This document shows, in pieces, positions 1 through 57,633 of a DNA stretch of 57,633 nucleotides. The DNA lies in assembly GCF_015207035.1 (NCBI RefSeq), contig NZ_JADEXQ010000031.1:1-57633 (forward strand). Direction: 5' to 3'. The translations under genes and the position numbers were made by a program. A model generated the notes under the pieces. The model was not told the DNA's origin, made no database searches, and saw only the letters and a program-made list of their open reading frames with translations. Source of the stretch: Romeriopsis navalis LEGE 11480 (GTDB lineage Bacteria > Cyanobacteriota > Cyanobacteriia > Leptolyngbyales > Leptolyngbyaceae). The stretch's first letter is position 1. Each line of letters begins with the position of its first letter.

Positions 1-387
1 GCCGTCACCCCCGCTCCACCCCAGGAAAAAGCAGCGCCGAAAAAAGGTGGTGTGCCCAAGAAAGCCGCGAAAGGCAAAAAAGGTCAGGCAGCGGCAGCCG
101 CAGTTGTTGCAGCGGCAGCGACCGTCACAGCGACTCCAGCACCGGTCGAGCCAGCTTCACCGTTCCCCAGCGATCCAATTGAACTGATCACTGCGGCTCT
201 CAATGCTAGCTCCAACATTCCCCAAACAACCGAAGAGATTTCGGCGGCAGAACCCGGCTTAAATACTGGTGCGCCGACATTTGCAGAAATGAACGCGGTG
301 CCGATGGCCACCGGTGGCCGCCGTCGTCCTGGTGCGAACCTCGCAGGATTTAAGGACATGGCCAAGACGATGAAAGGTGGACGCTAA
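1..387 (+). CDS. C-terminal part of an Ala/Pro/Lys-rich protein of unknown function (5' end outside window)
   Basis: The reading frame is open from base 1, so this is the tail of a longer gene. A GTG at position 52 could start a 111-residue protein, but nothing forces that choice. The visible part begins with a Pro- and Lys-rich stretch, passes through a poly-Ala/Val segment and ends in a basic tail (GGRRRP, then KTMKGGR). The composition suggests a disordered, basic C-terminus. I do not recognise a family. A strong hairpin terminator follows about 55 bases downstream. A function cannot be assigned from this fragment. Confidence 0.6.
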   Translation, partial: AVTPAPPQEKAAPKKGGVPKKAAKGKKGQAAAAAVVAAAATVTATPAPVEPASPFPSDPIELITAALNASSNIPQTTEEISAAEPGLNTGAPTFAEMNAVPMATGGRRRPGANLAGFKDMAKTMKGGR

Positions 388-440
388 TCGGACCTATACG
401 TCCAAGGCAAATCAGACAGTCCGAAATTGAATCGGTTGAA

Positions 441-480
441 AATGTCGCCAACGCTTAATTGCATTGGCGACATTTATTTT
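441..480 (+). terminator. Rho-independent-type terminator after the first gene
   Basis: A perfect 11-bp stem (AATGTCGCCAA at 441-451 with TTGGCGACATT at 464-474) has a 12-base loop and runs into TATTTT. It lies between the end of the first gene and the 3' end of the convergent antiporter gene, so it may serve the plus strand mainly. Confidence 0.75.
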
Positions 481-590
481 GCCAGCCACACAATTTGCCA
501 AGCATAACTGTCTCAACCTGTATAAAGCCCTAGTAGGCAGATTTGCCGCTTTGCCACAACACAATCAACCACACACTACAATCTGTGGAT

Positions 591-2843
591 TTAAGCATCT
601 GGGAGAAGCCAGTCTTGCAAGGCTTGCAGAACGGACATCGGGCCGCACAGCAGCAGTCGATCGCCTACCGCCACTGGTAACTTGTCATCCGGTGATCGTA
701 GGAAATTACCCTCGCGCCGAATCGCCTGCACCCCGACTAATTTGGGGAATTGCTCCGCCAAGCGGGCCAACGGTTGCTTAACCAAGGGACTCCCCGCTTC
801 GACCCGCACCCACTGGCAGGAATTCGCCCCGGAAGGCACCGCTGCTTCCCCCTTCGCTAAATCGTCAAAGGCGGCAATCTCAGCCTTACTGCCAACCAGC
901 AGCACCCGATCGCCCTGCTCCAACGTGTTATCCAGGGTCGGATAATCAATCTCCCCACCCCCCGGACGACGAATCGCCACCAGCGTGGCCCCGGTTAACT
1001 GCCGGACATCCATCTGCTCTAGGGTCATGCCTAACAGCGGCGAACTCTTGGGCATGACGTACCAGCGGCTATTTAAGTCACTCGTTGCGAGCTTCACTTC
1101 ACGGGAAATCTCCTTGATCGGCCGATCATTCTGCAACGTGGCATAGCGCGAATTCCGAATCTGCTGCACCAACTCCTGCACCTGGGTCAGCTCATTCCCC
1201 ACCCCACTCAAAACATGGGCAGAAAGTTCTAAACTCGCCTCCAGTTGCGGCTGCACGACTTCCTTCGCCCCCAATTGATACAGCAACTCCACATCGGTGG
1301 GCTTGCTGGCCCGCACCACAATATCCAGATCGGGGGAGATTTCTAGCGATCGCTTCAGCGACAGACGCGAACTCATGGGGTCTGGCAAGGCAATGGCCAT
1401 ACATTGTGCGGTTTCGACACCGGCCTTTTCCAGCACATAGAGACTCCCGGCATTGCCATACACATAGGGAATCGATTCATCCCGCAGGAGCTGGACTCGA
1501 CTTTCCGATTGGTCAATCACCACCACCGGCACCTGCTGCTGGCGCAAGACGCGCACAATATTCCGCCCAATGCGGCCATAACCACAGACCACCACATGGG
1601 CATCCTGGGGCACGTCATCCGCCACTTCCACGGGCACATCTGCCTGAGTCAGATAGCGATCGAGCCAGGGCACCGACTCCGCCCACTCCAGCAATTGCGG
1701 CACCAACCGCAGCACAAACGGCGTCACCACCAGCGTCACCGCCGTTGTCCCCAAAATCAGTAAATAGACTCGCTGGGAAACCAAGCCCAAGGAGCGGCCT
1801 TCACTCGATAGCACAAAGGAAAATTCGCCAATCTGGGCCAACCCCAAACCACTAATCAACGCCGTGCGCAGGGGATAACCAAACAACCGCACGAGGGGCG
1901 TAATCAATAAGACCTTACCGACAAAAACGATCGCCACCAAACTCAAGATCAAGGACCAGTTCTGCCAGAGAAACACCGGATCAATCAACATCCCGATCGC
2001 GGCAAAGAATAGGGCCGCAAAAATATCGCGAATCGGCTCCACATAGGTCAAGGCTTCGTCCGCATATTCCACCTCCGAAATCATCAACCCCGCCACAAAT
2101 GCGCCCATCTCGATCGATAAACCCAAATGCTCCGTCAACAAAGCAATCCCCAAACAAATCGCACAGACACCCAGCAGAAACAACTCGCGGCTCTCGGTTT
2201 TGGCAATTAAGCGGAGCAACGGCGGAATCAACCAAATTCCGGCAACCACCGCCCCGAAGGCAAACAGCCCGGTTTGCAGCAAGGCCCAGCCGATCGCTAG
2301 GCCAATTTCTTCGATCGGCTGATCCAACGCCGGCAAAACCGCCAACATCAGGCCCAAAGCCAGATCCTGCACCACCAAAATACCGAGCATTACTTGGCCA
2401 TGGGGCGTTTCAGTTTCATTCCGCTCCATCAGTGACTTCAACACCACTGCGGTCGAAGATAGGGACAGAATCGCCCCCAAAAACACCCCTTGAGTCGGCG
2501 AATCAACCCAACCAACAAATAACGACAGCAGCGTTGTGCTGACGATCGTCAAGAGGATTTGCAAGCCACCCCCACCGAGGCTAATGACCTTAACCTTATT
2601 CAATTCTGAGAAAGAAAATTCTACTCCTAAGGCAAAGAGCAAAAAGGCCACACCAAACTGAGCGAGGGTCTCGACTTGCACTAGCTCTTTAATCAGCCCC
2701 AAGCCCGTCGGTCCAACCACAATCCCGGCGAGTAAGTAACCTAGCAAAACCGGCTGCTTGAGGAGCGCGGCCAACAATCCCCCACCCGCGGCGGCCGCCA
2801 GTACCAGCACGAGATCAACAATTAATCGAAAGTCTTCTTGCAC
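591..2843 (-). CDS. Cation/proton antiporter of the CPA2 family with RCK (TrkA-N/TrkA-C) tail, KefB-like
   Basis: This is a 750-residue integral membrane protein. Residues 1-390 are a run of hydrophobic helices typical of the CPA2 Na+(K+)/H+ exchanger fold, including a VVQD motif near 157-160. A cytoplasmic RCK domain follows. Its Rossmann nucleotide-binding part starts near residue 415 with the glycine motif GYGRIG at 421-426, and one or two TrkA-C ligand-binding lobes lie between about 590 and 750. The family exchanges monovalent cations for protons under nucleotide or ligand control and is used for pH and salt homeostasis. The start codon is GTG at 2843. Ion specificity (K+ or Na+) cannot be read from the sequence. 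The gene stands alone and is divergent from the ComFB-domain gene. Confidence 0.9.
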   Translation of the reverse strand: MQEDFRLIVDLVLVLAAAAGGGLLAALLKQPVLLGYLLAGIVVGPTGLGLIKELVQVETLAQFGVAFLLFALGVEFSFSELNKVKVISLGGGGLQILLTIVSTTLLSLFVGWVDSPTQGVFLGAILSLSSTAVVLKSLMERNETETPHGQVMLGILVVQDLALGLMLAVLPALDQPIEEIGLAIGWALLQTGLFAFGAVVAGIWLIPPLLRLIAKTESRELFLLGVCAICLGIALLTEHLGLSIEMGAFVAGLMISEVEYADEALTYVEPIRDIFAALFFAAIGMLIDPVFLWQNWSLILSLVAIVFVGKVLLITPLVRLFGYPLRTALISGLGLAQIGEFSFVLSSEGRSLGLVSQRVYLLILGTTAVTLVVTPFVLRLVPQLLEWAESVPWLDRYLTQADVPVEVADDVPQDAHVVVCGYGRIGRNIVRVLRQQQVPVVVIDQSESRVQLLRDESIPYVYGNAGSLYVLEKAGVETAQCMAIALPDPMSSRLSLKRSLEISPDLDIVVRASKPTDVELLYQLGAKEVVQPQLEASLELSAHVLSGVGNELTQVQELVQQIRNSRYATLQNDRPIKEISREVKLATSDLNSRWYVMPKSSPLLGMTLEQMDVRQLTGATLVAIRRPGGGEIDYPTLDNTLEQGDRVLLVGSKAEIAAFDDLAKGEAAVPSGANSCQWVRVEAGSPLVKQPLARLAEQFPKLVGVQAIRREGNFLRSPDDKLPVAVGDRLLLCGPMSVLQALQDWLLPDA

Positions 2844-3148
2844 CGAAATTGACCTGGCTTTTGTTAAGGCATATTACTTACGCTGACACCTAGAATATCA
2901 ATAACTCTCGGCACAAAACACCCACTCCCAGAACGACAATTTTCGATCACCACCAGCAAACCTACGCAGGGGAAGAACTCGGGAGGCTAGAACCATCGGA
3001 AATTGCTGAGTTGACCATGGGACAATGCGTGTATAAATAGGTTTGGGTAATTAAAAAGAAGCGTGTGATAATTCACACGAGTTAGGGCATCATATACTTG
3101 GGCAAATAACCCGACCCACGCAAAGCTGCCGTCGTCTTCCAGAATCCT
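2844..3148. other. Divergent intergenic region between the antiporter and comFB-like genes
   Basis: This 305-base gap must hold promoters for both flanking genes. On the plus strand I see TTGACC (3011-3016) followed by TATAAA (3032-3037) with a 15-base spacer. A second possible pair is TTGGGT (3043-3048) and GATAAT (3067-3072) with an 18-base spacer. Both precede the ATG at 3149. Neither is strong enough to prefer. No RNA gene or repeat was recognised. Confidence 0.4.
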
Positions 3149-3697
3149 ATGAGCATTGAAAAGATTGTCGAACAAGCCCTGCAAGATGGATACCTAACTC
3201 CAGCGATGGAAGCTGAAGTTGGTCGCATTTGTGACACGGCTTCTGAGCTAATGATCGAAGAATACATGGCCCTAGATCGCTTGATGGGGGCTTTGTTGAC
3301 AGGGGAAGTGGTGGCTGTCCCACGCAAGCAATTTATTAACGTGATGGAGGAGCTGGTCCTCACCGAATCCATCGCGCGCGTGGCGGAAATCGAAGCAACT
3401 AGCGATCGCACCTTAGATTTAGGTGACATCGCCGCCTATGCCTTGAATCGCCTGCCGCCGCTATATGCGACCACGGAAGAAGGCGCGAATTATCAGCGCA
3501 ACCGGGCCAAAGAAGATTTGCATGTGCTAATTGCTCAATGTGTGAGCGAAGCCATTGCACAAAACCTCGACCGTCCGGATTTCTTCCCCGAACGTCAAGC
3601 CTTGGGCAAGAACGGCTCCAAAGAGGAGATGCTGTCGCAGGTCAGCAGTTTGCTGCAAGCCTACGCGCCGAGCTTCGAAGGTCAGCACGCTCGCTAA
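3149..3697 (+). CDS. ComFB-domain protein (late competence development ComFB family)
   Basis: This 182-residue soluble, helix-rich protein has the pattern of cyanobacterial ComFB-domain proteins: an N-terminal amphipathic region, CDTASELMIEEYMALDRL from about residue 28, then a central block ending in ALNRLPPLYATTEEG, which resembles the family's signature stretch. ComFB proteins have been described as cyclic-dinucleotide receptors linked to motility and natural competence in cyanobacteria. That role is transferred from family knowledge and not shown here. ATG at 3149 is the first start in frame. The C-terminal 40 residues are polar and probably flexible. The gene is convergent with the downstream glycosyltransferase gene. 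Confidence 0.8.
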   Translation: MSIEKIVEQALQDGYLTPAMEAEVGRICDTASELMIEEYMALDRLMGALLTGEVVAVPRKQFINVMEELVLTESIARVAEIEATSDRTLDLGDIAAYALNRLPPLYATTEEGANYQRNRAKEDLHVLIAQCVSEAIAQNLDRPDFFPERQALGKNGSKEEMLSQVSSLLQAYAPSFEGQHAR

Positions 3698-3734
3698 ATT
3701 CGAGTCGCGTGCAAATTTGCGTTACGGATTTATG

Positions 3735-3774
3735 GGGTGGGCAATTTGCCTATCCCATTTTTCGTGCGCCCACC
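3735..3774. repeat. Short inverted repeat between convergent genes
   Basis: GGTGGGC (3736-3742) is complemented by GCCCACC (3768-3774) around an AT-rich centre. It resembles the GTGGGCA/TGCCCAC palindromes scattered in cyanobacterial genomes. It lies in the 86-base gap between the convergent comFB-like and GT4 genes and may help end transcription, although there is no T tract. Confidence 0.45.
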
Positions 3775-3783
3775 GCCGCACCG

Positions 3784-4983
3784 TCAAGCCACTTGTAATA
3801 CGCGATCGTAAATCGCCATGAGCTGCGCGTAATTTTGGGCGGGGGTGTAGAGCTGTTGGTAGGTTTCGTGGGCAGCGGCGGCTAATGCTTGCTGGAACTC
3901 CGGCTGTTGGGCAATCCGATGAATTTGTTGCGCTAAGTCCACCGGATCATTCGTGGTAAAGTGCAATCCATTTTGCTGATGCTGGACAATTTCCGCCATG
4001 CTACCTAAGCGCGAAACAATCGGCGGCAATCCACAGCCAAACGCTTCCACGATAGTCAATGGAAACCCCTCGTACCAAATCGAGGGAAACACCAGCGCGA
4101 GGGCCTGCTGCATCAGCATTAAGACCTGGGGCTTCTGCTGATAGCCTAAGAACTGAATCTTCTGACTCAAACCAGCTGCGGCCACTTGCTGTTCAAGCAT
4201 CACCCGATCGGGGCCATCTCCGACAATTTTTAGCCCTGGCAATTGGGGATTATGCTGATACGCCTGAATCGCCACCGCAATCCCTTTTTCCTCCGACAAT
4301 CGCCCGACAAAGAGCACAAACGGTTCGGTGGCCGCAACTGATGTTGTGGCGGATGCGGGCAAGTCAGCCGCAGTCGCCAAAAAATTGGGTTTCGTATGGA
4401 GTTTCGCGGCAGGTAAGCCCGCTTGAATTAACTTCTGCCGCTGAAAATCCGTCAGTGTGATGAATGCATCCACCTTATTCTCCCAGGTGCGCCGCCAACG
4501 GTGGGTGGCTAACATCGTGGCCAAAACTGCACTTTGCGTTGGGGAATCTCGATAGCAAGCATGTTTCACCCCAAGCCAGGGATGACGGCGATCGAGGCAG
4601 GCTTCACACACCTGATTTTCACGAAATAACATCGCCTTCACACAAACTAACCGATAGTTGTGCAACGTCTGCACCACCGGCACACCTTGATCCGCACAGG
4701 CGTCATAGATCGAAGGGGATAACAGCGGAAAAAAGTTATGCACATGCACAACGTCCGGCTGCACCTGGGCGATTCTGGTCGCAACTTGGCGTTTCGCCGG
4801 GAATGAATAAATCGCCCGCACTGCCGTCAGGCCCTTATCGATCGGACTAACGATATCGTCATTACTCACTTCCAGGACATCGACCTGATGCCCATACTGC
4901 TGCAGCAATAACGCTTCTGCCTGCTGCACACCATCTTCACCACCCCGAATTTGATAGCGGTTATGCAGTTGTAAAATCTTCAT
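3784..4983 (-). CDS. Family 4 glycosyltransferase (GT-B fold)
   Basis: This 399-residue protein probably transfers a sugar from a nucleotide-sugar donor during surface polysaccharide synthesis at the cytoplasmic face of the membrane. The N-terminal acceptor domain begins MKILQLHNRY and has the RGGED loop near residue 13. The C-terminal donor domain carries GRLSEEKGI and the E-x7-E motif in EGFPLTIVEA followed by GCGLPPIV, which is standard for GT4. No membrane segment is seen. The start ATG at 4983 lies 21 bases after the stop of the next GT4 gene on the same strand, so the two are probably cotranscribed. Donor and acceptor cannot be deduced. Confidence 0.88.
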   Translation of the reverse strand: MKILQLHNRYQIRGGEDGVQQAEALLLQQYGHQVDVLEVSNDDIVSPIDKGLTAVRAIYSFPAKRQVATRIAQVQPDVVHVHNFFPLLSPSIYDACADQGVPVVQTLHNYRLVCVKAMLFRENQVCEACLDRRHPWLGVKHACYRDSPTQSAVLATMLATHRWRRTWENKVDAFITLTDFQRQKLIQAGLPAAKLHTKPNFLATAADLPASATTSVAATEPFVLFVGRLSEEKGIAVAIQAYQHNPQLPGLKIVGDGPDRVMLEQQVAAAGLSQKIQFLGYQQKPQVLMLMQQALALVFPSIWYEGFPLTIVEAFGCGLPPIVSRLGSMAEIVQHQQNGLHFTTNDPVDLAQQIHRIAQQPEFQQALAAAAHETYQQLYTPAQNYAQLMAIYDRVLQVA

Positions 4984-5004
4984 CGCTCACTCCCTACAGC
5001 ACCA

Positions 5005-6294
5005 CTAAGGCTGCTTTGCAGTGGCGCCAACCGGCGTCCGGACAACCGGCGGGGCCGCCACCCTTGGTACCACTTCGGCATAGAGCTGATCGAGAAACAC
5101 CGCTCGTTGGGCCCAAGCATAGGTGGCTTGCACATGCATCTGTGCAGCATTACCGATAGTTTGAATCTGGCGCGGATTTTGGGCTAACTGCTGCATAATC
5201 TGGGCCATTTTTTGCACCGAGTCTGTGGGGGTTGTGGCTGGCACTTTAAACCCGATCGACGAGTTGACCTGCGCGCCCGGCCCGCCCAAATCCAAACATA
5301 AGACTGGCCGCGCCGCCGCCATCGCCTCAAGACACACCCAGCCACCCGAATCATGCAAACTCGGGTGGACCAGCACACTCGCTTGACCGAGTTTCTCCAT
5401 CGCTTGGGCTTGGGGTAAATAACCAAAGAATTTGACCCGATCGGCTACATTTAACGATTCAGCCAACGCTTGCAAATTTTCTGCTTCCGGCCCTGTACCA
5501 ACGATCCAAAATTCGGCATTTGGCAGATTCGCCGCCGCAAACGCCCGAATGCCTAAGTGAAACCCTTTCCAATGCAACAACCGGCCAATGCTAATAAACC
5601 GCACTGACGTTTGACTCACCGGCGGGAGCGCCGCCAACCGCTGCAAATCATCGGCATGTAGATGCAAACTCGATTCGACAAAAACCCGCTGGGGCGCACC
5701 ACCCAAATGCCGCAGCCGCGCCGCCGTATCCTGCGTTGTCGCCCACAACATAGCACTGCGCCGCACCGTCATCCGCACAAACGGATCAAGTTCACCCACC
5801 GTCCGTCCGATCGTCCGCAGCGTTTCATAGAGGCGATCGCGCAACTTAAAATCTTGCCAAAATGGTGCTGGAGCCGCTTCTGCGCCACCCACCGGCCCCC
5901 AGATAAAAGGAATCGGCAACCAGGCTAAAAAACTCGGACTATAGTACTTAACGTAGGTAACGTGATGCGCCAGATCAAACGCCTGTTGCTGATGTAGGAC
6001 TTTCGCAACTTGATACGCCTTAATCTGCCACAGGTAATAATGCAGATGCACATCCACTTGAATCCGCTTTTCCCGGCTCCAGTCATATACCCAGCGAAAG
6101 GGATCAAGATAAGTAAATTCTAAATTTGGATCAGGGTGATTGGCCAGCTCCGCCTCAATTCCCGCACGATGGGTCGCACTCGTCAGCACATGCACTTGTT
6201 GTTTACTGGCGATGGTTTTCGCCATATTCCAACCAACCCCCGGCTCCGAACCCCGGTTTGGTTCACAAGCATAGGCAGACAATAAAACTTTCAT
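5005..6294 (-). CDS. Family 4 glycosyltransferase (GT-B fold)
   Basis: This 429-residue protein starts MKVLLSAYACEPNRGSEPG, a typical N-terminus for a GT4 subgroup found in exopolysaccharide clusters. The donor-binding half has GRLLHWKG and a variant of the E-x7-E motif in which the first acidic residue is Asp (DSGGWVCLEA), then ARPVLCLDLGGPG. The last 20 residues are Pro/Val/Ala-rich and probably disordered. It is the first gene of a tight pair with the GT4 gene at 3784-4983. The GT39-type gene upstream on the same strand is separated by about 250 bases and may have its own promoter. Confidence 0.88.
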   Translation of the reverse strand: MKVLLSAYACEPNRGSEPGVGWNMAKTIASKQQVHVLTSATHRAGIEAELANHPDPNLEFTYLDPFRWVYDWSREKRIQVDVHLHYYLWQIKAYQVAKVLHQQQAFDLAHHVTYVKYYSPSFLAWLPIPFIWGPVGGAEAAPAPFWQDFKLRDRLYETLRTIGRTVGELDPFVRMTVRRSAMLWATTQDTAARLRHLGGAPQRVFVESSLHLHADDLQRLAALPPVSQTSVRFISIGRLLHWKGFHLGIRAFAAANLPNAEFWIVGTGPEAENLQALAESLNVADRVKFFGYLPQAQAMEKLGQASVLVHPSLHDSGGWVCLEAMAAARPVLCLDLGGPGAQVNSSIGFKVPATTPTDSVQKMAQIMQQLAQNPRQIQTIGNAAQMHVQATYAWAQRAVFLDQLYAEVVPRVAAPPVVRTPVGATAKQP

Positions 6295-6547
6295 GTATCA
6301 GTTCCGATAATGACAGAAGCAGCTGGCGATGTGATGAATCCGATCAGGCTTGGGCATCGCGTTACATCATTACTGGTCTAACCATCACACAATTAACGCA
6401 GTCTTAATTGTAAGTATAACGACTCATGCAAGTCGCGAATTTGCGCCAAACCTCATTGAGGTTTTACACCGGCTTAATATGTCACTAACAAATCCAACTT
6501 AAAACATGCGTTGCACGGCCCAGGCTCTGGTTAAACCGTTCATCCGT

Positions 6548-8335
6548 TTAATCCAGCTGCCATAAACAAACCAGTGACTCACGATACTCCTGAGTTAAGG
6601 ACTGCAATGGAATTAGTGCACCGGATTTTGACTGTGCGGCCAAGCCTTTGACCAATGTTTGGGATGGCGTCACGACAAATTGCTCGCTAAAGCCAGCGGC
6701 AACTTGTGGGACCTGCGGCGCAATCGCAATCTGAAACTGCGTCTGGGGAGACACATAATGCGCCAGCGATAAGAGATTACTTAATGCATGGTCAAAAAAC
6801 ACCCCACCACTGCCATCGCTAATAATCAAAGGTCGGGTGGCCTGATTCACCCGCCGGGCGATCGCCGGATTGCAATTGCTAAATTGCTTATGCCACCAGG
6901 CTTCCGCATTGACATTACTCGCACAGGACAATAATCCGACGCCCAAAATAGCCGCCGCAATTGCACTGTAGACTCGCCGCTGGGGTGGATTAGTCAACAC
7001 CGATAACCGCGTCCCGAGCCCATAGGCCAACGCCAAATGGATACCCATGTAAGTCGGCAGCAAATACCGGGCAGGAAAGGCCCCATGCAACGCCATCTTC
7101 ACCAACAACAAGGGAATCAACCCAATCAGCACGATGACAAATAGCGATGTCTGTAACGGCACCTCACGGCACATCCGATACAGGGCCCAGGCCACAACAG
7201 CCACACAGCCGAGGGTAGCAAGCGCCAACACCAACAACACCGGCTTGGGTGAAGCCGCATCCCAATTGAAATCAATAAACAACCGACTGAAGTTGACAAA
7301 CCAACTGCGGGCCAAGTTCACCAAGCTCGTCGATTGATCAATCCGATCGTGATTATTGACCTGCGTCCGAGTCAAATAAATCCACAACCAGGGCACAAAC
7401 GCTAGCACCCCAAGACCACTCGCCAGCATAAATTGTCCGACCGATCGCCAACGCCACAGATCAAAGGATGGCAACGATACCGAGGCGGCAATTCCACTTG
7501 CGGCAGTCGCACCCATCGCCGCCGTTGCCCCAGAGGCTTCACCCCGCATTGCGTAGAACGGCCGGCCCACATAGCCAGGGGGCAAGGCATCACTCGCGGG
7601 GGCATCGATCGCCGTTGCGTTACCGGTCACAATCGGCTGTTGCTGCCCCCAGTAATGCGTGAGCAGGACGTACACGCCATAACCCGCCAAGGTTAACAAA
7701 GCCAAAAATTGACCGTACAGATTGAGGATCAGCGTCAGTGTGAAGATCCCCCAACTCATCCAAGTTTTCTGCCGCAAAGCCCGCAACAAACACCAACTGG
7801 CCAGCGCCGTGGTCAAAACCCACAGACTGTAAAACCGCGCTTCTTGGGCAAAGACTAACTGGACCGGCGAACTCACCGCCAGCAGCACCATCATCCAGGC
7901 CACACTGACTTGGCCAAACAGCTCCAGGGCCAATCCATAGAAACAAGGCAAGGCCAACAAACTGAAAAGTACCGACAGACTCCGTAGCGCGACGATCGAA
8001 TCCCCAAATACATCGGCCCACAACCGCGCTAGGACAAAATACAACGGCGGTAAATGGGCATCTTCCTTCGCTAAAACTTTGACTGTATCCGCCACACCCA
8101 GCGATGGCGATTTCTGCTGGAATTGTTGCAAGATTTCCGCTGAAACCGGTTGACTTGTGGCGACAGTTTTAACCAGTGTTTGTGTACTATGACCAAAAAT
8201 ACGTAGTGAGGAATAAACCTCGTCGCCCCAATAAACCTTTGCGTCCAAATGCGAAATTCGAAAAACAATACCTAAAGTAATAATAACGATCGGAATAAAT
8301 CGCACCATCCCCCGTAGCCCAGAGAATCGTTTCAT
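6548..8335 (-). CDS. GT39-type polytopic membrane glycosyltransferase (ArnT/PMT-like)
   Basis: This 595-residue protein has about ten or more hydrophobic helices. Its first helix is followed by DAKVYWGDEVYSSLR, the acidic first periplasmic loop that holds the catalytic Asp/Glu in GT-C enzymes using polyprenyl-phosphate sugars. Such proteins glycosylate lipids, polymers or proteins on the outer side of the membrane. Residues around 240-290 form an unusual Ala/Gly/Ser-rich loop between helices that looks inserted. It fits with the two GT4 genes just downstream as part of a surface-glycan module. Exact substrate is unknown. Confidence 0.8.
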   Translation of the reverse strand: MKRFSGLRGMVRFIPIVIITLGIVFRISHLDAKVYWGDEVYSSLRIFGHSTQTLVKTVATSQPVSAEILQQFQQKSPSLGVADTVKVLAKEDAHLPPLYFVLARLWADVFGDSIVALRSLSVLFSLLALPCFYGLALELFGQVSVAWMMVLLAVSSPVQLVFAQEARFYSLWVLTTALASWCLLRALRQKTWMSWGIFTLTLILNLYGQFLALLTLAGYGVYVLLTHYWGQQQPIVTGNATAIDAPASDALPPGYVGRPFYAMRGEASGATAAMGATAASGIAASVSLPSFDLWRWRSVGQFMLASGLGVLAFVPWLWIYLTRTQVNNHDRIDQSTSLVNLARSWFVNFSRLFIDFNWDAASPKPVLLVLALATLGCVAVVAWALYRMCREVPLQTSLFVIVLIGLIPLLLVKMALHGAFPARYLLPTYMGIHLALAYGLGTRLSVLTNPPQRRVYSAIAAAILGVGLLSCASNVNAEAWWHKQFSNCNPAIARRVNQATRPLIISDGSGGVFFDHALSNLLSLAHYVSPQTQFQIAIAPQVPQVAAGFSEQFVVTPSQTLVKGLAAQSKSGALIPLQSLTQEYRESLVCLWQLD

Positions 8336-8712
8336 AAAATCAATAGTAAGTCCAAGTATTTAAAGCAATAAATTCACACCGCTAATGAAGTATCTCCGCA
8401 CGCCTGCCTCACGACACAATGCACCAATTAACTTTAATTTTGCTTATATTGCCACCGGCGTTGGCTTTTCTAACACCTAAGCAGACAACTCAGGGGACTC
8501 ACAATAATTCTGACTTGCTTACTTTCAAGGCTAACGGAAGAGTTTAGTTACAGCGCATTTCTCGTCAAGATTTCACAAAAGTTTAATTTATTGTTTTCGG
8601 AGAATTTATTAATTCACACTGGGTACAGTCGCGCATCGTTGGCAATGCTAACCGCAAAAAGTTTGCACGATAGACACAGAATTCGTCCCCCTACCGGCGC
8701 AACAACAGCAAC
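8336..8712. other. AT-rich intergenic region, nothing recognised
   Basis: This 377-base gap lies between the 3' end of the Ap4A phosphorylase-like gene and the start of the GT39-type gene, both on the minus strand. It is richer in A and T than its surroundings. I see no open frame of interest, no clear terminator, and no RNA gene. The promoter of the GT39-type gene is presumably here. Confidence 0.4.
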
Positions 8713-9627
8713 TTAAACCGCTCGGGATTTCCCAACTTGGGCCAAGATTTCGATCGGTCGACTTTGCTTCAGGCGTTGCAGTTGTTTCTCATTTTTCACG
8801 AGTAGGGCACCAGCAAAGCCCAAAGAATTCACCCCAATTTTGCCCACACCCTCTTCTGTGCGCGGGACCAAAAACATCCAATCGCGCGTGGCCAACAAAT
8901 TGTAGGCACCCGCAGCGGGGGTAGCACTCACCCCATCACCAATCGCCATATCACAGGCTTGGAGCAGCGCATGATAAGCCGCCTGAAGTTGTTGGGCGGC
9001 TTGCGCCACGGGCATCGTCACGGTCAAATTCAATGGGGCGATCGCCTGTTGAAACGGCAACGTCGGCACTGTGGCAACCCCCGCGGCAGGCAATGACGCT
9101 TTGATCAACGGTTCGATTGGTAAGCGGGCATGGGGTTGTGGATCGTCAGGGACAAACGGCAGGGGAATCACTTGTAAATGCTTATGGGGTTGACTGGCCC
9201 CGGCTAAGCGACCGCCGTTATAGAAGGCAAACCCGTCAATTTCCCGTAGCACTGCCCAGAGGGCCTCGAAGTCTCGAATCGTCAGCAGGGATTCTTGAGA
9301 TTCAAAGGCGCGCGTGATGATCAGTAAATGGTGTTCGACAACGTTGAATTTATTGAGTAGGGCGACATGGGTGGGCGAGAGGTCGGTGACGAATAATTCT
9401 TCTTCGTAGGGTAGGAAGGGATTGAAATCGGGACCGCGTTTTTTCTGTTCTTTCTTCGCTTCGACCTTGCGGCGAATATTATCGACAATCCGAACCAAAA
9501 ATTGGATGCCATTGTCTTCCAGCCATTCATAATGCGTCGGAATAGACTGCAAAGCCCCACTCGCTAGGGCTGATACCGTGCGATCGAGGGTTTTCTGCCA
9601 AATATTCAGCGGTGTATGAGTCGGCAT
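8713..9627 (-). CDS. ATP adenylyltransferase / Ap4A phosphorylase family protein
   Basis: This 304-residue protein (from the ATG at 9627; a TTG at 9669 would add 14 residues) matches the Apa1/Apa2 branch of the HIT superfamily. The catalytic histidine motif is HKHLQVIPLP, preceded by FYNGGRLAGASQPHKH. An upstream block, FNPFLPYEEELFVTDLSPTH, is also typical. The enzyme phosphorolyses diadenosine tetraphosphate to ADP and ATP, removing an alarmone-like dinucleotide from the cytosol. It is divergent from proA, with a 153-base intergenic region. Length is normal for the family. Confidence 0.88.
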   Translation of the reverse strand: MPTHTPLNIWQKTLDRTVSALASGALQSIPTHYEWLEDNGIQFLVRIVDNIRRKVEAKKEQKKRGPDFNPFLPYEEELFVTDLSPTHVALLNKFNVVEHHLLIITRAFESQESLLTIRDFEALWAVLREIDGFAFYNGGRLAGASQPHKHLQVIPLPFVPDDPQPHARLPIEPLIKASLPAAGVATVPTLPFQQAIAPLNLTVTMPVAQAAQQLQAAYHALLQACDMAIGDGVSATPAAGAYNLLATRDWMFLVPRTEEGVGKIGVNSLGFAGALLVKNEKQLQRLKQSRPIEILAQVGKSRAV

Positions 9628-9780
9628 AGGAGAAGCGGGATGCGTGACATTGGAATAATTGTTGGGCAATTAGCAAGCTAGCCATCTTGCCCCATATCAG
9701 GTTCGCATCGAATGTACGCCAATCCGGAGACGGGGCTGCGTTAAGATAATTTCCTGACCTCTAAGACTGACATAAGTGCC

Positions 9781-11079
9781 ATGACGATCGCGGCAGATTC
9801 CCTCACGACTTTAGCCCAAAAGACCCGTAATGCGGCACGCCAACTGGCAGCAACTCCAACGATTGTGCGGGATCAGGCATTAGCGGCGATCGCCGATGCC
9901 CTAGAAGCGAATGCGGCCGAAATTTTGGCGGCGAATGCGGCGGATTGCGAAGCGGCCCAGACGAATGGCATTGGCTCGGCGCTCTATGCCCGCCTGAAGC
10001 TGAATCAAGCGAAGCTGCAAGGGGCGATTCAGGGGGTGCGGGATGTGGGCCATCTCGCGGATCCGATTGGGGCGGTGCAAATCCATCGGGAATTAGATAC
10101 AGGACTGGATTTGCAGCGGGTGAGCTGTCCGCTGGGGGTCTTGGGCGTGATTTTTGAAGCCCGGCCTGATGCGGTGATGCAGATTTCGAGTTTGGCGATT
10201 AAGTCGGGGAATGGCGTGATCCTCAAGGGTGGCCAAGAGGCGATCCGATCGTGCACGGCTTTGGTTAAGGCGATTCAGGCGGGACTAGCCCAGACCGATA
10301 TTGAACCGGCTGTGGTGCAACTGCTGACGACCCGCGAAGAAACGGTGGCGTTGTTGGAGTTGGATCAATATGTGGATTTGATTATTCCGCGCGGGTCCAA
10401 CTCGTTTGTGCAGTTTGTGCAGAATAATACGCGGATCCCGGTGTTGGGCCATGCCGATGGGATTTGTCACTTGTACGTGGATGCGGCGGTGGATTTTGAT
10501 CAAGCAGTGACGATCGCTGTGGATTCAAAGACACATTATCCAGCGGCTTGTAATGCGATCGAGACGCTGTTGGTACATCACAATATTGCGGAAACGTTTT
10601 TGCCGAAGCTGGCGACCGTGATGGGTGAGCAGTCTGTGGAACTCCGGGGTGATGCAAAAGCCTGTGAGATTTTGCCCAATATTGCGGCGGCGACGGCTGA
10701 GGATTGGACGACGGAATATAGTGACTTGATTTTGGCGATTAAGGTAGTGGATGGGTTGGAAGCCGCGATTACCCACATCAATACCTATGGGTCACGGCAT
10801 ACAGAAGCGATCGCCACGACTGATAAGCCAACAGCGAAGGAATTTATGTCTCAGGTCGATGCGGCGGGGGTGTACCACAATTGCTCAACCCGGTTTGCCG
10901 ATGGTTTCCGCTATGGCTTTGGGGCGGAAGTGGGGATTAGCACTCAGAAAATGCCGCCACGGGGGCCGGTGGGATTAGAGGGTTTGGTGACGTATAAGTA
11001 TGAGCTGGTGGGGGATGGACATATTGCCGCGACCTACAGTGGTAGCGATGCGAAACCGTTTACTCATAAAGATCTGTAA
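9781..11079 (+). CDS. proA: Gamma-glutamyl phosphate reductase
   Basis: This 432-residue enzyme reduces L-glutamate 5-phosphate to glutamate 5-semialdehyde with NADPH in proline biosynthesis. The aldehyde-dehydrogenase fold is clear: the EARPDAV motif with [10 protein letters not shown], the catalytic Cys in [13 protein letters not shown], and the C-terminal [24 protein letters not shown] block that marks ProA. ATG at 9781 begins a full-length protein. proB is not next to it. The 3' end carries a short tandem duplication (11069-11104) covering the stop codon. Confidence 0.97.
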
Positions 11080-11104
11080 TTTCCAGAAGATCTGTAATTG
11101 CCAG
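11069..11104 (+). repeat. 18-bp tandem duplication across the proA stop codon
   Basis: AAGATCTGTAATTTCCAG is followed at once by AAGATCTGTAATTGCCAG, an 18-base direct repeat with one mismatch. The first copy includes the proA stop codon (TAA). The second lies just before the 3' end of cobM. It looks like a recent slippage event without effect on the protein. Confidence 0.8.
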
Positions 11105-11109
11105 CATCT

Positions 11110-11949
11110 TTAATCGTCGAAGTCCCGTTGCTTCAGTTCATGGGAGCGGCGGAATAACCGATCGTAATCCGCTGCATACAAATTTGATGTTGCAGTAGTT
11201 GTGGGTTTGCTTATGTGACTTGTGCCATATTCCGTCGGGACTGTGGCCGCTTTGAGTGCCGGACTGACGACGTACATGGTGGTGCGAATCAGGTTTTCTC
11301 GATCGGTGGTTGAAGCCATTGCCGTAAGGGGTACAACTAAGATTCTTTCGTCTTTCCAGCCGACTCGGAAGCAAATTGCGACGGGGGTATCGGCGGGGTA
11401 ATGTTTGAGTAATTTAGTTTGGGCTTTCTGGACGTGGCGGGCGCTGAGATATAGACATAGACTCGCTTGATGGGCCGCCATGGTTTCCAGTTCCTCGGTG
11501 GCGGGAACTTGGGTGCGGCCACTGACACGGGTGAGGATAATGCTTTGAATTTGTTGCGGTTGGGTCAGTTCGACCCGGAGCTTGGCGGCGGCAAGTTGGT
11601 ATGCGCTGACGCCGGGGATAATTTCAAAGTCGATTCCAGCGGCAAGTAGGCCGTTCATTTGTTCTTGGATGGCACCGTAGAGGCAGGGGTCGCCGTCGTG
11701 GAGGCGGATGACGGTTTTGCCGGATTGGGCACGATCGACCAGAATTTCGAGGATTTGGGCGAGGGATTTGTCGGCGGTGGGAATGATTTCAGTTTTGGGT
11801 TTGACGTAGTGGTTGATCAGGTCGATCGGGATGAGCGAATCGGCATAGACCACGACATCGGCTTGTTTGAGTAGCCGTGCGCCTTTGACGGTGATCAGAT
11901 CAGGGTCGCCGGGACCGGCCCCGATGAAATGGATGATGGGTTTGGGCAT
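11110..11949 (-). CDS. cobM: Precorrin-4 C11-methyltransferase (CobM/CbiF)
   Basis: This 279-residue SAM-dependent methyltransferase adds the C-11 methyl group to the contracted corrin ring. It has the family's N-terminal FIGAGPGDPDLITVKG motif, then VVYADSLIP, the HDGDPCLYGAI loop, and FEIIPGVSAYQLAAAKL, all characteristic of the CobM/CbiF branch. The last 35 residues extend past the usual fold and are polar. ATG at 11949 follows cobW (stop at 11999) on the same strand by 49 bases, with a palindromic repeat in the gap. It is convergent with proA. Confidence 0.95.
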   Translation of the reverse strand: MPKPIIHFIGAGPGDPDLITVKGARLLKQADVVVYADSLIPIDLINHYVKPKTEIIPTADKSLAQILEILVDRAQSGKTVIRLHDGDPCLYGAIQEQMNGLLAAGIDFEIIPGVSAYQLAAAKLRVELTQPQQIQSIILTRVSGRTQVPATEELETMAAHQASLCLYLSARHVQKAQTKLLKHYPADTPVAICFRVGWKDERILVVPLTAMASTTDRENLIRTTMYVVSPALKAATVPTEYGTSHISKPTTTATSNLYAADYDRLFRRSHELKQRDFDD

Positions 11950-11958
11950 GGTGGTGGC

Positions 11959-11988
11959 GGTGCATTTTCGTGGGGCGAGAAACGCACC
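11959..11988. repeat. 30-bp palindromic repeat, copy 1 (between cobW and cobM)
   Basis: GGTGCATTTTCG and CGAGAAACGCACC form an imperfect hairpin followed by TTAGGGTG. A near-identical 30-base element occurs at 13068-13097 on the other side of cobW. It belongs to the GGTGCGTTT/AAACGCACC class of short palindromes dispersed in cyanobacterial genomes. Confidence 0.75.
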
Positions 11989-11998
11989 TTAGGGTGAT

Positions 11999-13030
11999 TT
12001 ATAAGATGCTGTTTTCGATTTGGGTTTGGTCTAAGGCGTTGCCGATGAAGACTAATTTGGTTTGGCGGGGTTCTTCGGGTTTCCAGGGACGATCGTAGAA
12101 TGTCTCGAAGCGCTGGCCAACGCCTTGGAGCACGAGGCGCATGGCTTTGTTGGGGACGGCGACGAAGCCTTTGATGCGGTAGATTTCTTGGTCTTGGACG
12201 AGTTGCTTGAGTTTGGCGGTGAGGGTTTTGGGGTCGAAGGTGTTGTCGGTAATGATTTGGATCGCGTTGATTTCTTCGTCGTGCTCGTGTTCTGCTTCGT
12301 GGTCGTGATGGCTATGACGATTGTCTAGATCATCTTCGACGGCAGCGTTGAAGCCGAGTAATACGTCGGGACTAATTGCACCTTGTTTGGCTGACACAAC
12401 TTTGATGCCTTGGGGGATTTCCTGTTCGAGCCATGTTTGGACTTTGCTGCGGTTTGTCGCATCAACGGTATCGCCCTTGGTCAGCAAGACCATGTCGGCA
12501 CAGGCAAGCTGGTCTTCAAATAGTTCTTCGATCGGGGTTTCATGGTCGAGGCTGTCGTCCGACTGGCGTTGGGCTTCGAGGGCGTCGAGATCGCCGACAA
12601 ATTGGCCAGTGGCCAGGGCTTCGCAATCAACTACGGTAACAACTCCATCAACGGTGGCCGCATTGCGAATTTCTGGCCAGCGGAATGCCTGGATCAACGG
12701 TTTTGGCAATGCTAGGCCAGATGTTTCGACGAGGATGCAGTCGATCCGATCGCGTCGCTTGATCAATTCCTGCATGGTCGGCAGAAATTCTTCCTGGACG
12801 GTGCAACAGAGGCAACCATTCGCCAGTTCGAGGATGTTGCTGTCGGGGGCTTCGTCTTCGTCACAGATTTGGCATTCCCGCAGGAGATCACCGTCGATGC
12901 CAACTTCGCCGAATTCGTTGACTAATACCGCAATCCGTCGGCCTTGGTTATTTTGCAGCAAGTGACGGACTAATGTGGTTTTGCCTGCGCCGAGGAAGCC
13001 GGTGATAACGGTAACGGGAATTTTGTGCAT
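11999..13030 (-). CDS. cobW: CobW-type G3E GTPase, cobalamin biosynthesis-associated
   Basis: This 343-residue cytosolic GTPase has a Walker A GFLGAGKTT near residue 10, a switch region NEFGEVGIDG, the metal-binding CxCC motif in NGCLCCTVQEEFLPTM, and GTPase motif TKGD. A His/Asp/Glu-rich stretch (HSHHDHEAEHEHDEE) probably binds metal, and a CobW C-terminal domain follows. CobW is thought to deliver cobalt to the CobN chelatase. I place the start at the ATG at 13030 (MHKIPVTVITG); the open frame extends 51 codons upstream, but that part overlaps a palindrome and the divergent cobQ start and is not family-like. Confidence 0.92.
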   Translation of the reverse strand: MHKIPVTVITGFLGAGKTTLVRHLLQNNQGRRIAVLVNEFGEVGIDGDLLRECQICDEDEAPDSNILELANGCLCCTVQEEFLPTMQELIKRRDRIDCILVETSGLALPKPLIQAFRWPEIRNAATVDGVVTVVDCEALATGQFVGDLDALEAQRQSDDSLDHETPIEELFEDQLACADMVLLTKGDTVDATNRSKVQTWLEQEIPQGIKVVSAKQGAISPDVLLGFNAAVEDDLDNRHSHHDHEAEHEHDEEINAIQIITDNTFDPKTLTAKLKQLVQDQEIYRIKGFVAVPNKAMRLVLQGVGQRFETFYDRPWKPEEPRQTKLVFIGNALDQTQIENSIL

Positions 13031-13067
13031 TTTGGGCGCGTTGTCGATCGGTGGAATTAATTTTGAT

Positions 13068-13097
13068 GGTGCGTTTTCGCATTGCGAGAAACGCACC
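13068..13097. repeat. 30-bp palindromic repeat, copy 2 (between cobW and cobQ)
   Basis: GGTGCGTTTTCGCATTGCGAGAAACGCACC in two arms (13068-13079 and 13085-13097) forms a hairpin and is followed by CTACG. It matches the element at 11959-11988. The pair flanks cobW exactly, in the divergent gap before cobQ. Confidence 0.75.
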
Positions 13098-13147
13098 CTA
13101 CGATTATACGATGATGGGTGGATGCGTTTTTTGATCAGCGGTGGCTT

Positions 13148-14617
13148 ATGCCTGGAATTATGGTGGTGGGGACGACTTCCCATGCGGGTAAATCTTTAAT
13201 CACAGCGGCAATTTGTCGGATTCTGGTACGGCAGGGGCATCGGGTGACGCCATTCAAGGGCCAAAATATGGCGTTGAATTCCTATGTGACGGCGAGTGGC
13301 GGAGAAATTGGGTTTGCCCAGGCGTTTCAGGCATGGGCGGCGCGGGTAGAGCCGGAGGTGGTGATGAATCCGGTGTTGCTGAAGCCCCAAGGAAATATGA
13401 CTTCGCAGGTGATTCTTAGGGGTAAAGCGGTCGGTGTGACGAATGCGCGGCAATATTATGAGGATTATTTTGAGCCGGGTTGGGCGGCGATCAAGGAATG
13501 TTTGTCGGAGTTGTCGGAGCGGTTTGACTACATTGTGTGTGAAGGGGCTGGCAGTCCGGCGGAGGTGAATCTGAAGCACCGCGATATGACGAATATGCGG
13601 GTGGCGAAGCATCTGAATGCGCCGACAATTTTGGTGGTGGATATAGATCGAGGTGGTTGTTTTGCCCAGGTGATTGGCACGTTGATGATTTTGGAGCCGG
13701 ATGAGCGGGCTTTGGTGAAGGGGATTGTGGTGAATAAGTTTCGTGGGCAGCGGGATTTGTTTGACTCGGGGGTGGAGTGGTTGGAGCAAGAGACAGGAAT
13801 TCCAGTGCTGGGGGTGATTCCATGGATGGATGATCTGTTTCCCTCGGAGGATTCCCTGGATTTGATGGAGCGACGGGGACGGAAAAAGACGGCGGATATG
13901 ACGATAGCGGTAATTCGTTTACCCCGGATTTCTAACTTTACTGACTTTGACCCATTGGAAGCGGAGCCTTCGGTGGCGGTGAAGTACGTGGGCATGAATG
14001 ATGATTTGGGTCATCCCGATGCGGTGATTTTGCCGGGGAGTAAGACGACGATTCCGGATTTGCGGCAGTTACAGGCGTCGGGTTTGGCACAGCAGATTCA
14101 GGATTATGCGGCGGCTGGTGGAACGGTGTTGGGGATTTGTGGTGGGTTTCAAATGATGGGTCGATCGATTAATGACCCGCAGGGTTTGGAAGGTAATGCG
14201 GGGCAGTTTGATGGACTGGGTTTGCTGCCGTTTCAGACGGTGATGGAGGGGGAAAAGGTGGTGCGACAGCGGCAGGTGACGACTGCGTATCCCCAGGCGG
14301 AGTTGGCGATGGCCGGATATGAGATTCATCTGGGGCGGAGCGAACGGTTGCTGGATGAGGGATTTGAGGATTTATTTGATGATGCGACTTTGGGTGTGGT
14401 GAATCAGTCGCAGTCACTTTGGGGTAGCTACTTGCATGGGATTTTTGACAATGGAATTTGGCGCAGAATGTGGCTGAATCAGGTGCGGCAAAAGCAGGAT
14501 CTGCATTTGTTACCAGCAACGCAACCGAATTATGCGGAGCAACGGGATTTATTGATCGATCGATTAGCTGATCACATGACGGAGTATATGGATCTAGGAC
14601 CAGCTATCAGCATCTAA
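13148..14617 (+). CDS. cobQ: Cobyric acid synthase (CobQ/CbiP)
   Basis: This 489-residue enzyme amidates four carboxylates of adenosylcobyrinic a,c-diamide using glutamine and ATP. The N-terminal synthetase domain has the P-loop-like MVVGTTSHAGKS, then FKGQNMALNS and the CEGAGSPAEVNL motif. The C-terminal glutaminase domain has PGSKTTIPDL, the nucleophile region GICGGFQMMG, and a late SYLHGIFDN histidine. The start at 13148 gives MPGIMVVGTT; ATG 13160 is an alternative, while the frame's first ATG at 13118 adds non-family residues. Its stop codon overlaps the stop of the convergent PEP-CTERM-like gene. Confidence 0.95.
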   Translation: MPGIMVVGTTSHAGKSLITAAICRILVRQGHRVTPFKGQNMALNSYVTASGGEIGFAQAFQAWAARVEPEVVMNPVLLKPQGNMTSQVILRGKAVGVTNARQYYEDYFEPGWAAIKECLSELSERFDYIVCEGAGSPAEVNLKHRDMTNMRVAKHLNAPTILVVDIDRGGCFAQVIGTLMILEPDERALVKGIVVNKFRGQRDLFDSGVEWLEQETGIPVLGVIPWMDDLFPSEDSLDLMERRGRKKTADMTIAVIRLPRISNFTDFDPLEAEPSVAVKYVGMNDDLGHPDAVILPGSKTTIPDLRQLQASGLAQQIQDYAAAGGTVLGICGGFQMMGRSINDPQGLEGNAGQFDGLGLLPFQTVMEGEKVVRQRQVTTAYPQAELAMAGYEIHLGRSERLLDEGFEDLFDDATLGVVNQSQSLWGSYLHGIFDNGIWRRMWLNQVRQKQDLHLLPATQPNYAEQRDLLIDRLADHMTEYMDLGPAISI

Positions 14618-15336
14618 TTACTCAACTCAGAATCGCGTCTTTTTTTACGGCGCAGGCAACTCACGCTCAGACCAACGAGACTGGGCAACATAAACGGGGT
14701 TGGAATGCTATTCGGCGTTTGCTGAATAGCAAAATCCACCTCTAGCTCCCCTGAATTATCACTATAAAATCCGGGCAATCCGCTGAAGGCAAAAGCATCG
14801 GCAAACCCGAAGAAGAGACGCGTTGCTGTATCTGGCACTAGAAAATTCTGCGGCTTCAAGTCTTCAGTCAATCCATCACCAACATAGAACGGGACAGCAA
14901 GAGAAGTCGTTATCGTTTCTTGAGATTCTTGCCCACTCAAATCAGCCTGCACAGGCGTTCCCGTAGGAGTTTCATCGGCTAAGAATAACCCAACTAAAAA
15001 CATCGTTCGGGAGTTATGGAATACACCGGCAATGCCATTATCAGAAATAGTCTGGATATTTGTCGCGCCACTAACACACGAACCGTCTGCCGAATTCGGC
15101 TGAGGACCGTTAGCACAGGTAATACTTCCAGTTACCGAACTGAGCGTCAGCGTCTGACCAGTTGCAGGCGAGAAGTTCACACCAGGGGGAAAAACGCCAT
15201 CGGTGGGGATCCCCGCCCCAGGCCGGAAAATATCCGATCTTGCATCGACCGTTAAATCTAGAGCGTTTGCAGTATCAACAAAAGCCAACAGGGAAAGTGC
15301 GACGGTCGCACCAAGCAAAATATGGGAAGTTTTCAT
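14614..15336 (-). CDS. Secreted PEP-CTERM-like protein of unknown function
   Basis: This 240-residue protein begins with a signal peptide (MKTSHILLGATVALSLLAF, cleavage likely after ANA near residue 26) and ends with a sorting-like tail: SIPTPF, a short hydrophobic helix, and the basic cluster RRKKRR. That layout is the PEP-CTERM type, in which an exosortase anchors or trims the protein, though the motif here is PTPF rather than PEP. The middle is beta-rich and not recognised; one Cys pair (near SITCAN and GSCVSG) might be a disulfide. The ATG at 15336 is chosen because it opens the signal peptide. The gene lies inside the cobalamin region without an obvious link to it. Confidence 0.7.
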   Translation of the reverse strand: MKTSHILLGATVALSLLAFVDTANALDLTVDARSDIFRPGAGIPTDGVFPPGVNFSPATGQTLTLSSVTGSITCANGPQPNSADGSCVSGATNIQTISDNGIAGVFHNSRTMFLVGLFLADETPTGTPVQADLSGQESQETITTSLAVPFYVGDGLTEDLKPQNFLVPDTATRLFFGFADAFAFSGLPGFYSDNSGELEVDFAIQQTPNSIPTPFMLPSLVGLSVSCLRRKKRRDSELSN

Positions 15337-15651
15337 AGAACCACACAAAGTATGACTACATGGGACATGTGGTGGATGCATATTTTTTATTCCTGCAAAA
15401 TTAATTAGACTGCCACTTGCGATATTTGTCAACAACGTCGGCAAGTTTACATTTGCCCCGATCCCTTGTTAGCGGTTTTGTCTTTGACGCGACCCATATG
15501 TCCTTCATGACCAGGCAGCAGGACTTATGAGCGCTGACCCCAAGATTTGATTCATACCCACTGCCAATTAGCACATCCTTTGGTGATATTGAATTTCACA
15601 ATGTCGCTCTGAATCCACAATTGGCAGTTGTTCTCTCAATACTGATAAATT
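15337..15651. other. Intergenic region upstream of the PEP-CTERM-like gene
   Basis: This 315-base gap lies between cobC (end of the long minus-strand operon) and the PEP-CTERM-like gene, which is on the same strand. It should contain the operon terminator and a new promoter, but I see no strong hairpin with a T tract and no clear promoter pair. Confidence 0.35.
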
Positions 15652-16668
15652 TCAATCTCTCACCAATACCTTATTGCACAAATACTCAAACAGCGCCTTA
15701 ACCAAAGCCTCCTGTGCCACTTCATCTTGAGCCGACACTCGAATCTGATCAAATAAGCCAAAGGATGTACAGTCGCGCACCCGAATGTCTTGCCGCCGCA
15801 ATTCTTCTGTGACCTGGGTGGCGTTACCGACGCTGATCAGGCCAAAGTTTGCCTGACTCCAAGTTTGCTCAAGGTCAATTCGCTGAATCTGATTTTTGAG
15901 TTCGTCCCGCCAGCGCCACAGTGTTGGGTGGCATTGTTTGACCCAGGTTTGGGCGGCGGGTGAGAGGGCCGATCGTAAAAATGCTTCGCCATGTACCGAC
16001 AACACCCACGATGGTGCAACGTTGCGAAATTCGACGAGGCTTTCATTCGCGATTAAATATCCGGCGCGCACTCCGGTCATGCCATGCGCTTTATTGGGTG
16101 CGTACATCCGCCAAAAGATTTCAGGGATGTCGATTTTGGTTTGGGTGAGTGATAGATAGGCTAAATCAGCGACGACGATCGTCTTCGATCGGGCTGCGAC
16201 CTTCGCCACCTGATCGAGAAACTCCGGCGCATAAATCTCTCCGGTGGGATTGTTTGGAATGCAGAGGAAAGCTAATTGAGCCGAGGATAAGCGTTCTAGA
16301 AATGCTTCAGGACTCTGTGCTTCATACAGTGGCAACCCCGTTAACCGGGCCGCTCGGGCATATTCCCCAAAGGTTGGAGCCATTGTCAAAATATTGCCGG
16401 TCGATCGTTCCCAGCGTGTGAGTCGCACAATCAATTCACTCGCCCCGGCTCCCACTGCGACTTGCTTGGGAGACACCTGATGAAAGGCGGAAATCTCCTG
16501 GTGCAGCTTTGTATAGAAGGGGTCGGGATAGTGCGTCGGATCGACAGCTTTGAGGGCTTTGAGGACGGTCGGGTTTGGCCCTAGCGCATTAGCATTGGAG
16601 GAGAAATCATACTTTGGCGGTGTCCCGGAATCCGTGCTGCCATGAATCGGTTGGAGCTGATCTACCAT
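15652..16668 (-). CDS. cobC: Threonine-phosphate decarboxylase-like aminotransferase (CobC/CobD type)
   Basis: This 338-residue class-I PLP enzyme probably makes (R)-1-aminopropan-2-yl phosphate, the linker between corrin ring and nucleotide loop. Family marks are YDFSSNANALGPN, YPDPFYTKL, the substrate/PLP loop IPNNPTGEI, and the PLP lysine in APNKAHGMTGVRAGY (Lys193). The start at 16668 overlaps the cobD stop by 7 bases, consistent with translational coupling. It is the last gene of the run that starts with cobG. Histidinol-phosphate aminotransferase is the main alternative, but the short length and the location next to cobD argue for the cobalamin role. Confidence 0.87.
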   Translation of the reverse strand: MVDQLQPIHGSTDSGTPPKYDFSSNANALGPNPTVLKALKAVDPTHYPDPFYTKLHQEISAFHQVSPKQVAVGAGASELIVRLTRWERSTGNILTMAPTFGEYARAARLTGLPLYEAQSPEAFLERLSSAQLAFLCIPNNPTGEIYAPEFLDQVAKVAARSKTIVVADLAYLSLTQTKIDIPEIFWRMYAPNKAHGMTGVRAGYLIANESLVEFRNVAPSWVLSVHGEAFLRSALSPAAQTWVKQCHPTLWRWRDELKNQIQRIDLEQTWSQANFGLISVGNATQVTEELRRQDIRVRDCTSFGLFDQIRVSAQDEVAQEALVKALFEYLCNKVLVRD

Positions 16669-17714
16669 ATTCCCACCAATTCAAATCGCCACACGCCAAG
16701 GAATGCAAATAGCAACGCAAGAATCCATCCGGCATGGGTAATCCAATCAATCCCTGCCGTAGTAGTTTCGGTATCCACATCATTTCCTGTTGCATTCAAA
16801 ATATAAACACCCGGTTTGCCGAGATGTATCCCCATTCGCAAGGCAAATGCGGCCATTGACCAACCCGAATTAGGCGACGGTGTTTTACCCGATTCGTGGC
16901 GTAAAACACCGTAGGGGCGAGCATCCCGCGCCCACGAAAAATCACGCCACAATCGACCACCCCCATCCCCGATCGACATCCGCCGCAATAACGGTCGATC
17001 GATGGTGATGGTGGATTGGTGATCGGGCATCATGGTTCGTTGCAATGTTGTTTGAGGATGCGGCAGACGCGCCCCGAAGGGATAATAAAACAACCATAAT
17101 CCGGTAATACGGGCGGGGATGAAATTCATCATGTCATCCATGCGGGCAGCGACCTTTCCCCATTGTTCATATTTCTCGTTGCGATAACCCCACATAGAAT
17201 CAGCAGTATTGATAAATCGATATAAATATGCACCGGGCAATCCCAAAATCAGAAACCAAAATAACGGCGCAATCACCGAATCAGAAAGGTTCTCAGAAAT
17301 ACTTTCCAGGGCACTTTCCCGCACTTCGATCGCTGATAAATTCGTCGTATCGCGGCTGACAATATAGGCCAACCGTTTGCGCCCTTGGTCTAAATCCTGC
17401 TGTAAAGCCGCTTCGATTTCCTTTACCTCACGCACCAACATTCGGAAAGCAAAAGCGGGTTTGAGTAATATTGCCGTGAGTGGTATTTGGCCCCAGATTG
17501 GTAACTGCCACAGCCCCCACGTCATACCACAAGCGAAACCGAAAACGATGACTGCACCGATACCCCAAGTGACACCACCGAGTAGTCGTGGCAACTGATC
17601 GCCCCGTAACTTCTCCGCAAATTTCAAATAATTACCAAACCAAACCACCGGATGACACCACAACGGCGGCTCACCCACAAACCAATCTAAAAGTAGCGCC
17701 AGCAGAATCGTCAT
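16662..17714 (-). CDS. cobD: Adenosylcobinamide-phosphate synthase (CbiB/CobD)
   Basis: This 350-residue polytopic membrane protein joins the aminopropanol arm to adenosylcobyric acid. Family marks are LLDWFVGEPPLWCHPVVWFG at the N-terminus, the MWGYRNEKYEQWGKVAARMDD block, and PSPNSGWSMAAFALRMGI. ATG 17714 fits the family start; GTG 17756 would make it abut cobN. Just before PSPNSGW the protein has an odd segment (WARDARPYGVLRHESGK) encoded by a palindromic repeat (16877-16936), which looks like a translated insertion. It lies 42 bases after cobN and overlaps cobC by 7 bases. Confidence 0.9.
   Translation of the reverse strand: MTILLALLLDWFVGEPPLWCHPVVWFGNYLKFAEKLRGDQLPRLLGGVTWGIGAVIVFGFACGMTWGLWQLPIWGQIPLTAILLKPAFAFRMLVREVKEIEAALQQDLDQGRKRLAYIVSRDTTNLSAIEVRESALESISENLSDSVIAPLFWFLILGLPGAYLYRFINTADSMWGYRNEKYEQWGKVAARMDDMMNFIPARITGLWLFYYPFGARLPHPQTTLQRTMMPDHQSTITIDRPLLRRMSIGDGGGRLWRDFSWARDARPYGVLRHESGKTPSPNSGWSMAAFALRMGIHLGKPGVYILNATGNDVDTETTTAGIDWITHAGWILALLFAFLGVWRFELVGIW
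16877..16936. repeat. Palindromic repeat inside cobD, translated in frame
   Basis: ACGGTGTTTTAC (16877-16888) and GTAAAACACCGT (16901-16912) are perfect 12-bp arms. They are joined to GTAGGGGCGAGCATCCCGCG (from 16911), which resembles the end of the 195-bp element in cobG (GTAGGGGCGCGTATCCCGCG). The DNA is read through as coding sequence. Confidence 0.75.
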
Positions 17715-17756
17715 AAATTCAGATAAACTGTCGGTCGGGGCAACGCGCAACCCCAC

Positions 17757-20700
17757 TTACAAAGAAATCGATCGTACCGGAATCTTACTTTCGATTTCAC
17801 CCTCAGCATCCAAGGCAATCATCCGTAGACGCTCGAGGGTTTCCTGGCTGACATTTTCCCACAGACCGCGTTGGTGTGCCTCAAGCAATCGCTCGGACAT
17901 ATCCCGTGCCGCCCAAGCATTACTCTGCTGAATAAACGCAATATTCTCCGCGTCAAATAGGTATGCTTCCGCCACACCCTGATACATATGGTCTTCGACA
18001 CAATTCGTCGTCGCATCATAGCCAAACAAAAAGTCCACCGTCGCCGACATTTCAAAGGCTCCTTTATAGCCGTGGCGCTTTACCCCGGCGATCCATTTGG
18101 GATTGACGACGCGCGATCGATAAACCTTGGCAATTTCTTCTTTGAGCGATCGTACCTTGGGATTTTCGGTGACGGCATTATCGCCGAAGTAAGTGGTGGG
18201 TTGGGCCTGGCTGAGCAATCGGACGGCGGCAGTCATGCCCCCTTGGAATTGGTAATAGTCGTCGGAATCAAGCAAGTCATGTTCACGATTATCCTGGTTT
18301 TGCAAAACCACCTGCATTTGTGTCAGCCGTTGCGCAAAGGCTTCGGGGGCCGACTGTCCATTGCCTTTGCCGGTGTAAGCATAGCCACTCCAATTCAAAT
18401 AGGCATTCGCTAAATCACCGTCGTCCGTCCAATTCTGCGACTCGATTAAACCTTGGAGGCCCGCACCATAGGCACCGGGCTTGGAACCGAACACGCGGTA
18501 GGTCGATCGTTCCATTGCTTGCTCTGGGGATAAACCTTCTGCCTGCCATTGGGCGGATTCCTGGATGACACTGCCTGACAAGGGATTCTCTGCTGGTGTT
18601 TCATCGAGGGCGGCAACCAGTTTTACTGCTTGATCAAATAAGTCAATCAAATTCGGAAATGCATCCCGAAAGAACCCCGAAATCCGTAGCGTCACATCCA
18701 CCCGTGGTCGGCCTAAAACCGCTAACGGCAATACCTCAAAATCAACCACCCGACGCGAGGCACCATCCCACACAGGCTGCACCCCCATCAATGCAAACGC
18801 CTGCGCCAAGTCATCCCCGCCGGTGCGCATCATCGCTGTGCCCCAGACCGATAAGCCCAAGGTATTCGGGTATTCGCCATTTTCTTGGGTGTAGCGCTCG
18901 ACTAAGACTTCCGCCGCTTTGCGGCCCACGTCCCAGGCACTTTCGGTCGGGACAGCGCGAATATCGACGGAGTAGAAGTTACGACCTGTGGGAAGGACTT
19001 CCGATCTCCCCCTTGTCGGTGCGCCAGATGGAGCACTGGGAATGTAGCCACCGTTGAGTCCGTGGAGCAGGGCAGTGGTTTCTTGAGTGGTTTTTTGGAG
19101 GTTGGGCAAGAGGTGGGTTTGGAGCCAGCGAAGTTCGGTTTGGGTTTGGTGGCCGATTTTTAGGGTGTTGTTGGCTGGTTGCGTGAGTTGTGATCCCCCT
19201 AAATCCCCCTTCAAAAGAGGGACTTTGTTCAAATCTCCCCCTTTTGTTGGCGAAGCCTCTCCGGAGGAGATAGGGGGGCTAGGGGGGATCTGGTCTTCGC
19301 TACCAACCGATCGCCCCCCAATGACCGCATCAACCATTCCCCCCACAAACACCTCAATTGCCTCAACTGCCTGCCCCACATTCCGCCATGTTCCATCCAA
19401 AGCCATTGCCGGATCATCCATCAGCGGGTCAAAATCTAATCCCGAATCCTCAGCAATTGCCCGCGTCAAACCCACCCGTCCAGCTTGAGGATGCCGCGCG
19501 ATCGCAATCAGTAAGTCCCGCAATTGTGTCCCATCCGGACATTGCCCCAGGATATGCAAGCCATCCCGAATTTGCGCTTCCTTTAGTTCACAGAGAGAAC
19601 GATCGAGATAAGTCAAAACCTCTTCTTCGAAGCTTTCCCACCCCTGCTTCAACGACTCCGCCGATAGCGTAATCCCTAAATCCTGATCAAGATTACTTGC
19701 GGCTAAAACTTCGACGATTTTCTCCCGTAGGGCTTTCATCCGTGACGGATCGAGGGTCATTGCTTCGTAATATTCGTCCACTAAGTTCTCTAACGTTTGC
19801 AGGTCGTCGTAGAGTTCGGCCCGGGTCATCGGGGGCGTCAGATGGTCAATGATCACCGCTTGGGCACGGCGTTTTGCCTGGGAGCCTTCGCCCGGATCAT
19901 TGACGATAAACGGATAGAAGTGCGGCATTGTCCCGAAGGCGATCTCGGGATAGCAAGTTTGGGATAGCGCAACGCTTTTGCCGGGAAGCCATTCGAGGTT
20001 GCCGTGTTTGCCGACGTGGACGATCGCATCCGCGCCAAAGCGCGATCGCACCCATTGATAAAACGCCAGATATTCGTGGGTGGGTTCGAGATCCGGTGCA
20101 TGGTAGTTCAAAGTCGGATCTTTGTCATAGCCGCGACTGGGCTGGATACCGAGGAAAATATTACCGAGTTGGATACCGGCGATCGCAAACTCCTCCGTTT
20201 TGAATTTCCCCCAACGTTCCTGCATTGCCTGCTTTACGTCCTCTGGCAATGCACCGAAGAAAGTTAAATAATCCTGCCAAGATAACGTCTGTAAAACCGG
20301 GCGGACCGAGTTAAGTTCAGTGTCGTTTGTAATGCTCTGGGTCAGCCAAGCAATTAGCTCATCGCCGCTTTCGGGAATATCGGAAATCGTGTAGCCCTGT
20401 TGCTGCATGGCTTTTAATAGCGCGACGCAACTCGCCGGTGTATCTAACCCCACACCATTCGCCAATCGACCATCACGGTTGGGATAGTTTGCGAGGATTA
20501 GCGCGACTTTACGATCGGCAACCGCAGTTTCCGCCATCCGCACCCAGCGTTGGGTCAGATCGGCGACAAAGGTGATGCGATCTGATATAGGTTCATAACC
20601 CAGGATTTCCGTTTGCAAGATCGGATGCTTGCCTTGAGCGGCTTTAAACGAAACAGCCCGACTGATAATTCGTCCATCCACCTCGGGCAATGCCACGTTC

Positions 20701-21752
20701 ATAGCGGTATCGGTGGGGGATAATCCGCGCTGTTGCGCTTCCCATTGTTCTGCTCCGCCACCGCTGAGGATGACCTGCAACACGGGTACATCGAGTTGTT
20801 GCCACAGCTCAGTGGTGTCATCGGCAGCAGGTGTTGCTGGGTAGAGGGGCTTGGGCGAAATTAGCGAGAAGCTGGTGGTATTGAGTAGTACACGGATGGG
20901 GTTGTCGTCTTGGGGTTGGAAGTAATCGAGGAGTTCTGCCTGTACATCGGGATCGCGCAGGGAGGAGATGAAGATGGGGATGGGGGTGAGATGGCGATCG
21001 TGGAGGGCTTGGCAGAGGGCATCGATCGGTTTTGTGTTGCCGGAGAGATAATGGGCGCGGTAGAAGATGATGCCGACTTTGGGGTTGTTCGTAGATTGCG
21101 AAGTTTGTGATCCCCCTAAATCCCCCTTCAAAAGGGGGATTTTGATCGAATTCCCCCCTTTTGAAGGGGGGCTAGGGGGGATCTGATCTACTGCACCATT
21201 CGACCACCCATAAACCGCGCATTTTTCAACGACCTGTGGCGATCTCACCTGACAGTTCTGTCCACAACACCGATTCGCCACAAAATACAAAAGCTGCTGA
21301 AGATTCTCAATGCCGCCTTCAATAAAATATCGCCAGACCTGATTTACATCAGTCAATGGCAATGTCGATCGGCTCGATAAGGCTGGGTCTGGTTTGTCAT
21401 CACCGGGTAGCAGAATCAACTGTGCGCCCGTGCGTTCCGAGATTTCCTGAACGACTTCCAAACCATAGGGCCAATAGCCGACGCCACCCAAAACCCGCAC
21501 GACGATCGCCTGGGCTTTTTCGAGCACTTCTTCGGCATAGGTATCGATCGTTAACTGCTGCTGCAACGCCGCGAGATTTACCGCACGAATTTCTGGAAAA
21601 CCCGCAGGTAGATGTTCCCAAGCTCGGGCCAACACCTGAATATCGGTATCTGCCGCTGTGAGAATGACGATCGGCGCGGGATCTTGTTCGATATAAACCA
21701 CGCCCTCTTCCTGTGGATTCCAGCCTCCCGGCATTGCTGCAATTCTATGCAT
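17757..21752 (-). CDS. cobN: CobN-like cobaltochelatase large subunit
   Basis: This 1,331-residue protein belongs to the CobN/ChlH family of large chelatase subunits that hold the tetrapyrrole while a metal is inserted, here probably cobalt into hydrogenobyrinic a,c-diamide. Typical blocks include PVLQVILSGGGAEQWE, GLDTPASCVALL, VHVGKHGNLEWLPGKS, NDPGEGSQAKRRAQAVIIDH and the C-terminal WAARDMSERLLEA. ChlH for magnesium is the alternative, but the operon strongly favours CobN. No CobS/CobT AAA partners are in the window. Two in-frame repeat-derived inserts occur near residues 190-215 and 821-854 (DQIPPSPP...PLLKGDLGGSQ). Start ATG 21752 is 2 bases after cobO. Confidence 0.92.
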   Translation of the reverse strand: MHRIAAMPGGWNPQEEGVVYIEQDPAPIVILTAADTDIQVLARAWEHLPAGFPEIRAVNLAALQQQLTIDTYAEEVLEKAQAIVVRVLGGVGYWPYGLEVVQEISERTGAQLILLPGDDKPDPALSSRSTLPLTDVNQVWRYFIEGGIENLQQLLYFVANRCCGQNCQVRSPQVVEKCAVYGWSNGAVDQIPPSPPSKGGNSIKIPLLKGDLGGSQTSQSTNNPKVGIIFYRAHYLSGNTKPIDALCQALHDRHLTPIPIFISSLRDPDVQAELLDYFQPQDDNPIRVLLNTTSFSLISPKPLYPATPAADDTTELWQQLDVPVLQVILSGGGAEQWEAQQRGLSPTDTAMNVALPEVDGRIISRAVSFKAAQGKHPILQTEILGYEPISDRITFVADLTQRWVRMAETAVADRKVALILANYPNRDGRLANGVGLDTPASCVALLKAMQQQGYTISDIPESGDELIAWLTQSITNDTELNSVRPVLQTLSWQDYLTFFGALPEDVKQAMQERWGKFKTEEFAIAGIQLGNIFLGIQPSRGYDKDPTLNYHAPDLEPTHEYLAFYQWVRSRFGADAIVHVGKHGNLEWLPGKSVALSQTCYPEIAFGTMPHFYPFIVNDPGEGSQAKRRAQAVIIDHLTPPMTRAELYDDLQTLENLVDEYYEAMTLDPSRMKALREKIVEVLAASNLDQDLGITLSAESLKQGWESFEEEVLTYLDRSLCELKEAQIRDGLHILGQCPDGTQLRDLLIAIARHPQAGRVGLTRAIAEDSGLDFDPLMDDPAMALDGTWRNVGQAVEAIEVFVGGMVDAVIGGRSVGSEDQIPPSPPISSGEASPTKGGDLNKVPLLKGDLGGSQLTQPANNTLKIGHQTQTELRWLQTHLLPNLQKTTQETTALLHGLNGGYIPSAPSGAPTRGRSEVLPTGRNFYSVDIRAVPTESAWDVGRKAAEVLVERYTQENGEYPNTLGLSVWGTAMMRTGGDDLAQAFALMGVQPVWDGASRRVVDFEVLPLAVLGRPRVDVTLRISGFFRDAFPNLIDLFDQAVKLVAALDETPAENPLSGSVIQESAQWQAEGLSPEQAMERSTYRVFGSKPGAYGAGLQGLIESQNWTDDGDLANAYLNWSGYAYTGKGNGQSAPEAFAQRLTQMQVVLQNQDNREHDLLDSDDYYQFQGGMTAAVRLLSQAQPTTYFGDNAVTENPKVRSLKEEIAKVYRSRVVNPKWIAGVKRHGYKGAFEMSATVDFLFGYDATTNCVEDHMYQGVAEAYLFDAENIAFIQQSNAWAARDMSERLLEAHQRGLWENVSQETLERLRMIALDAEGEIESKIPVRSISL
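19192..19290. repeat. 99-bp palindromic repeat inside cobN (site 2), with a nested insert
   Basis: This is the same element as at 21109-21183 and 23285-23359: GATCCCCCTAAATCCCCC at one end and GGCTAGGGGGGATC at the other. It is longer by 24 bases, because the right arm is interrupted by GTTGGCGAAGCCTCTCCGG and adjoining bases, itself resembling a separate small cyanobacterial palindrome. Length 99 keeps the cobN frame. Confidence 0.85.
21109..21183. repeat. 75-bp palindromic repeat inside cobN (site 1)
   Basis: GATCCCCCTAAATCCCCC at one end pairs with GGGGGGCTAGGGGGGATC at the other; the middle contains CTTCAAAAGGGGGA and CCCCCTTTTGAAGG arms. The minus strand reads it as DQIPPSPPSKGG, a short linker, then PLLKGDLGGSQ. 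Flanking TTGCGAAGTTTGT is shared with the copy in cobJ. Confidence 0.88.
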
Positions 21753-21754
21753 CG

Positions 21755-22441
21755 TTAAAACTCAATCCCGGCCTGCGCCTTCACACCTTGTTCCCGGAAA
21801 GGATGCTTCACTAGCGTCATTTCCGTCACCAAATCTGCCACTTCGATCAACTCCGCTGGAGCACCCCGACCGGTCAAAATCACATGGTCTAGCTCTGGCT
21901 TTTCGGCCAACCCTTTGATGACGGTATCGACATCGAGATAACCCATCTTCATCGCAATGTTTACTTCATCGAGCAGCACCAGTTTAAATTCAGGATTGCG
22001 AATAAATTCCATGCCCTTTTCCCAAGCAGCATTGGCTTTTTCAATATCGCGCTCGCGGTCTTGGGTATTCCAGGTAAAGCCTTCACCCATCGCATGAAAT
22101 TCTAACTGTGGTGGTTGACCATCTTTGCTCTCCGACCATGGGGCAAATGCCGCTTTCTCTGCGGGTTCCCAAGCGCCTTTAATAAATTGCACGATCGCCA
22201 CTCGATGACCATGACCGAGTGATCGTAAGACCACGCCCAGCGATGCCGTTGTTTTACCTTTACCGTTGCCAGTATTGACAATAATTAAACCCTTTTCGGC
22301 GATTTTATCCGCCATGCGCTTTTCTTGCACTTCTTGGCGACGAGCCATTTTTTTGCGATGTTGCTCATCGCTTAACCCCTTATCAGCGGGAGTCTGTTCG
22401 AGTTCAGCCGGGACATCTTGATTCGACATAATATTCACCAT
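21755..22441 (-). CDS. cobO: Cob(I)yrinic acid a,c-diamide adenosyltransferase (CobO/BtuR)
   Basis: This 228-residue CobA/CobO-type enzyme transfers the adenosyl group of ATP to the cobalt of corrinoids. A charged, Lys/Arg-rich N-terminal extension (about 45 residues) precedes the P-loop NTGNGKGKTTASLG (residues 56-69). Then come VAIVQFIKG, FHAMGEGFTWNTQDRERD, LVLLDEVNIAMKMGYLD and LTGRGAP, all characteristic. Start is ATG 22441 or ATG 22429. It follows cbiG/cobJ by about 59 bases, with a hairpin in the gap, and is 2 bases before cobN. Confidence 0.95.
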   Translation of the reverse strand: MVNIMSNQDVPAELEQTPADKGLSDEQHRKKMARRQEVQEKRMADKIAEKGLIIVNTGNGKGKTTASLGVVLRSLGHGHRVAIVQFIKGAWEPAEKAAFAPWSESKDGQPPQLEFHAMGEGFTWNTQDRERDIEKANAAWEKGMEFIRNPEFKLVLLDEVNIAMKMGYLDVDTVIKGLAEKPELDHVILTGRGAPAELIEVADLVTEMTLVKHPFREQGVKAQAGIEF

Positions 22442-22462
22442 GCATGTTCAAAGTCATCGTCG

Positions 22463-22489
22463 GTTGGGTGCAACAACATAAAACCCAAC
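22463..22489. repeat. Hairpin repeat between cobJ and cobO
   Basis: GTTGGGT (22463-22469) and ACCCAAC (22483-22489) form a small stem around an AT-rich loop. It resembles the GTTGGGTTT/AAACCCAAC palindromes of cyanobacteria. It is within the operon and could affect mRNA processing or simply be a mobile palindrome. Confidence 0.5.
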
Positions 22490-22500
22490 GCATCCACCAA

Positions 22501-24030
22501 TCACCGATCGTACCGGCGCGGCGTATAAACCCATTGCCTCCCCCCTTGCTCAAACACACGGGTTTTGCTCGAACCAACGAGAATCATCGTGCGCATATTG
22601 GCATCCTCGCTTTGCAGATCGCCTAAATGCTTCACCCGAATATTTTGGCCCGGACGCCCGACATTTTCCGCCAGGACGATCGGCGTTGTCCCATCCCGAT
22701 ATTCCAACAGTTTTTCCTTCGCTTTTTCCAACTGCCACCGCCGCTGACTCGAAATCGGATTGTAAAACGCCATCACAAAATCCGCCTGCGCTGCCTGGGC
22801 AATTCGCTGTTCAATCACCTCCCACGGTTTGAGAATGTCGGAGAGCGAAATCGCGCAGAAGTCGTGCCCGATCGGTGCCCCAATCAAAGCCGCCGCCCCC
22901 TGCATCGCTGAAATCCCTGGACAGACCTGAAGATTTAAATCCTGCCAAGTTGTTTTCGCATCCGTCTCCATGGCTTCAAACACCGCCGCCGCCATCGCAT
23001 AAATCCCCGGATCACCGGATGAAACCATCACTACCGATTTTCCTGTAGCTGCAAAATCGAGGGCGGCACGGGCACGATCGAGTTCCTCGCGGTTATCTGA
23101 CTCGTGACGATTCTGGGTTGTACGAAGTGGCTCGACCAAGTTGAGATAGGTTTTGTAGCCGAACCAGTCAGTAGATGTTTCGAGTACACGTCGGACTTCG
23201 GGCGTCATCCAATCGATGCAGCCGGGACCAGTGCCGATGATAGCTAGGCGTCCTGGAAGTTGGTAGGTTTGTTGCGAAGTTTGTGATCCCCCTAAATCCC
23301 CCTTCAAAAGGGGGACTTTGATCTTGTCCCCCCCTTTTGAAGGGGGGCTAGGGGGGATCTGGTCCACGCCACCCACCGACAATTCAAAGTCCCCCAGAAT
23401 TGGGGGATTTAGGGGGCCGACCACGCGATACACCAAACAATCAGGCCCAGGCTCCCCACCTTCTCCAACGACGATCGACAAATCCGCCCCATCATCCACC
23501 GGCAACTTCGCCGCATCCAACCAATCCGTTTGCCCGATAATCCGCACCGACTGCCCCGCTAAAAGTGCTGCCAGAAAATCTTTCCCATCATCGGGATTCA
23601 CCAGCTCATAACCCGCTGGTGGCGACAACAACGAAGTCCGAAACCGAATCTCTCCGGCTGTCGTAATCGCCGGTACAGTCTGCAAAATCTGCCCCACCTG
23701 ATGCGCCAAGGCATTCGCCCCGCTGACACCACCAAGGAGTGGTACGACTGCGCTGCCATCTTCCGCAACCGCCAACAACGGTGGCTCCTGCCATTTATTC
23801 CCTAACAGCGGCGCGATCGTCCGAATCAAAATTCCCGAGGCACAAACCCCAATCACTGCTGTACCCTGCCGAAACAATGTCTGCACCGTATCGCCAAACT
23901 CATCGAAAGTTTGATCGACATCCGATACACGTTTAGCGAAACCATATAATTTTGCATCGGGTAACGCCGCAACCACTTGCTGCCCGATCGCCACACTTTG
24001 CTGATTTAGTACTACTACCGCAACTTCCAT
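22501..24030 (-). CDS. cobJ: CbiG N-terminal region fused to precorrin-3B C17-methyltransferase (CobJ/CbiH)
   Basis: This 509-residue fusion has two parts. Residues 1-200 resemble the N-terminal and middle parts of CbiG (TAVIGVCASGILIRTIAPLL, then VVPLLGGVSGANALA); CbiG opens the ring lactone during corrin contraction in the cobalt-early pathway, and the CobE-like C-terminal part is absent. Residues from about 260 are the CobJ/CbiH SAM methyltransferase: LAIIGTGPGCIDWMTPEV, SSGDPGIYAMA, CPGISAMQGAAALIGAP, FYNPIS. ATG 24030 is chosen because it overlaps the cobI stop as TAATG. The junction between the halves (residues 205-248) is made of palindromic repeat DNA read in frame. Confidence 0.92.
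   Translation of the reverse strand: MEVAVVVLNQQSVAIGQQVVAALPDAKLYGFAKRVSDVDQTFDEFGDTVQTLFRQGTAVIGVCASGILIRTIAPLLGNKWQEPPLLAVAEDGSAVVPLLGGVSGANALAHQVGQILQTVPAITTAGEIRFRTSLLSPPAGYELVNPDDGKDFLAALLAGQSVRIIGQTDWLDAAKLPVDDGADLSIVVGEGGEPGPDCLVYRVVGPLNPPILGDFELSVGGVDQIPPSPPSKGGDKIKVPLLKGDLGGSQTSQQTYQLPGRLAIIGTGPGCIDWMTPEVRRVLETSTDWFGYKTYLNLVEPLRTTQNRHESDNREELDRARAALDFAATGKSVVMVSSGDPGIYAMAAAVFEAMETDAKTTWQDLNLQVCPGISAMQGAAALIGAPIGHDFCAISLSDILKPWEVIEQRIAQAAQADFVMAFYNPISSQRRWQLEKAKEKLLEYRDGTTPIVLAENVGRPGQNIRVKHLGDLQSEDANMRTMILVGSSKTRVFEQGGRQWVYTPRRYDR
23285..23359. repeat. 75-bp palindromic repeat inside cobJ, at the CbiG-CobJ junction
   Basis: This copy is nearly identical to cobN site 1 and has the same length: GATCCCCCTAAATCCCCC to GGCTAGGGGGGATC with inner TTCAAAAGGGGG and CCCCCCTTTTGAAGG arms. 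It is translated as DQIPPSPPSKGG, then PLLKGDLGGSQ. The shared upstream flank GTTGCGAAGTTTGT suggests the mobile unit is longer than 75 bp. Confidence 0.88.
23386..23417. repeat. Second, shorter palindromic repeat in the cobJ linker
   Basis: CCCCCAGAATTGGGGG (23391-23406) is a near-perfect palindrome followed by ATTTAGGGGGC and preceded by AAAGT. The minus strand reads it as GPLNPPILGDFELS. It shares the CCCCCTAAATCCCCC and GGGGGACTTTG modules with the 75-bp element 27 bases away. Confidence 0.75.
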
Positions 24031-24746
24031 TAGCCCTTTGCCCAATCCCATTCACTCGGAATCACAATGATCGAGAAATACGGCACTTCGGCTGGATCGA
24101 CCTCGAGAATTGGGACGATGCGTTGTCGATCGGTGGTCGCCCGTTCGACAAATAAGGCCCGATCGATGAGTCCCACATCCTTCAGCACATTCCGCACTTT
24201 CTCGAAATTCCGCCCTAGTTTCATCACCACCGCCGCATCTGTATGCTGCAACTGTTTCGTCAGTTTCTCCGCTGGCAGAATTCCCGAAAGTACCGTAAAC
24301 ACATCATTCCGATAAGTCAGCGGTGTACGTAACATTGATGCACTGGCCATCACTGAAGACACACCCGGAATAATCTCTGTGGGAAACTGCGGTGATAAGC
24401 GATTAAACAAATACATGAACGTGCCGAAGAAAAACGGATCGCCTTCACAGAGCACCGCAATATCCTGTCCGGCGGCTAAATGCTCTGCCAAAACTCCGGC
24501 CCAGTAGTCATATTTCGGCTGGGAGGACTCCGCAAGTTTAAACGGGAAATCCATGCCAATTTCCGTCTGCTCTGGCTTTAAGTAATCCGCTACAATGCTG
24601 CGTGAAATGCACCGACCATCGGGCGACTTCGGATAAGCGACGATCGGCACCGACTGCAAAATTCGATACCCCTTCAGCGTTAGCAATTCTGGATCGCCAG
24701 GTCCTAGACCGATGCCGTACAATGTGCCCATTTTAGTTTCAGTCAT
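24030..24746 (-). CDS. cobI: Precorrin-2 C20-methyltransferase (CobI/CbiL)
   Basis: This 238-residue SAM-dependent enzyme methylates C-20 of precorrin-2. The tetrapyrrole methylase fold is shown by LYGIGLGPGDPELLTLKG at the N-terminus, AYPKSPDGRC, VLCEGDPFFFGTFMYL and TEIIPGVSSVMASASML. The start ATG 24746 overlaps the cobH stop (TAATG), and its own stop overlaps the cobJ start the same way, so cobH-cobI-cobJ are translationally coupled. Length is normal. Confidence 0.96.
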   Translation of the reverse strand: MTETKMGTLYGIGLGPGDPELLTLKGYRILQSVPIVAYPKSPDGRCISRSIVADYLKPEQTEIGMDFPFKLAESSQPKYDYWAGVLAEHLAAGQDIAVLCEGDPFFFGTFMYLFNRLSPQFPTEIIPGVSSVMASASMLRTPLTYRNDVFTVLSGILPAEKLTKQLQHTDAAVVMKLGRNFEKVRNVLKDVGLIDRALFVERATTDRQRIVPILEVDPAEVPYFSIIVIPSEWDWAKG

Positions 24747-25372
24747 TATTCCTTCTCCTGTGCCAGGGCATTCACCGCTGCTGCCGCGATCGCGCTGCCA
24801 CCCCGTCGCCCATGCAACGTAATGAATGGCACTCCGCGACTATTGGCCGCGAGTTCTGCCTTTGACTCCGCTGCGCCGACAAATCCCACTGGGAAACCCA
24901 GAATCAAAGCCGGTTTGGGGGCACCTTCATCAATCAATTCGAGTAAGCGAAATAACGCCGTGGGCGCATTGCCGATCGCCACTACAGCGCCTTCCACTTG
25001 CGGTAGCCAGAAGTCGATTGCAGCAGCCGATCGGGTATTGCCAATCTGTTTGGCTAAGGCCGGTGTTTCGGGATGCTTCAGGGTACAAATCACTTCGTTG
25101 TTTGCTGGCAAACGACTACGGGTCACTCCATGCGCAACCATCTGCGCATCACAGATAATCGGTGCGCCATTGGCTAATACGGCCCGTCCGATCGCCCCCG
25201 CGCCTTTAGAAGCCGCCACATCCGACACAATGTCCGTCATCCCTGAAGAATGAATCAGCCGCACTACGAGCTTTTCTAAGTCTTCCGGCACCTGGGATAA
25301 ATCAGCCTCGGCCCGAATCATGGCAAAGGATTTATCGTATATTTCACTGCCTACCCGTATGTAATCCAGCAT
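24746..25372 (-). CDS. cobH: Precorrin-8X methylmutase (CobH/CbiC)
   Basis: This 208-residue enzyme moves the methyl group from C-11 to C-12 to form hydrogenobyrinic acid. Family features are the VRLIHSSGMTD block with the catalytic His, GAPIICDAQMVAHGVTR, AIGNAPTALFRLLELI, and the C-terminal ILGFPVGFVGAAESK. ATG 25372 lies 4 bases after the cobG stop, and its stop overlaps cobI by one base. Confidence 0.96.
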   Translation of the reverse strand: MLDYIRVGSEIYDKSFAMIRAEADLSQVPEDLEKLVVRLIHSSGMTDIVSDVAASKGAGAIGRAVLANGAPIICDAQMVAHGVTRSRLPANNEVICTLKHPETPALAKQIGNTRSAAAIDFWLPQVEGAVVAIGNAPTALFRLLELIDEGAPKPALILGFPVGFVGAAESKAELAANSRGVPFITLHGRRGGSAIAAAAVNALAQEKE

Positions 25373-25376
25373 TGCT

Positions 25377-27014
25377 TTAGCTCACACCCAAACCGAAAAT
25401 TTCTTGTAACTGCTTTATCTCGTAGCGTTGCGTAAATTGACTAAACGATTCATCTGGTTCGCGCGATCGTTGATAACGGCGCACAATCCTGGCGATGACT
25501 TCGGGCAATTGGGTGGGGACGATCGATGTGACTAATAATCGCCCAAAGGTTTGATTGCTATCCCGGAGATAAATGTCATACCCATGCTCAGTCCCCATCA
25601 GCGCAATATCACTGCCGGAGGGTTGCGCACAGCCTTTTCCACAACCGCTCACATGAATATTAATCGGCTGATCCAGTTTGACGGAATCGGCTAAATGCTG
25701 GGTGATTTTGGCCGCATCAATTTGCGTTTCGGTGAAGGATGCCCCACAACCAGGCAGTCCACGGCAAGCAACTATGCCACCGGCTGGATGAGTCTGATCG
25801 TAAGCAAATCCTAGTGATTCAAGCGTTTGTTGAAATTCTGTTAACCGAGTTTTGGGGATATTCGGAATAATCAAATTTTGCCAAGGGGTCAGTCGTAATT
25901 CGCCGTTGCCATAGGTTTGAGCCAATTGTGATAGTTGGTGTAATTGATTGGATAACAGACGACCCAACGGCACAATCATCCCGACATAAGCCAAACCACA
26001 TTGTGATTGGTCATGCACCCCAATATGATCAAAATGTTGTTCCCACCGTAGGGGCGCGTATCCCGCGCCCTTCAATTTTATTGCCCCCACCGATCGCCTT
26101 TCAGATGGTTCATCCACGTTGGTTTCATGGGTGGTCATGGGCGCGGGAAATGCCATTTTTTTTACATTCCCCGATCGCGTTTCGGATGGTTCATTCACGT
26201 TGGTTTCATGGGTGGTCGTGGGCGCGGGAAACGCGCCCCTACCATTCAACTGTTTGCAAACCCGATCGCATCCTAAATAATCCACCACATCCCCCCAACG
26301 GGGTTTTCGACTACGCCGATGTTCGTTCACCGACACCGGAATCTGCGGTGCAAACTCTAAATACATCTGGCTAATTGCTGCCACTAACTCAATGACGTTG
26401 CCCGGTGAACACATCAACCACGTATCGCGTTGTCCAAACAACAACCGCATCTGGCTGGCTGATGTGGCAACAAACCAAACATCATTGCGGCGATCGCCAA
26501 TACTCACACCTTCCCCACCATCCAACCCAACGCTGAACTTCGCACTCAAAGGCGCTAACTCTGGATGACTGGAGAAATACTGATCAATTGCCTGCACCAA
26601 ACCGCTTGTATCCATCACTGCCGCTACATCAATCCCCGCTGTCGGACTCGCCATCACATTGCGCAGATGGTCGACTTCCGGCAACCGTGCCGCTAATCCC
26701 AAATCCTGTAACTGCGCGACAATCGCTGGGGCAATCTCCGGTTCCGGCAACCGTAACTGCACATTTGCCCGATTCGTCAGCCACACCTGCCCCTGCCCAA
26801 ACTGCGCCGCCACATCAGCGATCAACGTCGCCTGCGCACAATTCAAAACACCACCGGGCAAGCGAATACGAGTCAGAAACCCGTCCTGCGCAGCGGTTTG
26901 ATAAAACAATCCTGGACAAGCATCACCATCAGCCCTTGAAGGGGTGGAACTGAAAGTGGCAGAACTAACGCCAGCGCGTGACGACGCAGCAATACTCGAA
27001 ATACTAACGACCAA
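25377..27014 (-). CDS. cobG: Precorrin-3B synthase (CobG), sirohaem/4Fe-4S oxidoreductase-like
   Basis: This 545-residue protein (from the proposed TTG start) resembles nitrite/sulfite reductase half-domains: FLTRIRLPGGVLNCAQ and VWLTNRANVQLRLP at the N-terminus, and the cluster-binding ACRGLPGCGASF and HVSGCGKGCAQPSG cysteines near the C-terminus. CobG uses oxygen to make precorrin-3B ahead of ring contraction. I choose TTG 27014 because AGGAG sits 7 bases before it and it lies downstream of the riboswitch; GTG 27083 would fall right behind the aptamer. A 195-bp palindromic, internally duplicated element adds about 65 residues in the middle. A ferredoxin-dependent reductase is the alternative, but the operon supports CobG. 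Confidence 0.85.
   Translation of the reverse strand: MVVSISSIAASSRAGVSSATFSSTPSRADGDACPGLFYQTAAQDGFLTRIRLPGGVLNCAQATLIADVAAQFGQGQVWLTNRANVQLRLPEPEIAPAIVAQLQDLGLAARLPEVDHLRNVMASPTAGIDVAAVMDTSGLVQAIDQYFSSHPELAPLSAKFSVGLDGGEGVSIGDRRNDVWFVATSASQMRLLFGQRDTWLMCSPGNVIELVAAISQMYLEFAPQIPVSVNEHRRSRKPRWGDVVDYLGCDRVCKQLNGRGAFPAPTTTHETNVNEPSETRSGNVKKMAFPAPMTTHETNVDEPSERRSVGAIKLKGAGYAPLRWEQHFDHIGVHDQSQCGLAYVGMIVPLGRLLSNQLHQLSQLAQTYGNGELRLTPWQNLIIPNIPKTRLTEFQQTLESLGFAYDQTHPAGGIVACRGLPGCGASFTETQIDAAKITQHLADSVKLDQPINIHVSGCGKGCAQPSGSDIALMGTEHGYDIYLRDSNQTFGRLLVTSIVPTQLPEVIARIVRRYQRSREPDESFSQFTQRYEIKQLQEIFGLGVS
26048..26242. repeat. 195-bp inverted-repeat element inside cobG with an 81-bp internal duplication
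   Basis: GTAGGGGCGCGTATCCCGCG (from 26048) is mirrored by CGCGGGAAACGCGCCCCTAC (ending 26242). Between them, a block of about 63 bases (26092-26154) is repeated at 26173-26235, a period of 81 bases, or 27 codons. The translation contains FPAPTTTHETNVNEPSETRS followed by FPAPMTTHETNVDEPSERRS. No stop codon is introduced. Confidence 0.85.
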
Positions 27015-27021
27015 ATCGGCA

Positions 27022-27026
27022 CTCCT
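27022..27026 (-). promoter_or_regulatory. Ribosome binding site deciding the cobG start
   Basis: AGGAG on the minus strand is 7 bases upstream of TTG 27014-27012. CATCTCCGG at 27059-27051 contains CTCC complementary to GGAG, with a CCCG/CGGG mini-stem between them. The site can therefore be masked in a hairpin directly after the riboswitch aptamer. Confidence 0.6.
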
Positions 27027-27089
27027 GACCCGTGCGACGCGGGAAATAAACCGGAGATGTTGGCACTTGTTTGACGCAAGCACAACAGC

Positions 27090-27215
27090 ACTGAAACTGG
27101 CATTCTGACTTATGAGCTAACCCCCATTGCAGACGGCGAACCCCATTACAGTTGCGGCACAGCCCCGGAATCACACCGGACTTCCCCAATATTCAGCTTT
27201 AGCAGCGTATCATGG
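27090..27215 (-). ncRNA. Cobalamin (adenosylcobalamin-type) riboswitch upstream of cobG
   Basis: The minus strand shows the conserved core in order: GGGGAAGTCCGGTG, ATTCCGGGGCTGTGCCGC, AACTGTAATGG, then after a variable arm the B12-box-like AGTCAGAATGCCAGT (27110-27096). These are the hallmarks of the cobalamin riboswitch: binding of the cofactor blocks expression of the downstream genes. It would control cobG and, by cotranscription, the cobH-cobC run. The exact ends are approximate. Downstream, a hairpin can mask the cobG Shine-Dalgarno sequence, so a translational switch is more likely than termination, as no T tract is visible. Confidence 0.93.
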
Positions 27216-27281
27216 AGCGCAGTCCAGCAACGCAATGGACTAATTTTTCTTCAGATTTTGAATTCCGCAAGGGCAATCGCT

Positions 27282-28499
27282 ATGGACAAATGGCTCTCTG
27301 TCGTTGGCATTGGGGATGATGGTCTCGCGGGGCTGAGTCCCGTTGCCATGAGTCATCTCCAGCAAGCGCGCCTGATCGTTGGGGGCAAACGTCATTTAGC
27401 AATGTTGGCGGACGATAAGTTAGAAGGCGACGATCGACCCCAAATTGCTTGGTCTGGCCCCATTGCTGACACGATCACCCAAATTCTTACCCATCGGCCT
27501 ACGCCCACCTGCATTCTCGCCAGCGGCGACCCCATGTGTTATGGCATCGGCACCACCTTAATGCGTCATTTGCCATTGACTGAAATGACCATCTTTCCGG
27601 CTCCCTCCGCCTTCAGCTTGGCCTGTTCTCGTTTGGGGTGGCCCCTCCCAGAAGTTGAGACCATCAGCCTTTGCGGCCGCGATCCTGCTTTACTAAATGC
27701 CGTGATGTATCCCGGTGCCAAGATTTTGGTGTTGAGTAGCGATCGCACCACCCCCGCAACAGTTGCCAACTGCCTTATCGAGAAGGGCTACGGCAACACG
27801 CAAATGACCGTCCTTGAACATCTTGGTGGCCCGCAAGAACGGCAAATCCAAGGTCTGGCCCGCGATTGGACGCATACGGATATGCAAAATCTCAATACGA
27901 TCGCCCTCGAATGTCCGCCCGATGTTCTTGGATTCACCCGCTTTCCCGGTCTGCCTGATGATGCCTACCAGCATGACGGCCAACTGACTAAACGCGAGGT
28001 TCGGGCGATTACGTTATCAACCTTGGCCCCTAAACCGGGTGAATTACTCTGGGATGTGGGTGGGGGTTCTGGCTCGATCAGCATTGAGTGGATGCGCCAC
28101 CACCATCGATGTCAGGCAATTACAATCGAATCCCACCCTGAACGCTTACGGACAATCGCCCATAATGCCGCAAATCTTGGTGTCCCCAACCTTCAAATCA
28201 TCGACGGACGTGCGCCTGCTGCTTTACAAAACCGGCCCACCCCAGACGCAATTTTTATCGGCGGTGGATTAACTGTAGAAGGAGTATTTGAAACCTGCTG
28301 GGCCACCTTAAAACCCGGTGGTCGATTAGTCGCCAACGGTTTCACAGTGCAAACAGAACAACGGCTTTTTGAACTTCAACAAATCTACGGCGGTGAACTT
28401 AATCGCATCGCAATCCAACGGGCCCAACCCATCGGTAAATTCTTGGGGTGGAAATCGCTGGCACCCGTGACCCAGTGGTGTGTGACCAAACTACAATAA
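27282..28499 (+). CDS. cobL: Precorrin-6Y C5,15-methyltransferase, decarboxylating (CobL; CbiE-CbiT fusion)
   Basis: This 405-residue fusion methylates C-5 and C-15 and decarboxylates the C-12 acetate arm. The CbiE half (1-200) has SVVGIGDDGLAGLSP, ILASGDPMCYGIG and FPAPSAFSLACSRLGWPL. The CbiT half (from about 215) has KREVRAITLSTLAPKPGELL, the SAM motif WDVGGGSGSISIEW, AITIESHPERL and AIFIGGGLT. ATG 27282 gives the family-like MDKWLSVVGIG; a TTG at 27258 is less likely. It is divergent from cobG, and the roughly 70 bases beyond the riboswitch must hold both promoters. Confidence 0.95.
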   Translation: MDKWLSVVGIGDDGLAGLSPVAMSHLQQARLIVGGKRHLAMLADDKLEGDDRPQIAWSGPIADTITQILTHRPTPTCILASGDPMCYGIGTTLMRHLPLTEMTIFPAPSAFSLACSRLGWPLPEVETISLCGRDPALLNAVMYPGAKILVLSSDRTTPATVANCLIEKGYGNTQMTVLEHLGGPQERQIQGLARDWTHTDMQNLNTIALECPPDVLGFTRFPGLPDDAYQHDGQLTKREVRAITLSTLAPKPGELLWDVGGGSGSISIEWMRHHHRCQAITIESHPERLRTIAHNAANLGVPNLQIIDGRAPAALQNRPTPDAIFIGGGLTVEGVFETCWATLKPGGRLVANGFTVQTEQRLFELQQIYGGELNRIAIQRAQPIGKFLGWKSLAPVTQWCVTKLQ

Positions 28500-28563
28500 A
28501 AACATTGCAGCGCTTAATCACAGGGGATGAGAATCCAGGCTCTTACTGGCTTTATGCCGCAAG

Positions 28564-29721
28564 CTATTGGGCAAATCCGAGCATTGCGAAACAAGGGATT
28601 ATGGCAATAAAAAATGGCAAGACTTTCAGCCAGGTTCGAGGCTGTCCCAAAACCAATAGTAATAGGCAGAAAATATCCATAAAAACCCGGCCATAACCCA
28701 CATAGTAAGTGAAAATTAGCTCATTACTAAAGGCAAACAGCAAGGCTAGAAACCCAGCATAGATCCACAGCACGCGGTTATCAAAACGACGATTTGAGCG
28801 GGTCTGACCAATCCGACTGGACTTTTTGCGCAATAAATAAAACGTCAGGCAAAACACGCCAATCAACAACAGAAACAAATACGCCTCAAACAGATTTTTC
28901 ATTTGCCACCCACCCGAAATCAGGGCAGCAAATTTTCCCCCAATGTCAACCAAAGGTTGGGTGAAATTCAAACCAGCGCTGCTACTCCCCTGCTGCGACA
29001 GTCTTACAAGAACATAGACGTTCCAGCTCACGACCGGAATCAAACTCATGAACAAGATTTTGACCTGACGCCAGTTCCGATCGCCGATCGCACAAATCAC
29101 CAAGGACAGCCAGCCCAGCAGCAATGTTTCTCGGGTTAGACAACCAGCGGCAATGGCAATACCGGTAGCCCATGGACGTCGATACCGGAAACAACAAATT
29201 GCCAAAACCAACAGGGTTGTGCTAACTAAATCAGCAGTTGAGAAGATGAATGTCAGCCAGACGCCAGGGATACAAAGTACAAGTAAAGCATGCCATCGGG
29301 GTTCGCGAGTTTGGCGAAGTCCCCAACCCATCAAGCCCACCAAACTACTGATGCAAAGCGCATTGATCGCCACAAGCGCGGCGGGAATTAAGCGAGGATT
29401 ACCAAGGCCCAACAGATAGCCCAACATTGGATAGAAAATCCGCCGGTAACGATACAGCGGATTATCTAAGGCCAGAATCGTTGCCGGATTTTGCAACAGC
29501 GGGTCAAATGCAAGACTCAGAAACAGATGACCGTCATAGCCCAATTCCCCCTGATAAATCAGCGCTTTAGTCGCATCCAGGTAAGGCGAGAGGGGAATGA
29601 TTGAACCAATTCGAAAAAAGCCTGTGATGTTGCCCTGAAATTTTGTCCAGTAGCAAAATAAGTATACGCACAACGTAATTAAACTGGCGAAAATCACGTT
29701 TCGACGAACTGTCAATTTCAT
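28564..29721 (-). CDS. Polytopic membrane protein, probable GT-C-like glycosyltransferase of unknown substrate
   Basis: This 385-residue protein has about nine to ten hydrophobic helices. After the first helix comes a loop with acidic residues and YDGHLFLSLAFDPLL, a pattern (YDG before a helix) seen in membrane proteins of the GT-C or glycopolymer-formation type. Charged loops such as RYRRIFYPMLGYLLG are conserved-looking. I do not recognise an exact family and see no link to cobalamin synthesis, although the gene sits between cobL and cobK. It is convergent with cobL, with 64 bases between stops. Confidence 0.6.
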   Translation of the reverse strand: MKLTVRRNVIFASLITLCVYLFCYWTKFQGNITGFFRIGSIIPLSPYLDATKALIYQGELGYDGHLFLSLAFDPLLQNPATILALDNPLYRYRRIFYPMLGYLLGLGNPRLIPAALVAINALCISSLVGLMGWGLRQTREPRWHALLVLCIPGVWLTFIFSTADLVSTTLLVLAICCFRYRRPWATGIAIAAGCLTRETLLLGWLSLVICAIGDRNWRQVKILFMSLIPVVSWNVYVLVRLSQQGSSSAGLNFTQPLVDIGGKFAALISGGWQMKNLFEAYLFLLLIGVFCLTFYLLRKKSSRIGQTRSNRRFDNRVLWIYAGFLALLFAFSNELIFTYYVGYGRVFMDIFCLLLLVLGQPRTWLKVLPFFIAIIPCFAMLGFAQ

Positions 29722-29802
29722 TCTTTAGGCAACCGCATAGATGGACTAATCCGCGAGTTTATCCTCTCACAATCTCAATCTGAGCCTAAAGTAAATGCGG
29801 CG

Positions 29803-30585
29803 TTACACCGAAGCATCACGCCGAGGTGCTTGACGGCTTTCAAGCTGTCGCTCCACCCAAGCCACTACAGCATCAACATCATGCACCACCTCACCCACTG
29901 GCAACGCCGGACGGGGAATCATGACGACGGGTAAACCTAATTCCCGGGCCGCAATGATTTTGGCATAGGTGGCATTGCCCCCGCTGTTTTTACTGACGAT
30001 CGCCCCCACACGATATTTCTGCATCAACGCTTTTTCATCCTCAACCGAAAATGGGCCTTGTTGTAACAGCACTTTCCCCGGCGGGATGGGCGGGTCAGGC
30101 GGCGTAATCATCCGCATCAGGAACCAAAGCTGATCCAAGTGGGCAAAGGCTTTGAGTTCCTGACGACCGATCGTCAAAAATATTCGATCCGCCAACCCAG
30201 GCAACACGGCCGCCGCTGCCGCCTGATCAGCCACATCAATCCAACAATCATCCGATCGGCGCTGCCAACCCAAACGATTGAGTAGCAGTCGGGGAATCCC
30301 CTGCTGCGTCGCTGCCACCGCCGCATTATGAGAAATTTGAGCGGCAAACGGATGTGTAGCATCAATCACTAAATCAATTTTTTCGGTCTGCAAAAACTGC
30401 GCCAGACCGGCTACGCCCCCAAACCCCCCCCGACGCACTCGGCCCACCGTCGGAATGTTCGGTTTGGGGGTGCGCCCGGCCAGGGATGCAATCAGCTCAA
30501 CCTTCGGTAACGTGGCAACGCGGTCAATCACTTTCGCCGCATCACCGGTTCCACCAAGAATAAGGATGCGTTGAGTCATGGGCAT
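29803..30585 (-). CDS. cobK: Precorrin-6A reductase (CobK/CbiJ)
   Basis: This protein of about 260 residues reduces precorrin-6A with NADPH. The Rossmann start RILILGGTGDAAKVIDR, IDLVIDATHPFAAQISHNA, FLTIGRQELKAF, SKNSGGNATYAKIIAA and ARELGLPVVMIPRP are all typical of the family. The frame starts at GTG 30591; ATG 30585 or ATG 30579 is more likely, with AGG a few bases ahead of 30585. It is a single gene, divergent from the small lipoprotein gene and same-stranded with the membrane protein downstream. Confidence 0.93.
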   Translation of the reverse strand: MPMTQRILILGGTGDAAKVIDRVATLPKVELIASLAGRTPKPNIPTVGRVRRGGFGGVAGLAQFLQTEKIDLVIDATHPFAAQISHNAAVAATQQGIPRLLLNRLGWQRRSDDCWIDVADQAAAAAVLPGLADRIFLTIGRQELKAFAHLDQLWFLMRMITPPDPPIPPGKVLLQQGPFSVEDEKALMQKYRVGAIVSKNSGGNATYAKIIAARELGLPVVMIPRPALPVGEVVHDVDAVVAWVERQLESRQAPRRDASV

Positions 30586-30726
30586 AGGCACCTAAATCTG
30601 ATTTAATCCTGAGCGTTTACGGAGATTTTGCATAAGTTTGGGCAAGCTGTAATTACGTATCGCTTAGGTTAGGCCATCTATCGCATTCTTCATCTGGCTT
30701 CCTTCATATCTAGGAGATTTTATTTC

Positions 30727-31170
30727 ATGAGCTTATCTCGTCGTACCTGCGCGATCGCTGCTACTGCTTTTAGTTTGACGATCTTGACCACCGGCTGCAA
30801 CTCCAAAGTTGCACAATGCAACAAACTAATCAAAGTCGCCAATGCCGCAACAACTGAGCTGAAAACGATCAGCAAATCCGGCGGATCCAAAGGTGATCGA
30901 ATTAAGCAAATGGAACAATTCTCCACCGCTTTAGATAAACACTCCAAAGCCGTTCAGAATGTCGAATTAGAGGATGAGCAACTCCAGGGTTTCCAAAAAC
31001 GCTTGAGTGATTTATACATTTCGACCAGTAAAGCCAGTAATGGCATGATTGCGGCGGCCAAAGCCAAAAACATCAAAGGGTTAAAGGCTTCCTTGAAAAC
31101 CCTATCGAGCGGCGCCAAAACAGAGACTGATGTCGTAAGTTCGATTAATAGCTACTGTCAAGCCAAGTAA
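30727..31170 (+). CDS. Small putative lipoprotein of unknown function
   Basis: This 147-residue protein has a lipoprotein signal peptide ending in the lipobox LTTGC (Cys24). The mature part is helical and rich in Lys and Ser, with two further cysteines (near AQCNKL and the C-terminal SYCQAK) that could pair. The pattern suggests a helical bundle in the periplasm. No family is recognised. It has its own strong terminator just downstream, so it is probably monocistronic although it precedes cbiD. Confidence 0.7.
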   Translation: MSLSRRTCAIAATAFSLTILTTGCNSKVAQCNKLIKVANAATTELKTISKSGGSKGDRIKQMEQFSTALDKHSKAVQNVELEDEQLQGFQKRLSDLYISTSKASNGMIAAAKAKNIKGLKASLKTLSSGAKTETDVVSSINSYCQAK

Positions 31171-31201
31171 TTACATCAAACCACCGGTCGGCGTTGCGGT
31201 A

Positions 31202-31246
31202 AATCGTGCCTGGGCAATTCAACAAATTGCCCAGGCACGATTTTTT
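31202..31246 (+). terminator. Strong Rho-independent terminator after the lipoprotein gene
   Basis: A perfect 18-bp stem (31202-31219 with 31225-31242), containing TGCCTGGGCAATT and its complement, has a 5-base loop and is followed by TTTT. It isolates cbiD from the upstream gene. Confidence 0.9.
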
Positions 31247-31267
31247 CGCGGGTCCGCTGACTCACAA

Positions 31268-31298
31268 GCAGTCAGCCAACTTGCGGCTAACTGACTGC
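31268..31298. other. Inverted repeat in the cbiD leader
   Basis: GCAGTCAG (31268-31275) and CTGACTGC (31291-31298) form an 8-bp stem, extended by CC/GG inside, 39 bases before the cbiD ATG. No T tract follows. It could be a leader hairpin or an operator; no factor can be named. Confidence 0.4.
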
Positions 31299-31337
31299 GC
31301 AACTTAGGATAAAGAGATCCAAGCAGCGGCTCTACCT

Positions 31338-32432
31338 ATGGCTCGTACTGGCTACACCCTCCCGGTTTTTGCGGTTGCCGCAGCCAAAGCCGCGCTCCGC
31401 CACCTCCAAAATCCCGACCATCAACCAACGGTTGAACTTGATTTACTGCCCGAAGCCGCCACAATCCCCATTCAACAAGTTGCAAACCTGACGCCCGACT
31501 GCGCCCTCGGCATGACCCGCAGCGATCCGGGGGACAATCTCGATCTGACTCGCAACACACCAATTTGGGCCCGGGTCGAACTACAGTCAAATCCACGCGA
31601 CGACAAGCCACAACTGACGCTCCAAGCCGGCGATGGATTAGGCCGGAGTCTGACTGGTGAACCGGCAATTTACCACTATGCCAAACAACTATTCGATGCC
31701 AATATTTTGCCGTTCATTCCGGCCGGTCAATGCGCGATCGTCAGCATTATTCTGCCCCAAGGCAAGCAACTCGCAGAGCGCACCTCCAATGCTGCCTTTG
31801 GGATTGTCGAAGGTCTATCTTTACTCGGGACAAGCGGCATTTCCCAACCCTTCTCAGCCGAAGCGCACTTAGCCGAATTAAGACAAACCCTCAAAACCAA
31901 AGCCGCCCAATCCAAACACTTAGTTTTCTGTATCGGCAGTAATGGCTTACGCGTTGCCGATCGGCTACATATCCCCAAAAAAAACATCGTCCAAACGGGT
32001 AATTGGGTTGGCGCAATGCTCGTGGAAGCAGGACTACAGGGGATCGAATCGGCCCTCGTGCTCGGGTATCAAGGCAAATTGATCAAACTTGCTGGGGGGA
32101 TTTTTAACACCTCCAGTCATCTCGCCGACGCCAAGCTCGAAATCATCAGTGCGGCGATCGTGCGTCAAGGCGGCGACCTCGCCACAGCCCAAGCGATTCT
32201 CCAAAGTCCCACTGCGGATGCGGCCTACCAATTACTTCTCGCCCAAAACCAGGCCAAGCCGATCTTTACGGACTTAGCCCAGAAAATCCGCCAAAAAGCC
32301 ACGCAATACGTGCAAAAATATGCGGACGTTGAACTGCCGATCGACACAGTGCTTTTCGATCGACAAGGTCAGATCATCGCAGGCACTCTCACCAATTTCG
32401 AGCAAACAGGCTTCAAACAATGGCAGTTGTAA
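31338..32432 (+). CDS. cbiD: Cobalt-precorrin-5B C1-methyltransferase (CbiD)
   Basis: This 364-residue protein starts MARTGYTLPVFAVAAAKAAL, the CbiD N-terminal signature, and continues with VANLTPDCALGMTRSDPGDN, VSIILPQGKQLAERTSNAAFGI, VEGLSLLGTSGI and FCIGSNGLRVAD. CbiD adds the C-1 methyl group during deacylation in the cobalt-early pathway and stands in for CobF, which is not present here. ATG 31338 fits the family start. The stop overlaps the next gene by 13 bases. Confidence 0.94.
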   Translation: MARTGYTLPVFAVAAAKAALRHLQNPDHQPTVELDLLPEAATIPIQQVANLTPDCALGMTRSDPGDNLDLTRNTPIWARVELQSNPRDDKPQLTLQAGDGLGRSLTGEPAIYHYAKQLFDANILPFIPAGQCAIVSIILPQGKQLAERTSNAAFGIVEGLSLLGTSGISQPFSAEAHLAELRQTLKTKAAQSKHLVFCIGSNGLRVADRLHIPKKNIVQTGNWVGAMLVEAGLQGIESALVLGYQGKLIKLAGGIFNTSSHLADAKLEIISAAIVRQGGDLATAQAILQSPTADAAYQLLLAQNQAKPIFTDLAQKIRQKATQYVQKYADVELPIDTVLFDRQGQIIAGTLTNFEQTGFKQWQL

Positions 32433-33802
32433 TTGCAGGTGAACGGAGTGGCAGCGGCAAAACAACGATTACCTTAGCGCTCTTGTCCGCCCTACGGCAG
32501 CAAGGTCAATCCGTACAATCATTCAAGGTGGGACCGGATTACATCGATCCGATGTTTCATCGCTTCGCCACCGATCGCCCGTGCTACAACCTCGATGCCG
32601 TTTTAACCTCCGAGGCCTATCTGCGCGACTGCTTTGCGCGACATACACAGAATGTCAGTAATGCTGTCGTCGAAGGGGTCATGGGGCTATTTGATGGCGC
32701 AGCTGAACCCGCGGGCTATGGCAGTACTGCGGCAATTGCGAAACACCTAAACTTACCCGTGATTTTAGTGGTGGATTGTCGCAGTATGTCGCAGTCAATC
32801 GCCGCCTTAGTGCATGGTTATCGCACAATGGACCCACAGTTGCATCTCGCTGGGGTCATACTCAACCGCGTCGGCAGCGATCGGCATTTGGAAATTCTGA
32901 CCACCGCCTTAGCACCGTTACACCTACCCATTCTGGGCATATTTCGACGGGAAGATGAAATTAGTTTGCCAGATCGGCATCTGGGGTTAGTCCCCACGGA
33001 TGAGTTGCCAGAACTGCGACAGGTAATGCATAAGCTCGCGGCCTTAGGGCAAGCCGGCTTTAATTGGGAGCAGTTACGGCCATGGTTGAGCACCGTGGGA
33101 GCGGCGACGACCAATACTGCGAAACAGCCGATCCAGCCCCTGCCTAAAACCCGCATCGCAGTGGCCCGTGACGCCGCTTTCAACTTCTACTATGCGGATA
33201 ACCTGGAACAGCTCGAAGACCTCGGCGCTGAACTTGTCTACTGGAGTCCACTGAATGATCAACAAGTCCCCACAGGTATTCAGGGACTTTATTTCGGGGG
33301 TGGATTTCCGGAGATGTTTGCTGCCCCACTTAGCGCTAACCAAACGATCCGTCAAACGATTCGCACTTTAATCCAATCCGGCCTGCCAACCTATGCGGAA
33401 TGTGGTGGCTTGATGTATCTGGCCCAAGCGATTACCGACTTTTCTGGCAACGACTATCCCATGGTAGATATCCTGCCGACAAAAGCGATCATGGGCCAAC
33501 GCCTGACGTTGGGTTACCGCAGCGCGATCGCGCAAGCCAACACACCACTCGTCCGCCCTGGCCAATTGCTCCGGGGCCACGAATTTCATCGATCGCACCT
33601 GTCGATCGCCCCCACCCAAGCCCTATTTCAACTCCACCGCAGTACGCAGATTCAGGGTGCACCGATTACCGACCCACCCCACTGGGAAGGCTGGCACCAG
33701 CCTAATCTTCATGCCAGCTATCTTCACCTCCACTGGGGGGCAACACCGGAATTACCCCAACGCTGGCTACAGCAATGTGCCGCATTCACCAATCCCACTT
33801 GA
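32420..33802 (+). CDS. cobB: Cobyrinic acid a,c-diamide synthase (CbiA/CobB)
   Basis: This 460-residue ATP-dependent enzyme amidates the a and c carboxylates using glutamine. It shows VVIAGERSGSGKTTITLALL at the N-terminus, FKVGPDYIDPMFH, VEGVMGLFDGAAEP, and the glutaminase domain with LYFGGGFPEMFAAPL and the nucleophile region YAECGGLMYLAQAI, ending with HASYLHLHW. It overlaps cbiD by 13 bases, so the pair is coupled. Whether the substrate is cobyrinic (cobalt) or hydrogenobyrinic (metal-free) acid cannot be told from sequence; CobN in the window favours the latter. Confidence 0.94.
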   Translation: MAVVIAGERSGSGKTTITLALLSALRQQGQSVQSFKVGPDYIDPMFHRFATDRPCYNLDAVLTSEAYLRDCFARHTQNVSNAVVEGVMGLFDGAAEPAGYGSTAAIAKHLNLPVILVVDCRSMSQSIAALVHGYRTMDPQLHLAGVILNRVGSDRHLEILTTALAPLHLPILGIFRREDEISLPDRHLGLVPTDELPELRQVMHKLAALGQAGFNWEQLRPWLSTVGAATTNTAKQPIQPLPKTRIAVARDAAFNFYYADNLEQLEDLGAELVYWSPLNDQQVPTGIQGLYFGGGFPEMFAAPLSANQTIRQTIRTLIQSGLPTYAECGGLMYLAQAITDFSGNDYPMVDILPTKAIMGQRLTLGYRSAIAQANTPLVRPGQLLRGHEFHRSHLSIAPTQALFQLHRSTQIQGAPITDPPHWEGWHQPNLHASYLHLHWGATPELPQRWLQQCAAFTNPT

Positions 33803-33811
33803 TCAACTAGG

Positions 33812-34645
33812 CTAACTGTCCAGCCGGGTATTTTGCATATGTTCCAGTACATTTTGTACATGATGCCGATCGTCGGCCACCGGATGCACCGTCAGATAAC
33901 GCTCAAGGTCCTCCCGCGCTTCGACCCACCGGTTTAAGCGAAACAAAATCATGCCGCGATCGCGCAGTTCAATTGGCGCTTCCGGGAAAATCAACAAAAT
34001 CCGCTCGACTGCCGCCAATACACCTTCTACATTCGCTTCAGCAGCATAAATTGCCTTAAGATTCGTGAGCATCCGGGCCAGGAAATGGCCATTCGACACA
34101 GGCGCTAAGAACTGCTCTTGCATCGCCAGCTGATCGCCAAACATTTTACGCAGCAAATCCGCACAGTCTTGGGCAAACAGTATCTCACCGTAATTAAATG
34201 CATCCACGAAGATTTCCATATCATTCTGGACCGGCCGAATCAGGAAATGTCCTGGCAACCCAATGCCCACCATCGGAAAAGCAATCCGCTGCGCTAACGA
34301 CAAATAAACCAGCGACATGGTGATCGGAATGCCGGTGCGGCGATCGAGCACGTCATTCAAAAAACTATTTTTCGCACTGTAATAATCCGCTTGATTCGGC
34401 TTAAACCCCAACTCCTCATACAGATACTGATTTACGACTTTGAGCGTGCGCAGCGGATAATCCTCCACGGGCAATCGGGCACGAATTTCCTCGGCCATGC
34501 CATCCAGCGCCACCACATATTCCTCCATATCTAAGGTGGGATATGCTTCTTGCGCCATATAAAGGGCCGCCCGTTCGAGATCAATATACTCGTCTGGCTG
34601 GCGCACCTCACGCATAAACAATTGTCTAGCGATCGAAAGCTGCAT
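33812..34645 (-). CDS. SirB1-type protein with transglutaminase-like and TPR-like regions
   Basis: This 277-residue protein has the SirB1 family core: LNDVLDRRTGIPITMSLVYLSLAQRI, then GIGLPGHFLIR and IFVDAFNYGEIL, which correspond to a transglutaminase-like fold. A C-terminal helical part resembles a TPR (ILLIFPEAPIELRDRGMILF, then AREDLERYL). Its molecular role is not established in cyanobacteria. I start it at ATG 34645 (MQLSIARQLF); the frame continues 31 codons upstream with non-family sequence. It is convergent with cobB, with only 9 bases between stops. Confidence 0.8.
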   Translation of the reverse strand: MQLSIARQLFMREVRQPDEYIDLERAALYMAQEAYPTLDMEEYVVALDGMAEEIRARLPVEDYPLRTLKVVNQYLYEELGFKPNQADYYSAKNSFLNDVLDRRTGIPITMSLVYLSLAQRIAFPMVGIGLPGHFLIRPVQNDMEIFVDAFNYGEILFAQDCADLLRKMFGDQLAMQEQFLAPVSNGHFLARMLTNLKAIYAAEANVEGVLAAVERILLIFPEAPIELRDRGMILFRLNRWVEAREDLERYLTVHPVADDRHHVQNVLEHMQNTRLDS

Positions 34646-34959
34646 GGGCCGGGTATCCAAGGTGGCTGACTGACATTGTTGACCTATATTGTAGTCCTGA
34701 TCAGGTGCCATGCTAAGTAGCGCCATGGGGCAGCCCACAATCCTGATTCAGCGATCCCGCCGCACATCTAGCTCACATCAAGGAATGCCCCCAATCCCAG
34801 CGGACGAAGGATCACATCAGTCAGCTCACAGGCTTAGCGGTTCGGCGGCACGCAACAAATCCCGGCCGCTACGATATTTAACCGACACCGCAAACTGCGG
34901 AGAATCACCCCCACAGTTTGCGGCCCGAGTCACACATCAAACAGCATATGAACCGTCAA
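34646..34959. other. Intergenic region with one hairpin
   Basis: This 314-base gap separates the M15-like gene (ends 34960) from the SirB1-like gene, both on the minus strand. CCGCAAACTG (34888-34897) pairs with CAGTTTGCGG (34914-34923) in a stem with one internal mismatch and CC/GG at its head. It could end transcription of the M15-like gene, although no T tract follows on that strand. Nothing else was recognised. Confidence 0.45.
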
Positions 34960-36063
34960 TTAATAGCCATCAAAGGACCAGTGAGGTGGATCAGCGGCTA
35001 GTTTATACACGCCATAGGTGGCTCCAACATCCCACAAGCGATAGTTGTCAAAACTATTCCGCGGTGAGCCAATTTCGACCACACGACCGGACAGATTCTT
35101 GATTTTGAGGGTGCCTTCCCACTCGATATACCAGTCGATCGCGCGGCCCACCGTATGGTTGCTGCGGAGTGCGGGAGGATAAGCGATGTCATAGGCAATC
35201 GCCATTTTTTCCGCCCACCAGACAGAAATTTCGTTCGTGTAGTGCACCCAGTCAATCCCCACACCAGGGAAAGACGGCACATTGCCCGCATTGGTCCAGC
35301 GGTTCGCAATTTTGACACAGTAATGCATCAAGTACGCACGTTCGGGAGGACGGTAGGTATTCGAGATTTCGACGGTGGCACCCGCATCTTTCAGCGCCTG
35401 CATAAACTCCTGCGCATAAATCCGAAACGGAAAGGTTAAATCTTCCAAGGAATCGCTAAAGAGAAATTGCTGCTGCCACTCTGGGCCACTCAACCGGACA
35501 CGCAATCGCCGCGTATATTCATTCAGAATACTCATCGCAATATGAAAGTCCTTTTGGCCCACCCGCGACTTCGTCGCATCGGACAAACGGGAGTTGATGG
35601 TCTCCCGAAACTTATCATCCAGCTCGCGATACACCTCCACCATACCCGTGGTGCTGCCAAAGCCAAACGCACCATCCACCGCCAACGGGGGTCGCCGCGG
35701 ATAATTCGGCTCCGGCTTCACCGTGAGCACCGTATTCAGGACCCGCTGCAAATCCTTAATATCCTCCGGGCCAAAGTTGAGCCCTTCCAGCAGTCTCCAA
35801 GCCGTCAGATTGGGCAAGAAAAAGATCAAGCCCTGCCGTAATGCCACCTGATACGTTTTGGTGCCCACGACGCCATCGGCCCCCAGATCATTCGCTTTCT
35901 GGTAATCCTTCGTGGCCAAGTCCGTCGCGCGGCCAAAGGCACCGTCAGCCACCCCAACTGGATATTTCTTCGAGGCTAAAAATCGCTGCCACCCTGTGAC
36001 AACATCACCCCACGATCCTTGGAAAATTGTTTTTAGCCCGAGCGCACTTGCATTGAAAGCCAT
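34960..36063 (-). CDS. Peptidoglycan-binding protein with M15-like (D-Ala-D-Ala carboxypeptidase-like) domain
   Basis: This 367-residue protein has an N-terminal peptidoglycan-binding-1-like domain (residues 15-75: WQRFLASKKYPVGVADGAFG, DYQKANDLGADGVVGTKT), a second partial repeat near 105-140, and a C-terminal zinc-peptidase-like domain. The latter has SNTYRPPERAYLMH, the zinc motif SNHTVGRAIDW (S-x-H-x2-G-x-A-x-D) and the late DPPHWSFDGY histidine. These fit M15 peptidases that cut peptide stems in the cell wall. No signal peptide is visible, so export is uncertain; it could also be a phage-type endolysin. Start ATG 36063 is the first in frame. Confidence 0.78.
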   Translation of the reverse strand: MAFNASALGLKTIFQGSWGDVVTGWQRFLASKKYPVGVADGAFGRATDLATKDYQKANDLGADGVVGTKTYQVALRQGLIFFLPNLTAWRLLEGLNFGPEDIKDLQRVLNTVLTVKPEPNYPRRPPLAVDGAFGFGSTTGMVEVYRELDDKFRETINSRLSDATKSRVGQKDFHIAMSILNEYTRRLRVRLSGPEWQQQFLFSDSLEDLTFPFRIYAQEFMQALKDAGATVEISNTYRPPERAYLMHYCVKIANRWTNAGNVPSFPGVGIDWVHYTNEISVWWAEKMAIAYDIAYPPALRSNHTVGRAIDWYIEWEGTLKIKNLSGRVVEIGSPRNSFDNYRLWDVGATYGVYKLAADPPHWSFDGY

Positions 36064-36368
36064 CGGTTTATCCCAACCTTAACGAACGTTTTTGAACACA
36101 CCCAACTCAAACTGTACTCAACAAAAAAGCCACTCGACTTATCCATTGAGGCTTTTTTAAGCATTCGCGCTTTCAGTGTAGCCGCGATCGCCGATCGTGG
36201 CTGACAGCAAAGCTGACCATCCTCATAGCGTTATACCCCACCCAAGGAAAATTGGGCCAGGAAAATCGGCGATCCGGTCCACTACAGGGGCCTGCACCTC
36301 ACCCCGTCAGCCAATCAATCCACCAGAGCGTTAGAGTAGATCTCAGCCTAAGATTTGATGATTCACCC
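36064..36368. other. Divergent intergenic region between the M15-like gene and ilvA
   Basis: This 305-base gap holds promoters for both directions and an orphan terminator-like hairpin (36123-36158). GCGATCGCCGATCG-type sequence is seen near 36185. No promoter pair stands out. Confidence 0.4.
36123..36158. terminator. Terminator-like hairpin between divergent genes
   Basis: AAAAAAGCC at 36123-36131 pairs with GGCTTTTTT at 36150-36158, extended by TC/GA with a 2-base bulge. It has A and T runs on both sides, so it can work in either direction. Its location upstream of both the M15-like gene and ilvA is odd for a terminator. Confidence 0.7.
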
Positions 36369-37880
36369 ATGCAGCACGACTACCTTGAACGGATTCTGAC
36401 AGCGAAAGTCTATGATGTCGCCCAGGAGTCGGCCCTGGAGATTGCCCCCAACCTGTCACAGCGACTCCAGAACCACCTGCTGCTCAAGCGCGAAGATATG
36501 CAATCCGTCTTCTCCTTCAAGCTGCGCGGTGCATACAACAAAATGGCCCAATTGCCCCCGGACGTGTTGGCTCAGGGGGTAATTGCGGCCTCCGCAGGGA
36601 ACCACGCTCAAGGGGTGGCACTGAGTGCAAGTAAGCTGGAAACTACAGCGATTATCGTCATGCCCGTCACCACCCCCAGCGTGAAAGTCGATGCCGTCCG
36701 GGCCCGCGGCGGTGAAGTCGTTCTACATGGTGATACCTACGATGATGCCTGTGCCTACGCCAAGCAACTGGGCACCGAGAAAGGCCTTACCTTCATCCAT
36801 CCCTTCGACGACCCCGATGTGATTGCCGGCCAGGGGACGATCGGCATGGAAATCCTACGTCAACACCAAAAGCCGATCCACGCGATCTTTGTGGCGATCG
36901 GCGGCGGGGGACTGATTGCGGGCATTGCCGCCTATGTGAAACGGCTACGCCCCAACATTAAAATCATTGGTGTCGAACCGGTGGATGCCGATGCGATGTC
37001 GCGATCGCTCAACGCGGGGAGCCGTCAAGCCCTCGAACAGGTCGGCCTATTTGCGGATGGAGTGGCCGTCCGGGAGGTGGGCCAAGAAACCTTTCGGCTG
37101 TGTCAGGAATACGTAGATGAGGTGATATTGGTCAGCACCGATAATACCTGCGCCGCGATTAAAGATGTGTTCCAAGATACGCGATCGATTCTCGAACCCG
37201 CCGGGGCCTTAGCGATCGCCGGGGCCAAAGCCTACGTTGAACGCGAGGGCATTACCGATAAGACCTTAATCGCCATCGCCTGTGGGGCCAATATGAACTT
37301 CGATCGTCTCCGCTTTGTCGCTGAACGGGCGGAACTCGGAGAACGTCGCGAGGCAATTTTTGCCGTCACCGTGCCGGAAGAACGTGGGAGTTTTCGCAAA
37401 TTTTGCGAATGTTTAGGTCAACATGGCATCACTGAATTTAATTACAGAATTGGCAACACTAGAGAAGCCCATATCTTTGTTGGAATTCAAATCAGCAGTC
37501 GCGACGATGCGAAAGCAATCGCCGCTGCTTTCGCCGCTCAAGGGTTAGCGACGATCGATCTGACGGATGACGAGTTAGCCAAATTGCATCTCCGCCATAT
37601 GGTCGGTGGGCATTCGCCTTTAGCCCACGACGAATTACTCTATCAGTTCCAATTTCCGGAACGACGCGGTGCCTTAACGAACTTCCTCGCACGGATGAAC
37701 CCCGACTGGAATATCAGTCTCTTCCACTATCGCAACTATGGTGCCGACTACGGCAAAATTCTGGTCGGCATGCAAGTGCCCGCCCAGGACATGCACCAAT
37801 GGCAAACATTCCTCGATCGTCTGGGCTATCCCTATGCGGACGAAAGTCAGAACCCTGCCTATAAATTATTTCTCGGATAG
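36369..37880 (+). CDS. ilvA: Threonine ammonia-lyase, biosynthetic (threonine deaminase)
   Basis: This 503-residue PLP enzyme converts threonine to 2-oxobutanoate, the first step of isoleucine synthesis. The PLP lysine is Lys51 in SVFSFKLRGAYNKM; ASAGNHAQGVALSA and VAIGGGGLIAGIA are the phosphate-binding loops. Two ACT-like regulatory domains follow (AIFAVTVPEERGSFRKF and LLYQFQFPERRGALTNFLAR), expected to sense isoleucine and valine. ATG 36369 opens the family-like MQHDYLERIL; the frame extends 39 codons further upstream with unrelated sequence. Confidence 0.97.
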   Translation: MQHDYLERILTAKVYDVAQESALEIAPNLSQRLQNHLLLKREDMQSVFSFKLRGAYNKMAQLPPDVLAQGVIAASAGNHAQGVALSASKLETTAIIVMPVTTPSVKVDAVRARGGEVVLHGDTYDDACAYAKQLGTEKGLTFIHPFDDPDVIAGQGTIGMEILRQHQKPIHAIFVAIGGGGLIAGIAAYVKRLRPNIKIIGVEPVDADAMSRSLNAGSRQALEQVGLFADGVAVREVGQETFRLCQEYVDEVILVSTDNTCAAIKDVFQDTRSILEPAGALAIAGAKAYVEREGITDKTLIAIACGANMNFDRLRFVAERAELGERREAIFAVTVPEERGSFRKFCECLGQHGITEFNYRIGNTREAHIFVGIQISSRDDAKAIAAAFAAQGLATIDLTDDELAKLHLRHMVGGHSPLAHDELLYQFQFPERRGALTNFLARMNPDWNISLFHYRNYGADYGKILVGMQVPAQDMHQWQTFLDRLGYPYADESQNPAYKLFLG

Positions 37881-37891
37881 TGACAATTCTG

Positions 37892-37928
37892 CTGCCATCC
37901 GGAAACTGACACACCATCCGGATGGCAG
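37892..37928 (+). terminator. Hairpin downstream of ilvA
   Basis: CTGCCATCCGG (37892-37902) pairs perfectly with CCGGATGGCAG (37918-37928), 12 bases past the ilvA stop. It is not followed by a T tract, so termination is plausible but not certain. Confidence 0.55.
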
Positions 37929-38100
37929 GGGCAAAGTTGTGTAGTAGAATCAACCCCCTAGACACTTTGGTCAGAACATCACGGTGCGACGACTGTTGCG
38001 ACGGTGGTTGTTCCATCACTGAAGCTAGCGCTGCGGTGGACCAAATTGCTGACATGTGGGCAAGTCACTTGTTCGTCCTTGTTATGACCCGGTCGTAGAT

Positions 38101-39495
38101 ATGTTTACTAAACCTCGCCGTCGCCGTTCTTCCATTTTCTCCGATTCTCGCTACAACAGCTATTCCCGCCGTCGCCGGAATCCCCTGCCGCTACCACTGC
38201 TACTCGCCGCATTGCCGCTGGCGTTGCTGGTCCTGGAGCTACTGCTGCGGCTGGGCGTGGGACTCGCAGGGAAAGGCGATGAGCTGAACGCATACCAAGG
38301 CGAACCGACGATCGCCACCGCCTATCGGTTTAAACCCTTCACCGCCGATCAGCAAACCGTCAAAGGCATCCCAGGATACGGCGAGCTAGCAGTTCAATCC
38401 CATCCCTTAACGGGCTACCAACTGGTGCCCAACCAGGAGAATGCCGCGCTCAAGATCAACAATCAAGGCTTACGATCGGCCGCTGACATCCCCACCAACA
38501 AGCCCAAGAACGAAGTTCGGATACTCGTCATTGGGGGTTCCACCGCCTTTGGCGCATTAACCTCCAAGAACGCATCGACCTTTGCCCAACAACTCGAAAA
38601 TCGCCTCAACCAACAGGTCAAAGCCCAAAAAAGCAACCCCGCCAAATTTCGGCCCAACGTTTTACCCTACTTCGCCGACGAAATGCAAAAGGCCCTGGCC
38701 CTACCCGCCAAAGTGCGTAATGCCAATTATCGGGTGATTAACGCCGCCGTACCGGGCTATCTTTCCGGCAATACCCTAGCCGACTTCACAACGCGCTTGC
38801 AGCGCTACCAGCCCAACATCGTCGTCTTGATGAATGGATATAGTGACCTGCTCACACCCGCCACTCAAGTCGCCACCGATCTTGCCACGGATCAACTGGC
38901 GGCGCAGCCCGTCAGTCATCTGTGGGGCAGCGTTCGGGAAGGTATTCAGGGCTTATTTCACCATCTATATCTGACCAAAACATTCCGCTACTGGATACTC
39001 AAACCCGAACCCAAACTCGAACAACTCGTTAATCCTTTAGACCGATCGGGCAATTCCTTGCCCGACCAGCTTGGCCAAGACGACAAAGCATTGAAGCAGC
39101 GCGTCGATCGCTACCGAAATAACCTTCAACAACTGGCCAATATTACCGGCAACAGCAAGATTCCCTTGGTCGTCAGCCTCACCCCAGAACTCCATCAGCG
39201 TCAGACCGACAAGCAAAGCGAGGCCGAGAAACGACGGTTTGAGGCCCTGGGAAAAACCTACCAAGAACGGGTGAAAACCGGATATACAGCGCTGGACCAA
39301 GCCGTAAAACAAGTCAAAAGTAAACGCCGCAATTTGATCATCGTGCCCTTGAGCAAAACCATCAATCAATTTGACGGCGAAGTTTTCCAAGACACAATCC
39401 ATCTCACCGACGAAGCCCAGACGGCGGTTAGCAATCGGCTGTATCAAACGATCGCCCCAATGCTGCTGGTCAAGCCCAAACCCTTTGGCAGTTAG
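38101..39495 (+). CDS. Membrane-anchored SGNH/GDSL-type hydrolase
   Basis: This 464-residue protein has a basic, Arg-rich N-terminus (about 30 residues), one Leu-rich membrane helix (LPLPLLLAALPLALLVLELL), then a large domain outside the membrane. Block I of the SGNH fold is VIGGSTAFGA, with the catalytic Ser in GGST; LMNGYSDLL supplies the Asn/Asp region, and DTIHLTDEAQ carries the C-terminal Asp-x-x-His. Such enzymes de-esterify polysaccharides or other envelope polymers. I chose ATG 38101 (MFTKPRRRRSS) because the 15 codons before it carry no family feature. A terminator shared with tpiA follows. Confidence 0.82.
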   Translation: MFTKPRRRRSSIFSDSRYNSYSRRRRNPLPLPLLLAALPLALLVLELLLRLGVGLAGKGDELNAYQGEPTIATAYRFKPFTADQQTVKGIPGYGELAVQSHPLTGYQLVPNQENAALKINNQGLRSAADIPTNKPKNEVRILVIGGSTAFGALTSKNASTFAQQLENRLNQQVKAQKSNPAKFRPNVLPYFADEMQKALALPAKVRNANYRVINAAVPGYLSGNTLADFTTRLQRYQPNIVVLMNGYSDLLTPATQVATDLATDQLAAQPVSHLWGSVREGIQGLFHHLYLTKTFRYWILKPEPKLEQLVNPLDRSGNSLPDQLGQDDKALKQRVDRYRNNLQQLANITGNSKIPLVVSLTPELHQRQTDKQSEAEKRRFEALGKTYQERVKTGYTALDQAVKQVKSKRRNLIIVPLSKTINQFDGEVFQDTIHLTDEAQTAVSNRLYQTIAPMLLVKPKPFGS

Positions 39496-39541
39496 CATTT
39501 GCCAGCACAATGAACTGGCAGTGTCCCCAGCGCCATAAATC

Positions 39542-39580
39542 ACAAAGCGCTGCCCAGAAATTGCTTGGGCAGCGCTTTGT
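39542..39580. terminator. Bidirectional terminator between the SGNH gene and tpiA
   Basis: ACAAAGCGCTGCCCA (39542-39556) pairs perfectly with TGGGCAGCGCTTTGT (39566-39580) around a 9-base loop. The location between convergent genes fits termination from both sides. Confidence 0.8.
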
Positions 39581-39636
39581 CAAAGTAATCAAAATAAGTC
39601 GGCGCAATCAGATTTCCATCCAACGCCATTGCGTCC

Positions 39637-40362
39637 CTACTGGAAGCAAACAATCCGGGCAAAACTATCCGGCTTCAGACTCGCACCGCCGACTAAAGCA
39701 CCGTCAATTTCCGGCTGGGCCATAATTTCATCCACATTACCAGGATTCACGGATCCGCCATACTGAATTGTCACATCCGCATTCGTCAATTTGCCTCTGA
39801 TCAAACCAATCACGCGGTTGGCTTCATCCGAAGCGCAGGTATCACCAGTGCCGATCGCCCAAATCGGCTCATAGGCAATTACCAACTGGGATTGATCAAC
39901 GCCCACCAACCCTTCTTTGAGCTGCTGGAAAATCACCGCTTCCGTTTCATTCGCATCACGCTGCTGCTTGGTTTCACCGACGCACAGAATCGGCGTTAGT
40001 CCCGCTTTTTGGGCGGCCCGCAGGCGGAAATTCACAGTCTCATTCGTTTCACCAAAATACTGTCGCCGCTCACTATGGCCCACCACCACATAGCGCACTC
40101 CCACTTCATTCAGCATTGCCGCCGAAATCTCGCCCGTGTAAGCGCCCGTTTCTTCCCAGTGAACGTTTTGTGCGCCTAACTGGATTGCGCTACCGTGCAA
40201 GTTCTTCGAGAGAATGGCCAAGTCAGTGAAAGGGACACACAACACAATTCCCCGATCGTCTGGAGCGTCGTCGATCGCCGGTTTGAACTGCGCCACAAAC
40301 TCCAGGGTCTCGGCCTGGGTTTTGTGCATTTTCCAGTTGCCTGCAAGGATAATCTTTCGCAC
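39637..40362 (-). CDS. tpiA: Triosephosphate isomerase
   Basis: This 241-residue glycolytic/Calvin-cycle enzyme interconverts dihydroxyacetone phosphate and glyceraldehyde 3-phosphate. Substrate Lys is in AGNWKMHKT, the catalytic His in [15 protein letters not shown], the catalytic Glu in [11 protein letters not shown], and the phosphate loop in [11 protein letters not shown]. The start is probably GTG 40362 ([12 protein letters not shown]), since the upstream TTG at 40383 adds residues the family lacks. It is followed by a shared terminator. Confidence 0.97.
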
Positions 40363-40480
40363 GAGTAGACTCAATTTGTACAAGACTGCAATTTTGCCAC
40401 CCTATAGTGTATGCCTTTGCGGGACGATCAGCGCGAGTTTTCGTCATGAACCATCGCCGATGGGGGATTTTTCAACCCCG

Positions 40481-41275
40481 CTAGGCGTCACTTTGACCAA
40501 CATTCATCGCCTGTCCCACCGCCGCCAAGCTGGCGGTAGCATAGATCGATTTGAGCGCTTGCAATGCCGTTTCATCCGCCTCACCCGGAATATTGCCCAG
40601 GGTGTCCAGCACAGTTTCCTGACTCGCTGGCGGCACAATCACGACCAGCGACGGATCAAGCGGCGCATCGTACTGCCATAACCGATCGCTCGATAACGGC
40701 TTTACCTGCGGCGGTTCCGGCAAGACGACATCGGATTGATGATGCATCTGACGCTGTTGCCGCAGCACGTCAAGGATTTGGGCTTTAGTCCGACCCCGCA
40801 GTTGAAATAACACAAAGGGATCTTGGCTAAATCGATCGCCCAGCAAGTAATACACCGCCCCAATATGCTTACAGGGATTAACTGGGTCCGGGCAATTACA
40901 ACGACTATGAATGTCGAATTTGGTGAAGGGAAACAGGCTCAGGCCGTTGTTCGTAAATACCGATTCGATCGAAGGCGGCATTTCGCCAGCCAGCAATTTG
41001 GCCGAATAAATCGCCTGCTCCGCCATCGATTCCACCACATACCCCCATTGTTCATCATCGAAGGGGTCAAGGTTAAGGGTGACTTCGTAGGGCTCTGGCG
41101 CTGAGCCTTGGACTTTGGCAAAGACCTTGGCATCCTGAAATTCCATCTTCAGCACATTGCCTTCCCGCGCATAGATGCGGGCGCGCTCCATCCGCCGGGC
41201 CCAACCAAAGGATTCCAGCACTTCAATCCAGCGCTGTACCCACCACTCACGATTTGCTGGGGTGTAGGTTGTCAT
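40481..41275 (-). CDS. SWIM zinc-finger protein
   Basis: This 264-residue protein has a SWIM motif (C-x-C-x6-C-x-H) in SRCNCPDPVNPCKHIGAVYY and the usual preceding segment, including a WGWARRMERAR-like N-terminal part. SWIM domains bind nucleic acid or protein and are often found beside Snf2 helicases, but no helicase is near here. The C-terminal 90 residues are Ala/Gln-rich and of unknown role. ATG 41275 (MTTYTPANREWW) is chosen over the upstream frame. It may be cotranscribed with tpiA, 118 bases downstream. Confidence 0.85.
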   Translation of the reverse strand: MTTYTPANREWWVQRWIEVLESFGWARRMERARIYAREGNVLKMEFQDAKVFAKVQGSAPEPYEVTLNLDPFDDEQWGYVVESMAEQAIYSAKLLAGEMPPSIESVFTNNGLSLFPFTKFDIHSRCNCPDPVNPCKHIGAVYYLLGDRFSQDPFVLFQLRGRTKAQILDVLRQQRQMHHQSDVVLPEPPQVKPLSSDRLWQYDAPLDPSLVVIVPPASQETVLDTLGNIPGEADETALQALKSIYATASLAAVGQAMNVGQSDA

Positions 41276-41441
41276 AGCGGATCGGCACGGTAAAAGTTCC
41301 ACCTCTAAACCTAACGAGTTTTGCGCGATCGGCGACAGCGGATCACAAAAATTTGCAGTTATTTGTGTGTGGTTATCGGCAAACGATCGCGCACTAGCGA
41401 CGATCACACGAATGTCATCACCGCATCCCCAACAACGGCAC

Positions 41442-42770
41442 CTACAACAACTGCGTGGCTCGCTCTGCTAAGGCCGATCGTTCACCTTTCACAAAGGTCA
41501 TATGGCCTGCTAATGGTTCGCCTTTAAATCGCTCGACGATATAGGTCAAACCATTGCTCGCTGCATCGACATAGGGATTATCGATTTGGTCCGGGTCACC
41601 GGTGAGGATGATTTTGGTCCCCTCCCCGGCACGGGTGAGGATAGTCTTGACCTCATGGGGCGTCAGATTTTGGGCTTCATCGACGATCAAGAACTGCTTC
41701 GGCAACGTCCGCCCCCGAATGTAGGTCAATGCCTCAATTTGCAGCAGGCCCATTTCCATCAGTTCTTCATGGCCCCGCCGCCAAACCCCAGATTTGTCTT
41801 GGTTTTCCTGCGTCCCAAAAATCAAATCAAAGTTGTCATACAGCGGTTGCATCCAGGGCGTCAATTTCTCATTCACGTCACCCGGTAGATAGCCAATATC
41901 TTTGCCCATCGGCACGACGGGTCGGGAAATCAGCAACCGCGAATATTGGTGTTCGTCCGCAACTTTCGTCAGACCCGCAGCGATCGCCAGCAACGTTTTA
42001 CCCGTACCCGCCTTACCCACCAAGGTCACGAGGGGAATATCATCGTTTAACAGTAAATCAAAGGCAAATTTTTGTTCCCGGTTACGCGCCGAAACCCGCG
42101 AGATTCCACCATGGGGCAATTTGATGATCGGTCGGACCGCCTGGCCCAAACTATCCATCATCGCCAAGGCCGTATGGGCCGGATTTGACTGATCAACCAG
42201 CATCACGGCTTGGTTGGGGCAAAGCCCCTGATCGGTAAGTTCGGCCCGACCGGTTTTGAACAAGGCATTGAACACCTCACTATCGGCAAACACTTCACTT
42301 GTGCCGGTATAGAGATCGGAAATATCCACCTTATCGGTTTCGTAGTCTTCTGCCGATAGGCCCAAGGCATCTGCCTTAATCCGCAGGTTCGTATCTTTAC
42401 TGACCAACACCACGTCACAATCACATTCGTGTCGCAGCTCGAGGGCCACCGCGAGAATTTCGTTATCGCCGCGATCACCCTCTAATTCAGCAGGCAAACC
42501 TCGCAAGGTCTCGCGATCGCACAACGCGACCCGCAAACTTCCACCATTGTCGAGGGTGACACCGGAGGTGAGATGGCCACCATTGTGCAACCGATCGAGC
42601 ATGCGGGAAACTTGGCGGGCATTACGTCCTGTGGTTTCAGGTTGTTTTTTGAACCGATCCAACTCTTCAATGATGGTCATCGGTAAAACAACGTCATTGT
42701 CCTCAAACCGTAACATTGCATTCGGATCATGCAAGAGGACGTTCGTATCCAGAACGTAGACTTTTCCCAT
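41442..42770 (-). CDS. PhoH-family ATPase with N-terminal PIN domain
   Basis: This 442-residue protein has a PIN nuclease-like domain (KVYVLDTNVLLHDPNAMLRF at the start, acidic residues in DRGDNEILAVALEL and VSKDTNLRIKADALG) followed by a PhoH ATPase. The Walker A is VGKAGTGKTLLAIAAG, and Walker B is QFLIVDEAQNLTP. PIN-PhoH proteins are thought to be RNA helicase/nucleases. The start ATG 42770 (MGKVYVLDTN) is the family start. Expression context: it lies between the ABC ATPase gene and the SWIM gene, all minus strand. Confidence 0.9.
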   Translation of the reverse strand: MGKVYVLDTNVLLHDPNAMLRFEDNDVVLPMTIIEELDRFKKQPETTGRNARQVSRMLDRLHNGGHLTSGVTLDNGGSLRVALCDRETLRGLPAELEGDRGDNEILAVALELRHECDCDVVLVSKDTNLRIKADALGLSAEDYETDKVDISDLYTGTSEVFADSEVFNALFKTGRAELTDQGLCPNQAVMLVDQSNPAHTALAMMDSLGQAVRPIIKLPHGGISRVSARNREQKFAFDLLLNDDIPLVTLVGKAGTGKTLLAIAAGLTKVADEHQYSRLLISRPVVPMGKDIGYLPGDVNEKLTPWMQPLYDNFDLIFGTQENQDKSGVWRRGHEELMEMGLLQIEALTYIRGRTLPKQFLIVDEAQNLTPHEVKTILTRAGEGTKIILTGDPDQIDNPYVDAASNGLTYIVERFKGEPLAGHMTFVKGERSALAERATQLL

Positions 42771-42893
42771 GAGGTTGCTAAATTAAGGGGATTAGTAATT
42801 TCGGTCAGTATACCCACGTTTGTTAAACCGCGAGCGTTCACTGATACAAAATGCAATTGGTTTTGACCACGATCAAACCGCCATCCGGCGTGA

Positions 42894-43610
42894 TTAATCT
42901 TCCACTAAATGACCTTCCTGAACCCGTAAAACCCGATCGGCATATTTGGCAATTTCCGGGTTATGCGTGGCCATCAGCAAGGTTTTACCCGACGTCCGGA
43001 CCAGATCGAGCAGGAGATCCAGCACCGTCGTGCCCGTTTCCTCATCCAGGTTGCCCGTTGGTTCATCCGCTAATACCAGATTCGGATTATGGGCCAAGGC
43101 CCGGGCGATCGCCACCCGCTGCTGCTGCCCCCCAGAGAGTTGATCGGGAAACGCGCTAGAACGGCCCTGGAGTCCAACTTGTGCGAGTAATTGTTCGGCA
43201 GCAACACTCGCCTGCTTAAGCGCGGTGCCCGCTAATTCCTGCGGTAGCGTAATATTTTCCAGCACCGTCAGGGTCGGAATCAGATTAAAAAATTGAAACA
43301 CAAACCCAATTTCATCGCGGCGCAGTAGCGTGCGTGATCGTTCGTCCAATTGGGTGATGTCGGTCCCATTCAGATGAATGCTGCCGCTGTCCGGCTGATC
43401 AATGCCGCTAATCAAGTTGAGTAACGTGCTCTTCCCACTGCCACTTTGCCCCAGGAGTACCGAGAATTCCCCTGGCGAGAATTGGAGATTCACATCACGC
43501 AGGACCGTCCGCTGCGATTCACCTTCTTGATAAGTTTTCGTCAGTTTGGCAATTTTGATCAGCGCACCGCTGTTTGAGGCGATGGCTGTAGTCGGTTGAA
43601 TCAGGGTCAT
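42894..43610 (-). CDS. ABC transporter ATP-binding protein (MacB/LolD/DevA-like)
   Basis: This 238-residue ATPase has Walker [12 protein letters not shown]-loop region [17 protein letters not shown], signature [15 protein letters not shown] and Walker [13 protein letters not shown] with a switch His in [13 protein letters not shown]. The [11 protein letters not shown] and NLDEETG patterns belong to the MacB/LolD/DevA group, which drives efflux or lipid or lipoprotein export. No permease or membrane-fusion gene is in the window, so its partner is elsewhere. Confidence 0.9.
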
Positions 43611-43689
43611 GGAGGTTCGCTCGTGAGTTAAATCGGACAGTGTAGGATCTGGGGCGATGTTGTTGGGGCTGACCCAATTTATTGCCCCC

Positions 43690-45609
43690 TTAGCGTGAGC
43701 CTTGCCAACGCTGGTAGCGGCCCAACGCGGTCAAGGGGAAATGCTGCTGATACAGGTGATATTTCAAGTAGAAATGCTGGGGAAAGCCGGTGCCGGTAAA
43801 CCAGTCCTCATCCCAGGTCCCTGCCGCCAGTTGAGTTTTGAGCAACCATTGGACCGCCGATTCGATCGCGCCATAGTCAAACACCAGATCAATTTCCGCC
43901 GCCGCCAGCAGTCCAATTACCCCCCAAGCAGTTTGCGAAGCCGTGCTATCCCCTTGGCCTTTTAGTGATACATCTTTATAGCTTTCGCAGGTTTCTCCCC
44001 AGCCTCCATCCGTATTCTGCACCGACAGCAACCAATTCACACCACGCTTGATTTGCGCCCGGAAGCGATCCGGGGCAATGCTCGCCAACGCCGCTAAGAC
44101 GCCGGATGTCCCATAGATATAATTCACCCCCCAGCGGCCAAACCAAGAGCCATCAGCTTCTTGTTCTTCCATCAGGTAGCTCAAGGCCCGCTCGATTTGG
44201 GTATCATCCATCCCGATCGCGTCAAACTTCGCCACCATTTCCAAAACTCGTGCCGTCACATCGGCAGTATTCGGGTCAATCATCGCCCGCAGATCACCGT
44301 AGGGAATGTCATTCAGCCATTCCTGATCGTTGTCAATATCAAACGCCGCCCAGCCACCGGGCTTACACTGCATGGTCGAAACCCATTTGATGGCACGTTC
44401 GATCGCTTGTGTTTTTAGCGTTTCGTCCGGTAGTTTTGCGGCTTGCAAGGCCATGACCACCACTGCGGTATCATCCACATCCGGATAAAATCGATTATCA
44501 AATTCAAAGGCCCAAGCCCCAGGCGCACCGCGCCGATTTTTCACCGCCCAGTCACCGTAGTCGAGAATCTGCTGTGCGATCAACCAATCAGCCCCTCGGA
44601 CCATGGCCGGATGATCCGGGGCCAAGCCCGAATCAATCAAGCCACGCATGACTAAGGCCGTATCCCAGACCGGCGATACACAGGGCTGCACCCAATATTC
44701 ATCGTCTGTTTCCACCCCAAATTGATCAACAGCCGCCAGCCCCCGCGCAACGATCGGGTCATTCGCGTCATAGTCCATCGCCTTGAGGGCTAACAACGAG
44801 TTCAACATGGCGGGAATAATCCCCCCCCAGTCGCCCGTGGCTTCCTGGCGCTCGAGCACCCACTTCTCGGCGGCGGCAATACCTTCCCGCCGAAAGGGCA
44901 CCAGATCAAGGGTTTCGGCCACCTTAAACGCCTGATCAGCCCAGAGGAAAATATCGCTCCAGTCGCCTTTAGTCGGCAGTTCAAACCGCGCGTTCGCATA
45001 CCCTCCAACATACAGTTCATCCAGGGTAATCGTCGGCTGCACCAACCAAATCGGCTGCCGATCGAACACAATTAGCAACGGCACCGTACTGCCCCGGGCC
45101 CAACTCGACATCTCATAGATCGTCACGGGCGAGAGTTCGTTCGGGAGCAGCATAATCCAAGGTGGAATCGACGGGATGCCGCGCCAATCAAAACAGCCAA
45201 TCAAGGCGAGATGGAACTTGGTAAAAATTCGGGCTTGCGTCACGCCACCCTGGGCCAAAATAAACTGCCGGGCCCGTACCAAAATTGGATCGGATTTTTC
45301 CACCCCCAACAACCGCAATGCCATATAGGCTTCGATCGACGTACTCAAATCACCACCATCGCCAAAGTACAGCTCCCAACTGCCGTTATCACGCTGCTGA
45401 TTCGTAATGTAGCGGCGCATCTTGCCCAGTGGCCGGGTGGTGTCAGTCCCCCAAATTTTGTGCAGTAAGACCACCTCAGCCGTCATCGTCACATTCGACT
45501 CCAGGACCGCCCACCAGTAGCCTTGGTCATTTTGCTGTGACAGAAGATAGTCCTGACTGGCCTGAATCGCCTGGGAAACCGTGCGAGGGGGAGAATCCAG
45601 CGTTTGCAT
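43690..45609 (-). CDS. shc: Squalene-hopene cyclase
   Basis: This 638-residue triterpene cyclase converts squalene to hopene at the membrane, the first committed step to hopanoids. The catalytic acidic motif is DVDDTA (Asp-x-Asp-Asp, near residues 377-380), and there are many QW repeats, such as [29 protein letters not shown], and [17 protein letters not shown] 45609 ([13 protein letters not shown]) is chosen over the upstream start at 45648. hpnB lies about 6 kb away, beyond the hybrid kinase gene. Confidence 0.96.
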
Positions 45610-45841
45610 GGGGAGTGCGCCTACCGAGAAATTACGAGGGGAAATCACAAAACGTTACAATTCTACCGAATTCCCGCCCCCAAGCGGAAAACTGATTGTG
45701 CCCCATGGCCCATCTGAGCGAGCTGGACGCCGGACGCCCGGCAAATCAGAATTTTCTATGGCAGTTTTTGCAAATTTCCGCAACTCCCGCCATACTCTAA
45801 GTGAATTGCGCTTTTTGGCCCGCATCACCCCGTCTAGACTC

Positions 45842-46351
45842 ATGGCAGACAAACCCGCAGAAACCACGCCCACAGCGGAAAAACCCGCGCCTGTGATCAT
45901 CCCCAATACGGTACCCGCAGTGGAGTTATTGCTGATTGGGGGCTTCGCCGTTATGGTGCTGAACTACCTTATGGGCTGGGGATTATTTGGCAGCGATCGC
46001 ACCACTTCCCGACCCGCGATCGTCATCCAACCCCAACGCCCGAGCCAACCGACCACACAATCACCCGTTAGTCCGCCCGCTGCAACGCCCCAAACTTCCC
46101 CAGCGACAGCCCCCCAAGTCAGTACGGGCGATGCGGCTGGCACCCATCGCGTCTTATGTTCATCGGGCAACCAGGGCTTAAACTTCCGGCCATCGGCAGG
46201 GTTCAGTACACCGCTTTTTGCTATTCCCTGCGGCAAATTGGTCACAGTCACAGGCAATCCCGTGACTGTGCAAAATGAAACCTGGTCACCGATTACCTAT
46301 GCCAATCGCCAAGGTTGGTCGGCCACCAAGCTCTTGCAACCCAGGCGTTAG
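45842..46351 (+). CDS. Membrane-anchored SH3-domain protein
   Basis: This protein of about 169 residues (from ATG 45842; ATG 45758 would add 28) has one N-terminal membrane helix ([20 protein letters not shown]), then a Pro/Ser/Thr/Gln-rich linker, and a C-terminal bacterial SH3-like domain ([48 protein letters not shown]). Such domains often bind cell-wall peptides. The frame runs upstream into the shc start region, but the earlier part lacks family features. Its stop overlaps the stop of the convergent kinase gene. Confidence 0.65.
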
Positions 46352-49300
46352 GACACCAATGCCGCTACCGACTGGAGCTTCTCCGTTAGGGCCTCGGCCG
46401 CAGCGGCGCAGGCCACTTCTAACTGTTCGACCAGGGGCGGGACGGGCGCCAGATTCCCCAGGGTTCCCAGATTTTCTAGCTCGCGGCAGAGATCCGATAC
46501 CGGAATCGCCCCCATCGAAGCACTAATACTCTTTAAGGTATGCGCCGCACAGTGCAACATCTCGGCATTGCCCTCAATTTGACCCTGCTGAATCGACTTC
46601 AAGTAGGTGGGTGCTTCATCTAAATAACACTCAATCACTTCACGAAACACGTCCGGACTGCCTTCAAAGATTTGTGCCAAGTCCGCTAACACTGTTTCAT
46701 CGATCGCTGGGGGTGGCGGTGGGGCATCCGCTACTGGGGCAACGGTTGTCACCATCACGGTCGAGGCCGACTCCAGAGGCAATCCCTGGCGCACCGCCAG
46801 CTCAGGCAACAGATTCACCGCGCCCACCGTCGCGATCGGGGATAACGGGATATCCGGATTGGCGAGCGCGGCCCGATCGACTTGAATAGTGGCTTCGCGA
46901 TCGGCCACCGGCAGATCATTTGGCACAATCAGCACCTCGGTCTCTTTCAGTGCTTGGACTAATGCCTCAAGTCGAATCGGCTTACTGATATAGTCATCCA
47001 TTCCGGCATCCAGACAGCGCTGGCGATCGCCCTGCATCGCATTCGCCGTCATCGCCACGATCCGCGGTCGCTGCGCCGCCGTCCACCGCCGATGGATTTC
47101 GGCCGTCGCACTGAGGCCATCCATCTCCGGCATGTGCACATCCATAAACACCAAATCATAGACCTGGCGTTTGAGGGCCGCGAGCACTTCTAGCCCGTTG
47201 CCCGCGACATCCGCCCGGTAACCCATGCGTTTCAGCAGTTGCAGCGCGAGTTTTTGATTCGTCGTATTATCCTCAGCCAGCAAAATTCGCAGGGGATGCT
47301 GCGTCGCTAAATCACGTTCAATTTCAACCGTTGCTTTCTTGCGCGGTTGGACGGCAGGCGCGTCTTGATACAGACTTTGGTGCAACAGATGCAACAACTG
47401 GGATTGTTTCACCGGCTTATTCATACAAGCCTGGAAATGTTGCTTCAGGTCGAGGCTATCGATCGTATGCCGCCCCCAAGAAGTCAACATCACCAGGGGT
47501 AAGGCCGCGGAATGCGGTTGTTGATGAATCGCCTGGGCCAACACCACCCCGTCCATCTGCGGCATCTGCATATCAACAATACCGAGATCAAATTGCTGAC
47601 CCGCCGCGAGCTGTTGCAACGCCTCCGCGCCAGAACTGGCAGCAGTCGGCAACATGCCCCATTGGCTAATCTGTTGATTTAAGATGCGCCGGTTCGTCGC
47701 ATTGTCATCGACAATCAGCACGCGTTTGCCTTGGAGTGCCGCACTCAGGTGTTCAGTGGACGGCATCATTTGCACGGCGCGCGTCCGGAACGTGAAACAG
47801 AAACTCGTGCCTTCGCCCTCGGTACTCTCAACCCACATCTTGCCGCCCATGATTTCCACTAACTGTTTGCAAATCACCAAGCCCAGCCCTGTGCCGCCAT
47901 ACTTGCGCGTGGTCGAAGAATCAACTTGGCTAAATGGCTGAAATAACCGGCTCATGCGCTCTGCCGGGATACCAATACCAGTATCCCGGACAACGATTTG
48001 AAGCTGATGGGTGTCGGGTTCACGCGCATCCTCTGGTTCATTGTCATGCAAAGCCACAGCGGGATAAACGGGCTCCGCCGACACCGAAATTACCACTTCC
48101 CCCTGATGGGTAAACTTCACCGCATTACTGAGCAAATTCACCACAACTTGGCGTAACCGGGTCACATCCCCGACAATATCGGGCGGTACATCCGCTTGTA
48201 GTTGATAGGCCAGTTCTAGACCTTTTTCCGAGGCCTTCGCTGCCAATAAATCCAATGCATCTTCGATGCAATCACGCACATTAAACGGCTGTTGCTCCAG
48301 CTCTAATTTGCCGGATTCAATTTTGGAGAAGTCGAGAATATCGTTAATCAACGTCAGTAATGTTTCACCACTCGTACGGACCGTCTCAACAAAGTCCTGC
48401 TGCTCTTGATTCAGCGGCGTATCGAGCAATAACCCCGTCATCCCGATCACCGCATTCATCGGCGTGCGAATTTCGTGGCTCATGGTTGCGAGAAAATCAC
48501 TTTTTGCTTCGGTGGCGGCCAGCGCCTCTTCATGGGCCGTGGCCAATTCTTGGGAAGCCTGCTGGCGCTCCAGTTCACCGCCGACCCACTGCGCCATCAA
48601 TCGCAATAATTCCTTTTCCACCGCTTTAAATGGGGCATAGCGGGCATGCTGACTCACAAAGGAAATCGTGCCATAGATTTCACCCCGCACCAGGATCGGA
48701 AACCCTAGGTAGGTTTCAAGTTTTTGGTTAATGTGACTGCGCGAATACCGCCAGGCCGTCGTACTCGCAGACAAAATACACAGGGGCTGATTGGCATTCT
48801 GGGTTGCCTCACAGAACGATCCCACCATCGGAAACTGTATCCCTTGAAATTTTGCGGCCCCTTCTGGTTCTTGGGCATGTAGGACTTCAATCTGATCACC
48901 CTGTATTTTTGCGACCATCCCGATTTCCAGCTTGAACTGCTCACAGCCGAGTTTCAGTAAGGCCGCGATCGCCGCATCCGAACTGATATGCGGCGAAGAT
49001 GTCACCTCATGCAATGCCCGGATGGCCGATTCACTTTCCCGCAACTCAATCTCCATGCGGCTGCGACTATCCAATTCCATTTGGATCGTTTCGTAGAGAT
49101 TCGATTGCTTCACCGCAATCCCAACTTGGGTGGCCAACTGTTCTAGTAAATCCAATTCCAGTGGATGCCACGGCCGCGCCTGCTGACAATGATGTGCAAT
49201 CAGTAACCCCCATAACTTATCGCCCTGCAAAATCGGTACGGATAATTGGGCAATCACCCCATACTGCGAGAGAAAATTGACATAGCAGGGATCTAAATCC

Positions 49301-50898
49301 GATGTATGGATATTGGCATATTCCTTGAGGTGTCCCTGCTGAAAATATTGCAAATCGGATTGCGTCAAGCAGCGATCAGTCACATCGGCGTTAACCAGTT
49401 CTTGCACCTTATCGTGGGTCGCTTCAACAGCGACAAACCCAAAGCCATCATCGGTCAGCTGATAGATTAATACCCGATCGTTTTTGAGGAACTGCCGAAC
49501 TTCCTGCACCGTAGCTTGCAAAACTTCCTGGAGATTCAGCGATTGGCGAATTCGCAGGGTCATGGCGGCAATTACCCGATCGCGTTGGGTTTGCTGTCGC
49601 AATGCCAGTTCCGCTTGTTTCCGTGAGGTGATATCGGTAATCGAGCCTTCATAGTAAAGGAACTGACCCGACGCATCATGCACCGATCGAGCATTTTCCG
49701 AAATCCAAATCACCGTGCCGTCATAGCGGCGGACCTGGGATTCAAACCCCAAAACTTCTCCGCACTGCGACATCTGCTCCATAAAGGCTTCACGCCGCTC
49801 AGGATGGAAGTAGACTTGCGCCGCAATATTCCCAATATGCTGGGTTAACTGCTTCGGTGATTCATAGCCATAAATCCGGGCCAAGGCCGGGTTAACACTC
49901 AAGTAACGACCATCAAGCGTACTTTGATAAATGCCCTCGGTCGCATGTTCAAACATACTGCGATATTTTTCTTCGGCTTGGCGCAGGGCATCGCGGGCCT
50001 GTTTGCGCTCACTAATGTCCCGCGAAATAATCGCATACCCGCGTAATTCATCCGTTGGTGATCGCAAGGCCGTCACCACAGTATCTGACCAAAAACAGGT
50101 GCCATCTTTACGCACATACTGCATTTCGCCCTGATATTCACCAGTTTCAGCCGCAATTGCTAGAATTTGGGCCGCTAAGTACTGCTCTTCTGGCAGAAAA
50201 AACAGACTAATTGACTTGCCCGTAACATCTTCAGTAGTGTACTGCTTGAGCCGCTCCGCACCCACATTCCAACTCGCAACTTGCCCTGCTGCATCGAGTA
50301 AATAAATGCCGTGGTCTTTGACATTATCAATTAACAGTCGAAAGCGGGCTTCACTCTCCTGAAGCCGATCGGCCATATATTGCGTTTGCGCAATTTCCGC
50401 CTCAAGCTGGGTATTGGCAATCTTGAGGAAGTAGGAGCGCTCCTCCACCAACAGCTCGAGATCCTCGCGATGTTGTCGTCCCTCCCAATCGTCCTGGTAA
50501 TCCGCCGTAATATCCCGCAGCAATAACACGGCCCCGAGACATTCCTGGGCCAAGCAATAAGGTGACCAACTGATTTCTAAGAGGAGTGATTGGTCATCGA
50601 CTGTCCAAATATAAATCTCGCTCCCGCTATGTCCCGATTTGAGGGCGCGGTTGACGGGATGCAGACGATCGGGAACCGTTTCGCCATCTTGCATCAAGGG
50701 CAGAATGTGGAGCAGTGGACGACCATAAACTTGGGATTTTAAGCGCTGAATCAATTTCAGAAAAATCGGGTTGCACCATTGAATATCCCCAACCGCATTC
50801 GTCCATACAATCGAATTGAGGGGCGTCGGTAAATTTTGCTGGATATGTTCGAGGGAAACCGACGGGGATGCGTTATTCATGGCACGTTGTGAGGTCAT
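46348..50898 (-). CDS. Multi-sensor hybrid histidine kinase (PAS, phytochrome-type GAF, HisKA/HATPase, two receivers, HPt)
   Basis: This is a soluble phosphorelay protein of about 1,516 residues. In order, numbered from the longest start (50943): a PAS-like region (30-145), a coiled-coil segment (150-200), PAS/PAC (200-315), PAS/PAC (325-440), a GAF with two Cys at 525 and 553 (450-615), a second GAF (640-795), HisKA with phosphoacceptor His near 823 ([16 protein letters not shown]), HATPase, receiver 1 ([23 protein letters not shown]), receiver 2 ([23 protein letters not shown]) and HPt ([15 protein letters not shown]). No membrane segment is seen. Signals are probably light or small ligands; no output domain is present, so a separate regulator is expected. 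Start may be ATG 50898 or 50880. Confidence 0.92.
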
Positions 50899-51291
50899 CT
50901 TGGCGTTGATGAAAGAGGTCAGGCGGCATTTTTCCGCAGACAAGCATGATTTAGCCGGAATTCCGACGCATCATGGAGGCACATTGCCTGCGCGGTGGAT
51001 CGCATGGATAGCGGATTTACCAAGTTGCAAGACTTTGCGATGAGAGAGACTCCCGAGTCCGATTGTAAAAAGTCCCACATTGACTTTGAGGTTGCCGTAG
51101 CGTCTAAGTTGATGTTTGACTTCTGGGGCAATGTATAAGTTGGCACGGCTTAATCCCAATTTCAGGTTGCCTGTAACGGCGGTCGATCCACCATGGGAGA
51201 CAATGGCCGCGATTCGTTGTCCTGTAGGATGGAGCCATCCTTTATATCGTCGATCGTTTGTATGGTGCCGCTATTTCCGACTGAACCATTC
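50899..51291. other. Divergent intergenic region upstream of the hybrid kinase and hpnB
   Basis: This 393-base gap contains the promoters of both divergent genes. I found no RNA gene, repeat or convincing promoter pair in it. Several short open frames cross it and are treated as chance. Confidence 0.35.
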
Positions 51292-52506
51292 ATGGCCACA
51301 GTGCTGACGATCGCGGTTCTATCGCTGATGATTTGGCTGTATTTACTGAGCTTTCGAGGCCAGTTTTGGCGGGTCAAGCCGGTCTTATTTGACCGGGGTC
51401 AGTTCCCATTACCACCGCGTACAGCAGCTCTACCCAGCGTGGCGATCATTATCCCAGCCCGCAATGAGGCGGCGATTTTGCCCGAGTCTTTCCCCCCGTT
51501 GCTACAGCAGGATTATGCGGGGGATTATCGGATTTATTTGGTGGATGATCAGAGCGCCGATCACACCGGGGAAATCGCCCAGGAATTAGCCAGCGATTGT
51601 CCAGTTCCGGTGACTGTGATCGAGTCGCAACCGCTACCCGCTGGTTGGACGGGAAAACTTTGGGCGTTACATCAGGGCATCGCGGCTGCAACCGAAGAGG
51701 ATGCGCCAGATTATTTGTTGCTGACAGATGCCGATATTGGGCATCATCCCGCGAGTTTGACGCGGTTAATCAACAAAGCGGTGGCGGAGCAGCGAGATTT
51801 AGTTTCATTGATGGTGAAGCTGCGGTGTACCAGTGGCTGGGAAAAGCTCCTCATTCCAGCATTTGTATTTTTCTTTGCCCAGCTCTATCCGTTTACTTGG
51901 GTGAATCAACCGGATAAGGCGACGGCGGCAGCGGCGGGGGGCTGTAGTCTGGTGCGACGATCGGCCCTGGAAGAAATCGGCGGAATTGCCGCATTGAAGG
52001 ATGCACTGATCGATGACTGCACCTTGGCTTATAAGATTAAGCACCGCGATGCCAAAGGCAACGATCGCTTTCACAATATTTGGCTGGGCGTAACCCAGGA
52101 AATTCACAGCCTGCGGCCCTACGAAAACCTCGATAGTATTTGGCAGATGGTGGCCCGCACTGCCTATACACAGTTGAACTATTCCCCCCTGCTGCTAGTG
52201 GGGACTCTAATTGGGATGTGCCTGGTCTATTTAGCCGCACCGATCGGGATCGTGCTCGGCGTCGTGTTACACCAACCCATTATATTCGGCGTTGCCCTTA
52301 GCACTTACGCACTGATGTCAATTTCCTATATACCGATTAATCAGTTTTACAAAACTGCCTGGTTTTATCCATTGTGTTTACCATTCATTGGCTTGTTGTA
52401 TAGCCTGATGACGGTTGATTCAGCCCGGCAGCATTGGCAAGGCAAAGGCGGCAACTGGAAAGGCCGGACTTATGAGGCACAAATGGGGGGAGATGCAAGC
52501 GGATGA
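51292..52506 (+). CDS. hpnB: Hopanoid-associated family 2 glycosyltransferase (HpnB-like)
   Basis: This 404-residue protein has an N-terminal membrane helix, a GT2 (GT-A) catalytic domain with VAIIIPARNEAAILPESF and the DxD-like LLLTDADIGHH, and GGCSLVRRSALEEIGG and EIHSLRPYENLD blocks, then several C-terminal helices. The layout matches HpnB, named from hopanoid clusters and proposed to act in hopanoid side-chain glycosylation. ATG 51292 (MATVLTIAVL) is chosen; the frame extends 33 codons upstream. It overlaps the next gene by 4 bases. Confidence 0.82.
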   Translation: MATVLTIAVLSLMIWLYLLSFRGQFWRVKPVLFDRGQFPLPPRTAALPSVAIIIPARNEAAILPESFPPLLQQDYAGDYRIYLVDDQSADHTGEIAQELASDCPVPVTVIESQPLPAGWTGKLWALHQGIAAATEEDAPDYLLLTDADIGHHPASLTRLINKAVAEQRDLVSLMVKLRCTSGWEKLLIPAFVFFFAQLYPFTWVNQPDKATAAAAGGCSLVRRSALEEIGGIAALKDALIDDCTLAYKIKHRDAKGNDRFHNIWLGVTQEIHSLRPYENLDSIWQMVARTAYTQLNYSPLLLVGTLIGMCLVYLAAPIGIVLGVVLHQPIIFGVALSTYALMSISYIPINQFYKTAWFYPLCLPFIGLLYSLMTVDSARQHWQGKGGNWKGRTYEAQMGGDASG

Positions 52507-52925
52507 ATCTTTGTCATGCGATTGAGGAATTGCGGGATTGTGGCGAGGTGCGTTGTGGGATTGTCGAAGCGACGGGTATGACGATCTCCCGTCTCGCAGA
52601 ACAGTTTGACTTAAAACCCGATGCGTCGATTTATCGCGAAATTAGTCATGCACAGGCCCACAAGTTAGTCGAGAAAATTCTCTACCGAGATTTAGCCTAC
52701 GGTGTCAAAATCATATCGTTGGGCCAAGCGCAATCGTTGACGGAACAGTTTCTCCAGGGTTTTGATATTGAGGCAAGCCAGTATTACACCAATGGTGATT
52801 TTTATCTTGATGGGACTTCCCACGGTTGGACATCAGCAACGGCGTGGGATGCCACCTTTGACACCGGAATTTTGATTCTGAGTGCGGGTAAGGCGGGTTG
52901 TCTTTGGGTCGCGGATGAAGACTAA
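52503..52925 (+). CDS. Small protein of unknown function, coupled to hpnB
   Basis: This 140-residue soluble protein starts at ATG 52503, which overlaps the hpnB stop as ATGA, so its translation is probably coupled. No membrane helix or signal is seen. The middle (YREISHAQAHKLVEKILYRD) is helical and the C-terminal half (YYTNGDFYLDGTSHGWTSAT, GILILSAGKAGCLWVADED) is beta-rich. I do not recognise a family. Its pairing with hpnB hints at a role near the same process, as inference only. Confidence 0.68.
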   Translation: MNLCHAIEELRDCGEVRCGIVEATGMTISRLAEQFDLKPDASIYREISHAQAHKLVEKILYRDLAYGVKIISLGQAQSLTEQFLQGFDIEASQYYTNGDFYLDGTSHGWTSATAWDATFDTGILILSAGKAGCLWVADED

Positions 52926-53413
52926 TTGATCACGACAACAGTAACTGGCGTATCGCTTAATTCCTAACTATTTCGTCGCCGAGCGGCAACTGCGCCAAGG
53001 TGATCCAGGCTGGCGCCATTGGAATCACCATTATGCAGAGTAGTTGACTTCTATGCATTTGGGCAGCACAGATTTGAGGTGAGGTTTACACCCGCCGCTT
53101 GCCGATGATTGCTGGCCAGGAAATTCTCGATTGTCGTCTCTACAGTCATATTCGGCATCCCAGCGATCTGGGCACATTTTTGATGGAAAGCGGCGCGGGT
53201 TCCGCTGCATTGAACTGGGCCATTCCGCTGATGCTGTTTTGCATTGGCTTGATCGCCCGCTACTATCGCATCCACACCAAAAAGATCGCGCTCCAGGCAT
53301 AGATTTGTGCAGCCGACGCATGCTATGCGCAACTCAACTGTGCCTGGAGACGATTCCCTCTGATTTATTACTCCAGTTTGTCGCTGAATTCACTGATCAA
53401 CAGTGACAACGAT
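52926..53413. other. Intergenic region containing gene remnants
   Basis: No intact gene is seen in these 488 bases. The first part (about 52950-53043) has a short open stretch that reads VAERQLRQGDPGW and HWNHHYAE before a stop; I cannot assign it. The second part holds a broken methyltransferase-like sequence described separately. Confidence 0.5.
53078..53371 (+). pseudogene. Broken isoprenylcysteine/phospholipid methyltransferase-like remnant
   Basis: The frame reads YSHIRHPSDLGTFL followed by a hydrophobic helix (NWAIPLMLFCIGLIARYYRI) and HTKKIALQA, which is the layout of the conserved C-terminal part of ICMT/PEMT-type membrane methyltransferases (Y-x-x-x-RHP-x-x-LG). It then meets a TAG at 53300-53302 and continues in the same frame with YAQLNCAWRRFPLIYY, similar to the family's final WRLIPF-like tail. 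No start-proximal part is present and the frame is closed upstream (TGA at 53075). I call it a decayed gene. Confidence 0.6.
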
Positions 53414-55033
53414 CTACCGCAGTTTGATGATGCGCGACTTCGAGGGCACGCCTTGATCATTCACCAGAAACAACATGTAATGTCCTGGGGGGGTAACATT
53501 CCGGCCTTTGGGGAAGCGAATACGTAACTGCTTGCCCTGCTGCGTAAACGGTAGACGCCGCATCCGCTCATCCATATTGAAACTGTGGGTGACCGAGCCA
53601 GTACGGATTAAGGTGACTCGCGAAATTTTCTGCGCATTACTGAAATTCACGTTCACCGTTTGGCCATAACGCGCCCCGGCGATCGGGGTGACAATCTTCG
53701 GCCGCGCCGCACGTTTGCCCGAACCATCAGGTTTGAATAGATAGGGCGGCGAATAAATTTCCGCATTCTGGTTCACGACAGGGCCAGGAGGGCCACCGCC
53801 ACCGATTAAAACCCGCCCATCCGGCAGGAGTAAAGCCGTTGAGTGATATAGCCGCGACTTTTGGGCCGTGGCTCCGGGCGTCCATTGGCCTGTATTGGGA
53901 TTCCACATCTCCGTGTAGTTGACGGCGTTTTCTTCTTTCTGGTTCTTACTCGCACCGCCAACCAGTAAGACCTCGCCATTCGGTAAGGCAGTGGCATTCG
54001 CCCAATGGCGAGGTTGACTTAATCCGCCCGTCGCCGCGACTTTAGGGACACCACCACGAATGTCGATCGTCGAAGCCTGTTGCACCCCTTGAATCACCAA
54101 AATTTTATTGGTGTCGTACATCACCGCCGGAGCCGAACTGCTCAAATTTGGACCGGGTAACTGCCCCAGCTTTTCCCATGACCCCGTCCCCCGAGGATTT
54201 AAAGCCCACATTTGATTCTTACCACGGGGTAGGACTAAGACCTTACCGCCCGGCATCACATAACTCTTGGGGTACCACCAACCATTTTGATAGATCTCAC
54301 TATTGGTCGCCCCCGTTAGCAGTTTCCACTTTTGCGTTTTGGGGTTGTAGATCTCCGGCGTCAGAACCGATTTTTTCTTCTCATCGCGGCCACCCTGGAG
54401 CAAGACTGTGCCATTCCCTAACGTCGTTACGGCGGGATACCAACGGGACAGGTTCATCGACTGCGGCAACCGGCGCAGGGAATTATCGCTAGGGTTGAAC
54501 AGTTGGGCCGTCGCAATCCCGAAGTTGCGGACACCATTAATTTCTTGGGAGCCACCCGTAATCAGCACTTGGCCACTCGGTAGCAACACTTGCCCACTAC
54601 AGAAGATATTTGTATCGGTAATCGTCGGTAATGTCAGATGCGATTTTCGTCGGAGGCCCTGAGCGGGGTTCCAAACATCATAGAAAAAGCCAGTACCATT
54701 ATCCGCCGCCGGATTTGTCCCGTAGGATAAGACCTTGCCATTCGGCAACAACACGGCATGAATGGGCACGATCGGCCAGCCGCCAACCCGTGACCATTTC
54801 CCCTTGATATGGGCATCACTCGGAGCCGCTTCCTCCGCTGGTAGCAACAGTCGATCCGCCTCAGCGGGGGTCGGGCCAAGGTCGATCGGGGGTTTCATAT
54901 TACCGAGCTGCTCCTCCTCATCCAGCATCCCGGCCATTCCCTCGGCACGATCGGCATGACCTAACGCTAAGACAGCAGTACAGACAACGGTCAGGCCCAG
55001 CCAAGCTGAACGATTGGGAAAGCGCAACATCAT
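53414..55033 (-). CDS. Secreted galactose-oxidase-like kelch protein (copper radical oxidase type)
   Basis: This 539-residue protein has a signal peptide (MMLRFPNRSAWLGLTVVCTA, then LALGHADRAEG), several kelch-like blades (each ending in a Gly-Gly such as VLITGG, VLLQGG and VLLVGG) and a C-terminal DUF1929-like domain. All active-site positions of galactose/glyoxal oxidase have matching residues: Cys in TNIFCSGQ, Tyr in LSRWYPAV, Tyr-His in SRLYHSTALLLPDGRV and His in SVTHSFNMDERM. These would bind copper and form the Tyr-Cys cofactor that oxidises alcohols or aldehydes to yield hydrogen peroxide. The substrate is unknown. ATG 55033 or 55030 opens the signal peptide. Confidence 0.82.
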   Translation of the reverse strand: MMLRFPNRSAWLGLTVVCTAVLALGHADRAEGMAGMLDEEEQLGNMKPPIDLGPTPAEADRLLLPAEEAAPSDAHIKGKWSRVGGWPIVPIHAVLLPNGKVLSYGTNPAADNGTGFFYDVWNPAQGLRRKSHLTLPTITDTNIFCSGQVLLPSGQVLITGGSQEINGVRNFGIATAQLFNPSDNSLRRLPQSMNLSRWYPAVTTLGNGTVLLQGGRDEKKKSVLTPEIYNPKTQKWKLLTGATNSEIYQNGWWYPKSYVMPGGKVLVLPRGKNQMWALNPRGTGSWEKLGQLPGPNLSSSAPAVMYDTNKILVIQGVQQASTIDIRGGVPKVAATGGLSQPRHWANATALPNGEVLLVGGASKNQKEENAVNYTEMWNPNTGQWTPGATAQKSRLYHSTALLLPDGRVLIGGGGPPGPVVNQNAEIYSPPYLFKPDGSGKRAARPKIVTPIAGARYGQTVNVNFSNAQKISRVTLIRTGSVTHSFNMDERMRRLPFTQQGKQLRIRFPKGRNVTPPGHYMLFLVNDQGVPSKSRIIKLR

Positions 55034-55308
55034 ATCCAAAGCCTCAAACAACAAGCGAAGTAATTGCCCAAAGCATATGGCGATCACGAATGTGCGCGAA
55101 TCCCGCACTAGAAAGAAATTAACCGGCGATCGGTCTCCCCCCAAATAGATAAACTACAGGGATTAGGCCAATCGATGGAGCCATTCACGATAGTCAACGC
55201 ATATTCGGACTGAACCGTCCGTCTTCTGTCGTATGCCGCAGCCATAAATCCCAGGGAAATGCGTTAGGCTAAGGAAAATCTCTTCCTTTTGCTGCCTGGT
55301 ATTCCGCC

Positions 55309-56991
55309 GTGATCTCCCGTTCCTCTAATCTGCCGTTTATCAGTAGCCGCCAAGCAGAAATCCTGGAAGTTGTGGCCCGCAACGGTTGGGGCTGGTTTCG
55401 CAGCCAACTTTCACCCAGTAATAATCAAGAAACGGATGAAGAGTTTACGCTGCCGCTACCCAGTGCGTTGCGGCAAATTTTGATTGATCTCGGCCCGACG
55501 TTTGTCAAGCTGGGTCAATTGCTCAGCACGCGCCCCGATTTGCTTTCGCCGGACTATATTGCAGCATTGGAGACTTTACAGGATGATGTGCCGCCAGTGA
55601 GCTGGAGCACGATCGAAAAAATTCTCCAAACGGATTTAGCCCAACCGATCGATGAGATCTTTGCCGAAATTGACAAAAAGCCAGTGGCTGCGGGGTCCCT
55701 GGGACAAGTCCACCGGGCCAAGCTGAGCAGTGGTGAAGTGGTGGCGATCAAGGTGCAGCGCCCCGGGATTCGTGCCATGATTGAGCGGGATTTGGATGTG
55801 TTGCAGTCGATCGCCGAATTTTTTAATGGTGATCGGATTGGTCAAGCCTATGACCTAATTGGCTTGGTGGAGGAATTCAGTAATAGCATTTTGGGTGAGT
55901 TGGATTTTCGGCGGGAAGCACGCAACACTGATCAACTGCGGACAAACCTGGCCCAAAGCAAGCTCTGGAAACCGGGTCAGGTAATTGTGCCGCTGGTCTA
56001 TCGCCACATCACGACCGAGCGGGTACTGGTGATGGAGTGGATTAATGGCACGAAGCTGACGCAGTTACAACTGCCCCCGGAGCGGCAAGAAGAGATTGCG
56101 GTGTTGGTGGTGCGGGTGATCATGCAGCAGATGTTTCTCGATCGGATCTTCCATGCTGACCCGCATCCGGGTAATTTCCTTTATGTTAGCGGTAGCAATC
56201 CGAATGGTGATGACGATAAGATTGCGCTGCTAGATTGCGGTATGGTCGCAATTCTTGATCCACGGACGCAGCGGATTATTACGGATTTGTTAGTGGGAAT
56301 TGTATTTGAGCAGCCACGGCAGGTCGCCCAGGCGATTCGGGAACTGGGATTTGCCCGACTTGATGTGGATATTCGGGCGATCGAGTCGGAATTTGATCGG
56401 TTGCTTCGACGGTTCTACACCCGCCCCCTGGAAGAAATCAATCTAGCCGAGCTGCTAAATGCGGCCCTGAAGATTCCCCGTGACAATAAGATCCAGATGC
56501 CGGGGGCGATCGGGTTGTTCGCAAAGGCGATCGCCAATATTGAAGGGATTGCGCGGCAGCTTGATCCGAATTTTGCCTTTGTGGAGGTGGCGCGTCCGGT
56601 CGTGACCCAGGCATTGCAAAAGCGGGTGGTGGGCGAGCAAGCGCTGCCGAATGTGGCCCGATCATCCTTATATTTTTCGCAGCTATTGCTCGATTTACCG
56701 CAGCGGGTCGATGTATTGGCTGATCGGTTAGAGCGATCGGAACTCGGCCTCACCCTGCGTTGGCGCGATCAAAATGACTTTCAAAAGACTGTGCGCAAGA
56801 GCACGCGGCGGATTACGCTGGCGGTGCTGAGCCTGGGGCTGATGCTAACGGGGGGCATTCTGACGATCGCCGATGCCGTGGCGAAGACGCCGCCCAAGTC
56901 GGACTGGCTGGTGATTTGGCATCAGAGCTTCCTTGTTGCAGGGATGGGTTTGGCGCTGTGGCTGATTACTGGGCTGCTGGTTAAGCCTTAA
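55309..56991 (+). CDS. UbiB/ABC1 (AarF) family atypical kinase-like protein
   Basis: This 560-residue protein has the ADCK/UbiB signature: KxGQ in FVKLGQLLSTRPDLLSP, the Ala-rich nucleotide loop AAGSLGQVHRAKL, Lys in VAIKVQRPG, HADPHPGNF as catalytic loop, and LLDCGMVAIL as the metal-binding Asp motif. Two C-terminal membrane helices (LAVLSLGLMLTGGILTIADA and the last 20 residues) anchor it. The family is linked to isoprenoid-quinone and lipid homeostasis; cyanobacteria usually have several. The start is GTG 55309. Confidence 0.9.
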   Translation: MISRSSNLPFISSRQAEILEVVARNGWGWFRSQLSPSNNQETDEEFTLPLPSALRQILIDLGPTFVKLGQLLSTRPDLLSPDYIAALETLQDDVPPVSWSTIEKILQTDLAQPIDEIFAEIDKKPVAAGSLGQVHRAKLSSGEVVAIKVQRPGIRAMIERDLDVLQSIAEFFNGDRIGQAYDLIGLVEEFSNSILGELDFRREARNTDQLRTNLAQSKLWKPGQVIVPLVYRHITTERVLVMEWINGTKLTQLQLPPERQEEIAVLVVRVIMQQMFLDRIFHADPHPGNFLYVSGSNPNGDDDKIALLDCGMVAILDPRTQRIITDLLVGIVFEQPRQVAQAIRELGFARLDVDIRAIESEFDRLLRRFYTRPLEEINLAELLNAALKIPRDNKIQMPGAIGLFAKAIANIEGIARQLDPNFAFVEVARPVVTQALQKRVVGEQALPNVARSSLYFSQLLLDLPQRVDVLADRLERSELGLTLRWRDQNDFQKTVRKSTRRITLAVLSLGLMLTGGILTIADAVAKTPPKSDWLVIWHQSFLVAGMGLALWLITGLLVKP

Positions 56992-57201
56992 AATCTCAGC
57001 AGGAACCGCGAAAACGAGAATGTAAGATTTCCTTAACAATCCTCAAAGCAACTGAGGTGAGCGGGTTAAAGCAAGTAACATCGAATTTTTCAGCGCTGCT
57101 GGGGTGGAAATATTTACATTACTTCATGTACATTTAAGAAAAGGGTTGCTTGTTTGAGTTCAGTCTCAGTTACCCATAATTTCGCCGAAGGACTTTTTAA
57201 T

Positions 57202-57342
57202 ATGCGTTATCCCAAATCTCGCTCCGCTGAAGTTAAAGTTGCGGTGATCGAACAGCAAGCGACTGCTCCCGCCTCGCAGCAGCAATATGTCGCGATCGCT
57301 CTGATCGGTTTGAGCCTGCTCGCAGCTTTCGCAGTTGGCTAG
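57202..57342 (+). CDS. 46-residue single-helix membrane peptide of unknown function
   Basis: From ATG 57202 the frame encodes MRYPKSRSAEVKV, a short Gln/Ala region, and a C-terminal membrane helix (QYVAIALIGLSLLAAFAVG). An earlier TTG at 57154 is possible but less likely. It is followed directly by a terminator and then the psbA promoter, so it is a separate unit. Small membrane peptides are common in photosynthetic complexes, but I do not recognise this one as a named photosystem subunit. Confidence 0.55.
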   Translation: MRYPKSRSAEVKVAVIEQQATAPASQQQYVAIALIGLSLLAAFAVG

Positions 57343-57373
57343 TTTCTGCTACCCAATTTAATTCCGACATCAT

Positions 57374-57410
57374 GCCCCGCTGATTTGGTTAACGCCACAG
57401 CGGGGTTTCT
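57374..57410 (+). terminator. Rho-independent-type terminator before psbA
   Basis: CCCCGCTG (57375-57382) pairs with CAGCGGGG (57398-57405), followed by TTTCT. It closes the small peptide gene and insulates psbA. Confidence 0.8.
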
Positions 57411-57430
57411 CATATTTCGCAACAAATCGC

Positions 57431-57459
57431 TTTACAAAACTTAAACTATCGGTTATATT
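57431..57459 (+). promoter_or_regulatory. Sigma-70-type promoter of psbA
   Basis: TTTACA at 57431-57436 and TATATT at 57454-57459 have a 17-base spacer and lie about 50 bases before the psbA ATG. Both boxes are close to consensus, which is typical of psbA promoters in cyanobacteria. Confidence 0.8.
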
Positions 57460-57510
57460 AATTCCAGTGGGGAAACCCACCCATACATAATTTCCGACAT
57501 CATATAAACC

Positions 57511-57633
57511 ATGACAACAACACTACAGCAGCGCGAAAGCGCTAACCTGTGGGACCAGTTTTGTGGTTGGGTAACAAGCACTGACAACCGCGTTTACGTG
57601 GGTTGGTTCGGTACATTGATGATCCCGACTCTC
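57511..57633 (+). CDS. psbA: Photosystem II D1 protein, N-terminal part (runs off the window)
   Basis: ATG 57511 begins [18 protein letters not shown] and continues with [20 protein letters not shown], the strongly conserved D1 N-terminus. Only the first 41 codons are in the window; the rest of the usual 350-360 residues is cut off by the window end. D1 binds the reaction-centre chlorophylls, pheophytin, QB and part of the Mn4CaO5 cluster. The promoter lies at 57431-57459. Which D1 isoform it is cannot be told from this piece. Confidence 0.98.

Follow-up and report, generated by a model that had tools for sequence, protein, structure and literature searches.

Why should a single B12 operon carry several GC-rich palindromes inside its reading frames? 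The question was raised by a preliminary description of the window, i.e., the whole analysed stretch of 57,633 nt from contig NZ_JADEXQ010000031.1 of Romeriopsis navalis LEGE 11480, whose draft genome (251 contigs) was surveyed here by genome searches and in stretches. The description proposed a riboswitch-led operon with in-frame GC-rich palindromes of at least two families in cobG, cobJ (two adjacent), cobN (two) and cobD. Both points were borne out: a cobalamin riboswitch scores above the gathering threshold, and the palindromes lie in uninterrupted ORFs. The features, all on the minus strand, are as follows.

27090..27203, minus: AdoCbl-II (cobalamin) riboswitch (Rfam RF01689, 39.2 bits, gathering 36.5), leading the operon
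25377..27083, minus: cobG (Pfam NIR_SIR_ferr and NIR_SIR, two stretches each), aligned with the best matches of 29 relatives
26048..26242, minus: cobG insert, inverted family B units (26048-26070 and 26220-26242) flanking a duplicated 61-nt unit
24746..25372, minus: cobH-like gene, named by eye, without repeat
24030..24746, minus: cobI-like gene, named by eye, without repeat
22501..24051, minus: cbiG-cobJ fusion (Pfam CbiG_N and TP_methylase)
23384..23420, minus: family A half copy GPLNPPILGDFE adjoining the cobJ full element (core 23402-23416)
23266..23382, minus: full family A element of cbiG-cobJ (ends approximate, core about 23285-23359), in frame at the CbiG/CobJ junction, encoding DQIPPSPPSKGGDKIKVPLLKGDLGGSQTSQ
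21755..22441, minus: cobO-like gene, named by eye, without repeat
17757..21752, minus: cobN, cobaltochelatase large subunit (Pfam PF02514; CobN of PDB 9uk9 by sequence)
21090..21206, minus: full family A element of cobN linker 1 (ends approximate, core about 21109-21183; about aa 189-216)
19173..19313, minus: full family A element of cobN linker 2 (ends approximate, core about 19195-19287; about aa 820-855)
19247..19270, minus: second repeat, of 24 nt, inside the linker-2 element, with related forms in copies C18, C72, C53 and C188
16662..17756, minus: cobD (Pfam PF03186, CobD_Cbib)
16877..16938, minus: cobD insert, a family B unit (16911-16933) and an adjoining 12-bp inverted repeat (16877-16912), directly before PSPNSGW
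15652..16668, minus: aminotransferase class I/II gene after cobD (Pfam; cobC-like by position), without repeat

The operon thus bears five in-frame insertion sites (cobG, cbiG-cobJ, two in cobN, and cobD) with two main palindrome families, and the four genes, each a full ORF with its Pfam domains, keep the frame at every insertion. The claim that the other large genes of the window hold no clear case was right for these two families, whose patterns (up to two mismatches) gave a single match in the rest of the window, at 10022 and without a partner, but ORFs outside the operon do contain a further three inverted repeats (arms of 10-11).

Family A is a MITE- or REPIN-like double hairpin (GATCCCCCTAAATCCCCC...) with terminal inverted repeats whose 30-nt arms are 87% complementary; by eye, there are weaker outer inverted flanks, and no target site duplication is seen in the flanks. 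Family B is a GTAG-tagged REP, a short GC-rich stem-loop: all three operon units are GTAGGGGCG, with GTAG at one end, which the search pattern itself required. Inverted pairs of family B occur in C5, C35, C47, C81, C109 and cobG, and single units in cobD and several other places. The 61-nt unit between the cobG pair is present twice, the two being identical at 57 of 61 positions.

When folded as RNA, the family A copies of cobN linker 1, cobJ and cobN linker 2 gave -52.2 kcal/mol (z -6.4), -53.4 kcal/mol (z -5.5) and -51.8 kcal/mol (z -4.1), respectively, while two whole family B units gave -14.9 and -16.1 kcal/mol (z about -2), and the third, clipped in the fold, -5.8 kcal/mol. The family A folds, the riboswitch at the head of the operon and the four genes hit would suit hairpins that regulate or process the polycistronic mRNA by attenuation, RNase cutting or stabilisation and are kept in the B12 operon by selection. 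We consider this unlikely, since copies also lie in eight other ORFs of the genome, 61 of 80 relatives have cobN without A-like DNA as judged by the window-derived patterns, and, in other species, the A-like elements of cobN vary in orientation, copy number and site.

The relationship between the copies bears on another account, according to which a single insertion into the operon multiplied there through local copying or gene conversion, the family A cluster being the product of one or two events. The cobN linker-1 and cobJ copies are the nearest pair by left arm and flank (90%), and the right flank GATCTGRTC is common to the three full operon copies and is not seen in any of the 12 copies, among 15 others aligned, that have a visible flank. 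Over the full element, however, copy C188 is the closest both to cobJ (0.88) and to cobN linker 2 (0.84), so that the earlier suggestion of local rearrangement is possible, with mixed evidence. Moreover, cobG and cobD carry family B, a separate family, cobN in other species is left unexplained, and the clustering is still rare when one site fewer is counted (12 sites, at least four together, 37 in 2,000,000 random placements). As a full explanation, local copying appears unlikely, somewhat less probable than a role in the mRNA.

The preliminary description had named equal frequency of such in-frame copies across the genome as the finding that would speak against it. The survey, run for families A and B, revealed no such equality: 13 in-ORF sites were credited genome-wide, five within the 10.4-kb operon and eight in other ORFs, and in random placement of 13 sites the operon-like clustering arose once in 2,000,000 trials. 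The coding length used for placement, 5.1 Mb, was derived from the coding share of 40 stretches taken from the longest contigs (C1-C30, C32-C41). The count left out C84 (at an ORF start), C119 (two matches at the end of a DUF559 ORF), C19 (one match, with one mismatch and no palindrome, within a long repetitive ORF), C127 (three matches preceding an apparent signal peptide), and C5, C47 and C124, whose ORFs are small or weak, and retained C4, though N-terminal. With these seven contigs added (20 sites), at least five fell in one 10.4-kb stretch in 3 of 2,000,000 trials, and with 19 sites at least four did so in 244 of 2,000,000.

Since both families were discovered in the operon and only then counted, this placement test is after the fact, and family-blind counts of inverted repeats provide a fairer check, weaker at arms of 10. 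With arms of at least 12, scored ORFs contained three such repeats in the operon (0.033 expected, P 6e-6) vs. two in 629,208 coding nt; with arms of at least 10, there were three in the operon (0.35 expected, P 0.005) vs. 21 in the 40 other stretches. Across the genome, copies of both families are dispersed, and most do not fall within convincing ORFs. The family B pattern gave 30 matches vs. 4 with the reversed control, while a further pattern, which bears on the cobN linker-2 element, gave 31 vs. 44; one census pattern is identical when reversed, and its reversed control is thus uninformative.

Comparison with relatives, as had been proposed, showed that most of them are without the in-frame inserts of the operon and that the corresponding stretches of cobG, cobD and the cobN linkers are mostly shorter there. 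The distance between anchors in cobG is 92 aa here vs. 36-51 aa in the 29 relatives (best matches, of which at least L252 could instead be a nitrite or sulfite reductase). In 60 of the 80 cobN loci compared, linker 1 has a median of 30 aa (20-125) vs. 54 aa here, a length equalled or exceeded in 15 of 60 relatives, in some via other, non-palindromic repeats, and linker 2, which falls between two stretches matching PDB 9uk9, has a median of 44 aa (35-88) vs. 88 aa here. AlphaFold pLDDT is below 50 at cobN residues 187-217 and 825-859, i.e., at the linker-1 and linker-2 inserts. Low-confidence stretches occur elsewhere too in both AlphaFold models.

The idea that the operon tolerates insertions in loops agrees with four of the five sites, which lie in variable stretches or at a domain junction. 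In cobD, the distance between anchors is 56 aa here vs. 33 aa in 28 of 29 relatives (15 aa in the remaining one, which is cut short), and an insert beside PSPNSGW in a stretch otherwise invariant in length leaves cobD uncovered by that idea. The cobD insert also counts against the explanation that we prefer below. Another account is loss of function, with a decaying operon collecting insertions; cobN here has a residue other than the commonest at 11 of 484 near-invariant columns (90th percentile among 61 sequences), which may reflect weaker constraint on the whole gene. Decay is nevertheless very unlikely given the intact frames and the full, domain-bearing ORFs of all four genes.

Further evidence comes from cobN of other cyanobacteria. 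With the two window-derived patterns, family-A-like DNA was found in 19 of 80 relatives' cobN genes, i.e., 19 sites in 308,577 nt of cobN vs. 4 in the 904,943 nt of open frames that flank it (856 frames of at least 150 aa in all six frames, some surely not genes). The initial search used five patterns, as did the first chlH comparison; three of the five had been derived from inserts in the cobN genes of other species, and the counts were repeated with the two window-derived patterns. That search had given 26 cobN sites; on reading, L133 has no palindrome, L168 is N in part, and L169 is degenerate, and all three are within the 19 genes. When any inverted repeat was counted, the excess of cobN over flanking frames was about 1.5-fold at arms of at least 10 (28 vs. 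54) and about 2-fold at arms of at least 12 (10 vs. 14).

In genomes holding family A, A-like DNA was present in 16 of 37 cobN genes, mostly at the same two linkers, and in none of 40 chlH genes. For this comparison, 41 genomes were chosen of 74 with the peptide, cobN and chlH were separated by profile score without a tree, and cobN of G018, G061, G289 (split) and G000 was left out. As 12 of the 16 positive cobN genes come from one genus, the contrast was also counted by genus, which gave 5 of 21 vs. 0 (P 0.048). In five Microcoleus-type loci family A occupies cobN linker 1 in the opposite orientation, and within a single genus the two linkers differ in elements, orientations and copy numbers. 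We know of no report of a cobN hot spot, and a limited literature search found no published report of one for palindromes.

That several lineages carry different A-like elements at the same linkers, with chlH free of them, might indicate that the cobN linkers are preferred insertion targets, chosen by sequence or single-strandedness beyond mere tolerance. This is about as improbable as a role in the mRNA, or slightly more so, since the 16 loci read involve at least five different loops of cobN, inspection by eye shows neither a common target nor a target duplication, and non-palindromic tandem repeats fill the same linkers. An assembly or sequencing artefact, to which a draft genome with hard-to-assemble repeats is prone, is hardly credible given that the frame is kept at all sites and other genomes have A-like inserts at the same linkers.

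Taken together, the data lead us to favour, with a probability of roughly 60%, an explanation in which the hypervariable linkers of CobN tolerate mobile-looking palindromes, with turnover of the elements there and perhaps local spreading in this operon. A copy that enters a gene would survive only if the frame is kept and the protein tolerates extra, presumably translated and neutral, unstructured residues there. Having several hypervariable linkers, CobN would collect, swap and multiply such elements across cyanobacteria, while ChlH, its paralog of similar length, had none in any of the genes examined. Here, the same filter may explain the copies in cobG and cobD and at the CbiG/CobJ junction, and family A copying within the operon possibly helped.

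A bolder version, which we put forward only as speculation, is that cyanobacterial CobN is a standing landing ground whose linkers are repeatedly entered, emptied and refilled, the hairpins or loops putatively serving to tune cobalt chelation or expression of the B12 operon. If so, one enzyme would keep gaining new unstructured segments. Quite apart from this version, the pattern offers a repeated natural experiment in protein growth, in which the same enzyme, in many species, carries differing palindrome-encoded segments beside ChlH, with none in 40 chlH genes. Where selection lets mobile DNA become protein is thereby made directly testable. There is also a warning that cyanobacterial cobN sequences may include repeat-derived segments.

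To describe the pattern as one of a B12 operon proved too narrow, since cobN is targeted in many cyanobacteria without other cob genes beside it. When the other cob genes were searched by tblastn in the 80 cobN loci, there was no match at E 1e-20, and at 1e-10 weak cobG matches were among the matches listed. A-like matches were found in 2 of 87 cobJ, cobG and cobD loci of relatives, which were taken from genome searches; the two, L242 and L245, belong to the cobG set.

Family A presumably resembles the GC-rich small dispersed repeats/MITEs of cyanobacteria, also in having a second small repeat nested inside. A REPIN is defined by a pair of hairpin units that face in inverse directions, an arrangement found in family A and in paired family B. 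In contrast to REPINs (Bertels and Rainey 2011, PMC3116915), the two families have no linked RAYT among four Y1_Tnp loci, and mobility is what we infer. The excerpts of Di Nocera et al. 2013 (PMC3733652) report GTAG REP families in cyanobacteria, and REPs at about the same site in recB of X. campestris and X. oryzae. Family B resembles the GTAG REPs of that source in the GTAG end, the short GC-rich stem-loop, the inverted pairs and the occurrence inside ORFs; the paper stresses genes of DNA synthesis and repair, and its main text has no word beginning with "cob". Rickettsia palindromic elements, of about 100-150 bp, are read through in frame inside conserved proteins according to partial texts (PMC2229807, PMC10969869, PMC3733652). 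Like them, the operon inserts lie in frame in conserved genes and are absent in relatives, some of which have their own inserts in cobN linker 1. Sequence and phylum differ, and the Rickettsia elements are described in those texts as spread over many unrelated genes, whereas here there is a one-operon cluster, and a single gene family repeatedly contains A-like elements. As the same sources, in the available parts, document in-frame read-through for the palindromes of Rickettsia and for REPs of the GTAG and CGTC types, calling the pattern previously undescribed was too strong.

The long frames read were part of the matches listed, and four long frames with a stop (G148:C111, G272:C183, G000:C35 and G147:C134) were left out. 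Three long peptide-bearing frames of other genomes, considered as cobN, were by eye WD40/NACHT-type, hydantoinase-like and NACHT/HEAT-type proteins, and three further ones contained stops and were not coding cases. Of five frames fetched in the opposite orientation, one is cobN (G147), and the other four comprise an apparent NRPS, an apparent U32 peptidase and two short frames. The fetched flanks of the four Y1_Tnp loci contained no A or B pattern, so no transposase could be linked to either family, and family B, unlike RAYT-linked REPs, flanks none of the Y1_Tnp genes found here, although a RAYT may lie at a distance or in unassembled sequence. Two RAYT-like genes, considered as movers and rejected, have their own palindrome beside them.

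The genome is a 6.47-Mb draft in 251 contigs, one of which is the window (contig C31, 57,633 nt). The cob operon opens on the minus strand with the following element.

27090-27203, minus strand: AdoCbl-II riboswitch, 5′ start of the cob operon

Downstream, on the same strand, are cobG, cobH, cobI, cbiG-cobJ, cobO, cobN, cobD and a class I/II aminotransferase gene. Pfam matches were obtained for cobG, cbiG-cobJ, cobN, cobD and the aminotransferase gene, while the names cobH, cobI and cobO were given by eye. No Pfam match at E 0.001 was obtained for a 385-aa ORF (28564-29721) whose neighbours are a TP_methylase gene (27258-28499) on one side and a CbiJ/CobK gene (29803-30591) on the other.

The palindromes that the preliminary description reported as translated in cobG, cobJ, cobN and cobD are indeed all in frame, in unbroken ORFs. 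Family A, a double-hairpin palindrome, consists of GATCCCCCTAAATCCCCCTTCAAAAGGGGG, a 15-nt spacer and CCCCCTTTTGAAGGGGGGCTAGGGGGGATC, with weaker outer inverted flanks. One full copy was found in cbiG-cobJ, adjoined there by a half copy, and one in each of the two cobN stretches bearing inserts, linkers 1 and 2. The linker-2 copy hosts a nested 24-nt second repeat, TTGGCGAAGCCTCTCCGGAGGAGA (19247-19270), related forms of which were found inside several other family A copies of the genome. Family B is a stem-loop tagged GTAG. The cobG insert comprises an inverted family B pair flanking a 61-nt unit that starts inside a REP arm and occurs twice in frame (26090-26231; identity 57/61), and the cobD insert is a single family B unit with a 12-bp inverted repeat after it. 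The RNA folds predicted for the cobJ, cobN linker-1 and linker-2 copies reach −53.4, −52.2 and −51.8 kcal/mol, respectively. Regulation by the hairpins is a less likely possibility. Two RAYT-like Y1_Tnp genes, on contigs C42 and C10, each adjoin a palindrome (CCTGGCACCAGG / CCTGGTGCCAGG) differing from both families, perhaps an additional repeat family in this genome.

The pattern had been called previously undescribed, which is too strong: in-frame read-through palindromes are described in Rickettsia, Neisseria and enterobacteria (PMC2229807, PMC10969869), and in-frame read-through is also described for GTAG and CGTC REPs (PMC3733652). Within limited coverage of the literature on cobN/cobaltochelatase with palindromes in cyanobacteria, no report of cobN inserts was found, nor are such inserts mentioned in the accessible portion of the cobN-related work on GUN4.

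Allowing one mismatch, genome searches found family A arms 36 times and family B 30 times, and every one of these 66 matches was located. Eight in-ORF sites outside the operon were credited, every one of family A, in the following genes.

TPP enzyme (menD-like by eye)
GH3
NACHT (two genes)
3HCDH/ECH fusion
chorismate-binding
FGE-sulfatase
transport permease

The genome-wide frequency check thus showed the in-ORF sites of the two families to be concentrated in the operon, which holds 5 of the 13 credited. Random placement rarely reproduced this: at least five of 13 points fell within one 10.4-kb stretch in 1 of 2,000,000 trials (3 with 20 points), and at least four of 12 points in 37 (244 with 19 points), the test being after the fact because both families were discovered in this operon. 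A family-blind survey covered the coding sequence of forty 20-kb genome stretches (629,208 coding nt in total); it counted 2 inverted repeats with arms of at least 12 nt, the operon having 3 (P 6e-6), and 21 with arms of at least 10 nt, the operon again having 3 (P 0.005). The short repeat patches within ORFs of these stretches, judged on reading, mostly resemble paralogous domains, and four patches in the operon correspond to the family A copies.

Lengths in relatives identify the operon palindromes as insertions at the sequence level. Of the 80 cobN genes fetched from relatives, 60 were aligned: their median length is 30 aa (20-125) for linker 1, which is 54 aa here and equalled or exceeded in 15, and 44 aa (35-88) for linker 2, which is 88 aa here and equalled in one. 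Anchor to anchor, the cobG site measures 92 aa vs. 36-51 in 29 relatives, and the cobD site 56 aa vs. 33 in 28 of 29, the remaining one being cut short. The cobJ insert lies at the domain junction, which measures 80 aa here; in 29 relatives this junction is empty in one, spans 25-60 aa in 23 and, with an extra stretch included, 133-177 aa in five. The suggestion that the operon tolerates insertions in loops is supported by four of the five sites, which lie in variable segments or at the junction of two domains, but does not cover cobD, an exception because the length of its site is otherwise invariant. Two pieces of CobN were modelled with AlphaFold from 26 sequences each (mean pLDDT 74.3 and 70.6). 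The two inserts (residues 187-217 and 825-859) fall below pLDDT 50, as low as three further stretches in each model, and by sequence comparison the match to solved CobN (9uk9) splits into 1-807 and 869-1304, around insert 2. This cobN differs at 11 of 484 near-invariant columns (90th percentile), so that a generally weaker constraint may contribute.

The 80 best cobN relatives, all cyanobacterial by record title, were chosen solely by protein similarity. Searched with five patterns, these loci showed 26 sites within cobN, spread over 21/80 genes; outside it, 5 sites fall in flanking ORFs and 13 in the rest of the flanks. With the two window-derived patterns, 19/80 cobN genes had a site (three of them, L133, L168 and L169, doubtful or partial), vs. 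a total of 4 sites for the 856 open frames of the flanks (904,943 nt), a density about 14-fold higher in cobN. For inverted repeats of any kind, cobN was only modestly above the flanking frames, which are longer in total (28 vs. 54 with arms of at least 10 nt; 10 vs. 14 with at least 12). In the 16 loci read, sites are spread over at least five loops. Five loci, that of Microcoleus vaginatus and L132, L149, L153 and L165, have family A in reverse orientation as their linker-1 element. The translated family A peptide matched 74 and 58 of 291 genomes in the class, one figure per orientation, mostly in short frames among the matches listed.

The paralog chlH served as a control. In family A-holding genomes, family A-like DNA was found in 16 of 37 cobN genes (24 sites) and in none of 40 chlH genes, the 37 genomes being a subset of the 40; window-derived patterns left these gene counts unchanged. 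Fisher P is 9e-7 per gene but 0.048 per genus (5/21), because 12 of the 16 positive genes come from a single genus. Inverted repeats of any kind numbered 14 in cobN vs. 5 in chlH. By position, nearly all 24 sites lie near aa 190-214 or 788-846. The element of G011 sits outside linker 2, immediately upstream, in the orientation opposite to ours, and G147 has a second site elsewhere, measured over the whole locus. Within the single genus, the two linkers vary in their elements, orientations and copy numbers, which, as far as sequences can tell, points to turnover.

Most probably (about 0.6), the mobile-looking palindromes would land randomly or near-randomly, and copies in frame within tolerant linkers, of which CobN would offer several, would persist. 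Local copying of family A inside the operon is possible: the flank GATCTGRTC is common to the three full operon copies and absent from 12 others with a visible flank, and the cobN linker-1 and cobJ copies are mutually nearest by left arm, but over the whole element the cobJ copy is nearest to that on contig C188.

The cobN linkers of other cyanobacteria also contain non-palindromic tandem repeats of the GAGEQGSG-, PIPNSQF- and ITQGVAPRA-type (L118, L150, L148, L334). In G147 cobN (L289 / L369), the frame stops at 643 aa, shortly past the tandem repeat GRTEVLTTNL, the remainder being in a different frame. NACHT-type genes with in-frame family A, two in this genome and two in other genomes by eye (L073, L080, L283, L285), are possibly another recurrent target.
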